This document shows, one piece after another, positions 1 through 40,103 of a DNA stretch of 40,103 nt. Source of the DNA: Candidatus Avelusimicrobium bubulum (GTDB lineage Bacteria; Elusimicrobiota; Elusimicrobia; Elusimicrobiales; Elusimicrobiaceae). The translations under genes and the position numbers were made by a program. Numbering within the stretch: the first letter of the stretch is position 1; the number at the start of each line of letters is the position of its first letter. Under the pieces are notes generated by a model. The model worked only from the letters and a program-made list of their open reading frames with translations. It searched no databases and had not been told where the DNA came from. The DNA lies in the NCBI GenBank assembly GCA_902798835.1, contig CADBYN010000006.1, forward strand, positions 1-40,103, given 5' to 3'.

Positions 1-813
1 TGTAATTTCAAGTGCACGTACTGCATTGTGCCCAGCGTGCGCGGCCCCGTGAAATGTTTGCCCGCGCAAGACATTTTAGCCGACATTACACGCAAAGCAC
101 AGGCGGGCGCTAAAGAAATTATGCTCTTGGGGCAAACCGTCAATGCGTATCAGGACGGCAATACCTCGTTTGCCGATTTGTTAAACCGCGTAAGCGAAAT
201 TCCCGGCGTAGCGCGCGTGCGTTTCACCAGCCCGCATCCGATTTATTTTACGCCGCAATTTCTGCAAGCCGTTAAAGATAACCCCAAAATTGCGCACCAC
301 GTGCACATGCCGGTACAAAGCGGATCTACTAAAGTTTTGCAAGAAATGAAACGCGGCTACACGCGCGAAATTTTCTTGGAAAAAGTGCGCGCCCTGCAGG
401 AGTGCGGGTTTACTATTTCCACCGATATCATTGTGGGTTTCCCTACCGAAACGCAGGAAGATTTTGAACAGACCCTCTCGCTAGTGGATCAGGCCCAATT
501 TATAGCCGCGTACTGTTTTAAATATTCCCCCCGCCAGGGAACTCCGGCCGCCCAAATGAAGCTACACGACGAGCAAACCCTGGAAAGCCGCCTAGATATT
601 TTACTCGGCAAAGTAAAAGACCTTTCCGAAACGGCTTATCAACGCCAAGTAGGCACTCTGCAACAAGTGCTCATGGAAGAGCCGCGCAAAGGCAAAAGCT
701 CTACGAACTTTTGGGTACAAACAGGGCTTGATTTTCCGGTCGGTAGTTTAGTAAGTTGTAAGATAGAGAAGGCAGAAGGAACACTCTTATTTGCGAGGAA
801 TGAACATGACTAA
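1..813 (+). CDS. miaB: tRNA-2-methylthio-N6-dimethylallyladenosine synthase MiaB (5' truncated by window edge)
   Basis: Radical-SAM methylthiotransferase that adds the 2-methylthio group to i6A37 of tRNAs reading UNN codons. The reading frame is already open at base 1 and begins inside the radical-SAM cluster motif (CNFKCTYCIVPSVRG, i.e. CxxxCxxC), so the N-terminal UPF0004 domain and its [4Fe-4S] cluster lie outside the window. Visible parts are the SAM barrel with the MLLGQTVNAY and HMPVQSGS motifs, the TDIIVGFPTET motif, and a C-terminal TRAM (RNA-binding) domain from about YQRQVG onward. It overlaps the following PilZ gene by 8 bases. miaA, which makes the i6A substrate, lies 550 bases downstream, so both steps of ms2i6A synthesis are encoded together. 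A related methylthiotransferase (MtaB/RimO) is less likely because of this context and the HMPVQSGS motif. Confidence 0.92.
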   Translation, partial: CNFKCTYCIVPSVRGPVKCLPAQDILADITRKAQAGAKEIMLLGQTVNAYQDGNTSFADLLNRVSEIPGVARVRFTSPHPIYFTPQFLQAVKDNPKIAHHVHMPVQSGSTKVLQEMKRGYTREIFLEKVRALQECGFTISTDIIVGFPTETQEDFEQTLSLVDQAQFIAAYCFKYSPRQGTPAAQMKLHDEQTLESRLDILLGKVKDLSETAYQRQVGTLQQVLMEEPRKGKSSTNFWVQTGLDFPVGSLVSCKIEKAEGTLLFARNEHD

Positions 814-1267
814 AAAATATTCTGAAAAACGCCGTCACCCGCGCATGCCGGTGATCAGCAACTTAATTGAACCCGTCAATCTGCACTACAAAACAGACGA
901 CGGCAAGGAAACTTCGTTAGTAGCTATCTTGGCGGATTTGTCTGCCTCCGGGATGCGCATGATCAGCTTTTTAGGAGCCCCGCTAGCCGATAAATTTTCC
1001 ATTAGTTTACAACTACCCGGCACCGATAAAATCGAAGTAGATGCCAAACTTGCCTGGGTCAAACAGCGCGAGAACGTTTACACCATCGGTATTGAATTTT
1101 TACACATGGCTGAAAAACACGCTAAACTCATTAGCGAAATGGCCGACGACTTCAACGATTGCGATACGCGCATTCTCTTAAAGTTGCCCGACGTGTGCAC
1201 CGAAAAATGCAAATGCCACCGCATCTGCAACAAAATTCAAAAAGACGAAAGCTTATTTGAGAAATAA
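806..1267 (+). CDS. PilZ-domain protein (probable c-di-GMP receptor) with cysteine-rich tail
   Basis: About 153 aa. The N-terminal RRHPR (RxxxR) and the DLSASG (D/NxSxxG) motifs are the two c-di-GMP-contacting signatures of PilZ domains, followed by the expected beta-barrel pattern. After the domain comes a short helix and a tail with four close cysteines (DVCTEKCKCHRIC), which is not part of the standard fold and could bind metal or form disulfides. The start is taken at 806 because GAGGA lies six bases upstream; TTG 791 and ATG 800 are also in frame. It overlaps miaB by 8 bases, so it is probably translated from the miaB mRNA, and a terminator follows. PilZ proteins often regulate type IV pili; a pilus cluster lies 5 kb away, but a functional link is only inference. 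Confidence 0.85.
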   Translation: MTKKYSEKRRHPRMPVISNLIEPVNLHYKTDDGKETSLVAILADLSASGMRMISFLGAPLADKFSISLQLPGTDKIEVDAKLAWVKQRENVYTIGIEFLHMAEKHAKLISEMADDFNDCDTRILLKLPDVCTEKCKCHRICNKIQKDESLFEK

Positions 1268-1294
1268 ACCCAACAATTCTTCGCAAACTAACAT

Positions 1295-1318
1295 CCCCCG
1301 GCCTACGCCGGGGGTTTT
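1295..1318 (+). terminator. Rho-independent terminator after the miaB-PilZ unit
   Basis: An 8-bp GC-rich stem (CCCCCGGC/GCCGGGGG) with a 4-base loop is followed by TTTT, 27 bases after the PilZ stop codon. Confidence 0.85.
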
Positions 1319-1350
1319 AGTTAAGATTACTTTTTCAACCCATTATTTTC

Positions 1351-1363
1351 TACAATATACCTA
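1351..1363 (+). promoter_or_regulatory. Putative -10 of a leaderless miaA promoter
   Basis: TACAAT at 1351-1356 is followed by six bases and then the miaA ATG at 1363, so the expected transcription start coincides with the start codon. No Shine-Dalgarno sequence fits in the space. No clear -35 is visible. Confidence 0.5.
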
Positions 1364-2307
1364 TGAAACCCATTGTGATTTGCGGCCCGACCGCCTCAGG
1401 CAAAACAGACCTGGCTTTGGAAATCGCCCGGCAAACAGGCGGAGTAATTATCTCGGCCGATTCACGCCAAGTGTACAAGCAGCTCACCATCGGCACCGCC
1501 AAACCGCAAGGGGTTTATCAAAACGAGCTCTACACCGTGGACGGCGTGCCCTATTTGCTGGTTGATTTTGTGGACATGACCGAGCGCTTTAACGCGGGGA
1601 ACTTCTGCAAATTGGCCGCCGAACTGGCCGCGCGGTTTGCGGGCAAACAACTCATTTTTGCCGGCGGCACCGGGATGTACTTACAGGCGTATTTTGTGGG
1701 GATGGACGAGCTCCCCCCTGCCGCGCCGCAAACGCGCGCGCAACTGACCTCCTTGCTGGAAAAGCACGGCAAAGAGGGCTTGCACCAAGCGCTCGCGCAA
1801 AAAGATCCTGTTTCCGCCCAGCAAATTCCCGTCGGAAATGTGCAACGCACCATGCGCGCGTTAGAGCTTTGCCTACTGACCGGGAAACCCGCCAGCACCT
1901 TAAAAAGCGGCCACTTTTTTAAGTTGCCCGACCCTAAGAAATCACATTGGGTCTATTTGGATTGGGAAAAAGACTGCCTCAACGAGCGCATCGCGCAACG
2001 TACTGAGCAAATTTTTGACGGGATGTGTGCGGAAGCCAACAAGCTATTAAAGCAGGGATTCTCGCCGGATATTCCCGCGTTAAAAACGCTGGGTTATCCG
2101 CAAGCGATTGCGTATTTAAACGGCGCGCTCACACGCACCAAATCCATGGAGGAAGTCATCCTCAAAACCCGCCAATATGCCAAACGCCAACGCACGTGGT
2201 TTAACCGCTACACACAAGCGCAGCGCTTATCTTTCACACACGCACAAGACTTTGATATCAAAAAAATCGCGCCGGCCGTATTGGCTAGCGCAAGCAAAAA
2301 TGCGTAA
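1363..2307 (+). CDS. miaA: tRNA dimethylallyltransferase MiaA
   Basis: 314 aa, the usual length. It transfers dimethylallyl from DMAPP to N6 of A37 in tRNAs that read codons starting with U. The P-loop GPTASGKT is at residues 8-15, followed by the family motif IISADSRQVYK, the FAGGTGMYLQA motif and the C-terminal QYAKRQRTWF tRNA-contact motif. Its product is the substrate of MiaB encoded just upstream. It sits behind its own promoter after a strong terminator, so it is not simply co-transcribed with miaB. It converges with the serine-protease gene, whose stop codon lies 20 bases away on the other strand. Confidence 0.95.
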   Translation: MKPIVICGPTASGKTDLALEIARQTGGVIISADSRQVYKQLTIGTAKPQGVYQNELYTVDGVPYLLVDFVDMTERFNAGNFCKLAAELAARFAGKQLIFAGGTGMYLQAYFVGMDELPPAAPQTRAQLTSLLEKHGKEGLHQALAQKDPVSAQQIPVGNVQRTMRALELCLLTGKPASTLKSGHFFKLPDPKKSHWVYLDWEKDCLNERIAQRTEQIFDGMCAEANKLLKQGFSPDIPALKTLGYPQAIAYLNGALTRTKSMEEVILKTRQYAKRQRTWFNRYTQAQRLSFTHAQDFDIKKIAPAVLASASKNA

Positions 2308-2326
2308 GTTTTGAGTATAGCACAAG

Positions 2327-3130
2327 CTACATTCCAAACCGCTCAACCGTCGGCCCGTCTCCATACCGGCCCATCGTTTTTTCGATAAATTTCAACGTGG
2401 TTTTAGGTGCAAACCCGTTAAAAAGGAACGATTCTTCCGTCCTGTAACAGGGGAACTCCTTGAGTTCTTTTGCCGCCAACCCCGCCGGCACCGTAGCCGT
2501 TACCACGCCTATTATGCCTCCATTTTTCAACGTAACAGCTCCGCCCGAATTGCCCGGGTTTAACCCAAATCCGCACGAAGACCACATAGATTGTTTACCT
2601 CCGAAATAAAGCACTTTCTTCGAGCCGGTAAATAGTTGCATTTTCCCGTTTTCCCACCAGGGCACCTCTACATCATTTCCTTCCAAATTTAAATCCATCA
2701 ATCCATACCCACCGTGTACGTATAGCACCGGGATGGTCTGCTCGGGGGTTTCCTCCTCTCCCGGCTGGTGGTGAATGAGAGCTACGTCCCAACTTTTGGG
2801 AATCGTTTGAGAAGGAGTTGCTTCCACCGGGCGGTATTGTTTGGGAACAAAAATCTCTCGTCTATCTATCGGCACCCAGGCATTTACCGGTCCGTGCGCC
2901 AACAAAATTTTAACTTGGCAGGTGGCATCCTTCTTGCATCTGTCTACACAATGGGCCGCCGTAATAAACCAATTTTGGTGAATACGAAAAGTTTGGCATT
3001 GTTCTTGGTAATTTTTACCCTGGGCGATCAATTGTTTCTGGAACATATAATCGTCCGCAAAGACCTCACGCGCAGACGAAAAAGTCCCGGCAAACACACA
3101 CAAAGATAACGCTAAAAATAGTTTTTTCAT
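2327..3130 (-). CDS. Secreted trypsin-like (S1 family) serine protease
   Basis: 267 aa with an N-terminal signal peptide (MKKLFLALSLCVFAGTFSSA). The chymotrypsin-fold catalytic triad is complete: His60 in FITAAHCV, Asp115 in WDVALI and Ser195 in NPGNSGGAV. Several cysteines (for example C61/C65/C71, C186 and C228) suggest disulfides in an exported protein. There is no PDZ domain, so it is not a DegP/HtrA protein; it resembles stand-alone bacterial trypsin-like proteases. The gene is monocistronic. A TATACT hexamer lies six bases before the ATG, which predicts a leaderless transcript. The substrate is unknown; export to periplasm or medium is inferred from the signal peptide. Confidence 0.88.
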   Translation of the reverse strand: MKKLFLALSLCVFAGTFSSAREVFADDYMFQKQLIAQGKNYQEQCQTFRIHQNWFITAAHCVDRCKKDATCQVKILLAHGPVNAWVPIDRREIFVPKQYRPVEATPSQTIPKSWDVALIHHQPGEEETPEQTIPVLYVHGGYGLMDLNLEGNDVEVPWWENGKMQLFTGSKKVLYFGGKQSMWSSCGFGLNPGNSGGAVTLKNGGIIGVVTATVPAGLAAKELKEFPCYRTEESFLFNGFAPKTTLKFIEKTMGRYGDGPTVERFGM

Positions 3131-3136
3131 ACTGTA

Positions 3137-3142
3137 AGTATA
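3137..3142 (-). promoter_or_regulatory. Putative -10 (TATACT) of the serine-protease gene
   Basis: TATACT on the minus strand is separated from the ATG (3130) by exactly six bases, the spacing expected if transcription begins at the start codon. The flanking region is A+T-rich. Confidence 0.45.
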
Positions 3143-3207
3143 TATAATAACCCTCTAAAAAACCAGGGCAAAAAGGCCTAATTTTCCCTAGGCCTTGATG
3201 AAGCGGG

Positions 3208-3263
3208 GCTCGCTTTGCTGCGCAAACTCGCATAAGTCTGCGGCTTTCAAATCCCGACGTGGC
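3208..3263. repeat. 56-bp direct repeat, copy A
   Basis: Nearly identical (one mismatch) to 3328-3383, exactly 120 bases further on. The segment contains TTTCAAATCCCGACG, which resembles the T-psi-C arm of a tRNA. It lies between the serine-protease gene and tRNA-Ser, a stretch with no convincing coding sequence: the open frames across it on both strands derive from the repeat and from the antisense of the tRNA. Confidence 0.85.
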
Positions 3264-3327
3264 TCTTCACGGATTTGGTCACAAGTCGGCTCGTTGACCC
3301 TCGCCGCTCGCGACCCCGCCTCGCCAT

Positions 3328-3383
3328 GCTCGCCTTGCTGCGCAAACTCGCATAAGTCTGCGGCTTTCAAATCCCGACGTGGC
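3328..3383. repeat. 56-bp direct repeat, copy B
   Basis: Second copy of the 3208-3263 repeat. It is followed by a small inverted repeat (GGCCTGAAGCAGTTCAGGCC at 3381-3400). Confidence 0.85.
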
Positions 3384-3420
3384 CTGAAGCAGTTCAGGCC
3401 ACTCCACTCTCTGCCAATTA

Positions 3421-3447
3421 AAAAAGCACCCAAACGGGTGCTTTTTA
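3421..3447 (-). terminator. Terminator downstream of tRNA-Ser
   Basis: A perfect stem AAAAAGCACCC / GGGTGCTTTTT with a 4-base loop lies just beyond the tRNA 3' end. It is symmetrical, so it could work in both directions. Confidence 0.85.
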
Positions 3448-3448
3448 A

Positions 3449-3537
<89 letters not shown>

Positions 3538-3591
3538 AATTATACCGTTGCCGAGTGGCGGGCGCGGGTACCTTTTTCTATTGTACTAAAT

Positions 3592-4485
3592 TTAGTACCG
3601 AGCTTGGGAACGCGACGCACTTTGTCTTTCCATAAAATGTTGGCAAAACGCTTTGACATGTTCCTGCTGGGAAATACACACTAAATTACGCTGGGTATCC
3701 CCTAGATCGTACGCACGGAATAACCGGTAAGGGGCCATTTGATTTTGCCGTTGGGCGGCTACACCTTGAGGCTCCAATTCCAAGGAAAAATCGTTTGACA
3801 GAGCACAACGGCTACTTTTTTCACTCAAGCACGGGGTAAAATTTAACTCGCTCCACCGGGTAGCATAGCTGCCGTGATTATTATAATAAGCATGTTGCGC
3901 AGAACGGGCTTGTTCCAAGGCATCGGCGGCTACCCCCGCGCGGGCTTGTTCCAAAGCGCGGGCATATTGCGGTAGAGCAATAGCTGCCAAAATTCCCCCC
4001 ACAAACACAACAAGCAGCAACACAAAAAAGCCAATAATCATCGCGATCATACAACCTTGCTTTTCGTTGGGGGTTTCATCTATCACCAAACACCCGGCCA
4101 TTTTATCATGCAAGCATTGTTTCCGCTCTGTCCACAAACACATCAAATAGCCAATACATAAAGTAAGTCCGGAAACAATACAACCCAAGTAACGCCCTAA
4201 TGAACGCCAAAAAGAAATACGTTGTCCGTTTTCATCGGTTACTTTAAGGCCGAATATCCGTTTGCCGATAGTGGCTTGCCACGAGGAACACTCCGGGCAT
4301 ACAAAATAACCAATAAAAACACCCAGCCCCAGCAAAATCCCGACTACTTGGATGGCCGCCTGATTGGCTCCCATCCGCGCCAGCACAAAGCCGAATATAA
4401 ACCCGATTATTAACGAGATAAAGTAACTGATAAAATAGTCCAGCAGATAAGCTGCGGTACGTTTCCAAAAACTTGCGTATGTCAT
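3592..4485 (-). CDS. RDD-domain membrane protein fused to a type IV pilin-like domain
   Basis: 297 aa. Residues about 1-135 form an RDD domain: FWKRTAAYLLDYFIS with the conserved R and D, a second hydrophobic stretch, ATIGKRIFGLKVTD, and a third membrane segment with conserved HDKMAG. Residues about 143-175 form another hydrophobic helix ending GGILAAIALPQYARALEQAR, the typical N-terminal helix of a type IV pilin. It is followed by a pilin-like alpha/beta head (AYYNNHGSYATRWSELNF) with cysteines C214, C222, C267 and C276. The prepilin peptidase site (G before F/M) and Glu5 are absent, so this pilin module is probably not processed and stays anchored by the RDD helices. SD AGGAG is upstream and a TATAAT lies at 4524-4529. 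I know no function for such a fusion. Confidence 0.8.
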   Translation of the reverse strand: MTYASFWKRTAAYLLDYFISYFISLIIGFIFGFVLARMGANQAAIQVVGILLGLGVFIGYFVCPECSSWQATIGKRIFGLKVTDENGQRISFWRSLGRYLGCIVSGLTLCIGYLMCLWTERKQCLHDKMAGCLVIDETPNEKQGCMIAMIIGFFVLLLVVFVGGILAAIALPQYARALEQARAGVAADALEQARSAQHAYYNNHGSYATRWSELNFTPCLSEKSSRCALSNDFSLELEPQGVAAQRQNQMAPYRLFRAYDLGDTQRNLVCISQQEHVKAFCQHFMERQSASRSQARY

Positions 4486-4523
4486 ATTTTCTCCTTTACA
4501 TAATTTCCACGTCTATCTTGTAC

Positions 4524-4529
4524 ATTATA
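4524..4529 (-). promoter_or_regulatory. Putative -10 (TATAAT) of the RDD-pilin gene
   Basis: A perfect TATAAT on the minus strand 38 bases upstream of the ATG, leaving a short leader with an AGGAG Shine-Dalgarno. No good -35 was seen. Confidence 0.45.
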
Positions 4530-4632
4530 CTTTTTTTAACGATATAATTTTCTCCCTTGCTCCAAGACCCAGGCTCTTTTCTAGGTCCAATGACCCTTGT
4601 GCCCCTTGTACATAAACAGGCATAATAATAGT

Positions 4633-6492
4633 ATGATCAAACGTATTGTTATTTTTTGTCTTATATTTTCCGTGCTTCCCTTATCGGCCGGCGGATTGAA
4701 AGGTTTTGCGAAAAAAACAAGAACGAGTTTTTCGCGCTTGATAAAACGAAATTCACATCTCCGCTCGACGAAAGCAAGTGCCCGTTCCCGCTCCAAGGAG
4801 CCTACGATTGCGCGCGACGCTACTGCTACCATTTCCCGCGCAGAGCGAGCCATTGCCAAAACTGAAAAAAAATACGCTGCCGCTCTTAAACCGAAAACAA
4901 ATTCCCAACCGGCTTCTACTACTCTTGCCCGCGCACCGTTACGAAACCCGTTTCACGGCCGTTATCCCTCCGGATTGTTAGAAGAAGAACAGCTCATCCG
5001 CGATTGGATGGAATTTTTTAAAAACGGCCACTTCCGCCCGCGCGACCAGGTAGAAGCCATTGAAGGAATGTCGCCCAAGCAGATGAATAATATCATCGAA
5101 TACTTGTACTATATGCCCCTGGAAGAAGCGCAAGAAATCATCTTAAACCCTCTACGCGAAACGGGCCGCCTGCCGGACTTTATGTATTCCAATAAACTCA
5201 TCCCCGGCACCCGGCGTTTGCCTACGGGCTACTATAAAAATAAATTTAATGAAAATATCTCTCAACTCTTGCAATTAGCGCAGGAAGAGGGCTCTGTCTT
5301 TACCCGCAATGACCAATTAAAAGAATTGATCAGCACCATGAAAGACTACACGTTCAAACAAGGATTTACGTTTGAAAATTCTTCCGAATTAACTAACGGA
5401 CTTCGAAGGAATTGGGAAATAATTGTAGAAGAAGTTCGCAGATCCAACATCACAAGCATCAATCGCGAACTGATTACGCGGGCGTGGTATAAGCAAGTAG
5501 CACTGCCCGGGGGCAAATCTGTGAGTTTACATACATACTTCTTACAAACCCGCAAAACGGCTTTTTTTGACAAAGCCGTTCCGGAGTTTTATTTAAACAG
5601 CCCCAAATGGGTAGCGCTTGAAAACGAGCGGCGCAACTTAATTGCCAAGGAATATCCCTTTGCTGCGTCGGATGCTCACGTTTTTAACTTACTGCAGCAA
5701 CGTCTTATTTTAGGCAATGCGGATAAATACCTTACCCTGGAACAATTCGGGGCATTGATGACCTCGTTATATCAGCAAACATACGGTAAAGCACGTACGC
5801 AAATTATCAACGAGGGCGCCGTTTCCATGCAGAACGATCCCTTGCTTGGCCTGAAGGCACAAACCCCCTCCAGCACCACCATTAAGGTAAATAATTTCGA
5901 TAAACTGGGAGGTGTGTGCCAAGCTTCTTTTGGGGATGGCGGTTACATGGGGCCGGTGCGTGCCGGTTACGACGGAACTTCCACGGTAGCCCGGTTTGAA
6001 CCGGTTGTATTTGAAAACGTGCGTGTGGTCACTTTTGATATGAGTACGTTGCAGCCGCGCGTAGTTACTTTGGATAAAGTATCCTACGTGAAAGATTTGA
6101 AAAAGCCGGATATTGACCGGGTGCGTGCCAGCTCAATGGTGGGCGACGGGTTAGATATTTCGCGCGATGCTTTAACGGTAGAACGCGCCGAAAAAGCCCT
6201 GCACGATATTCCCCACCTGCGCGCTACAATTTATCCGCAATCGCGCGTATCGTATGCGCATAAAGTTCCGTATATGAAAGGGGGCGGTTTAGCGGCGTAC
6301 TTGGCGCTGTTCACCCCGGACTTTTACCCCATTAAAACCGTACATTTGTTACAGAAAGTAGACGGAAAATGGAAATGGGTACCCACACACTTTATCCGCA
6401 AAGAAGTGCTCACGCATGCCGGGTTTATCCACCGCGATCACATCACCTTCACCGAACAAGTGCAAGATCGCATTGTACCGGATCAGAAATAA
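4633..6492 (+). CDS. Large secreted protein of unknown function
   Basis: 619 aa from ATG 4633; the upstream in-frame TTG at 4597 is rejected because the signal peptide begins at MIKRIVIFCLIFSVLPLSA. After cleavage there is a basic, Ser/Arg/Lys-rich region (about 20-95) and then a mixed globular region with no family I recognise. Only one cysteine is visible in the mature part (C444, in GGVCQASFGDGG). It appears monocistronic, divergent from the RDD-pilin gene, and ends at a strong bidirectional terminator. CATAAT lies six bases before the ATG with TTGTGC 18 bases further upstream, which suggests a leaderless mRNA. Export is inferred; role unknown. Confidence 0.8.
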   Translation: MIKRIVIFCLIFSVLPLSAGGLKGFAKKTRTSFSRLIKRNSHLRSTKASARSRSKEPTIARDATATISRAERAIAKTEKKYAAALKPKTNSQPASTTLARAPLRNPFHGRYPSGLLEEEQLIRDWMEFFKNGHFRPRDQVEAIEGMSPKQMNNIIEYLYYMPLEEAQEIILNPLRETGRLPDFMYSNKLIPGTRRLPTGYYKNKFNENISQLLQLAQEEGSVFTRNDQLKELISTMKDYTFKQGFTFENSSELTNGLRRNWEIIVEEVRRSNITSINRELITRAWYKQVALPGGKSVSLHTYFLQTRKTAFFDKAVPEFYLNSPKWVALENERRNLIAKEYPFAASDAHVFNLLQQRLILGNADKYLTLEQFGALMTSLYQQTYGKARTQIINEGAVSMQNDPLLGLKAQTPSSTTIKVNNFDKLGGVCQASFGDGGYMGPVRAGYDGTSTVARFEPVVFENVRVVTFDMSTLQPRVVTLDKVSYVKDLKKPDIDRVRASSMVGDGLDISRDALTVERAEKALHDIPHLRATIYPQSRVSYAHKVPYMKGGGLAAYLALFTPDFYPIKTVHLLQKVDGKWKWVPTHFIRKEVLTHAGFIHRDHITFTEQVQDRIVPDQK

Positions 6493-6498
6493 TCTCCA

Positions 6499-6531
6499 CA
6501 AAAAAAGCCCTGCACAAAGCAGGGCTTTTTT
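6499..6531. terminator. Bidirectional terminator between the 619-aa protein and the metallopeptidase
   Basis: Perfect hairpin AAAAAGCCCTGC / GCAGGGCTTTTT with a short loop and A/T tracts on both sides, between two converging genes (stops at 6492 and 6545). Confidence 0.9.
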
Positions 6532-6544
6532 ACAAGTTAAAAAC

Positions 6545-8146
6545 TTATTTCTGTAACCATCGCCAAAACGCATCTTCAAACGCGGCAATGTTATTGTAGC
6601 GGTACACCTTCGCCAACGCCTTTTCCACCGAGTACGGCTCATACACTTGCTTGCCGCGGGAATCCTTTACCAAGAACCCGGTAGACGGGTTGCGCACGGC
6701 TTCCCCTTGTGCGATCAAACGGGTAAACTGCTCAAATTGCATCCGGTTAGAAGGAGAAATTCCCCCTCCCGGGTTGAGCAAGAAACGCACCATCAAGTAC
6801 GCTTGCAAATACCAATTTTGCACATTTGCTTGACCGCGTCCTTCCGCAGAGTCCAGGGAACCTTCCTGCATAAAATCTTCAAAGGGCATCAGCCGCACCG
6901 GTTTTCCGCGGCGGGGGCCCGTAGGTTTTTCATCGCGGTATTTGGGCGGCATAAACGATTTGGGTTTGCCAAAACCAAACGAAGAAGCGGACGTAAACGA
7001 ATTGGCCATGGTACTGGGATCGCGCTCGAAACGCAACGTGCGGTAATCGTGGTCCCACGGACCGCCGCGGGAAAACATTTGGTCTTCCACAAACACGGCC
7101 AGTCCTTCATCTAACCAAGTGGGCGTCATAATGCGCCCGGTATTGTGTTTATCAAAAAATTGCTGGGTAAAAATATGCGTTAGTTCGTGCGCGAACACTT
7201 CTTGCAGTTCACGGGAATGGCCGGGCTCGTCATAGACAACAATTTCCCCGCGCGTTGGATACGAAATAGCGCGCGTCCACGCTTTGGCTTCTGGCTCATA
7301 GCGCAAGTAAGAGTTATGATCTTGATACACAAATGCACGCACTTTGCCGCTCAACATCCACGGAATCAAGCGCCGCAAGGCATTGTAAGCCGTCTCAAAG
7401 TTAAGCGACATATTGGCCGAGCCGATAGCAGCCCCGTCTTCTGCTTTTTGGGTGTAAATTTCGAAATGGGTACTTTTGGAAGGAATCCACTCTACCCCCG
7501 GACGGAAAGCGCTGGGGTTAAATTTTTTGTTGGCAGCAGGCACTTTTGCGGGGCGGTTTTTGGCAGCGGAAGGCGGAATGACACGGCTGCCTTGTGCTTC
7601 TTCCTTAGATTTTTCAAGCATTTTCATGGCGTATTCCAGCTCGGCATCGGCGGCATCTTCCTCTTCGGTATTCTCGCCGGGTTGAGCTGTAGCGGTATCG
7701 GTAGAAACAACGGTATTTACCGGTGCGGTAAAAGCGCTTGTTTTTTTCGGCGAGGTAGGCGCGGGCGAAGCTACTTTGGTCTGCACGGAAGTATTCGTCC
7801 CGCCGATGGTAAGCGGCATATCCAATGTGTTGGCACCCGCCGCGGGGGCAACCGGCTTGGCAGCCGTAGTGGTAGAAACCGTAGTTGTTGAAAGAGTGGT
7901 CGTAGAGACCTCAGCGGCGGGAGGCGTTTTGGGCACGCGGGGTACGCGGGTTGCCTTGGAAGTAGCCGGGGCAAGCGGCGAGTTTTGGCTGGCAGCTTGT
8001 TTGAGCAAATCTACCGAAGAAGCAGGCGGCTCGGTAGTTGTATCGACAACTCTGATATTGGGGTCTATATTTCCCGCACCTTGTGCCCAAGCACTCGGTA
8101 CAAGTGCGCCTACAATGAATAACGCTCCCAACAAACCCTTATACAT
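6545..8146 (-). CDS. Secreted gluzincin-type metallopeptidase (peptidase MA-like) with Pro/Thr-rich linker
   Basis: 533 aa. A signal peptide (MYKGLLGALFIVGALVPSAWA) is followed by a long low-complexity Ala/Pro/Thr-rich segment (about 30-160, with runs such as STTTLSTTTVSTTTAA) and an acidic stretch. The catalytic domain has the zinc motif HELTH (H320, E321, H324) and a third ligand Glu347 in WLDEGLAVF, the arrangement of gluzincins such as peptidase MA. It starts 14 bases after the stop of the last pseudopilin gene, so it is probably the final gene of the pilin operon. It could be cargo of the secretion machine or a partner that trims its substrates; this is inferred from position only. Confidence 0.85.
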   Translation of the reverse strand: MYKGLLGALFIVGALVPSAWAQGAGNIDPNIRVVDTTTEPPASSVDLLKQAASQNSPLAPATSKATRVPRVPKTPPAAEVSTTTLSTTTVSTTTAAKPVAPAAGANTLDMPLTIGGTNTSVQTKVASPAPTSPKKTSAFTAPVNTVVSTDTATAQPGENTEEEDAADAELEYAMKMLEKSKEEAQGSRVIPPSAAKNRPAKVPAANKKFNPSAFRPGVEWIPSKSTHFEIYTQKAEDGAAIGSANMSLNFETAYNALRRLIPWMLSGKVRAFVYQDHNSYLRYEPEAKAWTRAISYPTRGEIVVYDEPGHSRELQEVFAHELTHIFTQQFFDKHNTGRIMTPTWLDEGLAVFVEDQMFSRGGPWDHDYRTLRFERDPSTMANSFTSASSFGFGKPKSFMPPKYRDEKPTGPRRGKPVRLMPFEDFMQEGSLDSAEGRGQANVQNWYLQAYLMVRFLLNPGGGISPSNRMQFEQFTRLIAQGEAVRNPSTGFLVKDSRGKQVYEPYSVEKALAKVYRYNNIAAFEDAFWRWLQK

Positions 8147-8160
8147 AATCCCCCGTCAAA

Positions 8161-8682
8161 TTATAATCGTGAAGCCCCGCCCAAAATATCGTACTTGATA
8201 ACACATTGGTTGGGGTCGATTAGATTATCTCTCCCTATGCGAGCATAGACACGAAGGTATGGCCCGGATGTGGTACTGGGATTCACTTCCGTTCCGTACG
8301 CCATTGAACAGTGATAATCTCTTTCCGTGTTATTGATGTTTACGCTGGGATCTGCCCCCACAACTTCCCCGTTTTCATTCACCTCGTTTGCCGATGTACC
8401 CGGAGGCGGATTGGTGCTTCCTTCCTCTGCATTATAAAATCGGCAGTTGGCTAAATCGTCTGCGAACTGTTGTGGGGTCTTTCTTGCCCATATCTCAGCA
8501 ATTTCTTTTCTGCACGCTTCAATAAGCATCTGTGCCTCCACCGTACGGCGCAGCATCCGCGCGGAGCGGGTGCGGGGCATGATGGCACGTAAAATCATAG
8601 TAGATAACCCCGCCAATACCGCGGCAATAATAAGCACTTGAAGCAAGGCAACCCCTTTTTTATTGAATTGAAATCTACGCAT
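8161..8682 (-). CDS. Minor pseudopilin, GspK/PilX-like (Gln at position 5)
   Basis: About 173 aa from ATG 8682; AGGAGGA is well spaced for this start, whereas GTG 8688 lies too close to it. The N terminus MRRFQFNKKG|VALLQVLIIAAVLAGL has the basic leader, the Gly before the cleavage site and the hydrophobic pilin helix, but position 5 is Gln instead of the near-universal Glu. GspK/PilX tip pseudopilins characteristically lack Glu5. It is last of a run of six prepilin-like genes and overlaps or nearly abuts its upstream neighbour. Cysteines in the head may form disulfides. Confidence 0.8.
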   Translation of the reverse strand: MRRFQFNKKGVALLQVLIIAAVLAGLSTMILRAIMPRTRSARMLRRTVEAQMLIEACRKEIAEIWARKTPQQFADDLANCRFYNAEEGSTNPPPGTSANEVNENGEVVGADPSVNINNTERDYHCSMAYGTEVNPSTTSGPYLRVYARIGRDNLIDPNQCVIKYDILGGASRL

Positions 8683-8684
8683 CT

Positions 8685-9317
8685 TCACTCCTCCTCAACA
8701 ACGGGAAACCCGTGCTGCATGACAAACGTTTCCTCAACCACATCATTGACAACCGGGTCTGTTCCAACTTCCACAATAATACTCACCTTCAACAATGACC
8801 CGACTTGGTCTTGTTGTTGGTATGTGATTTGCTCAAATCGCGGGGAAATAAAACCGGACGGATCGTTTTTTACGGTTTTTATGTTGCTAAGCCAAATTTC
8901 ATTATTGACAGGCACCCCTTGTTGTGATACACTCCGTTTGATTACCCCGCCGGTGTTGCTATTCTCTTTCTTAGTAAATTCATAGGTAATGAGTACGGGG
9001 TGATCAACAGTCATAGGCGTTGTGTCGCCCAAAACCCCAATATATTTCTGCCCCTGCGGATGCATGTGATTTATCTTTACCGATTTGACGGTACCGTCGG
9101 GATTTTTATAGACCCCTACTTGATCCGCAAAGGCAATGTCTTGGCGCAACTGCTGCATGGCTAGTGATAACTGATGACGCAACATTACCCGCGTGCGGCC
9201 CACGCCGCCTTCGCGCACGGCCGCCGTGGTAAGTGCCGCCAAAGCAATGCCAATCACCCCCACAATCAGGGCCGCCAGCAAAACTTCCATTAACGTAAAG
9301 CCTTTGTTATTCTTCAT
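8685..9317 (-). CDS. Pseudopilin, GspJ/PilW-like
   Basis: 210 aa with leader MKNNKG|FTLMEVLLAALIVGVIGIALAALT, i.e. a canonical type III signal with Phe1 and Glu5. The head is long and beta-rich, in keeping with GspJ/PilW-type minor pilins, and ends in an acidic EEE. Its ATG overlaps the stop of the preceding gene by four bases (ATGA), so translation is coupled. Confidence 0.8.
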   Translation of the reverse strand: MKNNKGFTLMEVLLAALIVGVIGIALAALTTAAVREGGVGRTRVMLRHQLSLAMQQLRQDIAFADQVGVYKNPDGTVKSVKINHMHPQGQKYIGVLGDTTPMTVDHPVLITYEFTKKENSNTGGVIKRSVSQQGVPVNNEIWLSNIKTVKNDPSGFISPRFEQITYQQQDQVGSLLKVSIIVEVGTDPVVNDVVEETFVMQHGFPVVEEE

Positions 9318-9769
9318 AATTCGTATCCGTTACATGTAACTTTAAACTTAATTCTGTCCGGGCGGACACCTCCGCTATAGGGCGCCCAAAAACTATTATC
9401 TAATTCATACGTAAAACTGGAGCTATTCCGATCACAAATAGGCGGCAACATACATTCAACGTGATGCGGTCCACTCCAACTCATGGGCTGTTGGTCTCCC
9501 CCACACAGGCCCTGTTGAAAGTCCTCAGGAATAGGGGCGTCTGTCAATACTGCCCCATTTTCGTCCACAACTCCGGTGTACATTTGAAGCAAGTTTTTTA
9601 CTTTTTCTACGGCAAATACCATCTCTTCGCGCACGTCCGGCTGGCTGGTCTGCCGGGATGCCGCCAGCAACACGCCAAAGGCGCCCCCGGCCACAAGGGC
9701 CAACAACCCCAAGGCAATAATGCCTTCCAAAACGGTTACCCCAGCTTTACTTTTTAATAGTTGCTTCAT
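9314..9769 (-). CDS. Pseudopilin, GspI/PilV-like
   Basis: 151 aa with leader MKQLLKSKAG|VTVLEGIIALGLLALVAG. Glu5 is present while position 1 is Val instead of Phe/Met. The small head has four cysteines (around CGGD, ECML, PPIC and VTC). SD GGAGA precedes the ATG. It sits between a pilin-like gene and the GspJ-like gene, the usual place of the I/V type subunit. Confidence 0.75.
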   Translation of the reverse strand: MKQLLKSKAGVTVLEGIIALGLLALVAGGAFGVLLAASRQTSQPDVREEMVFAVEKVKNLLQMYTGVVDENGAVLTDAPIPEDFQQGLCGGDQQPMSWSGPHHVECMLPPICDRNSSSFTYELDNSFWAPYSGGVRPDRIKFKVTCNGYEL

Positions 9770-9781
9770 AAATTTTCTCCG

Positions 9782-10327
9782 CTAATCCAGCTTAGGACAT
9801 TCTTCCGTAACGCTATGATCCCGGTACACGCACCAGGTGTCACCAGCATGTCTCCTGGCGGCTTCCGTTCCTACCGCTCTAACAAGCAAGCTTATGTCCT
9901 GGTCCAGCAGCCAATCTTTACGAGACGAAAACTCATACGGCAAGCCCTCAAAATCCTTTACAGACAAGTAACCGCACGCGAACAACTGCGTCAACGTGGT
10001 CGTCACATTATTATTCGCCCCCGGAATACCCGAAAGCAGCTGTGTATTACACGCAGCTTGTGCAGCCTCCCGTGCGGAAACAGAGTCGTCACTTGCGGAC
10101 TCCGTTTTCCCGGCTATTGTAGGTCCCTCGGGATCGAAAGTAACGCCTTTTGTGTCTTTGTAGTACAAACGTACAGCATCCGCCATTTTAACAGCAGCGG
10201 TTTTAGCCTGGTGGTACGTAATTTCATCGCGGACCGCGCGTATCCCGGGCATGGCAAACGAAACTACTACTGCCAACACAAGCAGTACAGCTAAAATTTC
10301 CATCAACGTGAAACCTTTGGTATTCAT
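9782..10327 (-). CDS. Type IV pilin-like protein
   Basis: 181 aa with leader MNTKG|FTLMEILAVLLVLAVVVSFAMPGI, canonical for class IVa prepilins, and SD AGAGGA six bases before the ATG. The head contains the pilin-like CGYLSVKDFEGLPYEF element and a C-terminal cysteine pair region (WCVYRD, EECPKLD). Third of the last four genes upstream of the peptidase. It could be a GspH-like or an additional major-pilin-like subunit. Confidence 0.8.
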   Translation of the reverse strand: MNTKGFTLMEILAVLLVLAVVVSFAMPGIRAVRDEITYHQAKTAAVKMADAVRLYYKDTKGVTFDPEGPTIAGKTESASDDSVSAREAAQAACNTQLLSGIPGANNNVTTTLTQLFACGYLSVKDFEGLPYEFSSRKDWLLDQDISLLVRAVGTEAARRHAGDTWCVYRDHSVTEECPKLD

Positions 10328-10335
10328 AGTATCCT

Positions 10336-10860
10336 CTAATTATTGCGCAAGGGGTTCTCCAAAAATTTCGACCCGTTCCCGTTCGTGCAATAAATGGCTG
10401 TATCTGTAATTTTTGCCGAATTTTTCTCTATACAGACCCCGGTGATCCAGTTTACGTCCGAAGATCTTTCCTTATACTGCTCTAACCACATTTTAAAATT
10501 TCGCTTGTAATTTTGTCCGTCACGCACTTCCGCGGCATATTGCCGATATTCCAAGTACCCGCAGTCCACCAAGTTCTGCAAAGAAACCGTATTGGTGAAG
10601 CAATGCGGCACACCGCTTGCTCTTTCTCGGTTTGGATCGTTTATTTGCCCCATTTCATTTGTATTAAGCACAGCGCTGGGATGATCCATCAAAAAACGCT
10701 GCGCGGCGGCCGCCACAATTTTAGCACGGGCCTTGGCATCTTCTACGCGGATATCCGAGGCAGTACCCCGAAACGATTGCGTTGCAAAAATTGCCAACGT
10801 GCCAATAATGGCCGCTGCAATTAATAATTCCAACAAGGTAAAACCGTTTCTGCGTTTCAT
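10336..10860 (-). CDS. Type IV pilin-like protein
   Basis: 174 aa from ATG 10860 (GAGGA six bases upstream); an in-frame TTG at 10875 overlaps the expected SD and is rejected. Leader MKRRNG|FTLLELLIAAAIIGTLAIFA has Phe1 and Glu5. The head shares an element with its neighbours (LQNLVDCGYLEYRQYAAEV), pointing to duplication within the cluster. Confidence 0.82.
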   Translation of the reverse strand: MKRRNGFTLLELLIAAAIIGTLAIFATQSFRGTASDIRVEDAKARAKIVAAAAQRFLMDHPSAVLNTNEMGQINDPNRERASGVPHCFTNTVSLQNLVDCGYLEYRQYAAEVRDGQNYKRNFKMWLEQYKERSSDVNWITGVCIEKNSAKITDTAIYCTNGNGSKFLENPLRNN

Positions 10861-10875
10861 AAAATTCCTCGCCAA

Positions 10876-11463
10876 TTAACTACCACACTTGTCTGCTTTA
10901 AAACGTTCAATACGCCCTGTTGCATACATCCGTGCACCGTAGAAACAACCCGTTGCATTACTGATACTCTTCTGACACATACACGCAATCACCGGCGCGA
11001 TGACTGTGCTTCCTGCCGGCTTCGGACAATTACCGCCGCAAGCGGTGGGTTTCCCCGCATCTTCGTTGATACCGTAGAAGTTGTAGCCGTCGTCCGATGC
11101 CAGCGGCTCCAAGTAATTCAGCGCAAACAAAGTGGCCGCGAAACGTTTATTGGTATTACTTCCCCCATGGCTTATAAAATAGCTGGGCGTGTCGATACAT
11201 CCCAACTGAACGGTACCGTTAACAGGCATCTGAAAGGAGCCAGCCCCCGTCGGGAACGTAAACGTATAGTTTTCCTTCCAGGATAAATCTTTGCGCAGCG
11301 ATTCAATAGCGTTACCGATGCTGACTAACGTACCTACGGCCGCCTCGTAACGGGAACGCTCTTGCGAACGCTTGTAGGCCGGTATGGCATACGCCACAAT
11401 TCCGGCCACAATAACCAGCACAAATAAAATTTCTACCAGCGTAAAACCTTTCCTGCGCAACAT
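10876..11463 (-). CDS. Type IV pilin-like protein, first gene of the pilin operon
   Basis: 195 aa with leader MLRRKG|FTLVEILFVLVIVAGIVAYA and a head rich in cysteines (CIDTP, CGGNCP, CMCQ, GCFYG, KCGS). It is the first gene behind the strong promoter at 11491-11519 and has an excellent SD (AGGAGG), so it may be the most abundant subunit (major pilin or major pseudopilin). It shares the FALNYLEPLASDDGYNF element style with the next pilins. Confidence 0.82.
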   Translation of the reverse strand: MLRRKGFTLVEILFVLVIVAGIVAYAIPAYKRSQERSRYEAAVGTLVSIGNAIESLRKDLSWKENYTFTFPTGAGSFQMPVNGTVQLGCIDTPSYFISHGGSNTNKRFAATLFALNYLEPLASDDGYNFYGINEDAGKPTACGGNCPKPAGSTVIAPVIACMCQKSISNATGCFYGARMYATGRIERFKADKCGS

Positions 11464-11490
11464 AACACGCCTCCTAGGGTGCCTTTCTTA

Positions 11491-11519
11491 AGTATGGTGC
11501 ATAAACGCCCATTTGTCAA
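11491..11519 (-). promoter_or_regulatory. Promoter of the pilin/pseudopilin operon
   Basis: TTGACA (11519-11514) and CATACT (11496-11491) with a 17-base spacer, about 28 bases before the first pilin ATG and in the gap after pilC. A perfect -35 and optimal spacing suggest strong expression independent of the upstream assembly genes. Confidence 0.75.
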
Positions 11520-11536
11520 GGGCTTGCGTCCGCTTG

Positions 11537-12760
11537 CTAGCTACCGATTTGAGACAGTTTGAAGATCGGCAAGAAGATGGACGCCACAATAATACCAATC
11601 AGCACACCGACACTGACAATTAAGATCGGGTCGATTACCGCCGAGAAACGTGCAATAAACTGATCCACGTTATCAGCGTAGAATTTAGAAAGGGTTTGAA
11701 TAATGCTAGGTAATTTACCGGATTCTTCACCCATTCTCATCATTTCCGTCATCAGCCCGGGGAATACCCCTGTGGCGGCAAACGAATCGGAAATCGACTG
11801 ACCGGCCGCTACTTCGGCGCGCACTTGCTTAAGCGCGTTTTGGATGATGATGTTCCCTTCGAACGATTCTTCCAATACTCCAATAGCGTTCAAAATGGTT
11901 ACACCGCTACGCAGCAAGGTGGCCAACGTGGAAAGCATACGGTCAAAGTAAATATTGCGGATGAACGGACCAAAAATAGGCATGGTCAGCACAAACGAGT
12001 GCCAGCGTTTACGTCCGTTGGGCGTGTGGATATAAAAACGAAACCCAAATATAATGAGGAGAAACACTAAAATCAGCGCAATGGCATGGTTGGTAATGAC
12101 GCTGGATACTTTAAGCACGGCAACCGTCAACATAGGAAGTGACAAGTTAAAGTCCGCAAAGATCTGCGCGAACGTAGGTACAATTCCCACGATGAAGTAA
12201 ATAAGCACACCCACGGAAGCTAACGTCAAAATAGCCGGGTAGGTGATAGCCGTAATAATTTTGCTCTTCATCCCTTCTTGCGTTTTGGTATAGATGGCCA
12301 GTTGCATCAACGTCTCGGCGATTTGACCGCCTACTTCCCCGGCTTCCACCAGCGAAATCCACACATGGCTAAATGTTTTGGGATGCTGGGCCATGGCTTC
12401 GTGTAACGATTGACCGCCCGAAATATCGTGCGAGATTTGCGTAAGCACCATCCCCATCGTGGGGTTGGCGGAATATTGCCCTAACAAAGAGATAGCACGC
12501 ACGAGCGGCACACCCCCGGCGATTAACGTGGACAACTGTTCTGCAAAAAAGGCCAACACGTGCCCGGGCACTTTGCCGCCTTTGCGCCGCGTACCCGACT
12601 TAACAGACGAGAACAATCCTCCCGTCGCCTCAGAAATATCCAATACGAAATAGCCCTTGTTTTGCAAAGCCGCACGCAAGCGGTCTTTGCTGTCGGTAGT
12701 ATAAGAACCCGTAAAGATCTTCCCATGTTCATCTTTTACTTTGTATGTATATTTTGGCAT
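11537..12760 (-). CDS. pilC: Type IV pilus / type II secretion platform protein (PilC/GspF)
   Basis: 407 aa, typical length. Inner-membrane platform on which the assembly ATPase acts. Two T2SSF domains are visible, each with the motif pattern LSTLIAGGVPLVRAI / LATLLRSGVTILNAI, with membrane helices around ILTLASVGVLIYFIVGIVP, IALILVFLLIIFGF and the C-terminal ILIVSVGVLIGIIVASIFLP. It follows pilB by 21 bases with SD GAGGG. Confidence 0.93.
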   Translation of the reverse strand: MPKYTYKVKDEHGKIFTGSYTTDSKDRLRAALQNKGYFVLDISEATGGLFSSVKSGTRRKGGKVPGHVLAFFAEQLSTLIAGGVPLVRAISLLGQYSANPTMGMVLTQISHDISGGQSLHEAMAQHPKTFSHVWISLVEAGEVGGQIAETLMQLAIYTKTQEGMKSKIITAITYPAILTLASVGVLIYFIVGIVPTFAQIFADFNLSLPMLTVAVLKVSSVITNHAIALILVFLLIIFGFRFYIHTPNGRKRWHSFVLTMPIFGPFIRNIYFDRMLSTLATLLRSGVTILNAIGVLEESFEGNIIIQNALKQVRAEVAAGQSISDSFAATGVFPGLMTEMMRMGEESGKLPSIIQTLSKFYADNVDQFIARFSAVIDPILIVSVGVLIGIIVASIFLPIFKLSQIGS

Positions 12761-12781
12761 AATTTACCCTCTGAAATTATG

Positions 12782-14518
12782 TTATTCATCCGCCGTTGTA
12801 ATACTTAAAATCTCGTCCACGGTGGTAATTCCGCGGATTACTTTGTGCCATCCGTTGGCACGCAAGTTAAGCGCACCGGAATTGTTAGCCGCTTTGCGTA
12901 GTGCAATTAAATCTTGCGTCTTATAAATAATGTTACGCATTTCTTCATTCATGCGGTATACTTCGTAAATAGCACGGCGGCCGCTATAGCCCGTATTGAA
13001 ACAACGCGGGCAACCCACCGCTCTAAAGAACGTCCACGAGTTACGCTCGCGCGGGTTGAGATGCCCTTCGCGAATAATGCGTTCCATGGTAGCTGCATCC
13101 GGAATATGAGGCACTTTACAATGCGGGCAAAGCACACGCACCAAACGCTGCGCTGCCACAAGTGCGAGCGAGCTTGCTAACAGGAAGGGCTCCATCCCCA
13201 TATCGATTAAACGGGGAACCGCCCCCAACGCATCGTTCGTGTGCAACGTAGAAAGCACCAAGTGACCGGTTAAGGCAGCTTTTAAGCACGCCTCGGCCGT
13301 TTCGTTATCGCGGACCTCCCCCACCAGGATGACATCCGGGTCCTGACGTAAGAAGGAACGTAACCCGGCCGCAAACGTAAGCCCGATGGCCGGCTTTACC
13401 TGTACCTGACTGATACCGGCCAGTTTATATTCGACCGGGTCTTCCAAAGTCATAAAGTTCAGTTCGCTGGTACGGATGGTGGTAAGTACGGCGTTCAACG
13501 TCGTAGATTTACCGGACCCTGTAGGCCCTGTCAAAAAGATAAGTCCGTGCGGTAAATTGGCCGCTTCCAAAAACGCTTTCTTTTGGTCCGGCTCAAAGCC
13601 CAACTTATCAATGTTCATTTCCCCCGTTCCTTTATCCAAAATACGAAGCACTAATTTTTCTCCGTATACGGCCGGACACACAGACACACGGACTTCAATG
13701 GAACGGTTTTGATAACGGATGGTAAAACTTCCGTCCTGCGGCAAACGCTTTTCGGCGATATCGAGTTTAGACAAAATTTTAATACGGGAAATAATTGCGT
13801 TTACGGCGTCTTTGGCAGGGGCCGTACGTTCGTAAAGCGAACCGTCAATACGGAAACGCAAACTGACACGTTCATCAAACATCTCTAAGTGAATATCACT
13901 GGTACGCTCGGAAATAGCTTGACGCAAAATAGCGTTTACCTGTTTTACATACTGCGAGGCCGTAGGGGCCATGCGGTCCAGGTCCAACACGCCGGTCACT
14001 TCTACTTCTTCCTCGTCTGCTGCGTTTACATCCGTCGGGCCGGAGTGCACAGTTTCGTTGAGTACTTCTTCCAACAAATTCTTGTTGGTATAGAAAGCAT
14101 CCATCACCGCCAGCAACTGTGACTTAGACGTGATAAACGGCTGAACTTGTTTGCCGGACATCATTTTGATGTTCTCAATGACGAACAAGTTTGTCGGATC
14201 CAAGAGCGCCACTGCCAACGAGTCATCTTCCACAAACAAGGGGACGATCATATTCTCGCGGGCAAATTTTTCAGGGATAATTTCTTGTAGATTTTGTTCT
14301 TTTTCCGGCACTAAAATGCCGTTTTCTTTCGAAGCGTATGGAATGGAAAAATGCTTAGACAGGGCGATGGTCACTTGCTCCTCGGTTGCAAAACCGGATT
14401 GCATAATGGCCTCTGCTATCGGGGTATTGTTTTGCTTGGCATACAAGTGTACTTGTTTGCTTTGCTCCGGAGTAATAACCCCTTGATCCATTAAAATTTC
14501 GTCTAACTGTTTTGCCAT
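12782..14518 (-). CDS. pilB: Assembly ATPase PilB/GspE
   Basis: 578 aa. Hexameric ATPase that drives pilus or pseudopilus extension. The N-terminal MshEN/GspE-N domain (about 1-150) may bind c-di-GMP in some homologues, which is of interest given the PilZ gene nearby. Walker A GPTGSGKST is at 331-339, the Asp box is around MTLEDPVEY, Walker B is DVILVGEVRD (395-404), and the His box is HLVLSTLHTNDA. The zinc site is C464xxC467 with C503xxC506. Both the zinc site and the N domain mark it as an extension ATPase, not PilT. Confidence 0.95.
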   Translation of the reverse strand: MAKQLDEILMDQGVITPEQSKQVHLYAKQNNTPIAEAIMQSGFATEEQVTIALSKHFSIPYASKENGILVPEKEQNLQEIIPEKFARENMIVPLFVEDDSLAVALLDPTNLFVIENIKMMSGKQVQPFITSKSQLLAVMDAFYTNKNLLEEVLNETVHSGPTDVNAADEEEVEVTGVLDLDRMAPTASQYVKQVNAILRQAISERTSDIHLEMFDERVSLRFRIDGSLYERTAPAKDAVNAIISRIKILSKLDIAEKRLPQDGSFTIRYQNRSIEVRVSVCPAVYGEKLVLRILDKGTGEMNIDKLGFEPDQKKAFLEAANLPHGLIFLTGPTGSGKSTTLNAVLTTIRTSELNFMTLEDPVEYKLAGISQVQVKPAIGLTFAAGLRSFLRQDPDVILVGEVRDNETAEACLKAALTGHLVLSTLHTNDALGAVPRLIDMGMEPFLLASSLALVAAQRLVRVLCPHCKVPHIPDAATMERIIREGHLNPRERNSWTFFRAVGCPRCFNTGYSGRRAIYEVYRMNEEMRNIIYKTQDLIALRKAANNSGALNLRANGWHKVIRGITTVDEILSITTADE

Positions 14519-14543
14519 TTCATACTCCCCTTACAAACGATAC

Positions 14544-14575
14544 GTATACCTGCCCTCGGGTGAGGGCAGGTATAC
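14544..14575. promoter_or_regulatory. Perfect 14-bp hairpin between pilQ and pilB
   Basis: GTATACCTGCCCTC and its exact complement are separated by four bases, in the 67-base gap between the pilQ stop and the pilB ATG. There is no T tract, so it is more likely an mRNA processing/stability element or a partial attenuator than a full terminator. Confidence 0.7.
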
Positions 14576-14585
14576 AAACTCACAC

Positions 14586-16166
14586 TTACTCGGCCAAAAT
14601 GGTCGGCGTAATAAAGATGACTAAGTCAGTCGTGCTCTTTGATTTAGCGCGGCTGGTAAACAACCACCCCAGTATCGGGATATCACCCAAGAGCGGTACT
14701 TTGCGGGTTTGGTCGGTTTCGCGGGAGGTCAACAAACCGCCAATCACAACCGTTTGTCCGTTTTTCACACGTACCAAGGTAGAAGCGGCACGGGTGGTGG
14801 TATCGAGGGCAAAGTCAAACCCGGAGCTGATCACGTCGGAGTAAGTAGGTTGTACAAACAACGTGACGTACCCTTCGCGGTTTACCTGCGGGGTGACTTG
14901 TAACGTTAAACCCACACGTTTACGTTCGGCGGAAGTCGTGGTGGTAGCCGTGGCAGTTGTGCTGCCGGTATCGGTTACCGTGCGGCCTACCGTGGCGTCC
15001 GTGGAGGTGGTAATCGTAGCGGTTTTGTTGTTCAAGGTAACCACTTTGGGTTTACCTAAGTATTTGGCTTCACCGCGGGTCAAAAGTGCTTTGAGCACAA
15101 TGTTAAAGGCAGAGAAGTTGAGCACGCCGGCTTCTATGTTACCGGAAGAGCTATTAGACGTAGTTTCGCCATAATCCGTCGTGGTGGTGGTAGAGTTGCT
15201 GTCTTTATCCGCGTCCACCTCTGATTTGCTAGGGAAAATCCAATCCCAGCCGTGCAATTTGTTTCCGTCCACACCGCGGCCGTGGAATACATCGGAATAC
15301 AACGGGCGGGTAGGCGCTTGCACGGAAACAATCGTTCCGTCGCCGCCGCCGTATTCAAAGCCCAAGCTCAAACCGCTGGTTTTGCTGACTTCTACGATTT
15401 GGGCTTCAATTAAAATCTGCGGAGGTTTAATATCCAGCTCGGCCAAGATGTTTTCCACTTGCGGGAAAACTTCCGGCACGTCGGTAATGATGAGCTTGTT
15501 GGTGCGCGGGTCTACGGCAATTTTACCCACGGGAGAGAGCATGCTGCCCACAATCCCGGTAATGGTAGAGCCGGAAGCATAGGAGTCGCCCCCGGTGTTG
15601 CCGCTTTGTCCGTAACTGCCCATGTTTCCGCTGGATACGTCTTGCGGCATAATGCTGTTGAGTTCCCCTTGGGCAGAGCCAAGCCCTTGCAGAGAAATGT
15701 AGCTAAGCGTATAGATTTTGGTAATGGTATCGGGTGCATCGTTGGAGCGTTTGGTTACTACGTAGCTATCGCTCTTACCGATACGTTGATAAGCCAGGCC
15801 GTGTACCCGCAACAAGGTATCGAGTGCTTCACGCACGGTTACGCGGGTCAAAGAAGCCGTTACTTTTTTATTGGCGAATTCTTCGCTCATAATAAAGTTA
15901 ATTTTGGCTTGGGTAGTAATACTGTTCAAGAAAGCCGATATCGGCACATTGGCTACCCGGATAGAGACAATTCTGTCCAGCGGGGACTGCAATTCTATCT
16001 CTTTATATAAGTCCTCTGCAGCGGTGGACGTTTTTGCCTCATTACCTACTAGCGCAATCGTATCGTCGCTGGGGAGTATCTGGCGTTCTTGTTGTGCTAC
16101 CGCCGTACCTGCAAGCCCCAAGGCTATTACGCTTGCGAATATTACAGCTATACGTTTTGTCATCAT
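14586..16166 (-). CDS. pilQ: Outer-membrane secretin (PilQ/GspD family)
   Basis: 526 aa with a signal peptide (up to GTAVAQ). It forms the gated outer-membrane channel for the pilus or secreted proteins. A STN-type domain (VPISAFLNSITTQAKINFI) is followed by an N1-like domain (about 150-245, interrupted by a Gly/Ser-rich insertion GSYGQSGNTGG), then the secretin domain. The latter has VDPRTNKLIITD, PPQILIEAQIVEVSK and the C-terminal signature VPLLGDIPILGWLF. A Thr-rich loop (TTTTTDYGETTS) lies within the barrel region. SD AGGAGG precedes two adjacent ATGs; the second (16163) has the better spacing. Confidence 0.93.
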   Translation of the reverse strand: MMTKRIAVIFASVIALGLAGTAVAQQERQILPSDDTIALVGNEAKTSTAAEDLYKEIELQSPLDRIVSIRVANVPISAFLNSITTQAKINFIMSEEFANKKVTASLTRVTVREALDTLLRVHGLAYQRIGKSDSYVVTKRSNDAPDTITKIYTLSYISLQGLGSAQGELNSIMPQDVSSGNMGSYGQSGNTGGDSYASGSTITGIVGSMLSPVGKIAVDPRTNKLIITDVPEVFPQVENILAELDIKPPQILIEAQIVEVSKTSGLSLGFEYGGGDGTIVSVQAPTRPLYSDVFHGRGVDGNKLHGWDWIFPSKSEVDADKDSNSTTTTTDYGETTSNSSSGNIEAGVLNFSAFNIVLKALLTRGEAKYLGKPKVVTLNNKTATITTSTDATVGRTVTDTGSTTATATTTTSAERKRVGLTLQVTPQVNREGYVTLFVQPTYSDVISSGFDFALDTTTRAASTLVRVKNGQTVVIGGLLTSRETDQTRKVPLLGDIPILGWLFTSRAKSKSTTDLVIFITPTILAE

Positions 16167-16208
16167 TCCTCCTATGTGAGTTTCCTACTAAATGAGTCTT
16201 TATTGTTT

Positions 16209-16757
16209 TTATAATTGCAACTTCTTTACAAATTTGTGTCCTTTATATGAGAACGTAACCGAATCAGCCCCCACGCTGACGATCTTGGCCCCCAAATAAG
16301 AATTGCCGATGGTATAGAGCTTGCCGCCAATGAGCACCTCTTTGTCAATAATACCGCTAATTCTAATTTTATCACGCACCACAATGGACGGATCTTTCAT
16401 CAGCAACAATTCCCATTGGCGTTTGCGTTCTTCTTCTTCACGGCGTTTGCGCTCTTCGGCTTCGCGGCGTTTGCGTTCGGCCTCTTGTGCGGCTAAACGT
16501 TGTTTTTCCCGGTATTCCAATAGCAATACATCATCCGCAGAAAGCATCGGGTCACGCTTGTTGGTGGGATTAAACGTTACCTTTATTTTCTGTAATCCCT
16601 TGCTGGAATTGCTGGAAGAAGACCGTCTGCTTTTGGCACGACGCGTGCCGGGGCGCTTCCTGGGCCCGTTAGATTGTTGTGCGCCGGCAGAAGTACCCGT
16701 AAGGGCTATCAGCCCCGCCAACAGAACCGTTATATAAAACCGTGTATTAAGACGCAT
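16209..16757 (-). CDS. PilP-like periplasmic pilus-assembly protein
   Basis: 182 aa from ATG 16757, which overlaps the pilO stop by 11 bases; a longer frame starts inside pilO but lacks the signal peptide at its front. The signal peptide is MRLNTRFYITVLLAGLIALTGTSAGA. Then come a very basic Arg/Ser segment, RDPM, a highly charged single helix (about 85-120, alternating E/R/K), and a C-terminal small beta domain (RISGIIDKEVLIGGKLYTIG ...). That C-terminal part matches the pattern of PilP/GspC homology regions that touch the secretin. The order O-P-Q fits pilMNOPQ operons. Confidence 0.78.
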   Translation of the reverse strand: MRLNTRFYITVLLAGLIALTGTSAGAQQSNGPRKRPGTRRAKSRRSSSSNSSKGLQKIKVTFNPTNKRDPMLSADDVLLLEYREKQRLAAQEAERKRREAEERKRREEEERKRQWELLLMKDPSIVVRDKIRISGIIDKEVLIGGKLYTIGNSYLGAKIVSVGADSVTFSYKGHKFVKKLQL

Positions 16758-17556
16758 TGGCTTTTTCCTCCTCTGCGGGAGTTTTAGGCTCTTCCTTACC
16801 AGCAGCCGTATCCTGCGCTGCCATTTCCGCTTCAATCTGTTTCATTTGTTGCGTATAGTCTTTAAATAAGCGTTTGGCATATTTTTCCCGAGGGAATACA
16901 GTATTAAAACGTACGTTGACCGTGTTTTCCCCTAACGAGGCCGCATCCATCAACTTGGTGATTGTCAACCCGGAAATACGCAAGAAATCATCTCCGCTTT
17001 CCACGTCAGCTAAAAACTTGCCCACATCGGCAAAGCTGCGCCTAAACGTAACGTCTTGGGTCAGCATGGTATAATTTTCGTTTACTTTTTCCGCCACGTT
17101 ACCGTTAATATCTGCCTGGATTTGATGGGCGGCAAACGCTTTCATTAACGTCTGCACCAGCCACTCGTTCTTTTTACCCATATCCGGGAACAACGGCTCT
17201 AAGCGCAACAAGCGCGACTTGTTGGCCAGGTAGTCGTCCTGGTTGGTTTGCTGAATGGAAATAGCAGACACGCGGTCCACAATTTGTTCTTTCTCAACGG
17301 ATAATTTACCCACTAAGAACCGAACCCCCAAAAAGGCAAGCAGCACCACAACAAATTGTTTTACAAACAACTGGTACTTGCCCTCGTCAAATACAGCTTT
17401 CACATCCGCCATTCCCTGTTTCCACGCAGTCATTTTAGTGTTGGAAGCAGCCGGTTTATCCGACGACGAAACAACCGTATTTCCCGTTTGGGGAACCGGA
17501 GTGCTAGTTTTGCCAGGGGCGATACGCTGTTTTAATTTATTAAAATCAAACGCCAT
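16747..17556 (-). CDS. PilO-like inner-membrane assembly protein
   Basis: About 269 aa from ATG 17556, two bases after the upstream stop. A cytoplasmic N-terminal segment (about 50 residues) and one membrane helix (QFVVVLLAFLGVRFLVG) are followed by a coiled-coil and a periplasmic ferredoxin-like domain, the layout of PilO/GspM. The long hydrophilic N-terminus and the Glu/Lys-rich C-terminus (KEEPKTPAEEEKANAS) are extensions compared with typical PilO. It forms the inner-membrane alignment complex with the PilM-PilN fusion. Confidence 0.8.
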   Translation of the reverse strand: MAFDFNKLKQRIAPGKTSTPVPQTGNTVVSSSDKPAASNTKMTAWKQGMADVKAVFDEGKYQLFVKQFVVVLLAFLGVRFLVGKLSVEKEQIVDRVSAISIQQTNQDDYLANKSRLLRLEPLFPDMGKKNEWLVQTLMKAFAAHQIQADINGNVAEKVNENYTMLTQDVTFRRSFADVGKFLADVESGDDFLRISGLTITKLMDAASLGENTVNVRFNTVFPREKYAKRLFKDYTQQMKQIEAEMAAQDTAAGKEEPKTPAEEEKANAS

Positions 17557-17557
17557 T

Positions 17558-19147
17558 TTATTCGTAATCCCTCCTCGAATCAAGGCTACACGAAAGGGTA
17601 AACTTCGTTTCGGCAGCTAACCCTTTGCGTTTGCTATCCGAGGAACCTTGCGTATAACGGATGTTTGCATTACGGCACAAATCAAGAAGTTCCCGTTGCT
17701 GCGCTAAGGCTTCTTTAAAACGTCCCCCTATAATCAAGTCTTCCCCGCTTTCTTTGCCGGAAGCAATCGTCCCTGCAATTTCAAGGGCGCCTTCTCCCCG
17801 GCGTGTGTTGGGAAATGTAGAATTATAGGAAATGCGGTTAAGCCACATGTTTTGCTGCATAGAATTGGCCACCGCAACTAAAATCGGTGTTACAATCGGG
17901 GTGTTCGAGTAAATTTCGGACAAGGTTTCATTTTGTGTCTTAATATTACTCAAATTATTTTTGAGTTCTGTGGCCGTGAGACCTTTGAAATCGTCCAGCA
18001 GATTTTGAGAAACGCTCTGTTTCTTTTTGAGCTGGTAGTTCGCCATAAGCAACCCCACATAACTCTTCCCTAAGAATAATAAAAGAACTAATAGGATGAT
18101 ACCCGCTATTTTCCACGCCATCCAACTGGCATTAAATTCATAGGCGGTCAACCGTTTGCCGCGGGTAAAGTCGATATCCGGCACTTTTTGGTTGAAGAAT
18201 TTACCGCTGGCCCCGATGGCTGCCATTTCCCCGACGGCTTTGGTTTCTATCCCCACTACTTCTTTGAGGTCCCATTGCCGCACCGGTTTACGGGCATCTG
18301 TTTCCAACACGCTGCGCCATTGGTCGATGTTATAGCCCATAATGACGGCTTCTTCAAAGGGGTCGCGTTCGAGTTGTTTGGCAATAAACTCGGTACTGTT
18401 GGTAATTTCAAAACGCCTTCTTTCGGCCGGGAGCGAACCGGAAATTTCCACTTCGCGCCCTAAGATGGGGGTCATCCCGTTTAAAAATACAAAGCTGGCT
18501 TTGTCTTTCCCGAAGAACGAATAAATCCGCCCGCCTTTGCCGACGGCTTCCTTATCATTATCACTAAACACGCGGCCCAGGGAAACACAATCCGGCTCTA
18601 CGGAAACTAATTCAAGCCCTAACGATTTAAGCCCCTTTTTAAGGCGTTCGATGACGGTTTTGGTCGTCATAGTAAACACAACGCCCAAGCGTTTTTGCTT
18701 GGTCGTGGCGGTTTCAAATTCGTAAACGTGATATGCGTAAACGGCTTTATCAAACGTGAAGTGAATATACTTGCGCGCCTCGTTGGGGATCCCTTCCGCC
18801 CATTCGCTGCGTTTGAGCGGAATAGTAATTACAAAGTGACGCAATAAGCAGAATTCGGGGGATAAGCTGACTACTACCTTATTAGTATTCCACGTTTTTT
18901 TGGCGGTTACTTTTCCCAAAGCATCCAGCCAGTTATCCATCGTGAAATAACTTTCGTTCAAGTCCAGCGGTTTGAGGCGGCTTCTGTCTACAATGTTGAC
19001 CGGCACGCGAATAAGCGACTCAAGCGTCATGCCGCCTTCGCGCTTGGAGCTTTGTGCTACATAAATTTCATCTATGCCAATATAGATACCCAAACAGTCC
19101 GGATGGGCACCCATATTGTTTCCGACTAAAATTTCCGACAGATTCAT
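17558..19147 (-). CDS. PilM-PilN fusion (GspL-like inner-membrane assembly protein)
   Basis: 529 aa. Residues about 15-330 resemble the actin-like PilM/GspL cytoplasmic domain (LGIYIGIDEIYVAQSS at the start and NKVVVSLSPEFCLLRHF). One membrane helix follows at about 343-368 (MAWKIAGIILLVLLLFLG), then a coiled-coil and a periplasmic PilN-type domain (VAVANSMQQNMWLNRISY). In type IV pili PilM and PilN are usually separate genes; here they form one chain, as in GspL of type II secretion. First core assembly gene of the cluster. Confidence 0.82.
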   Translation of the reverse strand: MNLSEILVGNNMGAHPDCLGIYIGIDEIYVAQSSKREGGMTLESLIRVPVNIVDRSRLKPLDLNESYFTMDNWLDALGKVTAKKTWNTNKVVVSLSPEFCLLRHFVITIPLKRSEWAEGIPNEARKYIHFTFDKAVYAYHVYEFETATTKQKRLGVVFTMTTKTVIERLKKGLKSLGLELVSVEPDCVSLGRVFSDNDKEAVGKGGRIYSFFGKDKASFVFLNGMTPILGREVEISGSLPAERRRFEITNSTEFIAKQLERDPFEEAVIMGYNIDQWRSVLETDARKPVRQWDLKEVVGIETKAVGEMAAIGASGKFFNQKVPDIDFTRGKRLTAYEFNASWMAWKIAGIILLVLLLFLGKSYVGLLMANYQLKKKQSVSQNLLDDFKGLTATELKNNLSNIKTQNETLSEIYSNTPIVTPILVAVANSMQQNMWLNRISYNSTFPNTRRGEGALEIAGTIASGKESGEDLIIGGRFKEALAQQRELLDLCRNANIRYTQGSSDSKRKGLAAETKFTLSCSLDSRRDYE

Positions 19148-19174
19148 AATCCCAAATTCCCCTCATCCTCTATA

Positions 19175-21379
19175 TTAAAAGGAGGTATATTCTTCCTCAT
19201 ACGGCATTTCATACGGATTGGCGCTTACATTCTGCACATCGGTTACGCCGTCGCTATACGATGAAGAAGACGATGAAGAAGACGAAGACGATGACGTTAC
19301 CGTTCCCGCCGAGCTAGTATCATCCGTTACAATCGTGCGGACGGTTTTGGTATGCGTATACGTATCATCCCGGGTGCTTTGTGCGCTACCTTCGCTATGC
19401 GCATCGGCTTGCACCTGCACCGTTTCTTCTACATTTTCTTTTACTGCGGCCGTCTCTTGGATTTTACCGTCGCGCATAATGCGGCCGGGTTTTTTCCACA
19501 AACGTGCCGATTTATAATCTAACACCGCCGATTTAGCAGCTACTGTTTTAGCCGTGGCGGTAGTCGTTATCGCGCACTTGCCTTCTTGGCAAGAGCCTGT
19601 GGTGGCTACTTCCTGCGCACATTTTACAATGACGCGGTAGCGCAACACTTGTTTCTGTCCTTTCAAATCGATTCCTGTAAGTACGAGGGTATATTTACCG
19701 CACGGAAGTTCCGGCCCAATAATCCCTTTGCGGCCGTTCCACAAGATTTGGTGATATACCGGCGAGAAACCTTCCAGCTGACGCACGACATAAAATTTAC
19801 CGTCGCGGCCGTGCCAAATCACTTGCAACACCCAGTTATCTAACGGGGTTTCCGTTTCGAGCACAGAAAAATCGATTGCATACGCTTCCCCTAACGAACG
19901 GTCAATCGCGCGGCAAGGCGGAACAATCGCCATGCTCAAAAGCGGAGTCGTTTGTTTTTCTTCATTATCTAATAAGCGCGTAGGTAATTTAGCATCGTAA
20001 TCAAAGACAACGGAAAGACCTTTTAAATTAGAAAATTTGGCGGGGATTTCTTCATTTGCTAACCCCATGTTATAGGAAAGTTTCCCTTCTGAAATACCGC
20101 GTTTTACTAAATAAGATTTTAACGCCATCGCTTGGCGAATTTTGGCTAACGTCACATCATCTGTGTAAGAGCCGGAAGGCAAAATCGTGTAACTGGCCCC
20201 TTGCGTGAGGGCTAAGAGTTCATAAATGTAATTGAGTGTGTCCAACGAATCCGAACGAAAATAATTTCCTTTAAACAAAACATCATCATCTACGTCAATG
20301 GCATCCGGGCGGCCATCTTCACGCAAATACAAATGCACACCGGGCGTGTTGCGCAAAGCAGTTTCCGCTTCTTGCGTCATGCTTTGTATTTTTTGCGCCG
20401 TGTACAAGTTGCGCGCTTGGATTGCCTCGGGGCTGGTTAAATCGGCAAACGTGGAAGAAGTCAGCTGCGCTTGCGTAGTAGGCACCGTGTACGTGGTGGG
20501 CACGGCGTATGTGGTGGTAGGTTCGGTCGTATCGACCGGGGCCGCGGCATACGCAACCGGCTCTGTGTACGTCACGGGGACGTACGCAACGGGTTGCTCT
20601 GTCGTCGTAGTAGGAATCACATAAGCAGTGGGTTGAGTCGTGGTAGTAAGCGGGGTGACGAGCTCGTTACTCATGCTGCGTTCACGCGGAGCTGGTACGC
20701 CTATCGTCGTTGTGGGCGCTTCCAACGCGTCTATTTCTTGCTGGGTAGGAATCAAATCAGCGGGCGCGGCAACAGGAGTCACCACGGGCGTCTGCGCAAC
20801 AGGTTGCACGGTTTGAACGGGTTGCACCATTTGGATCGGTTGCGGTTGAATCGGCTCGAGCATATTGACAGGTTCTACCGTAGTCGCGGGAACGGTTTTT
20901 TGCGGTTCTTCGTCAATTACGTAGCCGTCTAATTGGCGCGCTTCAATTTGTTCGGTTAAAGTTCGCGGAGCTTCTCCAAACGCATCGATAACTTCCTGCG
21001 TAGCGACATCGGCTTGGGTAGCCAGCGTATTCAAACGTTCCGTACCGAAGTTCGCTAAATTGTTGGCAGGATCTACCACCGTTTGTGTGGGTTGTTCCGG
21101 GAATTTCAAGTCCACTTCGACCGGAGTTTCAATACCACCGATTTTGTTGTGAATGGCATCGATGTAGTTATTGGCACGGGCTTGTTGTGCAGCAGTCCCG
21201 TTCATCAACACATCCACAAAGTAATCCATGGCTTTGTCGGTATCGTTTTTGCGAAAGGCTTCAATCCCTTTCTCCAACGATTTCTCTGCCGAGGTGGCGG
21301 CACGGGCGATATCTCCTACACACATCAATCCGCCCACGAGTACGAGTACATACAATAACGGTCTTTTCATTTCTCTCAT
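19175..21379 (-). CDS. Large exported protein with Pro/Thr repeats and an OmpA-like segment, head of the pilus operon
   Basis: 734 aa (731 if ATG 21370 is used). The signal peptide is followed by a TPR-like helix pair (EKGIEAFRKNDTDKAMDYF). A Pro/Val/Thr/Gln-rich linker then runs over about 150-310 with short repeats (EPVAYAAAP, EQPVAYVPV). A globular part at about 320-450 contains IRQAMALKSYLVKRGISEGK, which resembles the OmpA C-terminal helix, and a beta-rich region follows (about 470-600). The tail is acidic with an uninterrupted run of twelve or more Ser residues. I do not recognise a family; it may be a FimV/TsaP-like peptidoglycan-spanning helper of the secretin. It lies directly behind the operon promoter and 28 bases before the PilM-PilN gene. 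Confidence 0.75.
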   Translation of the reverse strand: MREMKRPLLYVLVLVGGLMCVGDIARAATSAEKSLEKGIEAFRKNDTDKAMDYFVDVLMNGTAAQQARANNYIDAIHNKIGGIETPVEVDLKFPEQPTQTVVDPANNLANFGTERLNTLATQADVATQEVIDAFGEAPRTLTEQIEARQLDGYVIDEEPQKTVPATTVEPVNMLEPIQPQPIQMVQPVQTVQPVAQTPVVTPVAAPADLIPTQQEIDALEAPTTTIGVPAPRERSMSNELVTPLTTTTQPTAYVIPTTTTEQPVAYVPVTYTEPVAYAAAPVDTTEPTTTYAVPTTYTVPTTQAQLTSSTFADLTSPEAIQARNLYTAQKIQSMTQEAETALRNTPGVHLYLREDGRPDAIDVDDDVLFKGNYFRSDSLDTLNYIYELLALTQGASYTILPSGSYTDDVTLAKIRQAMALKSYLVKRGISEGKLSYNMGLANEEIPAKFSNLKGLSVVFDYDAKLPTRLLDNEEKQTTPLLSMAIVPPCRAIDRSLGEAYAIDFSVLETETPLDNWVLQVIWHGRDGKFYVVRQLEGFSPVYHQILWNGRKGIIGPELPCGKYTLVLTGIDLKGQKQVLRYRVIVKCAQEVATTGSCQEGKCAITTTATAKTVAAKSAVLDYKSARLWKKPGRIMRDGKIQETAAVKENVEETVQVQADAHSEGSAQSTRDDTYTHTKTVRTIVTDDTSSAGTVTSSSSSSSSSSSSYSDGVTDVQNVSANPYEMPYEEEYTSF

Positions 21380-21427
21380 CAGACACTCATTCCTTGCGCT
21401 AGATTGTTTCTACAATCGCACGCCGAT

Positions 21428-21461
21428 ATTGCTATTATAGCAATTTCGAGCGATTTGTAAA
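21428..21461 (-). promoter_or_regulatory. Promoter of the pilus assembly operon with a palindrome over the -10
   Basis: TTTACA (21461-21456), a 16-base spacer and an extended -10 TGCTATAAT (TATAAT at 21439-21434). The -10 sits inside a perfect 17-base palindrome ATTGCTATTATAGCAAT (21428-21444), so a regulator binding there would block the promoter. The leader is about 50 bases. Confidence 0.65.
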
Positions 21462-21536
21462 GACATTTTTTTTTGTTTACAATTTGTCCTTTTTGCTTTT
21501 CCCTTTTACTACCTAAAAATTGTATCAAAATTTCAG

Positions 21537-24161
21537 TTATTTTTCACGAATTTTATTTAATTTTTCCAGACGGGCAAGCGCGGTGGCATTGTCCGGATAG
21601 TAAAACAACGCATTTTCCAACGCACGGCGCGCACCGTCCAAATCTTCTGCCTGGTAATACAAACTCGACAAGGCTAAATTGGCCCACAAATTATCGGGGC
21701 GTTGGCGCAGCACTTGCCGCAATTGCTCTTCCGATTTCAAATCGTTTCCGCTCAACGAAAGCACACGTGCGAGCAAAATATGTCCGTTCATATCTTGCGG
21801 ATATTGCATCACGTATTTTTCGATATCTTCGCGCAGTTTGTGCTGATACAAAGTGGACATCTTGTCAAACTTGGCGGCTTTGTCTTGGTAGCTTTGCAAC
21901 GTGCGCGCTTGGGCCAACAGAGGCGGCCGCTCGGCGGTAGACGGGTACATTTTCTCCAGGCGTGTGAGTAACTCTTTGCTTAGAGTATCCGTTTCCAATC
22001 CGCGCAAATACACATTTTGCGCGCGTTCATTTTCGCCTTGTTTTTGATAAATTTCGCCCAGCTGTTTCCACAAAACACTTTCGTACGGAAAAAGCGTAAG
22101 TCCCTTTTCCAACATAGCCAGCTCTTCTTCCCCGGCGTAAATCGTGTTTTGGTAAAGCAGCGTGGCTAACAATTCGTACGCCTGCAAATGGTACGGATGC
22201 AAACGCAAATTATCCATCAAGTAATGCACGGCTTTTTTCGTCTCACCGGTGCCCAAGGCAGCTAACGCAGCTTGATAGTAAACTTCTTCGTAATACGAAG
22301 CCGCCGCCAATGTTTTTTCAAATACCGCGAGTGCTTTTTTGTAATCTTGCTGGATTAAAAGCACCTGTCCCAGACGAAAACCCGCCTCGGTATTGGCGGG
22401 GTAAAGCGTCAGCGCGGCCGACAGATTGCGCACGGCACCGTCGTAATTTTTAGCGGCAATTTTTTTCTGTCCCACAAAGCTTTCATACTCGCTGGCAAAC
22501 CACACGCCTTGCCACACCAACACCGCCACGCAACACGCCAAGAGGGTCAGTGCCACGGCTTTGGTGGCCGGGTTCGCGGCAATAGAAACCTTGCTTTCTT
22601 CTTTTCCCACGCCGCTCACTTCGGCACCGACTAACCACCAAAAAATAAATGCCGGCACGACTGCGTGGAGTGAAATGTTGAGCATATTGTCTACGAGCAT
22701 TCCCAAAATACCGCAGAAAATCGCTTGCAGCAGTTGTTTTTTATCGCCTTCTTTTTTGTGCGCGGCAAAATCTTTTACTTCTAAGAACAGCACCATAAAC
22801 ATAAACAAGAAAAGCCCCACGCCCACCATACCGCCTTGAGCAAGCTGGAATAAAATTTCGTTATGCGGTGCGTTGGTCGTAGTTTTTAAGTTACGCAGTT
22901 CGGGATATTTCACCAACGTCTTGGGTTGATTTTGCGCAAACGCCATTTGATAATTTCCCACGCCGCTGCCCAGCACGGGTTTACTTAAAAAGATTTCTTT
23001 GGACGTGTCCCACATCAGCAAGCGTTGATGGAGCGACTGAAAAATGCGCTCTTTCTTGACGTTCAACGTAAAGTCTTCAAGTTGAATATCGCGCATTTCG
23101 CTCACGCGGTTTTTGACGGGGCTAATGGCATCGCCGGGGCCGGGCATGTAAATAGAACTATACGCCACGCCCAACGCTAAAAGCGCGAGTAAAAACACAC
23201 GCCCTTTGCGCTGCCAAATCAGCGAACGCAGGGTGCCGAACATCCACATCATAAAAAGTCCGCACACCGCACCGATCCAGCACGAACGCGCCAATCCAAA
23301 CGAGAGATATAACACGTACACCAACACCAACAGCCCATAGACAAAAAAATCTTTTTTACTGTCGGTGCGCATGTAATAGACCAAAAGCGCGGGCAGCAGC
23401 ATTACGACGGCCGACGAGAGAAAGTTGGGATTTCCAAACGTTGAGAACGCGCGCGTAGCAAACTGGTTAATTTCAAACGGCCACAAAAAGTCCAACCCCA
23501 AGGCCTGCAGCACGCCGTATCCGCACGCCAAAAACACCGCCACAAAGATAAGTACAAAAATATTTTCTTGCGTGAGTTTTTTAAGCACGCGCATGCCCAG
23601 CCAAATGCCTAAAATCCACAACACCGCCGCATACCAATCCCACAGTTGCGCAAAGAAAATTTCCGACGATACATTGGTCTTAAGCAGCGGGGCCAAATAC
23701 CACAATCCCCCCCACACAAAGAACAGTAAAATGTAATTGGTTTTGCTTTCGATTACGCCGGAAAACACCACGTTTTTACTGATCATGTACGCCCCGACCG
23801 CCACGATCAGCAGCAACGTGCCGTAGTTCAAGAGTCCGTAAAATAACGTCTGGCGCAAGGCTTGCGGCGCGCTGGAAACGGACACCAGCCACCCCATCAC
23901 ACACGAAATCACATAGAGAAAAAACGCCAAGTCAAAAAATGTTTTGGCTACTTCCATGCGCTGGGTACGCAAAAACTGAAATGCAATCGTGCCGTAAATA
24001 GCGGCAATGAGCACATACAACAGCACGTTCTGCGCAAAGAACGGATTAGCGGTCAAATCAGTAAAGAAGATGAGCGGCACTACCAGAAACGTCGCCGACA
24101 AGAGCGCCCGCACAATTTTGAAAGAAAACGATTCTTTTTTTGCCTTGACTAAATCGAGCAT
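21537..24161 (-). CDS. O-antigen ligase / O-oligosaccharyltransferase (Wzy_C family) with C-terminal TPR repeats
   Basis: 874 aa. Residues 1-540 hold about twelve membrane helices and the Wzy_C signatures: AFSTFGNPNFLSS (GNPN 243-246), R380 in the loop preceding WDTSKEIFLSKPVLGSGVGNY, and NAPHNEILFQLAQGG with His433, the arrangement of WaaL/PglL-type enzymes. A further helix at about 530-550 is followed by about nine TPR-like units to the C-terminus. Ligases with TPR tails are often protein O-glycosyltransferases of PglL/TfpO type that decorate pilins. The location next to the pilus operon supports that, but O-antigen ligation cannot be excluded. Confidence 0.82.
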   Translation of the reverse strand: MLDLVKAKKESFSFKIVRALLSATFLVVPLIFFTDLTANPFFAQNVLLYVLIAAIYGTIAFQFLRTQRMEVAKTFFDLAFFLYVISCVMGWLVSVSSAPQALRQTLFYGLLNYGTLLLIVAVGAYMISKNVVFSGVIESKTNYILLFFVWGGLWYLAPLLKTNVSSEIFFAQLWDWYAAVLWILGIWLGMRVLKKLTQENIFVLIFVAVFLACGYGVLQALGLDFLWPFEINQFATRAFSTFGNPNFLSSAVVMLLPALLVYYMRTDSKKDFFVYGLLVLVYVLYLSFGLARSCWIGAVCGLFMMWMFGTLRSLIWQRKGRVFLLALLALGVAYSSIYMPGPGDAISPVKNRVSEMRDIQLEDFTLNVKKERIFQSLHQRLLMWDTSKEIFLSKPVLGSGVGNYQMAFAQNQPKTLVKYPELRNLKTTTNAPHNEILFQLAQGGMVGVGLFLFMFMVLFLEVKDFAAHKKEGDKKQLLQAIFCGILGMLVDNMLNISLHAVVPAFIFWWLVGAEVSGVGKEESKVSIAANPATKAVALTLLACCVAVLVWQGVWFASEYESFVGQKKIAAKNYDGAVRNLSAALTLYPANTEAGFRLGQVLLIQQDYKKALAVFEKTLAAASYYEEVYYQAALAALGTGETKKAVHYLMDNLRLHPYHLQAYELLATLLYQNTIYAGEEELAMLEKGLTLFPYESVLWKQLGEIYQKQGENERAQNVYLRGLETDTLSKELLTRLEKMYPSTAERPPLLAQARTLQSYQDKAAKFDKMSTLYQHKLREDIEKYVMQYPQDMNGHILLARVLSLSGNDLKSEEQLRQVLRQRPDNLWANLALSSLYYQAEDLDGARRALENALFYYPDNATALARLEKLNKIREK

Positions 24162-24172
24162 GATTCATCCCA

Positions 24173-24204
24173 ATAAAAATACGGAACATACATGTATGCT
24201 CCGT
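24173..24204 (-). terminator. Terminator between the OmpA lipoprotein and the Wzy_C gene
   Basis: Hairpin ACGGAGCATACA/TGTATGTTCCGT (one G/T mispair) followed by ATTTTTATT on the minus strand, directly after the lipoprotein gene. Confidence 0.75.
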
Positions 24205-24224
24205 ACACGTTTACCACGTTACGA

Positions 24225-24755
24225 TTAATAAATCGATTTCCACTGCCGCACGGTAAATTGCATATCCACGCGGCGGTTTGCCAAACGGCCTTCGGGCGAT
24301 TGGTCCAAGGTAATCGGCCGCGTATTTCCGTACGCATGGATGCGGATACGTTCGGCATTTACCCCGCGGCTGACCAAGTACGATTTAATCGCCGCCGCCC
24401 GCGCCCCCGAGAGCCAATAGTTATATTCATCCGTTCCCAGCGAATCGCAATTGCCTTGCAAAATCAAGTGTAAACTTTCGTATTCTTTCATAACCAAGGC
24501 CACTTTGTCCAAAAGCGGATAGGCATACTCCGGTGTGCGGATGGAGTCAAAATCGTAATGGATAGAGGGCAGTTTGAGCGAGCGTGCCATCTGGGCCGGA
24601 GTTTGGTTATAGAGTTTATAGTTGGCCGTATCCAACGCTACAATATTGGGGTCTTCCGCCGGCATACGCGGAATTTCTTCTTCCTCGCGTTGTTGGGAAG
24701 CGCACGCCCCAAGAACTAAAGTGATCGTCAATAAGAAAAGGGTTTTGAGTTTCAT
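24225..24755 (-). CDS. OmpA/Pal-family peptidoglycan-associated lipoprotein
   Basis: 176 aa. A lipoprotein signal peptide ends in the lipobox LGAC (Cys18), so it should be lipidated by the LspA pathway and anchored in the outer membrane. The C-terminal OmpA domain begins about IHYDFDSIRTPEY and contains LQGNCDSLGTDEYNYWLSGARAAAIKSYL (key Asp and Arg residues for diaminopimelate binding) and ANRRVDMQF. In Pal the glycine-rich GHTDxxGT motif is typical; here it reads GNCDSLGT. It has its own promoter with TGCTATAAT at 24773-24778 and SD AGGAGG, and its own terminator. Confidence 0.9.
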   Translation of the reverse strand: MKLKTLFLLTITLVLGACASQQREEEEIPRMPAEDPNIVALDTANYKLYNQTPAQMARSLKLPSIHYDFDSIRTPEYAYPLLDKVALVMKEYESLHLILQGNCDSLGTDEYNYWLSGARAAAIKSYLVSRGVNAERIRIHAYGNTRPITLDQSPEGRLANRRVDMQFTVRQWKSIY

Positions 24756-24772
24756 AACAACCTCCTAGCTGT

Positions 24773-24778
24773 ATTATA
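24773..24778 (-). promoter_or_regulatory. Extended -10 promoter of the OmpA lipoprotein gene
   Basis: TATAAT preceded by TGC on the minus strand, 18 bases before the ATG with AGGAGG between. No -35 is seen. Confidence 0.5.
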
Positions 24779-24779
24779 G

Positions 24780-25404
24780 CAAAAGTAAAAAAAAATACCT
24801 AGTATTTTTTGGAAGTTATTTCCTCTTGCGGTTAACTAGTTTGTCACGCTGCGTGTGTGGCAGCTTGCAGAGTTCGTGGATCCCAAGGAAAATAACGTCA
24901 AAACGCAACGTCGAGGTGTGTTGACCTTGGCGCAACGCGCGCGGGAGCGCGAAGATATCCACCCCGGTTTACAACAACAAAATTTTCTACACTCAGACGA
25001 ACACAATTTATCAACAGGTGTGAATATCTTGTGGATAACCCCCTTTTCCCCTACGTTTTATACAATTTTTGCGCGATTTCCCCCTTATTTTGCCCAAATT
25101 CACACACAAGGGATGTGGATAAGTAATCTTTCCTGTGGATAACTCTGTTTTTCCCCGTTATAAATAGCGGGCTTCTTCGCCCATTTTCAGACGAGAAAAC
25201 GCCCCCGTTGGCGCGCGTATATTATTTTGCACAAATTGCGCGGCGCTATGTGGACAACTGAGTCCCAGGACCGGGCCCAGGCAAAAATCCAGGCCCAGGC
25301 CCAGAAAAAAGGCCCACCTCCAAACAGGTCTTAATTTCGCTTGCGTGATGCGTACAAACAAGTTATCATAAAGTATAGATTTCTAATGATTAAGGAGTTG
25401 CCCT
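24780..25404. other. Candidate chromosomal replication origin (DnaA-box cluster)
   Basis: A 620-base stretch with no convincing gene. Perfect DnaA boxes (TTATCCACA on the minus strand) lie at 25030-25038, 25114-25122 and 25134-25142. Near-perfect ones are TTATCAACA at 25008-25016 (plus) and TTGTCCACA at 25249-25257 (minus). A/T-rich patches lie at 24785-24815 and around 25045-25090. A CCCAGG-type motif is iterated at 25264-25304. dnaA itself is not in the window, and gene orientation is only partly consistent with an origin here: genes to the left run leftward, those immediately right run rightward, but 28-36 kb runs leftward. Confidence 0.55.
24895..24931 (+). repeat. Copy 1 of a 30-38 bp repeat family
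   Basis: Diverged copy (contains GTCGAGGTGTGTTGACCTTG) of the repeat at 27794-27831; see also 27101-27132 and 28022-28052. Confidence 0.6.
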
Positions 25405-25572
25405 ATGGCTAAACAACCCACCCATTTACGTTTTTTGCTCTCGCTAGAAGACACGAAAATGGTCGTGCTTTCTACCCAAGATAAGTTGCACATCTACAGC
25501 AACCATCATGCGCAACCTACCCGACGCGAAACGTTCACTTCCGAGCATATTACCGAAGCCTTGGTACGCTGA
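25405..25572 (+). CDS. 55-aa protein of unknown function
   Basis: Short frame with a very good Shine-Dalgarno (AAGGAG, seven bases before the ATG) and a strong terminator behind it, so it is probably real. It begins MAKQPTHLRFLLSLEDTKMV, contains YSNHHAQPTRRE and has no membrane segment; it is basic and histidine-rich. I recognise no family. It lies immediately right of the candidate origin. Confidence 0.65.
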   Translation: MAKQPTHLRFLLSLEDTKMVVLSTQDKLHIYSNHHAQPTRRETFTSEHITEALVR

Positions 25573-25590
25573 TTTTTTGTGAGCTAATAC

Positions 25591-25621
25591 ACCCCCGCAC
25601 GCAAAAAGTGCGGGGGTCTTT
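25591..25621 (+). terminator. Terminator after the 55-aa gene
   Basis: Ten-base stem ACCCCCGCAC / GTGCGGGGGT with loop GCAAAAA, followed by CTTT. Confidence 0.85.
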
Positions 25622-25631
25622 GCTTGGAAAG

Positions 25632-25647
25632 TGTTATAATAGATGTA
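25632..25647 (+). promoter_or_regulatory. Extended -10 of a leaderless promoter for the HEAT-like protein
   Basis: TGTTATAAT (TATAAT at 25635-25640) with six bases to the ATG at 25647, leaving no room for a Shine-Dalgarno. Confidence 0.6.
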
Positions 25648-26678
25648 TGAAAAAATATATCACTGTAGGGTTTCTGTTTTTACTGTCTGCGCCGTTGTTT
25701 GCGCAAACGTTACTGCAACAAGTCTTACCGCTTTTACAAAAGCCTACGCGTACCGCGCAAGAAACACAACAAGTGCTTACGCTCTTTCGCACGTCGCAAG
25801 ATCCCAACACGGTCTTTGCCGCCGGAGCCAGTTTAGTACGCATCCCGCCGGCCAAAGAATCCGAGCCGGCACTGGTCAGCCAAGTCATGCGCGAAGATGA
25901 TGCCCTAAAGGCGGCGTTCTCGGCGGTGATTTTGACTTCCATGGGGTCGGTGTATGAAGAACTTTCCCCGCTTTTGCAAGATGCGCTGCACACGCAAGAT
26001 CCTGTGCTGCGTGCGTATGTAGCCGCTGCGTACGGGCTCATTCACCCCGAAGACAAAACCCACGCGCGGGACATTGTGCGCTTGTATATCTTCGACGAAA
26101 AATTTGCCCAACGCGCGCTTAATTTAGTGGCCGCTACCGACAAAGAACAATTTGCTATTTTGAAAAAATGTGCCGCCGCGGCCGATCCGCAACTGCGCGC
26201 CTCTGCAGCAGCGTGGTTGGGTTCGTTGCACACGTCCGAGGCCATGGCACAATTATTCAAACGTGCCAAGAAAGAGGATGACTCTACCGTGCAAACCCAG
26301 CTTGCTACTTCGTTAGCCGCTAACCCGGATATTGCGTTGGAAGAAGCCCTGAAAGGTTTACACATCTCCTACAAAAAACCCGCCTCGGCCACGTATGCGC
26401 TGGCGCTTGGTTTTATGACGGGCAACAGCGTCAATTCCCTCAAAGATGTGCTGCTATCTGGCAAAGAGAACGAGCGCATCAACGCGCTGCGTGCGTGTGC
26501 GTACATGGCGGGCGTGCTTTCTAACCCCAATGCATTTTCGTATACTTCCGACCGGGCCTTTGATATTCACTTGCTAAAAGGGCTCATCGCACCCATTAAC
26601 GCACTGGCCACTAACGGCTCGGACGAAGAAAAACTTTACGCACAAAATGCGCTGGCACAGATTGAAAAACTGATGTAA
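25647..26678 (+). CDS. Secreted HEAT-repeat-like protein of unknown function
   Basis: 343 aa from ATG 25647; an upstream TTG at 25608 lies within the terminator region and is rejected. Signal peptide MKKYITVGFLFLLSAPLFA is followed by an all-helical, Ala/Leu-rich body with repeating units such as DPVLRAYVAAAYGLI and DPQLRASAAAWLGSL, typical of HEAT/PBS-type repeats used for protein binding. It is followed by dut after eight bases, so the two are probably co-transcribed. No catalytic motif is seen. Confidence 0.8.
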   Translation: MKKYITVGFLFLLSAPLFAQTLLQQVLPLLQKPTRTAQETQQVLTLFRTSQDPNTVFAAGASLVRIPPAKESEPALVSQVMREDDALKAAFSAVILTSMGSVYEELSPLLQDALHTQDPVLRAYVAAAYGLIHPEDKTHARDIVRLYIFDEKFAQRALNLVAATDKEQFAILKKCAAAADPQLRASAAAWLGSLHTSEAMAQLFKRAKKEDDSTVQTQLATSLAANPDIALEEALKGLHISYKKPASATYALALGFMTGNSVNSLKDVLLSGKENERINALRACAYMAGVLSNPNAFSYTSDRAFDIHLLKGLIAPINALATNGSDEEKLYAQNALAQIEKLM

Positions 26679-26686
26679 GGATTGGT

Positions 26687-27100
26687 ATGAAAGTAAAAAA
26701 ACTAGACCCACGCGCCAAACTGCCGCAACGTGCCCACCCGACCGATTCGGGCGCTGATTTATTTGCGCTAACGCGCACCGTGCTTGCCCCGCGCAGCATC
26801 ACCCACGTACATACGGGCATTGCGGTAGAACTGCCGGAAAACACCTCGGGCATTATCTGGGGAAAAAGCTCGGTAGAGAGCAAAGGCATTAAAGCGATGG
26901 CCGGCCTGGTGGATGCACCGTATCGCGGCGAACTGATTGTGTGCATGTACAATTTAAACGACACCGAGTTTGTGTTTGAAGCCGGGCAGAAAGTCGCCCA
27001 ATTGGTGGTACTGCCCACGCTCTACCCGACGTTTGAACAAGCCGATGAGCTGAGTGATACTTCCCGCGCAGACGGCGGTTTTGGCTCCACCGGAAAATAA
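26687..27100 (+). CDS. dut: Deoxyuridine 5'-triphosphate nucleotidohydrolase (dUTPase)
   Basis: 137 aa, trimeric dUTPase length. Hydrolyses dUTP to dUMP and PPi, limiting uracil in DNA and supplying dTMP synthesis. Motif 1 is HPTDSGADL, motif 2 GKSSVESKGI (usually GRSSLA-like), motif 3 GLVDAPYRGELIV with the catalytic Asp and Tyr, motif 4 GQKVAQLVV, and motif 5 the C-terminal RADGGFGSTGK that closes over the nucleotide. All five are present. It is in an operon with the HEAT-like gene. Confidence 0.94.
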   Translation: MKVKKLDPRAKLPQRAHPTDSGADLFALTRTVLAPRSITHVHTGIAVELPENTSGIIWGKSSVESKGIKAMAGLVDAPYRGELIVCMYNLNDTEFVFEAGQKVAQLVVLPTLYPTFEQADELSDTSRADGGFGSTGK

Positions 27101-27132
27101 TTAACGACATCGCGACATTGCGCTTTTACGCA
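27101..27132 (-). repeat. Copy 2 (inverted) of the 30-38 bp repeat family
   Basis: Reverse complement of 28022-28052 with two differences; abuts the dut stop codon. Confidence 0.75.
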
Positions 27133-27139
27133 CAATAAA

Positions 27140-27228
27140 TGTCATCCCCGAGTGTCTCTATCGGGGATCTCCTCCTTGTGTCCTTTAAGAGATGTGGAGA
27201 TTCCCGGTTACAACCCGCGGGAATGACA
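27140..27228. repeat. Palindromic repeat element (MITE-like), 89 bp
   Basis: Ends are inverted repeats (TGTCATCCCCG at the start, CGGGAATGACA at the end) and an inner pair GGATCTCC / GGAGATTCC can also fold back. The first 34 bases recur at 38480-38514 with three differences. No coding capacity. Confidence 0.75.
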
Positions 27229-27240
27229 AATAAAAATAAT

Positions 27241-27323
27241 TGTCATCCCGGAAATTTGTAATCCGGGATATAAATGCCTCATGAGTTGCCCCTATATCCC
27301 GTATAACGACCTTACGGGATGAC
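27241..27323. repeat. Second palindromic repeat element, 83 bp
   Basis: Begins TGTCATCCCG and ends CGGGATGAC, with internal inverted pairs (CCCGG/CCGGG and ATCCCGTA/TACGGGAT). A further related fragment runs to the AGGATGACA at 27364-27372. The 320-base gap between dut and rnpB consists mostly of these elements. Confidence 0.7.
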
Positions 27324-27419
27324 CAGGGGCGTTGCTTACGGGGTAACGAGGAAACAACCCCTCAGGATGACACTTTATTTAGAGCAACGACGAAATACGT
27401 GGAATTTGGAAGAAGAAAA

Positions 27420-27746
27420 TGGCAGCCGATACCCCGGATTCTGTCCCAGCCGATTAGTAAAACTGGGTGGTAACCATTACTCTAAGCGGCCTACTTGGTC
27501 ACGAAGGCGGGCACCTGTGGACCGGCTTGGCCTTGCTCCGTGTGGGGTTTGCCTTGCCGCGCTTGTTACCTCGCGCGCGGTGCGCTCTTACCGCACCTTT
27601 TCACCCTTACCCTTGCGGGCGGTTTATTTTCTGTGGCACTTTCCGTGGAAATTCCCCCGCCCTTTCGAGCGGCACACTGCCCTGTGGAGTCCGGAAGTTC
27701 CTCCCCCTGCGCCGGAATTGGCCGGGAGCGGTTACCTGGCTGCCAC
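27420..27746 (-). ncRNA. rnpB: RNase P RNA (class A)
   Basis: Catalytic RNA that trims the 5' leader of tRNAs. On the minus strand the conserved blocks appear in order: GAGGAA and CCGGACTCCACAGGGCAG near the 5' end, GGTAAGGGTGAAAAGGTGCG, AAGAGCGCACC, GGCAAACCCCAC, GGAGCAAGGCCAAG, and ACAGAATCCGGGG at the 3' end. The 5' GGCAGCC (27744-27738) pairs with the 3' GGCTGCC (27427-27421) as helix P1. A TATAAT (27756-27751) lies at the right distance for transcription to start at about 27745. Confidence 0.95.
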
Positions 27747-27750
27747 TTAC

Positions 27751-27756
27751 ATTATA
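27751..27756 (-). promoter_or_regulatory. -10 (TATAAT) of rnpB
   Basis: Perfect hexamer five to seven bases upstream of the predicted 5' end of the RNase P RNA. The -35 region is not recognisable. Confidence 0.65.
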
Positions 27757-27793
27757 CAAAAACCCCGCGCTTTTGGGCACGGGGGTAAAAAGG

Positions 27794-27831
27794 GCGTAAA
27801 AGCGCAATTTCGCGGTGTGGTTGACCTTGGC
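27794..27831 (+). repeat. Copy 3 of the 30-38 bp repeat family
   Basis: GCGTAAAAGCGCAATTTCGC at its start is identical to the copy at 28022-28052; its right half (GGTTGACCTTGGC) is shared with copy 1 at 24895-24931. Confidence 0.75.
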
Positions 27832-27868
27832 TGTGCAGGCTAGCACCGGTCTTGCGCCACGTAAGATG

Positions 27869-27971
27869 ATTTTTCAAAACCGCTTTTAGGTTGGCGGGCA
27901 AGTGCCCCGAAGTTGTACTGCTAGGTACTACGAGTGGGCAGTCACGCCAAGATAAACAGGTTTTGAAAAAT
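27869..27971. other. Rod-like inverted repeat, possible structured RNA or cruciform
   Basis: A perfect 13-base outer stem (27869-27881 with 27959-27971) encloses an inner stem TTGGCG/CGCCAA, then TGCCC/GGGCA, then a 7-base hairpin stem with one mismatch closing on TGCTAG. These are separated by internal loops, about 103 nt in all. No open frame uses it. The folding is symmetrical, so the strand is uncertain. Resembles the overall shape of small regulatory RNAs with a central bubble, but I find no convincing match to 6S RNA, tmRNA or SRP RNA. Confidence 0.55.
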
Positions 27972-27988
27972 GGTAGCGCAAAAAGCAA

Positions 27989-28021
27989 ACAAAGGTTAAA
28001 CGTTTTCCGTTTAACCTTTGT
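27989..28021 (-). terminator. Terminator downstream of the queF / PrcB-like unit
   Basis: A 14-base perfect stem ACAAAGGTTAAACG / CGTTTAACCTTTGT with a 5-base loop. On the minus strand it is followed by TTTGCTTTTT. Confidence 0.7.
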
Positions 28022-28052
28022 GCGTAAAAGCGCAATTTCGCGGTGTCGTTAA
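28022..28052 (+). repeat. Copy 4 of the 30-38 bp repeat family
   Basis: Same orientation as copy 3 and inverse of copy 2; lies between the terminator at 27989 and the stop codon at 28058. Confidence 0.75.
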
Positions 28053-28057
28053 TACAC

Positions 28058-28765
28058 CTAAAGCACTTGCTCTAATATAATAGGTAAGGAAGACTTGTCG
28101 ATTTTCTGCGCGCTATGGGTGTTGATTTTTTTGTCTAACCCAAACACATTGACGCGGTAGCGCACTTTGAGGTTTCCCCCTTCGGGCGCGATATCCACAA
28201 TTTCAAATACTTTGTCGGGCAGGTTGCTCACAGACTCGAGCACCACAACTTCTTCCTTGGCAAAATCGGCCGTCGGGTAACTGCCGCGCGCCTGCGTTTT
28301 AAACGCCTTGTACTCGTCCAAGGTTTTGATACGTTTGACGCTGACAGGCGCTTCAATAAGCGTAAGGTTAGAGCCGTCGGCCGCACGCTGGGCCGGCTGG
28401 CGGGCGTTAAGCACTACGCTTTTTTGCTCGTCGGAAAGCACCACGCCGTTGGGTTTTCCTTCCTCGGTTTTGGCCGAAACGGAAGGCAGCCCCAGCACCA
28501 CATCGTCGGGCAATTCGCTGCGCACGAGTTGCGAGGGCAGCTCCGCCGAGCTTTTAGGCGTATAATCTTGCGCTACTTCGCTCACACCTTCGGGGGTACC
28601 CATTTCTTCGAGCTTGGCCAGCAATAAATCCACTTTCGGATCGGAACTAAACGCGGCGCAAGCGGGCCCCTGCGGGGTTTGGTACGCGCGCATACACGCG
28701 CCCCCCACCACCAGGCCGGTTACAAACGTAAGCGTCCAAAGCAGCAAGAGTTTACTTTTTTTCAT
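28058..28765 (-). CDS. Membrane-anchored or secreted protein with PrcB-like C-terminal domain
   Basis: 235 aa. The N-terminal hydrophobic segment (LLLLWTLTFVTGLVVGGACM) could be a signal anchor. A variable linker (about 30-145) follows, then a C-terminal domain starting IKTLDEYKAFKTQ with ADFAKEEVVVLESVS and GGNLKVRYRVNVFG. This resembles the beta-rich domain found at the C-terminus of PrcB-type proteins (protease-complex accessory factor); the match is weak and made by eye. The ATG overlaps the queF stop by 14 bases. Confidence 0.6.
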   Translation of the reverse strand: MKKSKLLLLWTLTFVTGLVVGGACMRAYQTPQGPACAAFSSDPKVDLLLAKLEEMGTPEGVSEVAQDYTPKSSAELPSQLVRSELPDDVVLGLPSVSAKTEEGKPNGVVLSDEQKSVVLNARQPAQRAADGSNLTLIEAPVSVKRIKTLDEYKAFKTQARGSYPTADFAKEEVVVLESVSNLPDKVFEIVDIAPEGGNLKVRYRVNVFGLDKKINTHSAQKIDKSSLPIILEQVL

Positions 28766-29153
28766 AGTTAGCCACGATGACCGACTTTAACCCGCCGCGC
28801 GGCGTGAACGTCCCCGTGACGGTTGCTTTTTTGGGATGGCACGCCTTGACGACATCATCCAAAATCTTGTTGGCGATATTTTCCATAAAAATTCCCATAT
28901 CGCGGTATTCCAAGAGATAGTACTTGAGTGATTTTAACTCCAAGCATAGCGCATCGGGGATATATTCAATCACAATGGTCCCGAAGTCCGGCAATCCGGT
29001 CTTGGGGCAGACGGAGGTAAACTCCGGCAGTTCAATGCGCACCACATAGTCGCGCTTGTACTGGTTTTCCCAGCATTGAATAGCTGGCAGGACCGTATCC
29101 GCATTTTTGCGGGCGTGGTCTTGGGTATATCCAAAGTCTATATCTTTTGTCAT
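28752..29153 (-). CDS. queF: NADPH-dependent 7-cyano-7-deazaguanine reductase QueF
   Basis: 133 aa from ATG 29153, which overlaps the preceding stop codon as ATGA; an in-frame ATG at 29186 is also possible. Reduces preQ0 to preQ1 in queuosine synthesis. The family signature is complete: PEFTSVCPKTGLPDFGTI with the catalytic Cys and Asp, LELKSLKYYLLEYRDMGIF (the QueF ESKSLK-type motif with E and F), and TGTFTPRGG. Length corresponds to the short, unimodular type as in Bacillus. It is another tRNA-modification gene in a window that also has miaA and miaB; no other queuosine genes are nearby. Confidence 0.92.
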   Translation of the reverse strand: MTKDIDFGYTQDHARKNADTVLPAIQCWENQYKRDYVVRIELPEFTSVCPKTGLPDFGTIVIEYIPDALCLELKSLKYYLLEYRDMGIFMENIANKILDDVVKACHPKKATVTGTFTPRGGLKSVIVANYEKK

Positions 29154-31099
29154 TTTATGCGTAACATCCTTGTTGAATTTAGCCATATAATCACTACGAC
29201 CGCCAACGCCCCGATAACCGGAATCTGCCAACTGGCCGGCGCGACGGCACTTTGCCACACCAACCATCCGGCCAACAGGCCGTTAAGCAATACGCACAAG
29301 ATGACGTTTTGGCGTATTAAGCGGCGCAGCTTTGTATGAATTAAAAACAAATAGCGTATACCGTCCAAATCGCGGCGGCGGATGATTACATCCACCCAAT
29401 TATTATACACGTTTTTGCCCGAAGAAAACACCAGGCCGGCATCGGCTTTTAACAAAGCGATGATATCGTTAAACCCGTCGCCCACCATCACCACTTGCTG
29501 GCCCAGGCCTTGCAAGTTACCCACGATTTCGGCCTTGGTTTTAGGCAGTACAAAATAGTTGTATTTTTCGATCCCGGCCTCGTTGGCGATGGACGAGACG
29601 GAGCTTTCGTTATCGCCCGACACCAGGATAATTTCTTTGTTTTGTTTGTGCAAGAACTCTACCATGTCTTGCGCGCAGGGGCGCAGCTCGTCGGCCAGGG
29701 TTAAGTATCCCAGGTATTGCCCGTTGACGGCTACGCAGATGACTGCCTCGCATTGCTGGGTAATTTCTTGGCTCACGGTGATGCCTTGCTCGGTAAGCCA
29801 CGGGATAGAGCCGGCTAAAATCTTCACGCCGCGCCCTTGGGCTTGCACCCCTAGTCCGGGCAGCACATCAAACGCCAGGAGCTTGTTGGGTTTAATTTTA
29901 TGTTCGCGCGCGTACGTGTTGACCGCATCGGCAAACGGTCCGTCGACCAACTGTTCGGCGGTGATGACGGCTTTTAAGAGTTGCTTTTTCACTTCATCGA
30001 GCACCGGATACACGCCCGACACGCGCAGCTCGCCGTAGGTAAGCGTACCGGTTTTATCAAACAAAATCGTAGCGGCGTTGACGAGTTTTTCCAGCGCGTT
30101 TAAGTTTTGGATTTTGAGTTTAAGCCGCGCACCGCCTCGGCGGGCAAAGAACGAGGGAAACACTACCGCAAACGCCAAAGCGGCCGGGCAGAACAGCGCG
30201 GCGGTAAAGAGGAACACGCCCAAGTAGCTGGCCCATTGTGCCCATCCGTGGCGCAAGAGCAGCACACCGTAAAGCCCCAGCGCACACACGCTGATAAACG
30301 GCAGCACCCAGGCGGCATAGCTATCGAGCAGACTACGCGCGCCGGCGCGGTGACGCTCGCTGGTTTTAATGGCGTCAATGATACTCATAATCGCCGAGCC
30401 GGGCAGCGTTTGGGTGACTTCTACATAAATATCGTCGGACTTGTTGAGCGTGCCGGCATAGACGTGGTGATCCACGCGTTTGGCGGTAGGCATCATGTTG
30501 CCGGTGATGAGTTGCTCGTCAATCGAGGTTTTGCCTTTGCGGATGATTCCGTCGCACGGTAAGCGCTCTCCCACTTTTACAAACACCAGCTCGCCTTTTT
30601 TGAGTTCGCGCGCGAACACTTTGCGAAATTGCCGCCCGATACACAAACGTCCGGCCTTGGGCAAAAAGTCGTCGAGCTTTTTGATAAACACGTGGGTTTT
30701 TTCTTTTTCCCGGCTTAGCCGCCGCTCGACCCACAACGTCAGCGTGATGAGCAGCATGGTATAGACGTACAAATCGCTCACCGGGCCGTGCCAGCTGACC
30801 AAGTTAAAGCGCGTGATGACCGAGTAAGCAAACCCGCACAACACGCACACGCTGACCAAAGCCGAAAGACTAAAATGCTCGTTCCACAAATCTTTCAGGG
30901 CGCAGCACACAATGATATCCGCGCAGAATAGCAAATCGAGCAGTACCAGGATAAAAATTCCCATGGCAGAATGTTCCAACAATTCCGATCCCAGCACCAA
31001 AAGCATCAAACAGAATGACAGGAAAAACCGATACGTAAACTTCCTAGACGGCACCGATAAGGCGGCCGGCTCGAACGCAACTACTTCATCTTTACTCAT
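29150..31099 (-). CDS. Atypical P-type ATPase (P1B-like) with altered signature residues
   Basis: 649 aa. Two pairs of N-terminal helices, an actuator domain (KVGERLPCDGIIRKG), two helices with FCPAALAFAVVFP at 304-315, the phosphorylation site DKTGTLT (Asp348) and the hinge GDGFND (540-545) show a P-type ATPase. The order of helices fits P1B heavy-metal pumps, but no N-terminal metal-binding domain is present. The actuator TGE loop reads TGNMMP (199-204), so the catalytic Glu is Asn. The membrane motif is CPA in place of CPC. The P1B nucleotide-site HP dipeptide appears as DGPFA, lacking His. Transported ion unknown; activity may be slowed or changed. Confidence 0.8.
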   Translation of the reverse strand: MSKDEVVAFEPAALSVPSRKFTYRFFLSFCLMLLVLGSELLEHSAMGIFILVLLDLLFCADIIVCCALKDLWNEHFSLSALVSVCVLCGFAYSVITRFNLVSWHGPVSDLYVYTMLLITLTLWVERRLSREKEKTHVFIKKLDDFLPKAGRLCIGRQFRKVFARELKKGELVFVKVGERLPCDGIIRKGKTSIDEQLITGNMMPTAKRVDHHVYAGTLNKSDDIYVEVTQTLPGSAIMSIIDAIKTSERHRAGARSLLDSYAAWVLPFISVCALGLYGVLLLRHGWAQWASYLGVFLFTAALFCPAALAFAVVFPSFFARRGGARLKLKIQNLNALEKLVNAATILFDKTGTLTYGELRVSGVYPVLDEVKKQLLKAVITAEQLVDGPFADAVNTYAREHKIKPNKLLAFDVLPGLGVQAQGRGVKILAGSIPWLTEQGITVSQEITQQCEAVICVAVNGQYLGYLTLADELRPCAQDMVEFLHKQNKEIILVSGDNESSVSSIANEAGIEKYNYFVLPKTKAEIVGNLQGLGQQVVMVGDGFNDIIALLKADAGLVFSSGKNVYNNWVDVIIRRRDLDGIRYLFLIHTKLRRLIRQNVILCVLLNGLLAGWLVWQSAVAPASWQIPVIGALAVVVIIWLNSTRMLRIK

Positions 31100-31118
31100 A
31101 CAACGTTGTTTCTACTCC

Positions 31119-32207
31119 TTACTTACCTGCCCCTGCGGTGGTCGGCTGGGCCGACTGGGTTTGCACACCGGTAGGAATGGGATGAGTGACAATGCGCTTT
31201 TCGCCGCTGGAGGTATATTGGCGTCCTTCGGGGAAGAAGCGGGCCGACACCACTTGGTAACGTCCTTCGGGGGATTTCATCGCGTTTAATTTGGCTTGAT
31301 ACTTACGCGCGTTTTTGGGGTCGAGCTTGAGGGCCACTAAATAGTTTGCCGTGGCCGAGACAGGGTCCTCCATCGCCAGCATATCGCCCATGAGGTCATA
31401 CGTGGGGGCATAATCGTTATCGAGCTCTTTGGCTTTGACCAAAGCGCCCAAGGCATAATCGCTATCACCGTTGCGGTACAATAAATCGCCCAGATAATAA
31501 TACGCCAGGGCATAATCGGGCTTGAGGGAGATGGCTTGGGTTAAATCGTCGTAAGCGTCAGCGGGATAGCCCATCTTCATAAAGCAACGCGCCCGGGCTA
31601 CATAGAGGCGGGCATTGTTGGGCATCACGGCAATCGCGTGTGAAAAATCGTTCACGGCGGCTTCGTACTTGCCAAAGTTCCGGTACATCAACCCGCGGTT
31701 AAAGAGCAGCGCCGTATCGTGCGGACGCAACAAGGCAGCGCGGTCAAAATCAATGAGCGCCCCCTCGTAATCGCCGATTTTGCTATACGCGGTGGCGCGG
31801 TTTAAAATGGCTTGGAAATAATTGGGACGCACGGCAACTGCTTCGGAGAAATAGATAATCGCGTCGCCGTTTCTGCCCATATCCATATACAAGGCACCCA
31901 GGTTGTTGTTGGTTTCGGCGCGGGAAGGGTTGAGGTCCAGCGCGCGCAAATAATCTTCTTCGGCGTGTTGGCGGTTTTTAATACGCTCGGCCCTATCTTT
32001 GGCGGGCATCTTTTCCCACACCAGGCCGCGGTTAGTCAACGCTTCTACATGATTCGGATTTTGCTTGAGCAGCTGGTTGTAAAGCGTGATCGCTTTTTGA
32101 TAATTTCCCCGTGCTTGTGCCAAGCGGGCTTGCTTAAATAACTTCGTTTCATTGCTGCATGCGCACACCCAAAGCGCGCAGACCAAAATACCGATTATTT
32201 TTTTCAT
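31119..32207 (-). CDS. TPR-repeat lipoprotein
   Basis: 362 aa from ATG 32207, which overlaps the lspA stop as ATGA; the longer frame upstream runs through lspA and is rejected. Signal peptide MKKIIGILVCALWVCAC ends in a lipobox (VCAC, Cys17). About eight TPR units follow (for example ARGNYQKAITLYNQLLKQNP and IGDYEGALIDFDRAALLRP), then a Ser/Thr-rich tail. It is a protein-interaction scaffold at the outer or inner membrane; its partners are unknown. Translational coupling to lspA, the enzyme that processes such lipoproteins, is notable. Confidence 0.85.
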   Translation of the reverse strand: MKKIIGILVCALWVCACSNETKLFKQARLAQARGNYQKAITLYNQLLKQNPNHVEALTNRGLVWEKMPAKDRAERIKNRQHAEEDYLRALDLNPSRAETNNNLGALYMDMGRNGDAIIYFSEAVAVRPNYFQAILNRATAYSKIGDYEGALIDFDRAALLRPHDTALLFNRGLMYRNFGKYEAAVNDFSHAIAVMPNNARLYVARARCFMKMGYPADAYDDLTQAISLKPDYALAYYYLGDLLYRNGDSDYALGALVKAKELDNDYAPTYDLMGDMLAMEDPVSATANYLVALKLDPKNARKYQAKLNAMKSPEGRYQVVSARFFPEGRQYTSSGEKRIVTHPIPTGVQTQSAQPTTAGAGK

Positions 32208-32686
32208 GCTTTCTCCTCTTGTTTGGGGGTGCGGCGCACTAAACAATAGGCCAAGAGTGCCGCTCCCACCGTAATACACGCGTCGGCCACGTTGAACACG
32301 GGCCAAACCCGCCAATCTATAAAATCAACTACAAATCCTAACGTGATGCGGTCGTACAAATTCCCCATCGCACCGGTGATGATCAGCACCGCCGCCCACG
32401 CTGCGGGACGACCGTACTTGGTTACATCTTTCCAACTGTAAATCACGTAGCCGATGACTAAAAGCATCACGATGATGAGTAGCGCGTTACCGTTTTGAAA
32501 CATCCCAAACGCCGCCCCGGTATTTTCCACGTAGTTGAGCCAAAAGTACTTAGCCAGTTTTACCGGACCGTGCGCGGTGAGGTACAACAGCGCCCACACT
32601 TTGCTCAGGCGGTCCAACAAGAGTAGCAGGGCCGCCGCGGCGAGCATCGTTTTGTGGGTGCGTACCCACGCAAGCGCTTTAGCCAT
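32204..32686 (-). CDS. lspA: Lipoprotein signal peptidase (signal peptidase II)
   Basis: 160 aa from ATG 32686, overlapping the ileS stop by eight bases. Aspartyl protease in the inner membrane that removes lipoprotein signal peptides. Four membrane helices are visible, with the family motifs VENTGAAFGMF, the catalytic Asp in GNLYDRI and the second catalytic Asp in FNVADACI. The ileS-lspA order is widespread in bacteria. In this window at least two lipoproteins (24225-24755 and 31119-32207) are likely clients. Confidence 0.93.
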   Translation of the reverse strand: MAKALAWVRTHKTMLAAAALLLLLDRLSKVWALLYLTAHGPVKLAKYFWLNYVENTGAAFGMFQNGNALLIIVMLLVIGYVIYSWKDVTKYGRPAAWAAVLIITGAMGNLYDRITLGFVVDFIDWRVWPVFNVADACITVGAALLAYCLVRRTPKQEEKA

Positions 32687-35486
32687 GCACCGGCTCCGCG
32701 GATATATTTTCGCGTGCCAACACTTCGGCACAACGCCGGCAAATGTCGCCCTCGCCCAGCGTGCCTACTTCGTCTTTCCACTGCCAGCAACGCGCACACT
32801 TGTGCCCGGTGGCGTGGACAATTTCCACAAAGAGCGGGTCTTTGCCGTCTTTGATTTCCACTTGCGAAACAATGGCAATTTCCGGCCAGAGCGCTTGGGT
32901 TTCTTCCAAGAATGCGCGGGTGCTCGGGTCGCAGGTGCTGAAAATGACTTTGGCTTCCAGCGACGAGCCGATAATTTTTTTCTCACGCGCTTCTTCCAAA
33001 AATTTCTGTACGCCTTCGCGGATGCGGCGGATTTCGTTCCACTTTTTCTCCAGGCGCACGTCGGGGATGAAGGACGAGTTGCCCGGCATATTGGTTAGGA
33101 AAATGCTTTGGGCCAACTCGCGCCCTAAGGCGGTGTGGCGCAAGGTCTGCCACGCTTCTTCGGCGGTGAAACAAAGCACCGGCGCCATCAGCTGCAAGAG
33201 GGCGACCACGATTTCGGCCAGCACGGTTTGCGCGCTGCGGCGGCTAGGAGCATTGACACCTAGCGTATAGAGGCGGTCTTTGGACGCATCGAGCATAAAG
33301 CTGGAAAGATCCAAAATACAAAAGTCCGTAAGCGCCCGCATGGCCCGGCGGAAGTTAAATTCTTCGTACCCGGCGCGCACTTCCCCAATCATACTGTTGA
33401 GGCGCCCGAGCATATACTTATCCATTTCGGCCAGGTCTTTGGTGGGCACTTTGTGCACGGCCGGGTCGTAATCGTAGAGGTTGCCCAGCGCGTAACGCAC
33501 CGTGTTGCGCAACTTGCGGTACGTGTCGATAGGCCCTTGCAAAATTGTTTCGCTGATGCGCACGTCGCCCTGGTAGTCGCTAAGCGATACCCACAAGCGC
33601 AAAATGTCGGCGCCGTATTTGTTGATGACGTCTTCGGGATCCACGGCGTTGCCGGTGGACTTGTGCATGGGTTTGCCCTCGCCGTCTAGCACCATGCCGT
33701 GGGTAAGAATCGTCTTAAAAGGCGCGGTGTTTTCGAGCGTGTAGGAAGGGATGTACGAACTTTGGAACCAGCCGCGGTGCTGGTCGGACCCTTCGGAATA
33801 GACGTCGGCCGGGAAGTCCAGCCCGCGGTCTTTAAGCACGGCCGCCCAGGACACGCCCGAATCGAGCCACACGTCTAAAATATCGGTCTCTTTTCTAAAC
33901 TGCGTGCACCCGCACTCGCAGGCGTATTCTTCGGGGTGGAGTTTTTCCACCGGGTCGGTAAACCAGAAATCGGACCCTTCTTCCATCGCGCGCTTTTTGA
34001 TGAAGTTAAAAAGCCGGCTGTCGATTTGCGCCTTGCCGCATTTTTCGCAATACAAAATCGTGACCGGGCTGCCCCAGAAACGCTGGCGCGACAAACACCA
34101 ATCCGGCCGCAAGCCGATCATCGCGCGCATGCGCTCTTGTCCGGCGGCGGGATAGAATTTCACTTCGTCCAAATTCTTCATCAGTTTTTCGCGCAGCCCG
34201 TTTTTGTCAATGGACATAAACCATTGTTCCGTGGCGCGGAAAATAATCGGGTTATGACAGCGCCAACAATGCGGATAACTGTGCGTGATTTCTTGCTCTT
34301 TAATTAGAGCGCCCAGCTCGTCGAGCTTCTTGACCATTAAGGGGTTGACGTCAAACACGTTCATCCCCTCAAACACACCCGCGTCTTTGGTGTAGCAGCC
34401 TTTCTCGTCGACCGGGCAGAACGTTTCCAAGTTCCATTGTTTGCCGGCCTGGGCGTCTTCTTCGCCGTGACCGGGAGCAATATGTACTACCCCCACCCCC
34501 GCATCCATGGTGACAAAGTCCGTCCAGATGACGGGGTTTTCCTGGTGTGAGAGCGGGTGGTAGTACTTTAGGCCAACTAATTTTTCACCGGGCACGGTGC
34601 CAACTTGTTTACATTCGCGTCCGGTGTTTTTCGTAAATTCAAGTGCCAACTTTTCCGCCACAATGTAATACTCTTTTGTGGCTTCATCTTGCAAGATGAG
34701 GTAGTCCTCGGTGTTGGATACGGCCGCGGCACGGTTGGCGGGAATCGTCCACGGGGTAGTGGTCCACACGGCTAAACTGACCGGGTAAGAATAGTCCAAA
34801 TCGCCAAAGATTTCTTTAGGCGCTTGGACTAGCTTAAAGCGCAAATAGATAGACGGAGACGACACGTCCTTATATTCCGTTTCCGCGTCGGCAAGGGCGG
34901 TTTCGCAATGCGGACACCAGGTAATGGTTTTTTGGCCCTTGTACACATACCCTTTCTCAATCAAATCCAAAAACACGCCGATGGTAATTCCTTCGTAGCG
35001 TTTATCCATCGTGAGGTAGGGGTGTTCCCAATCGGCCTGCACGCCCAAACGCTTAAAGCCCGTGCGTTGCAAGTCGATAAACTTGGCGGCAAAGGCGCGC
35101 GCTTTGGTACGGAAGGCGGGCACATCGGTGATGTGTTTTTTCTCTTGCTTGAGTTCTTTTAAGAGCGCTTGCTCGATAGGTAGCCCGTGGCAATCCCACC
35201 CCGGCACGTATGGGGTATAATGCCCCGTCATGGCGCGGGATTTTAAGATGATATCTTTGATGGTTTTATCCAGAGCATGGCCGATGTGAATTTTCCCGTT
35301 GGCGTAAGGCGGCCCGTCGTGCAACACAAAGTGTTTGCCTTCTTCGTTCTTTTTCAGCATTGCTTCGTAGAGGTTAATTGACTTCCAAAACTCCAGGATG
35401 CCGGGCTCTTTTTGCGCCAGGCCCGCGCGCATCGGGAAATCCGTTTTGGGAAGTAAAACCGTGTGGGAATATTTATTCTTTGCCAT
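32679..35486 (-). CDS. ileS: Isoleucyl-tRNA synthetase
   Basis: 935 aa from ATG 35486 with SD TTGGAG six bases upstream; the in-frame TTG 35498 forms part of that SD. Class I synthetase charging tRNA-Ile, with proofreading against valine. HIGH motif is IHIGH at about 66-70, the editing domain holds VWTTTPWTIPANRA and the conserved GHGEEDAQAG region, and the KMSKS loop reads PMHKSTGN, a variant in which Met/Ser are replaced. A C-terminal zinc motif is present (CARCWQWKDE ... CRRCAEVL). TATAAT at 35543-35538 may be its -10. It heads ileS-lspA-TPR lipoprotein-P-type ATPase-queF. Confidence 0.95.
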   Translation of the reverse strand: MAKNKYSHTVLLPKTDFPMRAGLAQKEPGILEFWKSINLYEAMLKKNEEGKHFVLHDGPPYANGKIHIGHALDKTIKDIILKSRAMTGHYTPYVPGWDCHGLPIEQALLKELKQEKKHITDVPAFRTKARAFAAKFIDLQRTGFKRLGVQADWEHPYLTMDKRYEGITIGVFLDLIEKGYVYKGQKTITWCPHCETALADAETEYKDVSSPSIYLRFKLVQAPKEIFGDLDYSYPVSLAVWTTTPWTIPANRAAAVSNTEDYLILQDEATKEYYIVAEKLALEFTKNTGRECKQVGTVPGEKLVGLKYYHPLSHQENPVIWTDFVTMDAGVGVVHIAPGHGEEDAQAGKQWNLETFCPVDEKGCYTKDAGVFEGMNVFDVNPLMVKKLDELGALIKEQEITHSYPHCWRCHNPIIFRATEQWFMSIDKNGLREKLMKNLDEVKFYPAAGQERMRAMIGLRPDWCLSRQRFWGSPVTILYCEKCGKAQIDSRLFNFIKKRAMEEGSDFWFTDPVEKLHPEEYACECGCTQFRKETDILDVWLDSGVSWAAVLKDRGLDFPADVYSEGSDQHRGWFQSSYIPSYTLENTAPFKTILTHGMVLDGEGKPMHKSTGNAVDPEDVINKYGADILRLWVSLSDYQGDVRISETILQGPIDTYRKLRNTVRYALGNLYDYDPAVHKVPTKDLAEMDKYMLGRLNSMIGEVRAGYEEFNFRRAMRALTDFCILDLSSFMLDASKDRLYTLGVNAPSRRSAQTVLAEIVVALLQLMAPVLCFTAEEAWQTLRHTALGRELAQSIFLTNMPGNSSFIPDVRLEKKWNEIRRIREGVQKFLEEAREKKIIGSSLEAKVIFSTCDPSTRAFLEETQALWPEIAIVSQVEIKDGKDPLFVEIVHATGHKCARCWQWKDEVGTLGEGDICRRCAEVLARENISAEPVHG

Positions 35487-35537
35487 GTAAAACTCCAATT
35501 ACTCAAACTAAAAATCACGCCATTGGGTGTTGAGTAT

Positions 35538-35543
35538 ATTATA
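35538..35543 (-). promoter_or_regulatory. Putative -10 of the ileS operon
   Basis: TATAAT on the minus strand within a 13-base palindrome AGTATATTATACT (35533-35545), about 50 bases before ileS and directly after the stop of the small upstream gene. No -35 seen. Confidence 0.45.
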
Positions 35544-35720
35544 CTATATTTCCCCTACGCGTGGGGCTATTTTCGCCCACTTGCAGCCGCGCACGCGCTG
35601 TCCGTCTTCACGAACCACCCAGCACGGCACCAGGGTAAACCCCCGGTTAATCTGCTCAACCTCAAACGAATCTTTCTTGAGTAAGGACGGCACCGCCCCT
35701 GTATGCTTATTCTCTTTCAT
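35544..35720 (-). CDS. 58-aa protein of unknown function
   Basis: Begins MKENKHTGAVPSLLKKD, with the mid part FTLVPCWVVREDGQRVRGCKW and two cysteines. A perfect AGGAGG Shine-Dalgarno lies about eight bases before the ATG, inside the end of the upstream gene, with which it overlaps by 14 bases. Basic, no membrane segment, no family recognised. Probably co-transcribed from the promoter at 36478-36506. Confidence 0.65.
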   Translation of the reverse strand: MKENKHTGAVPSLLKKDSFEVEQINRGFTLVPCWVVREDGQRVRGCKWAKIAPRVGEI

Positions 35721-36423
35721 CTTCCGCCTCCTGTAATTCTTGTTTTGCTTTTTCGTAATACTCGGGTAAGTTGCGGCAAACCGCCTCGTAGCCGCCGCTT
35801 ACGCCCCCCTGTTCCAAGCGCCGGGCACATACAGATATTGTTTGTAATGCTAGCGATATATTATGATCGCAAAACCCAAGGATATCTTTTAGACACCGCG
35901 CATTACGCCGCACAAAAATTTCCCGTTGCGCCGGCGTAGCAACGGCTTGTTCAAAACGCTCGATAACCCGGTCCACAAATTCAGCCGGCAAGGGGGTTTT
36001 CGCTCTTTCTCCCTGCGCGGCCGGGGCCTGCGCAGTAAGAGAGATATTTTCTGTCTCTGTTTCTGTCTTTGTTTCTGTCTCTGTTTCTGTATCTGTTTCT
36101 GTATCTGTTTGTTGAGCAATCCCCCCCTCAAACATATTCCTCAATGATTTACCGACGACGTTTTCTTGTTTTTTCCAACGCGCCGAACGAGCCTTTTTCA
36201 TCTTCTTTTTGTTTTGCTCATAGCTTTCAAGCGCCTCGTCTTTCCATTGGGTAAGCAACGCAAAGAGCCGCTCTTCCTGCGGGGTGTCGGGCAGGTACGC
36301 GGTATCGTTTTCGAACGCCTGTTCGCAAATGCCCAACACAGCGCTGCCGAGTTGTTCATCGGTCAGTTTGCGGCAAACGGCCAGCAAATCTGCCGTATAG
36401 ATTTTAATGTACGGTATTTTCAT
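35707..36423 (-). CDS. Phage/plasmid-type replication-related protein (DUF6291-like), with Thr/Glu repeat
   Basis: 238 aa. The N-terminal region (MKIPYIKIYTADLLAVCRKL, LTDEQLGSAVLGICEQAF, ALLTQWKDEALESYEQNKKK) resembles the N-terminal domain of phage replication/DUF6291 proteins; this is a by-eye resemblance. The middle has a TE-dipeptide repeat (about 105-126) encoded by a hexanucleotide tract at 36051-36110. A helical C-terminus follows (DFVDRVIERFEQAVATPAQ-like, then DILGFCDHNISLAL). It has its own near-consensus promoter and a palindromic operator site, unlike neighbouring housekeeping genes, suggesting a transferred or regulated module. Confidence 0.6.
   Translation of the reverse strand: MKIPYIKIYTADLLAVCRKLTDEQLGSAVLGICEQAFENDTAYLPDTPQEERLFALLTQWKDEALESYEQNKKKMKKARSARWKKQENVVGKSLRNMFEGGIAQQTDTETDTETETETKTETETENISLTAQAPAAQGERAKTPLPAEFVDRVIERFEQAVATPAQREIFVRRNARCLKDILGFCDHNISLALQTISVCARRLEQGGVSGGYEAVCRNLPEYYEKAKQELQEAEDERE
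36051..36110. repeat. Hexanucleotide-type repeat encoding Thr-Glu dipeptides
   Basis: About ten near-identical TCTGTN/TTCTGT units in tandem within the coding region of 35707-36423. A six-base period keeps the frame, so copy-number changes would lengthen or shorten the TE linker without breaking the gene. Confidence 0.75.
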
Positions 36424-36457
36424 ACGTCTCCTACAAATTAGTTGGATGGTACAACGT

Positions 36458-36506
36458 ATAGCGATCGCTATGGCTATATATTAGTAAGATATGTTAGCAT
36501 TGTCAA
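36458..36506 (-). promoter_or_regulatory. Near-consensus promoter with 14-bp palindromic operator
   Basis: TTGACA (36506-36501), a 17-base spacer and TAATAT (36483-36478) are followed at once by the palindrome ATAGCGATCGCTAT (36458-36471), which would cover the transcription start. This is a classical layout for repression of the gene at 35707-36423. Confidence 0.75.
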
Positions 36507-36510
36507 GCGC

Positions 36511-36532
36511 AAAAAAGGCCCAATTTGGGCCT
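36511..36532 (-). terminator. Terminator downstream of the metal-dependent repressor
   Basis: Stem AGGCCC/GGGCCT with loop AAATT followed by TTTTT on the minus strand, about 90 bases after the repressor stop codon. The 90 bases between hold nothing recognisable. Confidence 0.7.
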
Positions 36533-36623
36533 AGATGACCTGCGCCATGATAGGGAACGGAAAAGAAAGGTGCGTTCGAAGAGAACAAAGCACGGCAGCC
36601 CTTGGCCGTACTCGTGACAAGAA

Positions 36624-36998
36624 TTATTTGTTGATTTTGTCCAAATACGCGTGCAGTTTAGAAAGCGTCTCTTTGCTTACGGTGTGTTCCATTTTGCACG
36701 CATCTTCTTCGGCGGTTTTGGGGTTGACGCCCAGCACGTTGTGCAGGAAGTATTTAAACAGTTCATGGCGGCGTTTGACGTCTTGCGCGGCGCGGCGGCC
36801 TTTGGCCGTCAAAGTAATCCCGCTATAGCGCGCGTGTACCACGTAGCCCTCTTTGGACAACGCCTTCATCGCGCCGGTAACGCTGGGGGTTTTTACGCCC
36901 AGCATATCGCGAATATCACTTACGCGGGCCATCCCGTTTTCGTCGGCACAGAACGCCACGGCTTCCAAATAATCTTCCATGTTGGCAGTTAGTTTCAT
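36624..36998 (-). CDS. DtxR/MntR-family metal-dependent transcriptional repressor
   Basis: 124 aa, short form lacking the FeoA/SH3 domain, like MntR. The N-terminal winged helix has MEDYLEAVAF, ARVSDIRDMLGVKTPSVTGAMKALSKEGYV (recognition helix TPSVTGAMKAL) and the wing GITLTAKG. The dimerisation/metal domain has EEDACKMEHTVSKETLSKL, which contains the conserved Glu, Cys, Glu and His ligands. Expected to sense Mn2+ or Fe2+ and repress uptake genes; its targets are not evident here. It is divergent from gdhA. TACACT (extended -10 with TGT) lies six bases before the ATG, again predicting a leaderless mRNA. Confidence 0.88.
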   Translation of the reverse strand: MKLTANMEDYLEAVAFCADENGMARVSDIRDMLGVKTPSVTGAMKALSKEGYVVHARYSGITLTAKGRRAAQDVKRRHELFKYFLHNVLGVNPKTAEEDACKMEHTVSKETLSKLHAYLDKINK

Positions 36999-37004
36999 AC
37001 CCTT

Positions 37005-37010
37005 AGTGTA
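37005..37010 (-). promoter_or_regulatory. Putative -10 of a leaderless promoter for the metal repressor
   Basis: TGTTACACT extended -10 on the minus strand with six bases (AAGGGT) to the ATG at 36998. Confidence 0.5.
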
Positions 37011-37081
37011 ACATATTTTGCCGCAAAATTCTCTTGCATTTTACCCGTAATAGATGTTAAATAGTAAGATAAGGAGAAACT

Positions 37082-38431
37082 ATGAATACGAAAAATTACC
37101 TCTCGCAATTTTTAGAAGATGTACGTCGTAAAAATTCCTCTCAAAAAGTGTTTCTGCAAGCCGTGGAAGAAGTCGTGCAAACCCTCACACCGGTGCTGGA
37201 ACAAAAACCCCTATATATAAAGGAGAAGATTTTGGAGCGCATTGTCGAGCCGGAGCGTATGATTTCCTTTCGCGTACCGTGGCGCGACGATAAAGGCGAA
37301 ATTCACGTCAACCGCGGCTATCGTGTGCAGTTCAATAGCGCGTTGGGGCCGTACAAGGGCGGGATTCGTTTTCACAGTTCCGTGACGGAAGATTCTTTAA
37401 AGTTCCTCGCCTTTGAGCAGACGTTTAAAAACAGTTTGACCACGCTGCCTTTGGGCGGCGGCAAAGGCGGCAGCGACTTTGACACCCGCGGCAAAAGTGA
37501 CAACGAGGTCATGCGCTTTTGCCACGCGTTTATTGACGAGCTTTACCACCATATCGGCTATCATACCGACGTGCCCGCCGGCGACCTGGGCTGCGGCGCG
37601 CGCGAGATTGGCTACATGTTTGGCCAGTACAAAAAACTCACCAACGATTTTACATGTGTGTTCACCGGCAAAAAACCCAACTGGGGCGGCAGCCTCTTAC
37701 GCCCGCAAGCTACCGGATACGGCGTGGGATATTTTGCACAAAATATGCTCGCCACGCGCGGGGATGATTTTAAAGGCAAAGTCTGCGTGATTTCCGGCGC
37801 GGGCAACGTGGGGATTCACACGATTGAAAAACTCACACAGCTGGGCGCAAAGGTCGTCGGGTTTATGGATTACGACGGCAGCATCTACGACAAAGACGGC
37901 GTGGATGAGGAAAAGCTGGCGTTCTTAAAAGACCTCGTGTTCGTGCGCCGCGGCAGCATCAAAGAGTACGCGCAAAAATTCCCGCACGCGGTGTTCCGCG
38001 CGGGCAAGAAAACTTGGGATATCCCGTGCGATTGCGCCTTCCCCACCGCGTGTGAAAACGAGCTCGACGGCGACGACGCTAAGACACTTTTGAAAAACGG
38101 GTGCACGCTGGTGTGCGAAGGGGCCAATATGCCCTCCACGCCTAAGGCGGTGGGCGCTTTCAAAGCCGCAAAGATTTTGTATTCCCCCGGCAAAGCTTCC
38201 AACGCCGGCGGGGTGGCGGTATCGGGTTTGGAGATGACGCAAAACAGTATGCGCATCTACTGGACCGCGCAAGAAGTTGACGACTATTTAAAACGCATCA
38301 TGCACAGCATCCACACCAGCTGCTTGAACTACGCGCAGGAGTTCGCCCAAAAAGGCGATTACATGGCGGGTGCGAATATTGCGGGGTTTATCAAAGTGGC
38401 GGACTCGATGATCGACCAAGGGTTAGTGTGA
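37082..38431 (+). CDS. gdhA: NADP-type glutamate dehydrogenase
   Basis: 449 aa, the usual length of hexameric bacterial GdhA. Converts 2-oxoglutarate, ammonium and NAD(P)H to glutamate. Substrate domain motifs are YRVQFNSALGPYKGGIRFHSSV and LPLGGGKGGSDFD with the catalytic Lys, and DVPAGDLGCGAREIGYMFG; the nucleotide domain has the Rossmann loop ISGAGNVGIHT. The C-terminal part contains CEGANMPSTP and GKASNAGGVAVSGLEM. SD AAGGAG lies seven bases before the ATG. The gene is complete and is the last intact gene of the main genome segment. Confidence 0.95.
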   Translation: MNTKNYLSQFLEDVRRKNSSQKVFLQAVEEVVQTLTPVLEQKPLYIKEKILERIVEPERMISFRVPWRDDKGEIHVNRGYRVQFNSALGPYKGGIRFHSSVTEDSLKFLAFEQTFKNSLTTLPLGGGKGGSDFDTRGKSDNEVMRFCHAFIDELYHHIGYHTDVPAGDLGCGAREIGYMFGQYKKLTNDFTCVFTGKKPNWGGSLLRPQATGYGVGYFAQNMLATRGDDFKGKVCVISGAGNVGIHTIEKLTQLGAKVVGFMDYDGSIYDKDGVDEEKLAFLKDLVFVRRGSIKEYAQKFPHAVFRAGKKTWDIPCDCAFPTACENELDGDDAKTLLKNGCTLVCEGANMPSTPKAVGAFKAAKILYSPGKASNAGGVAVSGLEMTQNSMRIYWTAQEVDDYLKRIMHSIHTSCLNYAQEFAQKGDYMAGANIAGFIKVADSMIDQGLV

Positions 38432-38479
38432 GGCACACTCCCTTTGCCCGCGGGTACTGACGAATGATTTTAAAGAGCC

Positions 38480-38514
38480 GTCATCTCCGAGTGTCTTTAT
38501 CGGAGATCTCCTCC
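38480..38514 (+). repeat. Truncated copy of the palindromic repeat at 27140
   Basis: 34 of the first bases of the 27140 element recur with three differences, two of which compensate in the stem (CCCCGA/TCGGGG versus CTCCGA/TCGGAG). The copy stops where the Bacteroidetes-type rpsK begins. Confidence 0.8.
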
Positions 38515-38829
38515 ACTTTCAACAACGTAATCGTGTCTCTGACCAATGCTCAGGGGCAGGTGATCAGCTGGGGTTCCGCTGGCAAGTGCGGTTTCCGTGG
38601 TTCCAAGAAGAACACTCCGTACGCTGCACAGATGGCCGCAGAAGATGCCGCCAAGACTGCTTATGATGCAGGTCTTCGCAAAGTGAAAGTATTCGTCAAG
38701 GGTCCTGGTTCCGGACGTGAATCCGCTATCCGCACCATCAACAACGCAGGCATCATCGTCACCGAGATCGTCGACGTGACTCCTATGCCTCACAATGGTT
38801 GCCGTCCGAAAGGCCGTCGTAAAGTTTAA
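38509..38829 (+). CDS. rpsK: Ribosomal protein S11, N-terminally truncated at a junction (foreign segment)
   Basis: From [17 protein letters not shown] on, the frame is a standard S11 with [51 protein letters not shown] and a proper stop. The first 20-25 residues of S11 are missing; an open frame continues upstream to 38464 only because the repeat happens to be in frame. The wording resembles Bacteroidetes S11. Base and codon use shift sharply here to C-ending codons (ATC, TCC, CTC) relative to gdhA. Confidence 0.85.
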
Positions 38830-38848
38830 CGTTTAAAGACAAGAAACT

Positions 38849-39451
38849 ATGGCAAGATATACAGGACCTACCACCAAGATCGCCCGCAAGTTCGGCGAAC
38901 CCATCTTCGGTGCAGACAAAGATTTCGAAAAGAGAAACTATCCTCCGGGACAGCACGGACTCGCTGCAAAGCGCAAGAAAAGCAAGGAGTATGGTGTACA
39001 GCTGAAAGAGAAGCAGAAAGTCAAATATATGTACGGTGTGCTCGAGCGTCAGTTCCACAACACCTACAACAAGGCTTCCCGCATGAGCGGCCAGAAGGGT
39101 GAGAACCTCATCCTCCTCCTTGAGAGCCGTCTCGACAACGTGGTATACCGTCTTGGCATCGCTCCCTCCAGGGCAGCCGCACGCCAGCTCGTAAGCCACC
39201 GTCACATCACACTCAACGGTTCCGTCTGCAACATCCCTTCCGCAACCGTAAAGGCCGGTGACGTCATCGCCGTACGCGAAAGGAGCAAGAACCTCGAGGT
39301 CATCACTGCAGCTGTCGCAGGTGCATCCAAGTACTCCTGGCTGGAGTTCGACGCACAGACACTCAGCGGCAAGTTCCTGAATGTCCCCCTCCGTGCCGAC
39401 ATTCCCGAAAACATCAACGAGCAGCTCATCGTCGACCTGTACTCCAAGTAA
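38849..39451 (+). CDS. rpsD: Ribosomal protein S4 (foreign segment, complete)
   Basis: 200 aa. Primary 16S rRNA-binding protein of the small subunit. Starts [21 protein letters not shown], has the [10 protein letters not shown] segment, an S4 RNA-binding domain ([33 protein letters not shown]) and the C-terminal [22 protein letters not shown], all of Bacteroidetes type. Lies 19 bases after rpsK, as in the alpha operon rpsK-rpsD-rpoA. Confidence 0.95.
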
Positions 39452-39470
39452 CATTTAACACCCAGCAATT

Positions 39471-39815
39471 ATGGCAATCTTAGCATTCCAGAAACCTGAC
39501 AAGGTTATTATGCTCGAAGGTTCCGATACCCTCGGACGTTTCGAATTCCGCCCTCTCGAGCCGGGTTACGGCCAGACTATCGGCAATGCCCTCCGACGCA
39601 TACTTCTTGCTTCCCTCGAAGGATTCGCCATCAGCCAGATTCGCATCAGCGGTGTCGACCAGGAATTCGCAACGATTCCCGGCGTCATCGAAGGCATGCA
39701 GGACATCATCCTCAACTTCAAGCAGGTCCGTTTCAAGAGGATGGTCGAAGGCGTCGACAGCGAAGAGGCCCGGATCGTCATCAGCGGCAAGCAGGAGTTT
39801 ACCGCCGAGGATATT
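39471..39815 (+). CDS. rpoA: RNA polymerase alpha subunit, 3' truncated at a second junction (foreign segment)
   Basis: [20 protein letters not shown] begins a Bacteroidetes-type RpoA, with [20 protein letters not shown] and [15 protein letters not shown]. Only about the first 115 of the usual 330 residues are present. After KQEFTAEDI the similarity to RpoA stops, the frame continues with unrelated residues and ends at 39902. Confidence 0.88.
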
Positions 39816-39879
39816 TCAAAGGGATTGTCTTCGTTATTTTCATCCATCCATCTCAAGCCTTCGGCAAGGATATCGCTTA
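39816..39879. other. Unassigned 64-base stretch between foreign fragments
   Basis: Belongs neither to RpoA nor to RecR as far as I can tell. On the minus strand it can be read [18 protein letters not shown], origin unknown. It may be a third fragment or a region of misassembly. Confidence 0.4.
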
Positions 39880-40041
39880 TATTTTGTTTTTTAAATCTCT
39901 AATTGCTTCGGAGAATTCCAATAAGTCATCATCATCCATATCAAGCATAGCAAAAGCCATTCTCTCCGCGCTTTTTTTGCCAACGCTAGGGAGCTTTGCT
40001 AATGATTCTTGTAATCTGGTTAATGATTTGAGTTCTTCCAT
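39880..40041 (-). CDS. recR: Recombination protein RecR, N-terminal fragment (foreign segment)
   Basis: The first 54 residues ([18 protein letters not shown], then [18 protein letters not shown]) match the RecR helix-hairpin-helix N-terminus, which is followed in real RecR by a C4 zinc motif; here a stop codon comes after LKNKI. The start codon overlaps the stop of the upstream ybaB (TAATG), as in many Firmicutes. A+T-rich codon use differs from both other segments. Confidence 0.75.
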
Positions 40042-40103
40042 TAGAAACCAAGTCCTCCACGGGAACCGGTAATTCTTTCGTTGATTTCTTCTTTAGCTTC
40101 TTC
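40041..40103 (-). CDS. YbaB/EbfC nucleoid-associated protein, C-terminal fragment (foreign segment)
   Basis: The last 20 residues (EEAKEEINERITGSRGGLGF) and stop codon have the composition of a YbaB C-terminus, and the overlap with recR supports the call since ybaB-recR is a conserved pair. The rest is beyond the window. Confidence 0.6.
   Translation of the reverse strand, partial: EEAKEEINERITGSRGGLGF

Follow-up and report, generated by a model that had tools for sequence, protein, structure and literature searches.

Type IV pilins are usually viewed as subunits made for cutting and polymerisation. What can a pilin-like domain do when it is joined to a membrane domain of the RDD family and has none of the signals on which cutting and polymerisation depend? 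The question is raised by a gene of Candidatus Avelusimicrobium bubulum, a rumen or gut bacterium of the Elusimicrobiota, found on the 40,103 nucleotides of contig CADBYN010000006.1 that were analysed here as a whole and are called the window. The encoded protein is probably unfit for incorporation into a pilus and is more likely to act on pili, or to sense something, from within the membrane. In a conserved, uncuttable pilin attached to a membrane domain of obscure role, the function of the head is uncoupled from filament assembly, which offers a handle both on the function of the RDD domain and on how dozens of pilin genes are managed within one genome.

The fusion gene and its RDD domain

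The initial annotation had placed an RDD-pilin fusion at 3592-4485, which proved correct, and the gene lies on the minus strand, with the ATG at 4485 and the stop codon at 3594-3592. According to the list of open reading frames it is a single ATG-started frame of 297 uninterrupted codons (297 aa), whose product is 65% identical over its full length to the ortholog in genome G009. An RBS-like AGGAG (4491..4495, minus strand) can be read in the sequence five bases before the ATG, and downstream of the gene lies a tRNA-Ser(CGA) (3450..3537, minus strand), which is also a neighbour in the orthologous loci. A frameshift or the joining of two genes, which had been considered at the outset, is ruled out by this single frame and by the recurrence of the same layout in many genomes of Elusimicrobiota and Pseudomonadota.

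Residues 3-131 (4093..4479, minus strand) match the RDD family (PF06271) with an E-value of 9.6e-31 and a score of 107.3 bits against a gathering score of 24.1, which makes the protein a member of this family, and the characteristic Arg/Asp/Asp residues (R9, D16 and D127) are invariant across six aligned rows. An AlphaFold2 model of the window protein together with five relatives (mean pLDDT 80.0) predicts helices at residues 6-38 and 42-66 and a short helix at 92-109, followed by one long helix at 141-204 and then by beta strands and a C-terminal helix. The multi-helix RDD domain with its K/R-rich loops suggests that the ends of the domain face the cytoplasm. According to a passage that cites work in preparation (PMC12419801), RDD domains hold a conserved intramembrane ligand site facing the cytoplasm.

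In the structural comparisons, the modelled RDD half (residues 5-140, window 4066-4473) resembled 7t92_A, the membrane domain of a RING peroxin from the peroxisome (VIA Z 10.5, rmsd 3.6, 127 aligned; Foldseek E 0.041). Helical bundles can reach such scores by chance, but the gap to the next non-pilin row, at Z 4.8, is large. A search for literature combining RDD, FAM8A1 and HRD1 found none.

The pilin-like tail

The RDD domain is followed by a transmembrane, pilin-type helix alpha1 (residues 141-204; 3874..4065, minus strand), delimited by the model, the register test and a hydropathy peak at 153-171, and by a pilin-like beta-sheet head (residues 205-288; 3622..3873, minus strand) with cysteines at 219, 227, 270 and 281, recognised from the models, Foldseek/VIA-align and hhalign. 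The segment ILAAIALPQYARALEQAR, which the initial annotation had quoted as a pilin-type helix, was found at residues 165-182. Searches of the tail in Pfam and NCBIfam gave weak matches only (ComP_DUS, E 0.083; PilA_Myxo, E 1.2e-4; GspG, E 0.002). When 13 fusion tails were compared with 19 own-genome pilins by hhalign, a probability of 99.9 over 154 columns was obtained, and with the hydrophobic part removed the head alone still reached 99.4, the E-values of these comparisons being pairwise and rough.

The pilin fragment was also modelled alone with AlphaFold2 (mean pLDDT 81.9). The top Foldseek match of this model was Neisseria PilE (1ay2; E 8.8e-3, probability 1.00), with no match at E 0.001 or below, and in VIA-align ranks 1-18 were all type IV pilins or pseudopilus, including 4noa (Z 8.7, rmsd 2.9, 93 aligned) and 1ay2 (Z 8.1, rmsd 3.3, 127 aligned), with the first unrelated row at Z 4.8. 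The assignment as a pilin rests on this predicted fold, a long alpha1 with an antiparallel sheet, and on the profile homology with the resident pilins.

Loss of the prepilin motifs and of helix constraint

PilD requires a G-1 site, and Glu5 is required for filament assembly. When the register is counted from the proline (P22) of LPQY, the window fusion has V at position 5 and I at position -1, and the RDD domain precedes the helix, so that the prepilin leader with its G-1 and Glu5 are both missing, as had been noted initially from the sequence. The loss of Glu5 extends throughout the fusions, which is a new observation: the residue is present in none of the 33 fusions with a readable register versus all 24 own-genome pilins, 23 of which also have G-1 (the own-genome row L011, whose frame begins within the helix, was left out). 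Reading of the three fusions from Pseudomonadota showed that they lack Glu5 too.

A second new observation concerns the filament-packing half of the helix, which is the most conserved part of canonical pilins and no better conserved than the heads in the fusions. Among 104 pairs of canonical pilins the half-helix identity averages 93% versus 43% for the heads, with the order reversed in none, but the canonical set was chosen by a pattern requiring Glu5 and several half-helix residues, so that its half-helix identity is raised. Pairs were retained only with six or more 4-mers in common between the heads and a head identity of 30-90%. Of nine fusion pairs, five show a lower identity in the half-helix than in the head, e.g. 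33% versus 60% between the window and its G009 ortholog. In detail, these two proteins are identical at 107/137 positions of the RDD domain, 15/35 of the transmembrane segment with the half-helix, 12/33 of alpha1C and 51/82 of the head. The dN/dS values of the tail range from 0.08 to 0.55, all below 1, in the 13 of 14 pairs that were computable; the pair of the window and G009 was saturated. The filament-packing segment has lost its special constraint, and the head is still under selection.

Distribution of the fusion

The initial annotation had called for a survey of RDD-pilin fusions over the Elusimicrobiota. A profile search of 340 genomes from this phylum gave at least 40 full-length rows, reaching from the start of the RDD domain to model position 265 or beyond, so that the architecture is present in at least 39 genomes; two more rows were partial among the matches listed. 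The full-length fusions fall mainly into two groups, A, comprising the window type and more distant allies, and B, which is a separate RDD clade with a support of 100. In L065, which comes from another family of the order, a complete pilin helix stands behind the RDD domain.

A third RDD clade, group C, consists of an RDD domain, a transmembrane segment and a soluble tail, spans both families of the order and has one member in the genome of the window. Its assignment to the pilin fusions is unsupported, as its tail gave an hhalign probability of 4.4 against the pilins of its own genome; for the tails of unrelated RDD paralogs the value was 2.1. Within group C (L066-L083 and, from the own genome, L084 on contig C11) dN/dS of the tail was 0.13-0.23 in three pairs, and LemA-like genes, named by eye, lie near L083 and L084. 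Members of a related genus (L101, L102 and L104) have an RDD domain, a long acidic linker and a possibly pilin-like tail (hhalign 57.5 versus own pilins).

Outside the phylum, matches at E 1e-15 were found in 45 of 398 genomes of Pseudomonadota, three of which extend through the pilin helix, and the corresponding loci (L117-L119) read as RDD-pilin. On L117 and L119, Pfam gave RDD and Pilin (PF00114; E 4.7e-14 and 4.1e-15) above the gathering scores and zinc ribbons below the threshold. These proteins may represent an independent fusion. In Acidobacteriota, 77 of 297 genomes match at E 1e-15, but among the matches listed the alignments end at model position 202 or before, nearly all of them at the RDD domain, and a pilin tail was absent from the 12 loci that were read. 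In open-licence PMC papers no description of an RDD-pilin fusion was found; one of them (PMC4657364) mentions both RDD and pili, in two unconnected passages, on a Tat operon and on a pilus cluster.

Genomic locus

The window contains a type IV pilus/T2SS-like cluster (8161..16166, minus strand) with pseudopilin-like genes (8161-11463), PilC/GspF (11537-12760), PilB/GspE (12782-14518) and PilQ/GspD (14586-16166), all on the minus strand. The linkage to this nearby pilus that was proposed at first was not supported, as PilC, PilB and PilQ lie at 11.5-16.2 kb in the window but PilB, PilC and PilQ queries had no match in any of 12 orthologous regions, of which L209 covers the same genome as L062. 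One pseudopilin query matched one of these regions (L204) with 30%. A conserved operon with the pilus cluster is thus ruled out, and the cluster lies near the fusion gene only in the window genome.

The usual neighbours at the orthologous loci are mrp-aspC-pckA and, in part of the regions, fmt-PASTA-rpe-trmD; mrp is a neighbour in 11 of the 12 regions, and tRNA-Ser(CGA) is present on the fetched piece in 11 of 12 as well. Only in the window and the L060 ortholog has the gene moved, and since these two share a setting unlike that of the other loci, the pilus cluster at 8.2-16.2 kb is a derived neighbourhood. In genomes G000 and G009 (window 2327-4485 and L060) it seems that tRNA-Ser(CGA) was relocated jointly with the fusion gene, and that the new site adjoins one gene of trypsin-like and one of peptidase-MA-like type.

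Conserved linkage to pilus genes was likewise not found for the three fusions of Pseudomonadota. A canonical pilin gene lies within 1.5 kb at 9 of 17 loci of group B and at 1 of 19 loci of group A, against a background of 9 starts per 215 kb, but because the loci are related and not independent, the proximity in group B is only suggestive.

Variation of the heads

The mrp/tRNA-Ser(CGA) locus carries a conserved RDD domain with a variable and sometimes absent head, which is a third new observation. In G003, G027 and G031 the RDD domain stands there without a head, so that the head is dispensable at this locus, and when the DNA behind L036 and L037, two of the headless orthologs, was translated in three frames and inspected by eye, no trace of a head was recognised. 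Two further orthologs, L040 and L103, look degenerate.

The head of the G030 fusion is closest to canonical pilins (G030 47%, G015 46%, G001 46%; best other fusion head 44%), as would be expected if heads track resident pilins, and the window head is closest to the fusion heads of G009, G018, G096 and G019. This suggests that heads may be drawn from, or may converge on, the resident pilins. The G030-type pilin is matched in 17 of the 21 genomes searched, including G096 and G019, which have the window head type, so that there is no clean pairing of heads and pilins. The head tree needs 6 changes, but neither the grouping of 14 fusion heads in one clade (p 0.126) nor that of the seven group A heads (p 0.425) is rejected by the AU test, and multiple independent origins or head swapping can therefore not be taken as established.

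In genome G000 (1.35 Mb) the query had 71 matches, most of them in pilin-like genes. In some canonical pilins the head is very long and contains repeats, named by eye as YD/RHS-like (L012, L016, L026) or cysteine-rich (L019).

Possible function

With a probability of roughly 0.45, we favour the explanation that the fusion is a membrane-locked, non-assembling pilin or pilin mimic which acts as a pilus accessory in the manner of TfpY. The RDD domain is joined to the N-terminus of the pilin domain, whose alpha1 would span the membrane in the same direction as in ordinary pilins, and from the hydropathy and the K/R-rich loops we infer that the head is placed in the periplasm. The protein should be kept out of the filament because PilD could not process it, no free N-terminus is available and Glu5 is absent. 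Within the inner membrane, the head and the remaining helix might then contact pilins or minor pilins, and the RDD part might anchor or gate the protein through a putative cytoplasm-facing ligand site within the membrane. The fusion would thus work as TfpY does, by priming or holding pilins, without being a homologue of it. Permanent membrane tethering and a chaperone, priming or sensing role, as suggested initially, are plausible, with TfpY as a precedent for a priming factor that has several helices and stays outside the filament. Evidence for an accessory role comes from the architecture and predicted fold, the homology of the tail to resident pilins, the missing motifs, the relaxed half-helix, the selection on the tail, the recurrence of the fusion, the G030 head and the closeness of group B fusions to canonical pilin genes. 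Evidence against an accessory role comes from the lack of conserved pilus linkage in group A and in the three fusions of Pseudomonadota, the headless orthologs and the lack of a clean match between heads and pilin types.

A serious rival, possible in our view though somewhat doubtful, is that the protein is an RDD sensor or regulator whose pilin head is merely a convenient periplasmic ectodomain and whose partner is not the pilus. The RDD domain is indeed the conserved part (51-78% identity versus 29-53% for the tail, between the window protein and the other six members of group A), headless versions persist at the same locus in three genomes, other RDD paralogs carry tails without recognisable pilin character (tD and tC, with probabilities of 2.1 and 4.4 against pilins), pilus linkage is absent from the 12 orthologous loci as well as from the fusions of Pseudomonadota, and SppI provides a precedent (PMC7568657). 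On the other hand, pilin heads were gained or retained in at least two phyla and the G030 head remains near a canonical pilin. Weighing the precedent of TfpY, the intramembrane site of RDD domains and SppI, we prefer the pilus accessory over this sensor.

Unlikely in its full form is a scheme in which the fusions constitute a recurrent class of uncleavable pilins in two phyla, with an RDD intramembrane sensor and an exchangeable head matched to the host's own pilins, that would gauge or gate the pilin pool of the inner membrane; in the Elusimicrobiaceae the RDD domain would stay at the fixed mrp/tRNA-Ser(CGA) locus and the head would be replaced or lost.

It is improbable that the protein serves as a specialised filament subunit or as an anchor of the base, docking at the bottom of the pilus and staying in the membrane to cap or hold the filament. 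In favour of this, most members of group A keep the pilin helix and fold, but Glu5 is missing from 33/33 fusions, the half-helix is relaxed and LPQY is gone from the G009 ortholog. A transient non-functional fusion or an annotation artefact, at which the divergent heads and the headless or degenerate-looking orthologs (L040, L103) might hint, is very improbable given the continuous frame, the occurrence in at least 39 genomes and in a second phylum, and the purifying selection on the tail.

Comparison with known systems

The pilus accessory that we favour has its closest parallel in the TfpY/FimB-like accessory proteins of Pseudomonadota (PMC11841053). By its authors' account, TfpY of Pseudomonas has several membrane helices and a variable periplasmic region, stays out of the pilus and primes assembly, and the authors think that major and minor pilins interact with it. 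The multi-helix membrane N-terminus and the variable periplasmic C-terminal domain are shared with the fusion, as is the concentration of similarity in the membrane part. TfpY differs in that three helices and a mixed beta domain of its own are described for it, with no RDD or pilin homology in that description. The likeness is one of layout only.

With type IV pilins and GspG pseudopilins the fusion shares the predicted fold, profile homology and the P22 helix register, but it is joined to an RDD domain and lacks the leader, the PilD site, Glu5 and the half-helix constraint. SppI of Bacillus subtilis, whose C-terminal domain inhibits the membrane protease SppA according to PMC7568657, has in common with it an RDD domain (PF06271) with the R/D/D residues and an additional C-terminal domain; in the fusion this domain is a pilin, and the gene neighbours seen here are mrp, tRNA-Ser and fmt. 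The zinc ribbon-RDD-pilin proteins of Pseudomonadota (L117-L119) likewise have a pilin helix and a head behind the RDD domain and lack Glu5, but they begin with a zinc ribbon-like segment, below the Pfam cut-offs, and carry a PilA-like head.

What the first reader, a model, noticed from the sequence alone, without database searches (positions are those of the whole stretch)
6545..21379. Compact hybrid type IV pilus / type II secretion machine with six pseudopilins and its own envelope protein
Gene order matches pilMNOPQ-B-C, yet the subunit set (GspH/I/J/K-like plus a PilM-PilN chain like GspL) and the absence of pilT and pilD here look like a secretion system. The operon begins with an unknown 734-aa envelope protein and ends with a metallopeptidase. 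It may be a dedicated exporter in a lineage where secretion is poorly described.
Basis: partly seen in the sequence, partly recalled or inferred. Interest (0 to 1): 0.7.

Follow-up and report, generated by a model that had tools for sequence, protein, structure and literature searches.

The report
Third-lineage pilus machine of Elusimicrobia
This gut bacterium (family Elusimicrobiaceae) has one conserved gene cluster for a filament machine that is neither a standard type IV pilus nor a standard type II secretion system; its relatives lost their ordinary pilus machine, so this one probably now builds the cell's pili from a stock of about 60 interchangeable pilins.

Summary
A 14-gene minus-strand operon (21379 to 6545) encodes a 734-aa envelope protein, a GspL-like PilM-PilN fusion, PilO/GspM-like and PilP/GspC-like proteins, secretin, one PilB/GspE, one PilC/GspF, six pilin-like proteins and a zinc peptidase, with no linked pilT or pilD. 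The operon is conserved across Elusimicrobiaceae and, with 3-4 pilins, across class Elusimicrobia; sister loci exist in Omnitrophota. Trees of the ATPase and platform protein make it a third lineage: its ATPase branches beside canonical PilB, and grouping it with T2SS is rejected (p-AU 0.011). In relatives outside the gut clade it coexists with an ordinary type IVa pilus. In the gut clade the ordinary pilB, pilC and pilMNOPQ are gone; this operon is then the only non-Tad extension machine, while pilD, an ftsZ-linked pilT2 and T4aP-derived pilT1 remain in trans, and pilins reach 12 to at least 73 per genome against 18 or fewer elsewhere. Most likely it is a T2SS-like machine that took over pilus assembly, not a dedicated exporter. 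A Wzy_C-TPR gene just upstream belongs to the cluster. New variant of a known kind; function untested.

The parts
21537..24161 (-). Wzy_C (O-antigen ligase-like) plus TPR membrane protein, 874 aa; conserved directly upstream of A734; candidate pilin O-oligosaccharyltransferase or glycan polymerase
   Evidence: Pfam PF04932 1.2e-11 plus TPR; tblastn hits adjacent to A734 in 18 of 22 operon loci from family, order and class; none found in L065, L111, L069 or L071 (L065, L069 and L071 hold only about 0.2-1 kb upstream)
21434..21461 (-). promoter-like site (TTTACA-16-TATAAT, TG-extended) 54 bases upstream of A734
   Evidence: consensus scan only
19175..21379 (-). A734: signal/TM start, short helical-repeat-like region, low-complexity linker, OmpA-like domain, Ig-like domain, Ser/Thr-rich tail
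   Evidence: no Pfam hit in the window copy; AlphaFold model of residues 326-595, mean pLDDT 73.8; Foldseek hits PA0833 and YiaD OmpA-like domains and Ig-like domains; OmpA Pfam hits in relatives; 30/30 family genomes
17558..19147 (-). PilM-PilN fusion (GspL-like), 529 aa
   Evidence: hhalign to PilM 99.5 and PilN 97.4; PilM_2 weak
16747..17556 (-). PilO/GspM-like inner-membrane protein (ATG at 17556 after a GAGGAGG site preferred to TTG at 17583)
   Evidence: hhalign to PilO 98.1; weak T2SS_GspM
16209..16757 (-). PilP/GspC-like protein with coiled coil and HR-type beta domain, no lipobox
   Evidence: alignment A8, model pLDDT 85.7, Foldseek top hits GspB, PulC HR, GspC HR, also PilP; sequence-only match to PilP inconclusive
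14586..16166 (-). secretin (STN, one Secretin_N, secretin core), no AMIN
   Evidence: Pfam; PilQ 229.5 and GspD 217.1 bits, both under cut-off
14543..14576 (-). 15-bp stem-loop between secretin and ATPase genes, possible attenuator or processing site
   Evidence: pattern scan only
12782..14518 (-). assembly ATPase (PilB/GspE type), MshEN N-domain, CxxC pairs
   Evidence: Pfam T2SSE 9.5e-133; NCBIfam pilB 575.9 and gspE 556.6, both under cut-off; tree
11537..12760 (-). platform protein (PilC/GspF type)
   Evidence: Pfam T2SSF 3.8e-50; GspF 332 vs PilC 311 bits; tree
10876..11463 (-). pilin-like protein p1
   Evidence: N_methyl
10336..10875 (-). pilin-like protein p2 (H/FimU-like)
   Evidence: N_methyl; GspH N-terminus 28 bits
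9782..10327 (-). pilin-like protein p3
   Evidence: N_methyl
9314..9769 (-). pilin-like protein p4 (GspI/PilV position)
   Evidence: weak N_methyl; conserved position
8685..9317 (-). pilin-like protein p5 (GspJ/PilW position)
   Evidence: N_methyl 2.3e-6
8161..8688 (-). pilin-like protein p6 (GspK/PilX-like, no Glu5, too short for the GspK insertion)
   Evidence: GspK 19 bits at N-terminus; KG[VAS]AL.QV motif in relatives
6545..8146 (-). predicted exported gluzincin metallopeptidase (HExxH ... E) closing the operon
   Evidence: Peptidase_MA_2 2.3e-6, under cut-off; HExxH and downstream Glu conserved in 11 family sequences

Best explanation
The operon encodes a distinct type IV filament machine, shared by class Elusimicrobia and some Omnitrophota, that stood as a second, T2SS-like machine beside an ordinary type IVa pilus. 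In the gut clade of Elusimicrobiaceae the ordinary pilus core was lost, and this machine became the only non-Tad assembler of type IV filaments. Proposed working: PilD, encoded elsewhere, cleaves prepilins; the fused PilM-PilN/GspL-like protein with the PilO-like and PilP/GspC-like proteins couples the PilB-type ATPase and PilC-type platform to the secretin; the operon pilins p4-p6 prime a tip complex; A734 ties the secretin or periplasmic cage to peptidoglycan; subunits from a pool of about 60 orphan T4a pilins are polymerised; and PilT1 (perhaps also PilT2) retracts the fibre. Likely uses are adhesion with a variable surface and DNA uptake (ComEC is present). SHOWN: gene content, conservation, loss of the canonical core, origin of PilT1, pilin numbers. 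INFERRED: that the orphan pilins are assembled by this machine, that PilT acts on it, and the roles of A734, Wzy_C-TPR and the peptidase.
For: One PilB-type ATPase, one platform and one secretin outside the Tad locus. Operon conserved in 11 further family loci; orthologues in order and class beside a separate canonical pilB-pilT-pilC and pilMNOPQ. ATPase clade X (Elusimicrobiota plus Omnitrophota) SH-aLRT 100, beside Elusimicrobiota/Rokubacteria PilB (97), away from T2SS; X with T2SS rejected, p-AU 0.0109; platform tree gives X as its own clade, 98. Gut-clade PilT1 lies inside the pilC-linked T4aP PilT clade of the phylum, 98. Early-branching G003 and G005 still hold a canonical PilB and a pilT-pilC pair and have 17 and 13 pilins; G004 and the rest lack the canonical core and have 12 to at least 73. 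60 orphan pilins, all with Glu5, 26 with the exact N-terminus FTLIELLVVVLIIGILAAIALPQYQ, heads in many unrelated clusters. ComEC in 29/30 genomes.
Against: No experiment. Published isolates of the phylum are described as non-motile (PMC11257099), so retraction is not known to be used for twitching. Some gut genomes without the canonical core have only 12-18 pilins, so the expansion is not a necessary result of the loss. The core loss looks like a single event on the tree, so the correlation is n=1. A co-resident Tad locus could assemble other filaments, though Tad pilins differ.
Confidence: 0.6

Rival explanations
1. Dedicated protein secretion system, convergent with T2SS: a short pseudopilus from the operon's own six pilins pushes folded substrates out through the secretin; orphan pilins are substrates or belong to the Tad system; PilT1/PilT2 do something else.
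For: GspL-like fusion, GspC-type HR protein without a lipobox, I/J/K-like set, no linked pilT; coexists with a canonical T4aP in free-living relatives, so it was not redundant with it. Precedent: a T4aP-derived secretion system in Bacteroidetes (PMC6668835).
Against: Orphan pilins have the canonical T4a N-terminus, unlike Tad pilins, and need an assembler; PilT1 is kept in nearly all gut genomes; no GspG hallmark DPWG in p1-p3; p6 too short for a GspK insertion; secretin has one Secretin_N repeat.
Confidence: 0.2
2. Simply a divergent type IVa pilus operon with scattered pilT and pilD, as is common for T4aP; nothing beyond lineage drift.
For: Gene order MNOPQ-B-C; ATPase branches beside PilB; pilT and pilD in trans.
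Against: A separate canonical T4aP coexists in relatives and is a different clade for both ATPase and platform; M-N fusion; PilB and PilQ scores under cut-off whereas canonical homologues in the phylum pass them (L073 and L098 for pilB, L077 for pilQ).
Confidence: 0.1
3. A DNA-uptake (competence) machine only: the filament serves transformation, with pilin heads as DNA or surface receptors.
For: ComEC in 29/30 family genomes; isolates non-motile (PMC11257099); one long pilin weakly resembles ComP.
Against: Dozens of divergent Cys-rich heads are more than DNA uptake needs; ComEC is widespread and no competence gene is linked.
Confidence: 0.1

Closest known systems
Type IVa pilus (PilMNOPQ-B-C, PilT)
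   Same: Gene order; PilB-side ATPase; separate PilO-like protein; PilT and PilD in the genome; T4a-type orphan pilins
   Different: PilM-PilN fused; PilP-like protein without a lipobox; no AMIN in the secretin; pilT and pilD unlinked; coexists with a canonical T4aP in relatives
Type II secretion system (Gsp)
   Same: GspL-like fusion, GspC/HR-like protein, H/I/J/K-like pilins in one operon, no linked pilT; GspF the best NCBIfam match of the platform protein
   Different: ATPase not in the GspE clade; secretin with one Secretin_N repeat; no DPWG GspG; short K-like pilin; PilT present in genome
T4aP-derived secretion system of Bacteroidetes (Cytophaga; Denise et al. 2019, PMC6668835)
   Same: A T4aP-side machine with a T2SS-like role proposed
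   Different: No Bacteroidota among the 80 best ATPase relatives apart from one contig titled Chryseobacterium whose T4aP groups with Bacillota; direct comparison not done
Tad pili (present on contig C4)
   Same: Second filament system in the same genome; Tad already reported for Elusimicrobia (PMC6668835, PMC8809381)
   Different: Own ATPase, platform pair and secretin; unrelated to the window operon

Membership tests
Type IVa pilus | PilB-clade assembly ATPase | tested here: met
   Branches beside canonical PilB, 97; grouping with T2SS rejected; but under the NCBIfam pilB cut-off
Type IVa pilus | separate soluble PilM and bitopic PilN | tested here: not met
   fused in one 529-aa protein
Type IVa pilus | lipoprotein PilP | tested here: not met
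   no lipobox Cys in the window protein; N-terminal membrane anchor in relatives, whereas most canonical PilP of the phylum have a lipobox
Type IVa pilus | retraction ATPase PilT in the genome | tested here: met
   two PilT-family ATPases over cut-off, unlinked
Type IVa pilus | long surface fibres, twitching or retraction | not testable with these tools
   needs microscopy
Type II secretion system | GspE-clade ATPase | tested here: not met
Type II secretion system | GspL-type bitopic protein with ASKHA cytoplasmic part | tested here: met
Type II secretion system | GspC-type HR protein | tested here: met
   fold match to GspC/PulC HR, moderate E-values
Type II secretion system | GspD with N0-N3 domains | tested here: not met
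   one STN and one Secretin_N
Type II secretion system | major pseudopilin GspG (DPWG, calcium site) and GspK with insertion | tested here: not met
   no DPWG in p1-p3; p6 175 aa with weak GspK N-terminus
Type II secretion system | secretes folded periplasmic proteins | not testable with these tools
   needs secretome
Tad | TadA ATPase, TadB/TadC pair | tested here: not met
   those lie on contig C4

The most novel reading that the evidence does not exclude
A machine swap: after losing the canonical T4aP core, gut Elusimicrobiaceae use a T2SS-like machine, paired with the orphaned T4aP PilT, to assemble and retract fibres built from a mix of about 60 modular pilins with shared N-termini and unrelated heads, giving a combinatorial cell surface in a 1.3-1.8 Mb genome.
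Probability: 0.4. Interest if true: 0.8.

Novelty: new variant of a known kind. Interest (0 to 1): 0.6.

Why it matters
Type IV filaments have repeatedly shifted between pili and secretion systems, but most known shifts run from pilus to secretion. Here a T2SS-like machine stands alone where an ordinary pilus machine was lost, with intermediates preserved in the same family (G003 and G005 before, G004 and others after). That makes the reverse shift testable, and it offers a natural case of one assembler serving dozens of pilins in animal-gut bacteria whose surface biology is almost unknown.

Tried and rejected
Single-sequence comparison with E. coli GspL, GspM and GspC was uninformative. Pfam and NCBIfam could not type A734, the peptidase or several pilins. 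Sequence-only PilP match of the PilP-like protein was inconclusive (18.6), so a fold comparison was used. The plasmid search gave mainly GspE hits, and none was used. The E. minutum genome paper was not held; from memory it may already mention many pilin-like genes, unverified. The idea of chance ORFs or assembly artefact was rejected by conservation in 11 further family loci. Considered and rejected: membership of Tad or ComG systems.

Full report
What is there. The window lies on contig C6 of a 1.35 Mb, 96% complete genome. Relatives found by name are Elusimicrobium sp. and other Elusimicrobia; one family genome, G001, is a single 1,643,562-base contig, the size I remember for E. minutum Pei191, so I place the window in Elusimicrobiaceae. 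The 14 genes from 21379 to 6545 were confirmed. M is a PilM-PilN fusion with one membrane helix, as in GspL; the next gene is PilO-like; the third is a PilP/GspC-like HR protein by fold. A734 has an OmpA-like core followed by an Ig-like domain, and some relatives carry a second, recognisable OmpA domain at the C-terminus. A Wzy_C-TPR gene sits directly upstream of A734 in most relatives, so the cluster is better taken as 6545-24161.

Conservation. The 14-gene order was found in 11 further family loci, a few of them cut by contig ends or with diverged pilins; A734 in 30 of 30 family genomes searched. In the same order and class the operon exists with 3-4 pilins (G/H-like, I, J, K positions) and often the peptidase. 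Those genomes also carry pilB-pilT-pilC and, where examined, pilMNOPQ as separate loci (L073, L078, L081, L084; L077, L080). Omnitrophota loci L115-L117 share the fused M and the order up to the ATPase or beyond.

Phylogeny. In a 100-row ATPase tree the operon's ATPase falls in a clade of Elusimicrobiota and Omnitrophota (SH-aLRT 100), beside canonical PilB of Elusimicrobiota and Rokubacteria (97) and away from T2SS GspE. Forcing it with T2SS is rejected (p-AU 0.0109; the group was chosen after seeing a tree, so treat as indicative). The platform protein forms its own clade (98) separate from both T4aP and T2SS sets. It is a third lineage, from the T4aP side by its ATPase, with T2SS-like layout.

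The rest of the genome. T2SSE matches in the window genome: this ATPase, a Tad ATPase, and two PilT-family ATPases. Platform and secretin: this operon and Tad only. pilD lies close to pilT1. The same 4-match pattern holds in 28 of the 30 family genomes sampled; two have 5. PilT1 lies inside the phylum's pilC-linked T4aP PilT clade (98), PilT2 in an ftsZ-linked clade (100). The window genome has 68 N_methyl matches; 60 recovered orphan pilins all have Glu5 and share the T4a N-terminus, with mature lengths of 71-579 residues and mostly 4-8 cysteines. The shortest of these may be fragments or truncated frames.

Timing. Early-branching family members G003 and G005 (2.2-2.3 Mb) still have extra PilB-type ATPases and a pilT-pilC pair, with 17 and 13 pilins; G004 and the remaining gut genomes lack the canonical core and have 12 to at least 73 (the search scores at most 73 candidates). 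Non-family genomes have 18 or fewer. A rank test gives a very small p, but the genomes are related and the loss is probably one event, so I use it only as description.

Mechanism. See best explanation; the step from 'only available machine' to 'assembles the orphan pilins and is retracted by PilT1' is inference. Natural transformation is plausible (ComEC). Published isolates are non-motile (PMC11257099). Independent origins of T4aP-derived secretion systems are discussed in PMC6668835.

Limits. Trees are quick searches. The A734 model is of medium confidence from six sequences, and the HR fold hits have modest E-values.

Noticed in passing
L094:8928-13020 (window genome C26); L223, L258, L262, L265, L268, L271: A PilT-family ATPase (PilT2) sits between ftsZ and cmk, next to an FtsA-like gene, in the family and in order f2; a distinct clade (SH-aLRT 100). 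A PilT in the division cluster is unexpected.
   Followed up: partly
   Followed up: partly
L211, L206, L216 (window genome): Very long Cys-rich pilins of about 430-590 aa with 20-29 cysteines; one (L216:1265-3028) matches RHS repeats.
   Followed up: partly
L003:2343-3803; L257:3826-5703: Conserved gene upstream of pilT1, 486 aa in the window genome, GYF_2-like start by eye, no Pfam hit.
   Followed up: no
L002:838-3486: Tad ATPase fused to a CpaE-like ParA domain, 882 aa, in the Tad locus on C4.
   Followed up: no
window 14543-14576: 15-bp stem-loop between secretin and ATPase genes.
   Followed up: no
window 2327-3130: Trypsin-like serine protease gene, unrelated to the finding.
   Followed up: no
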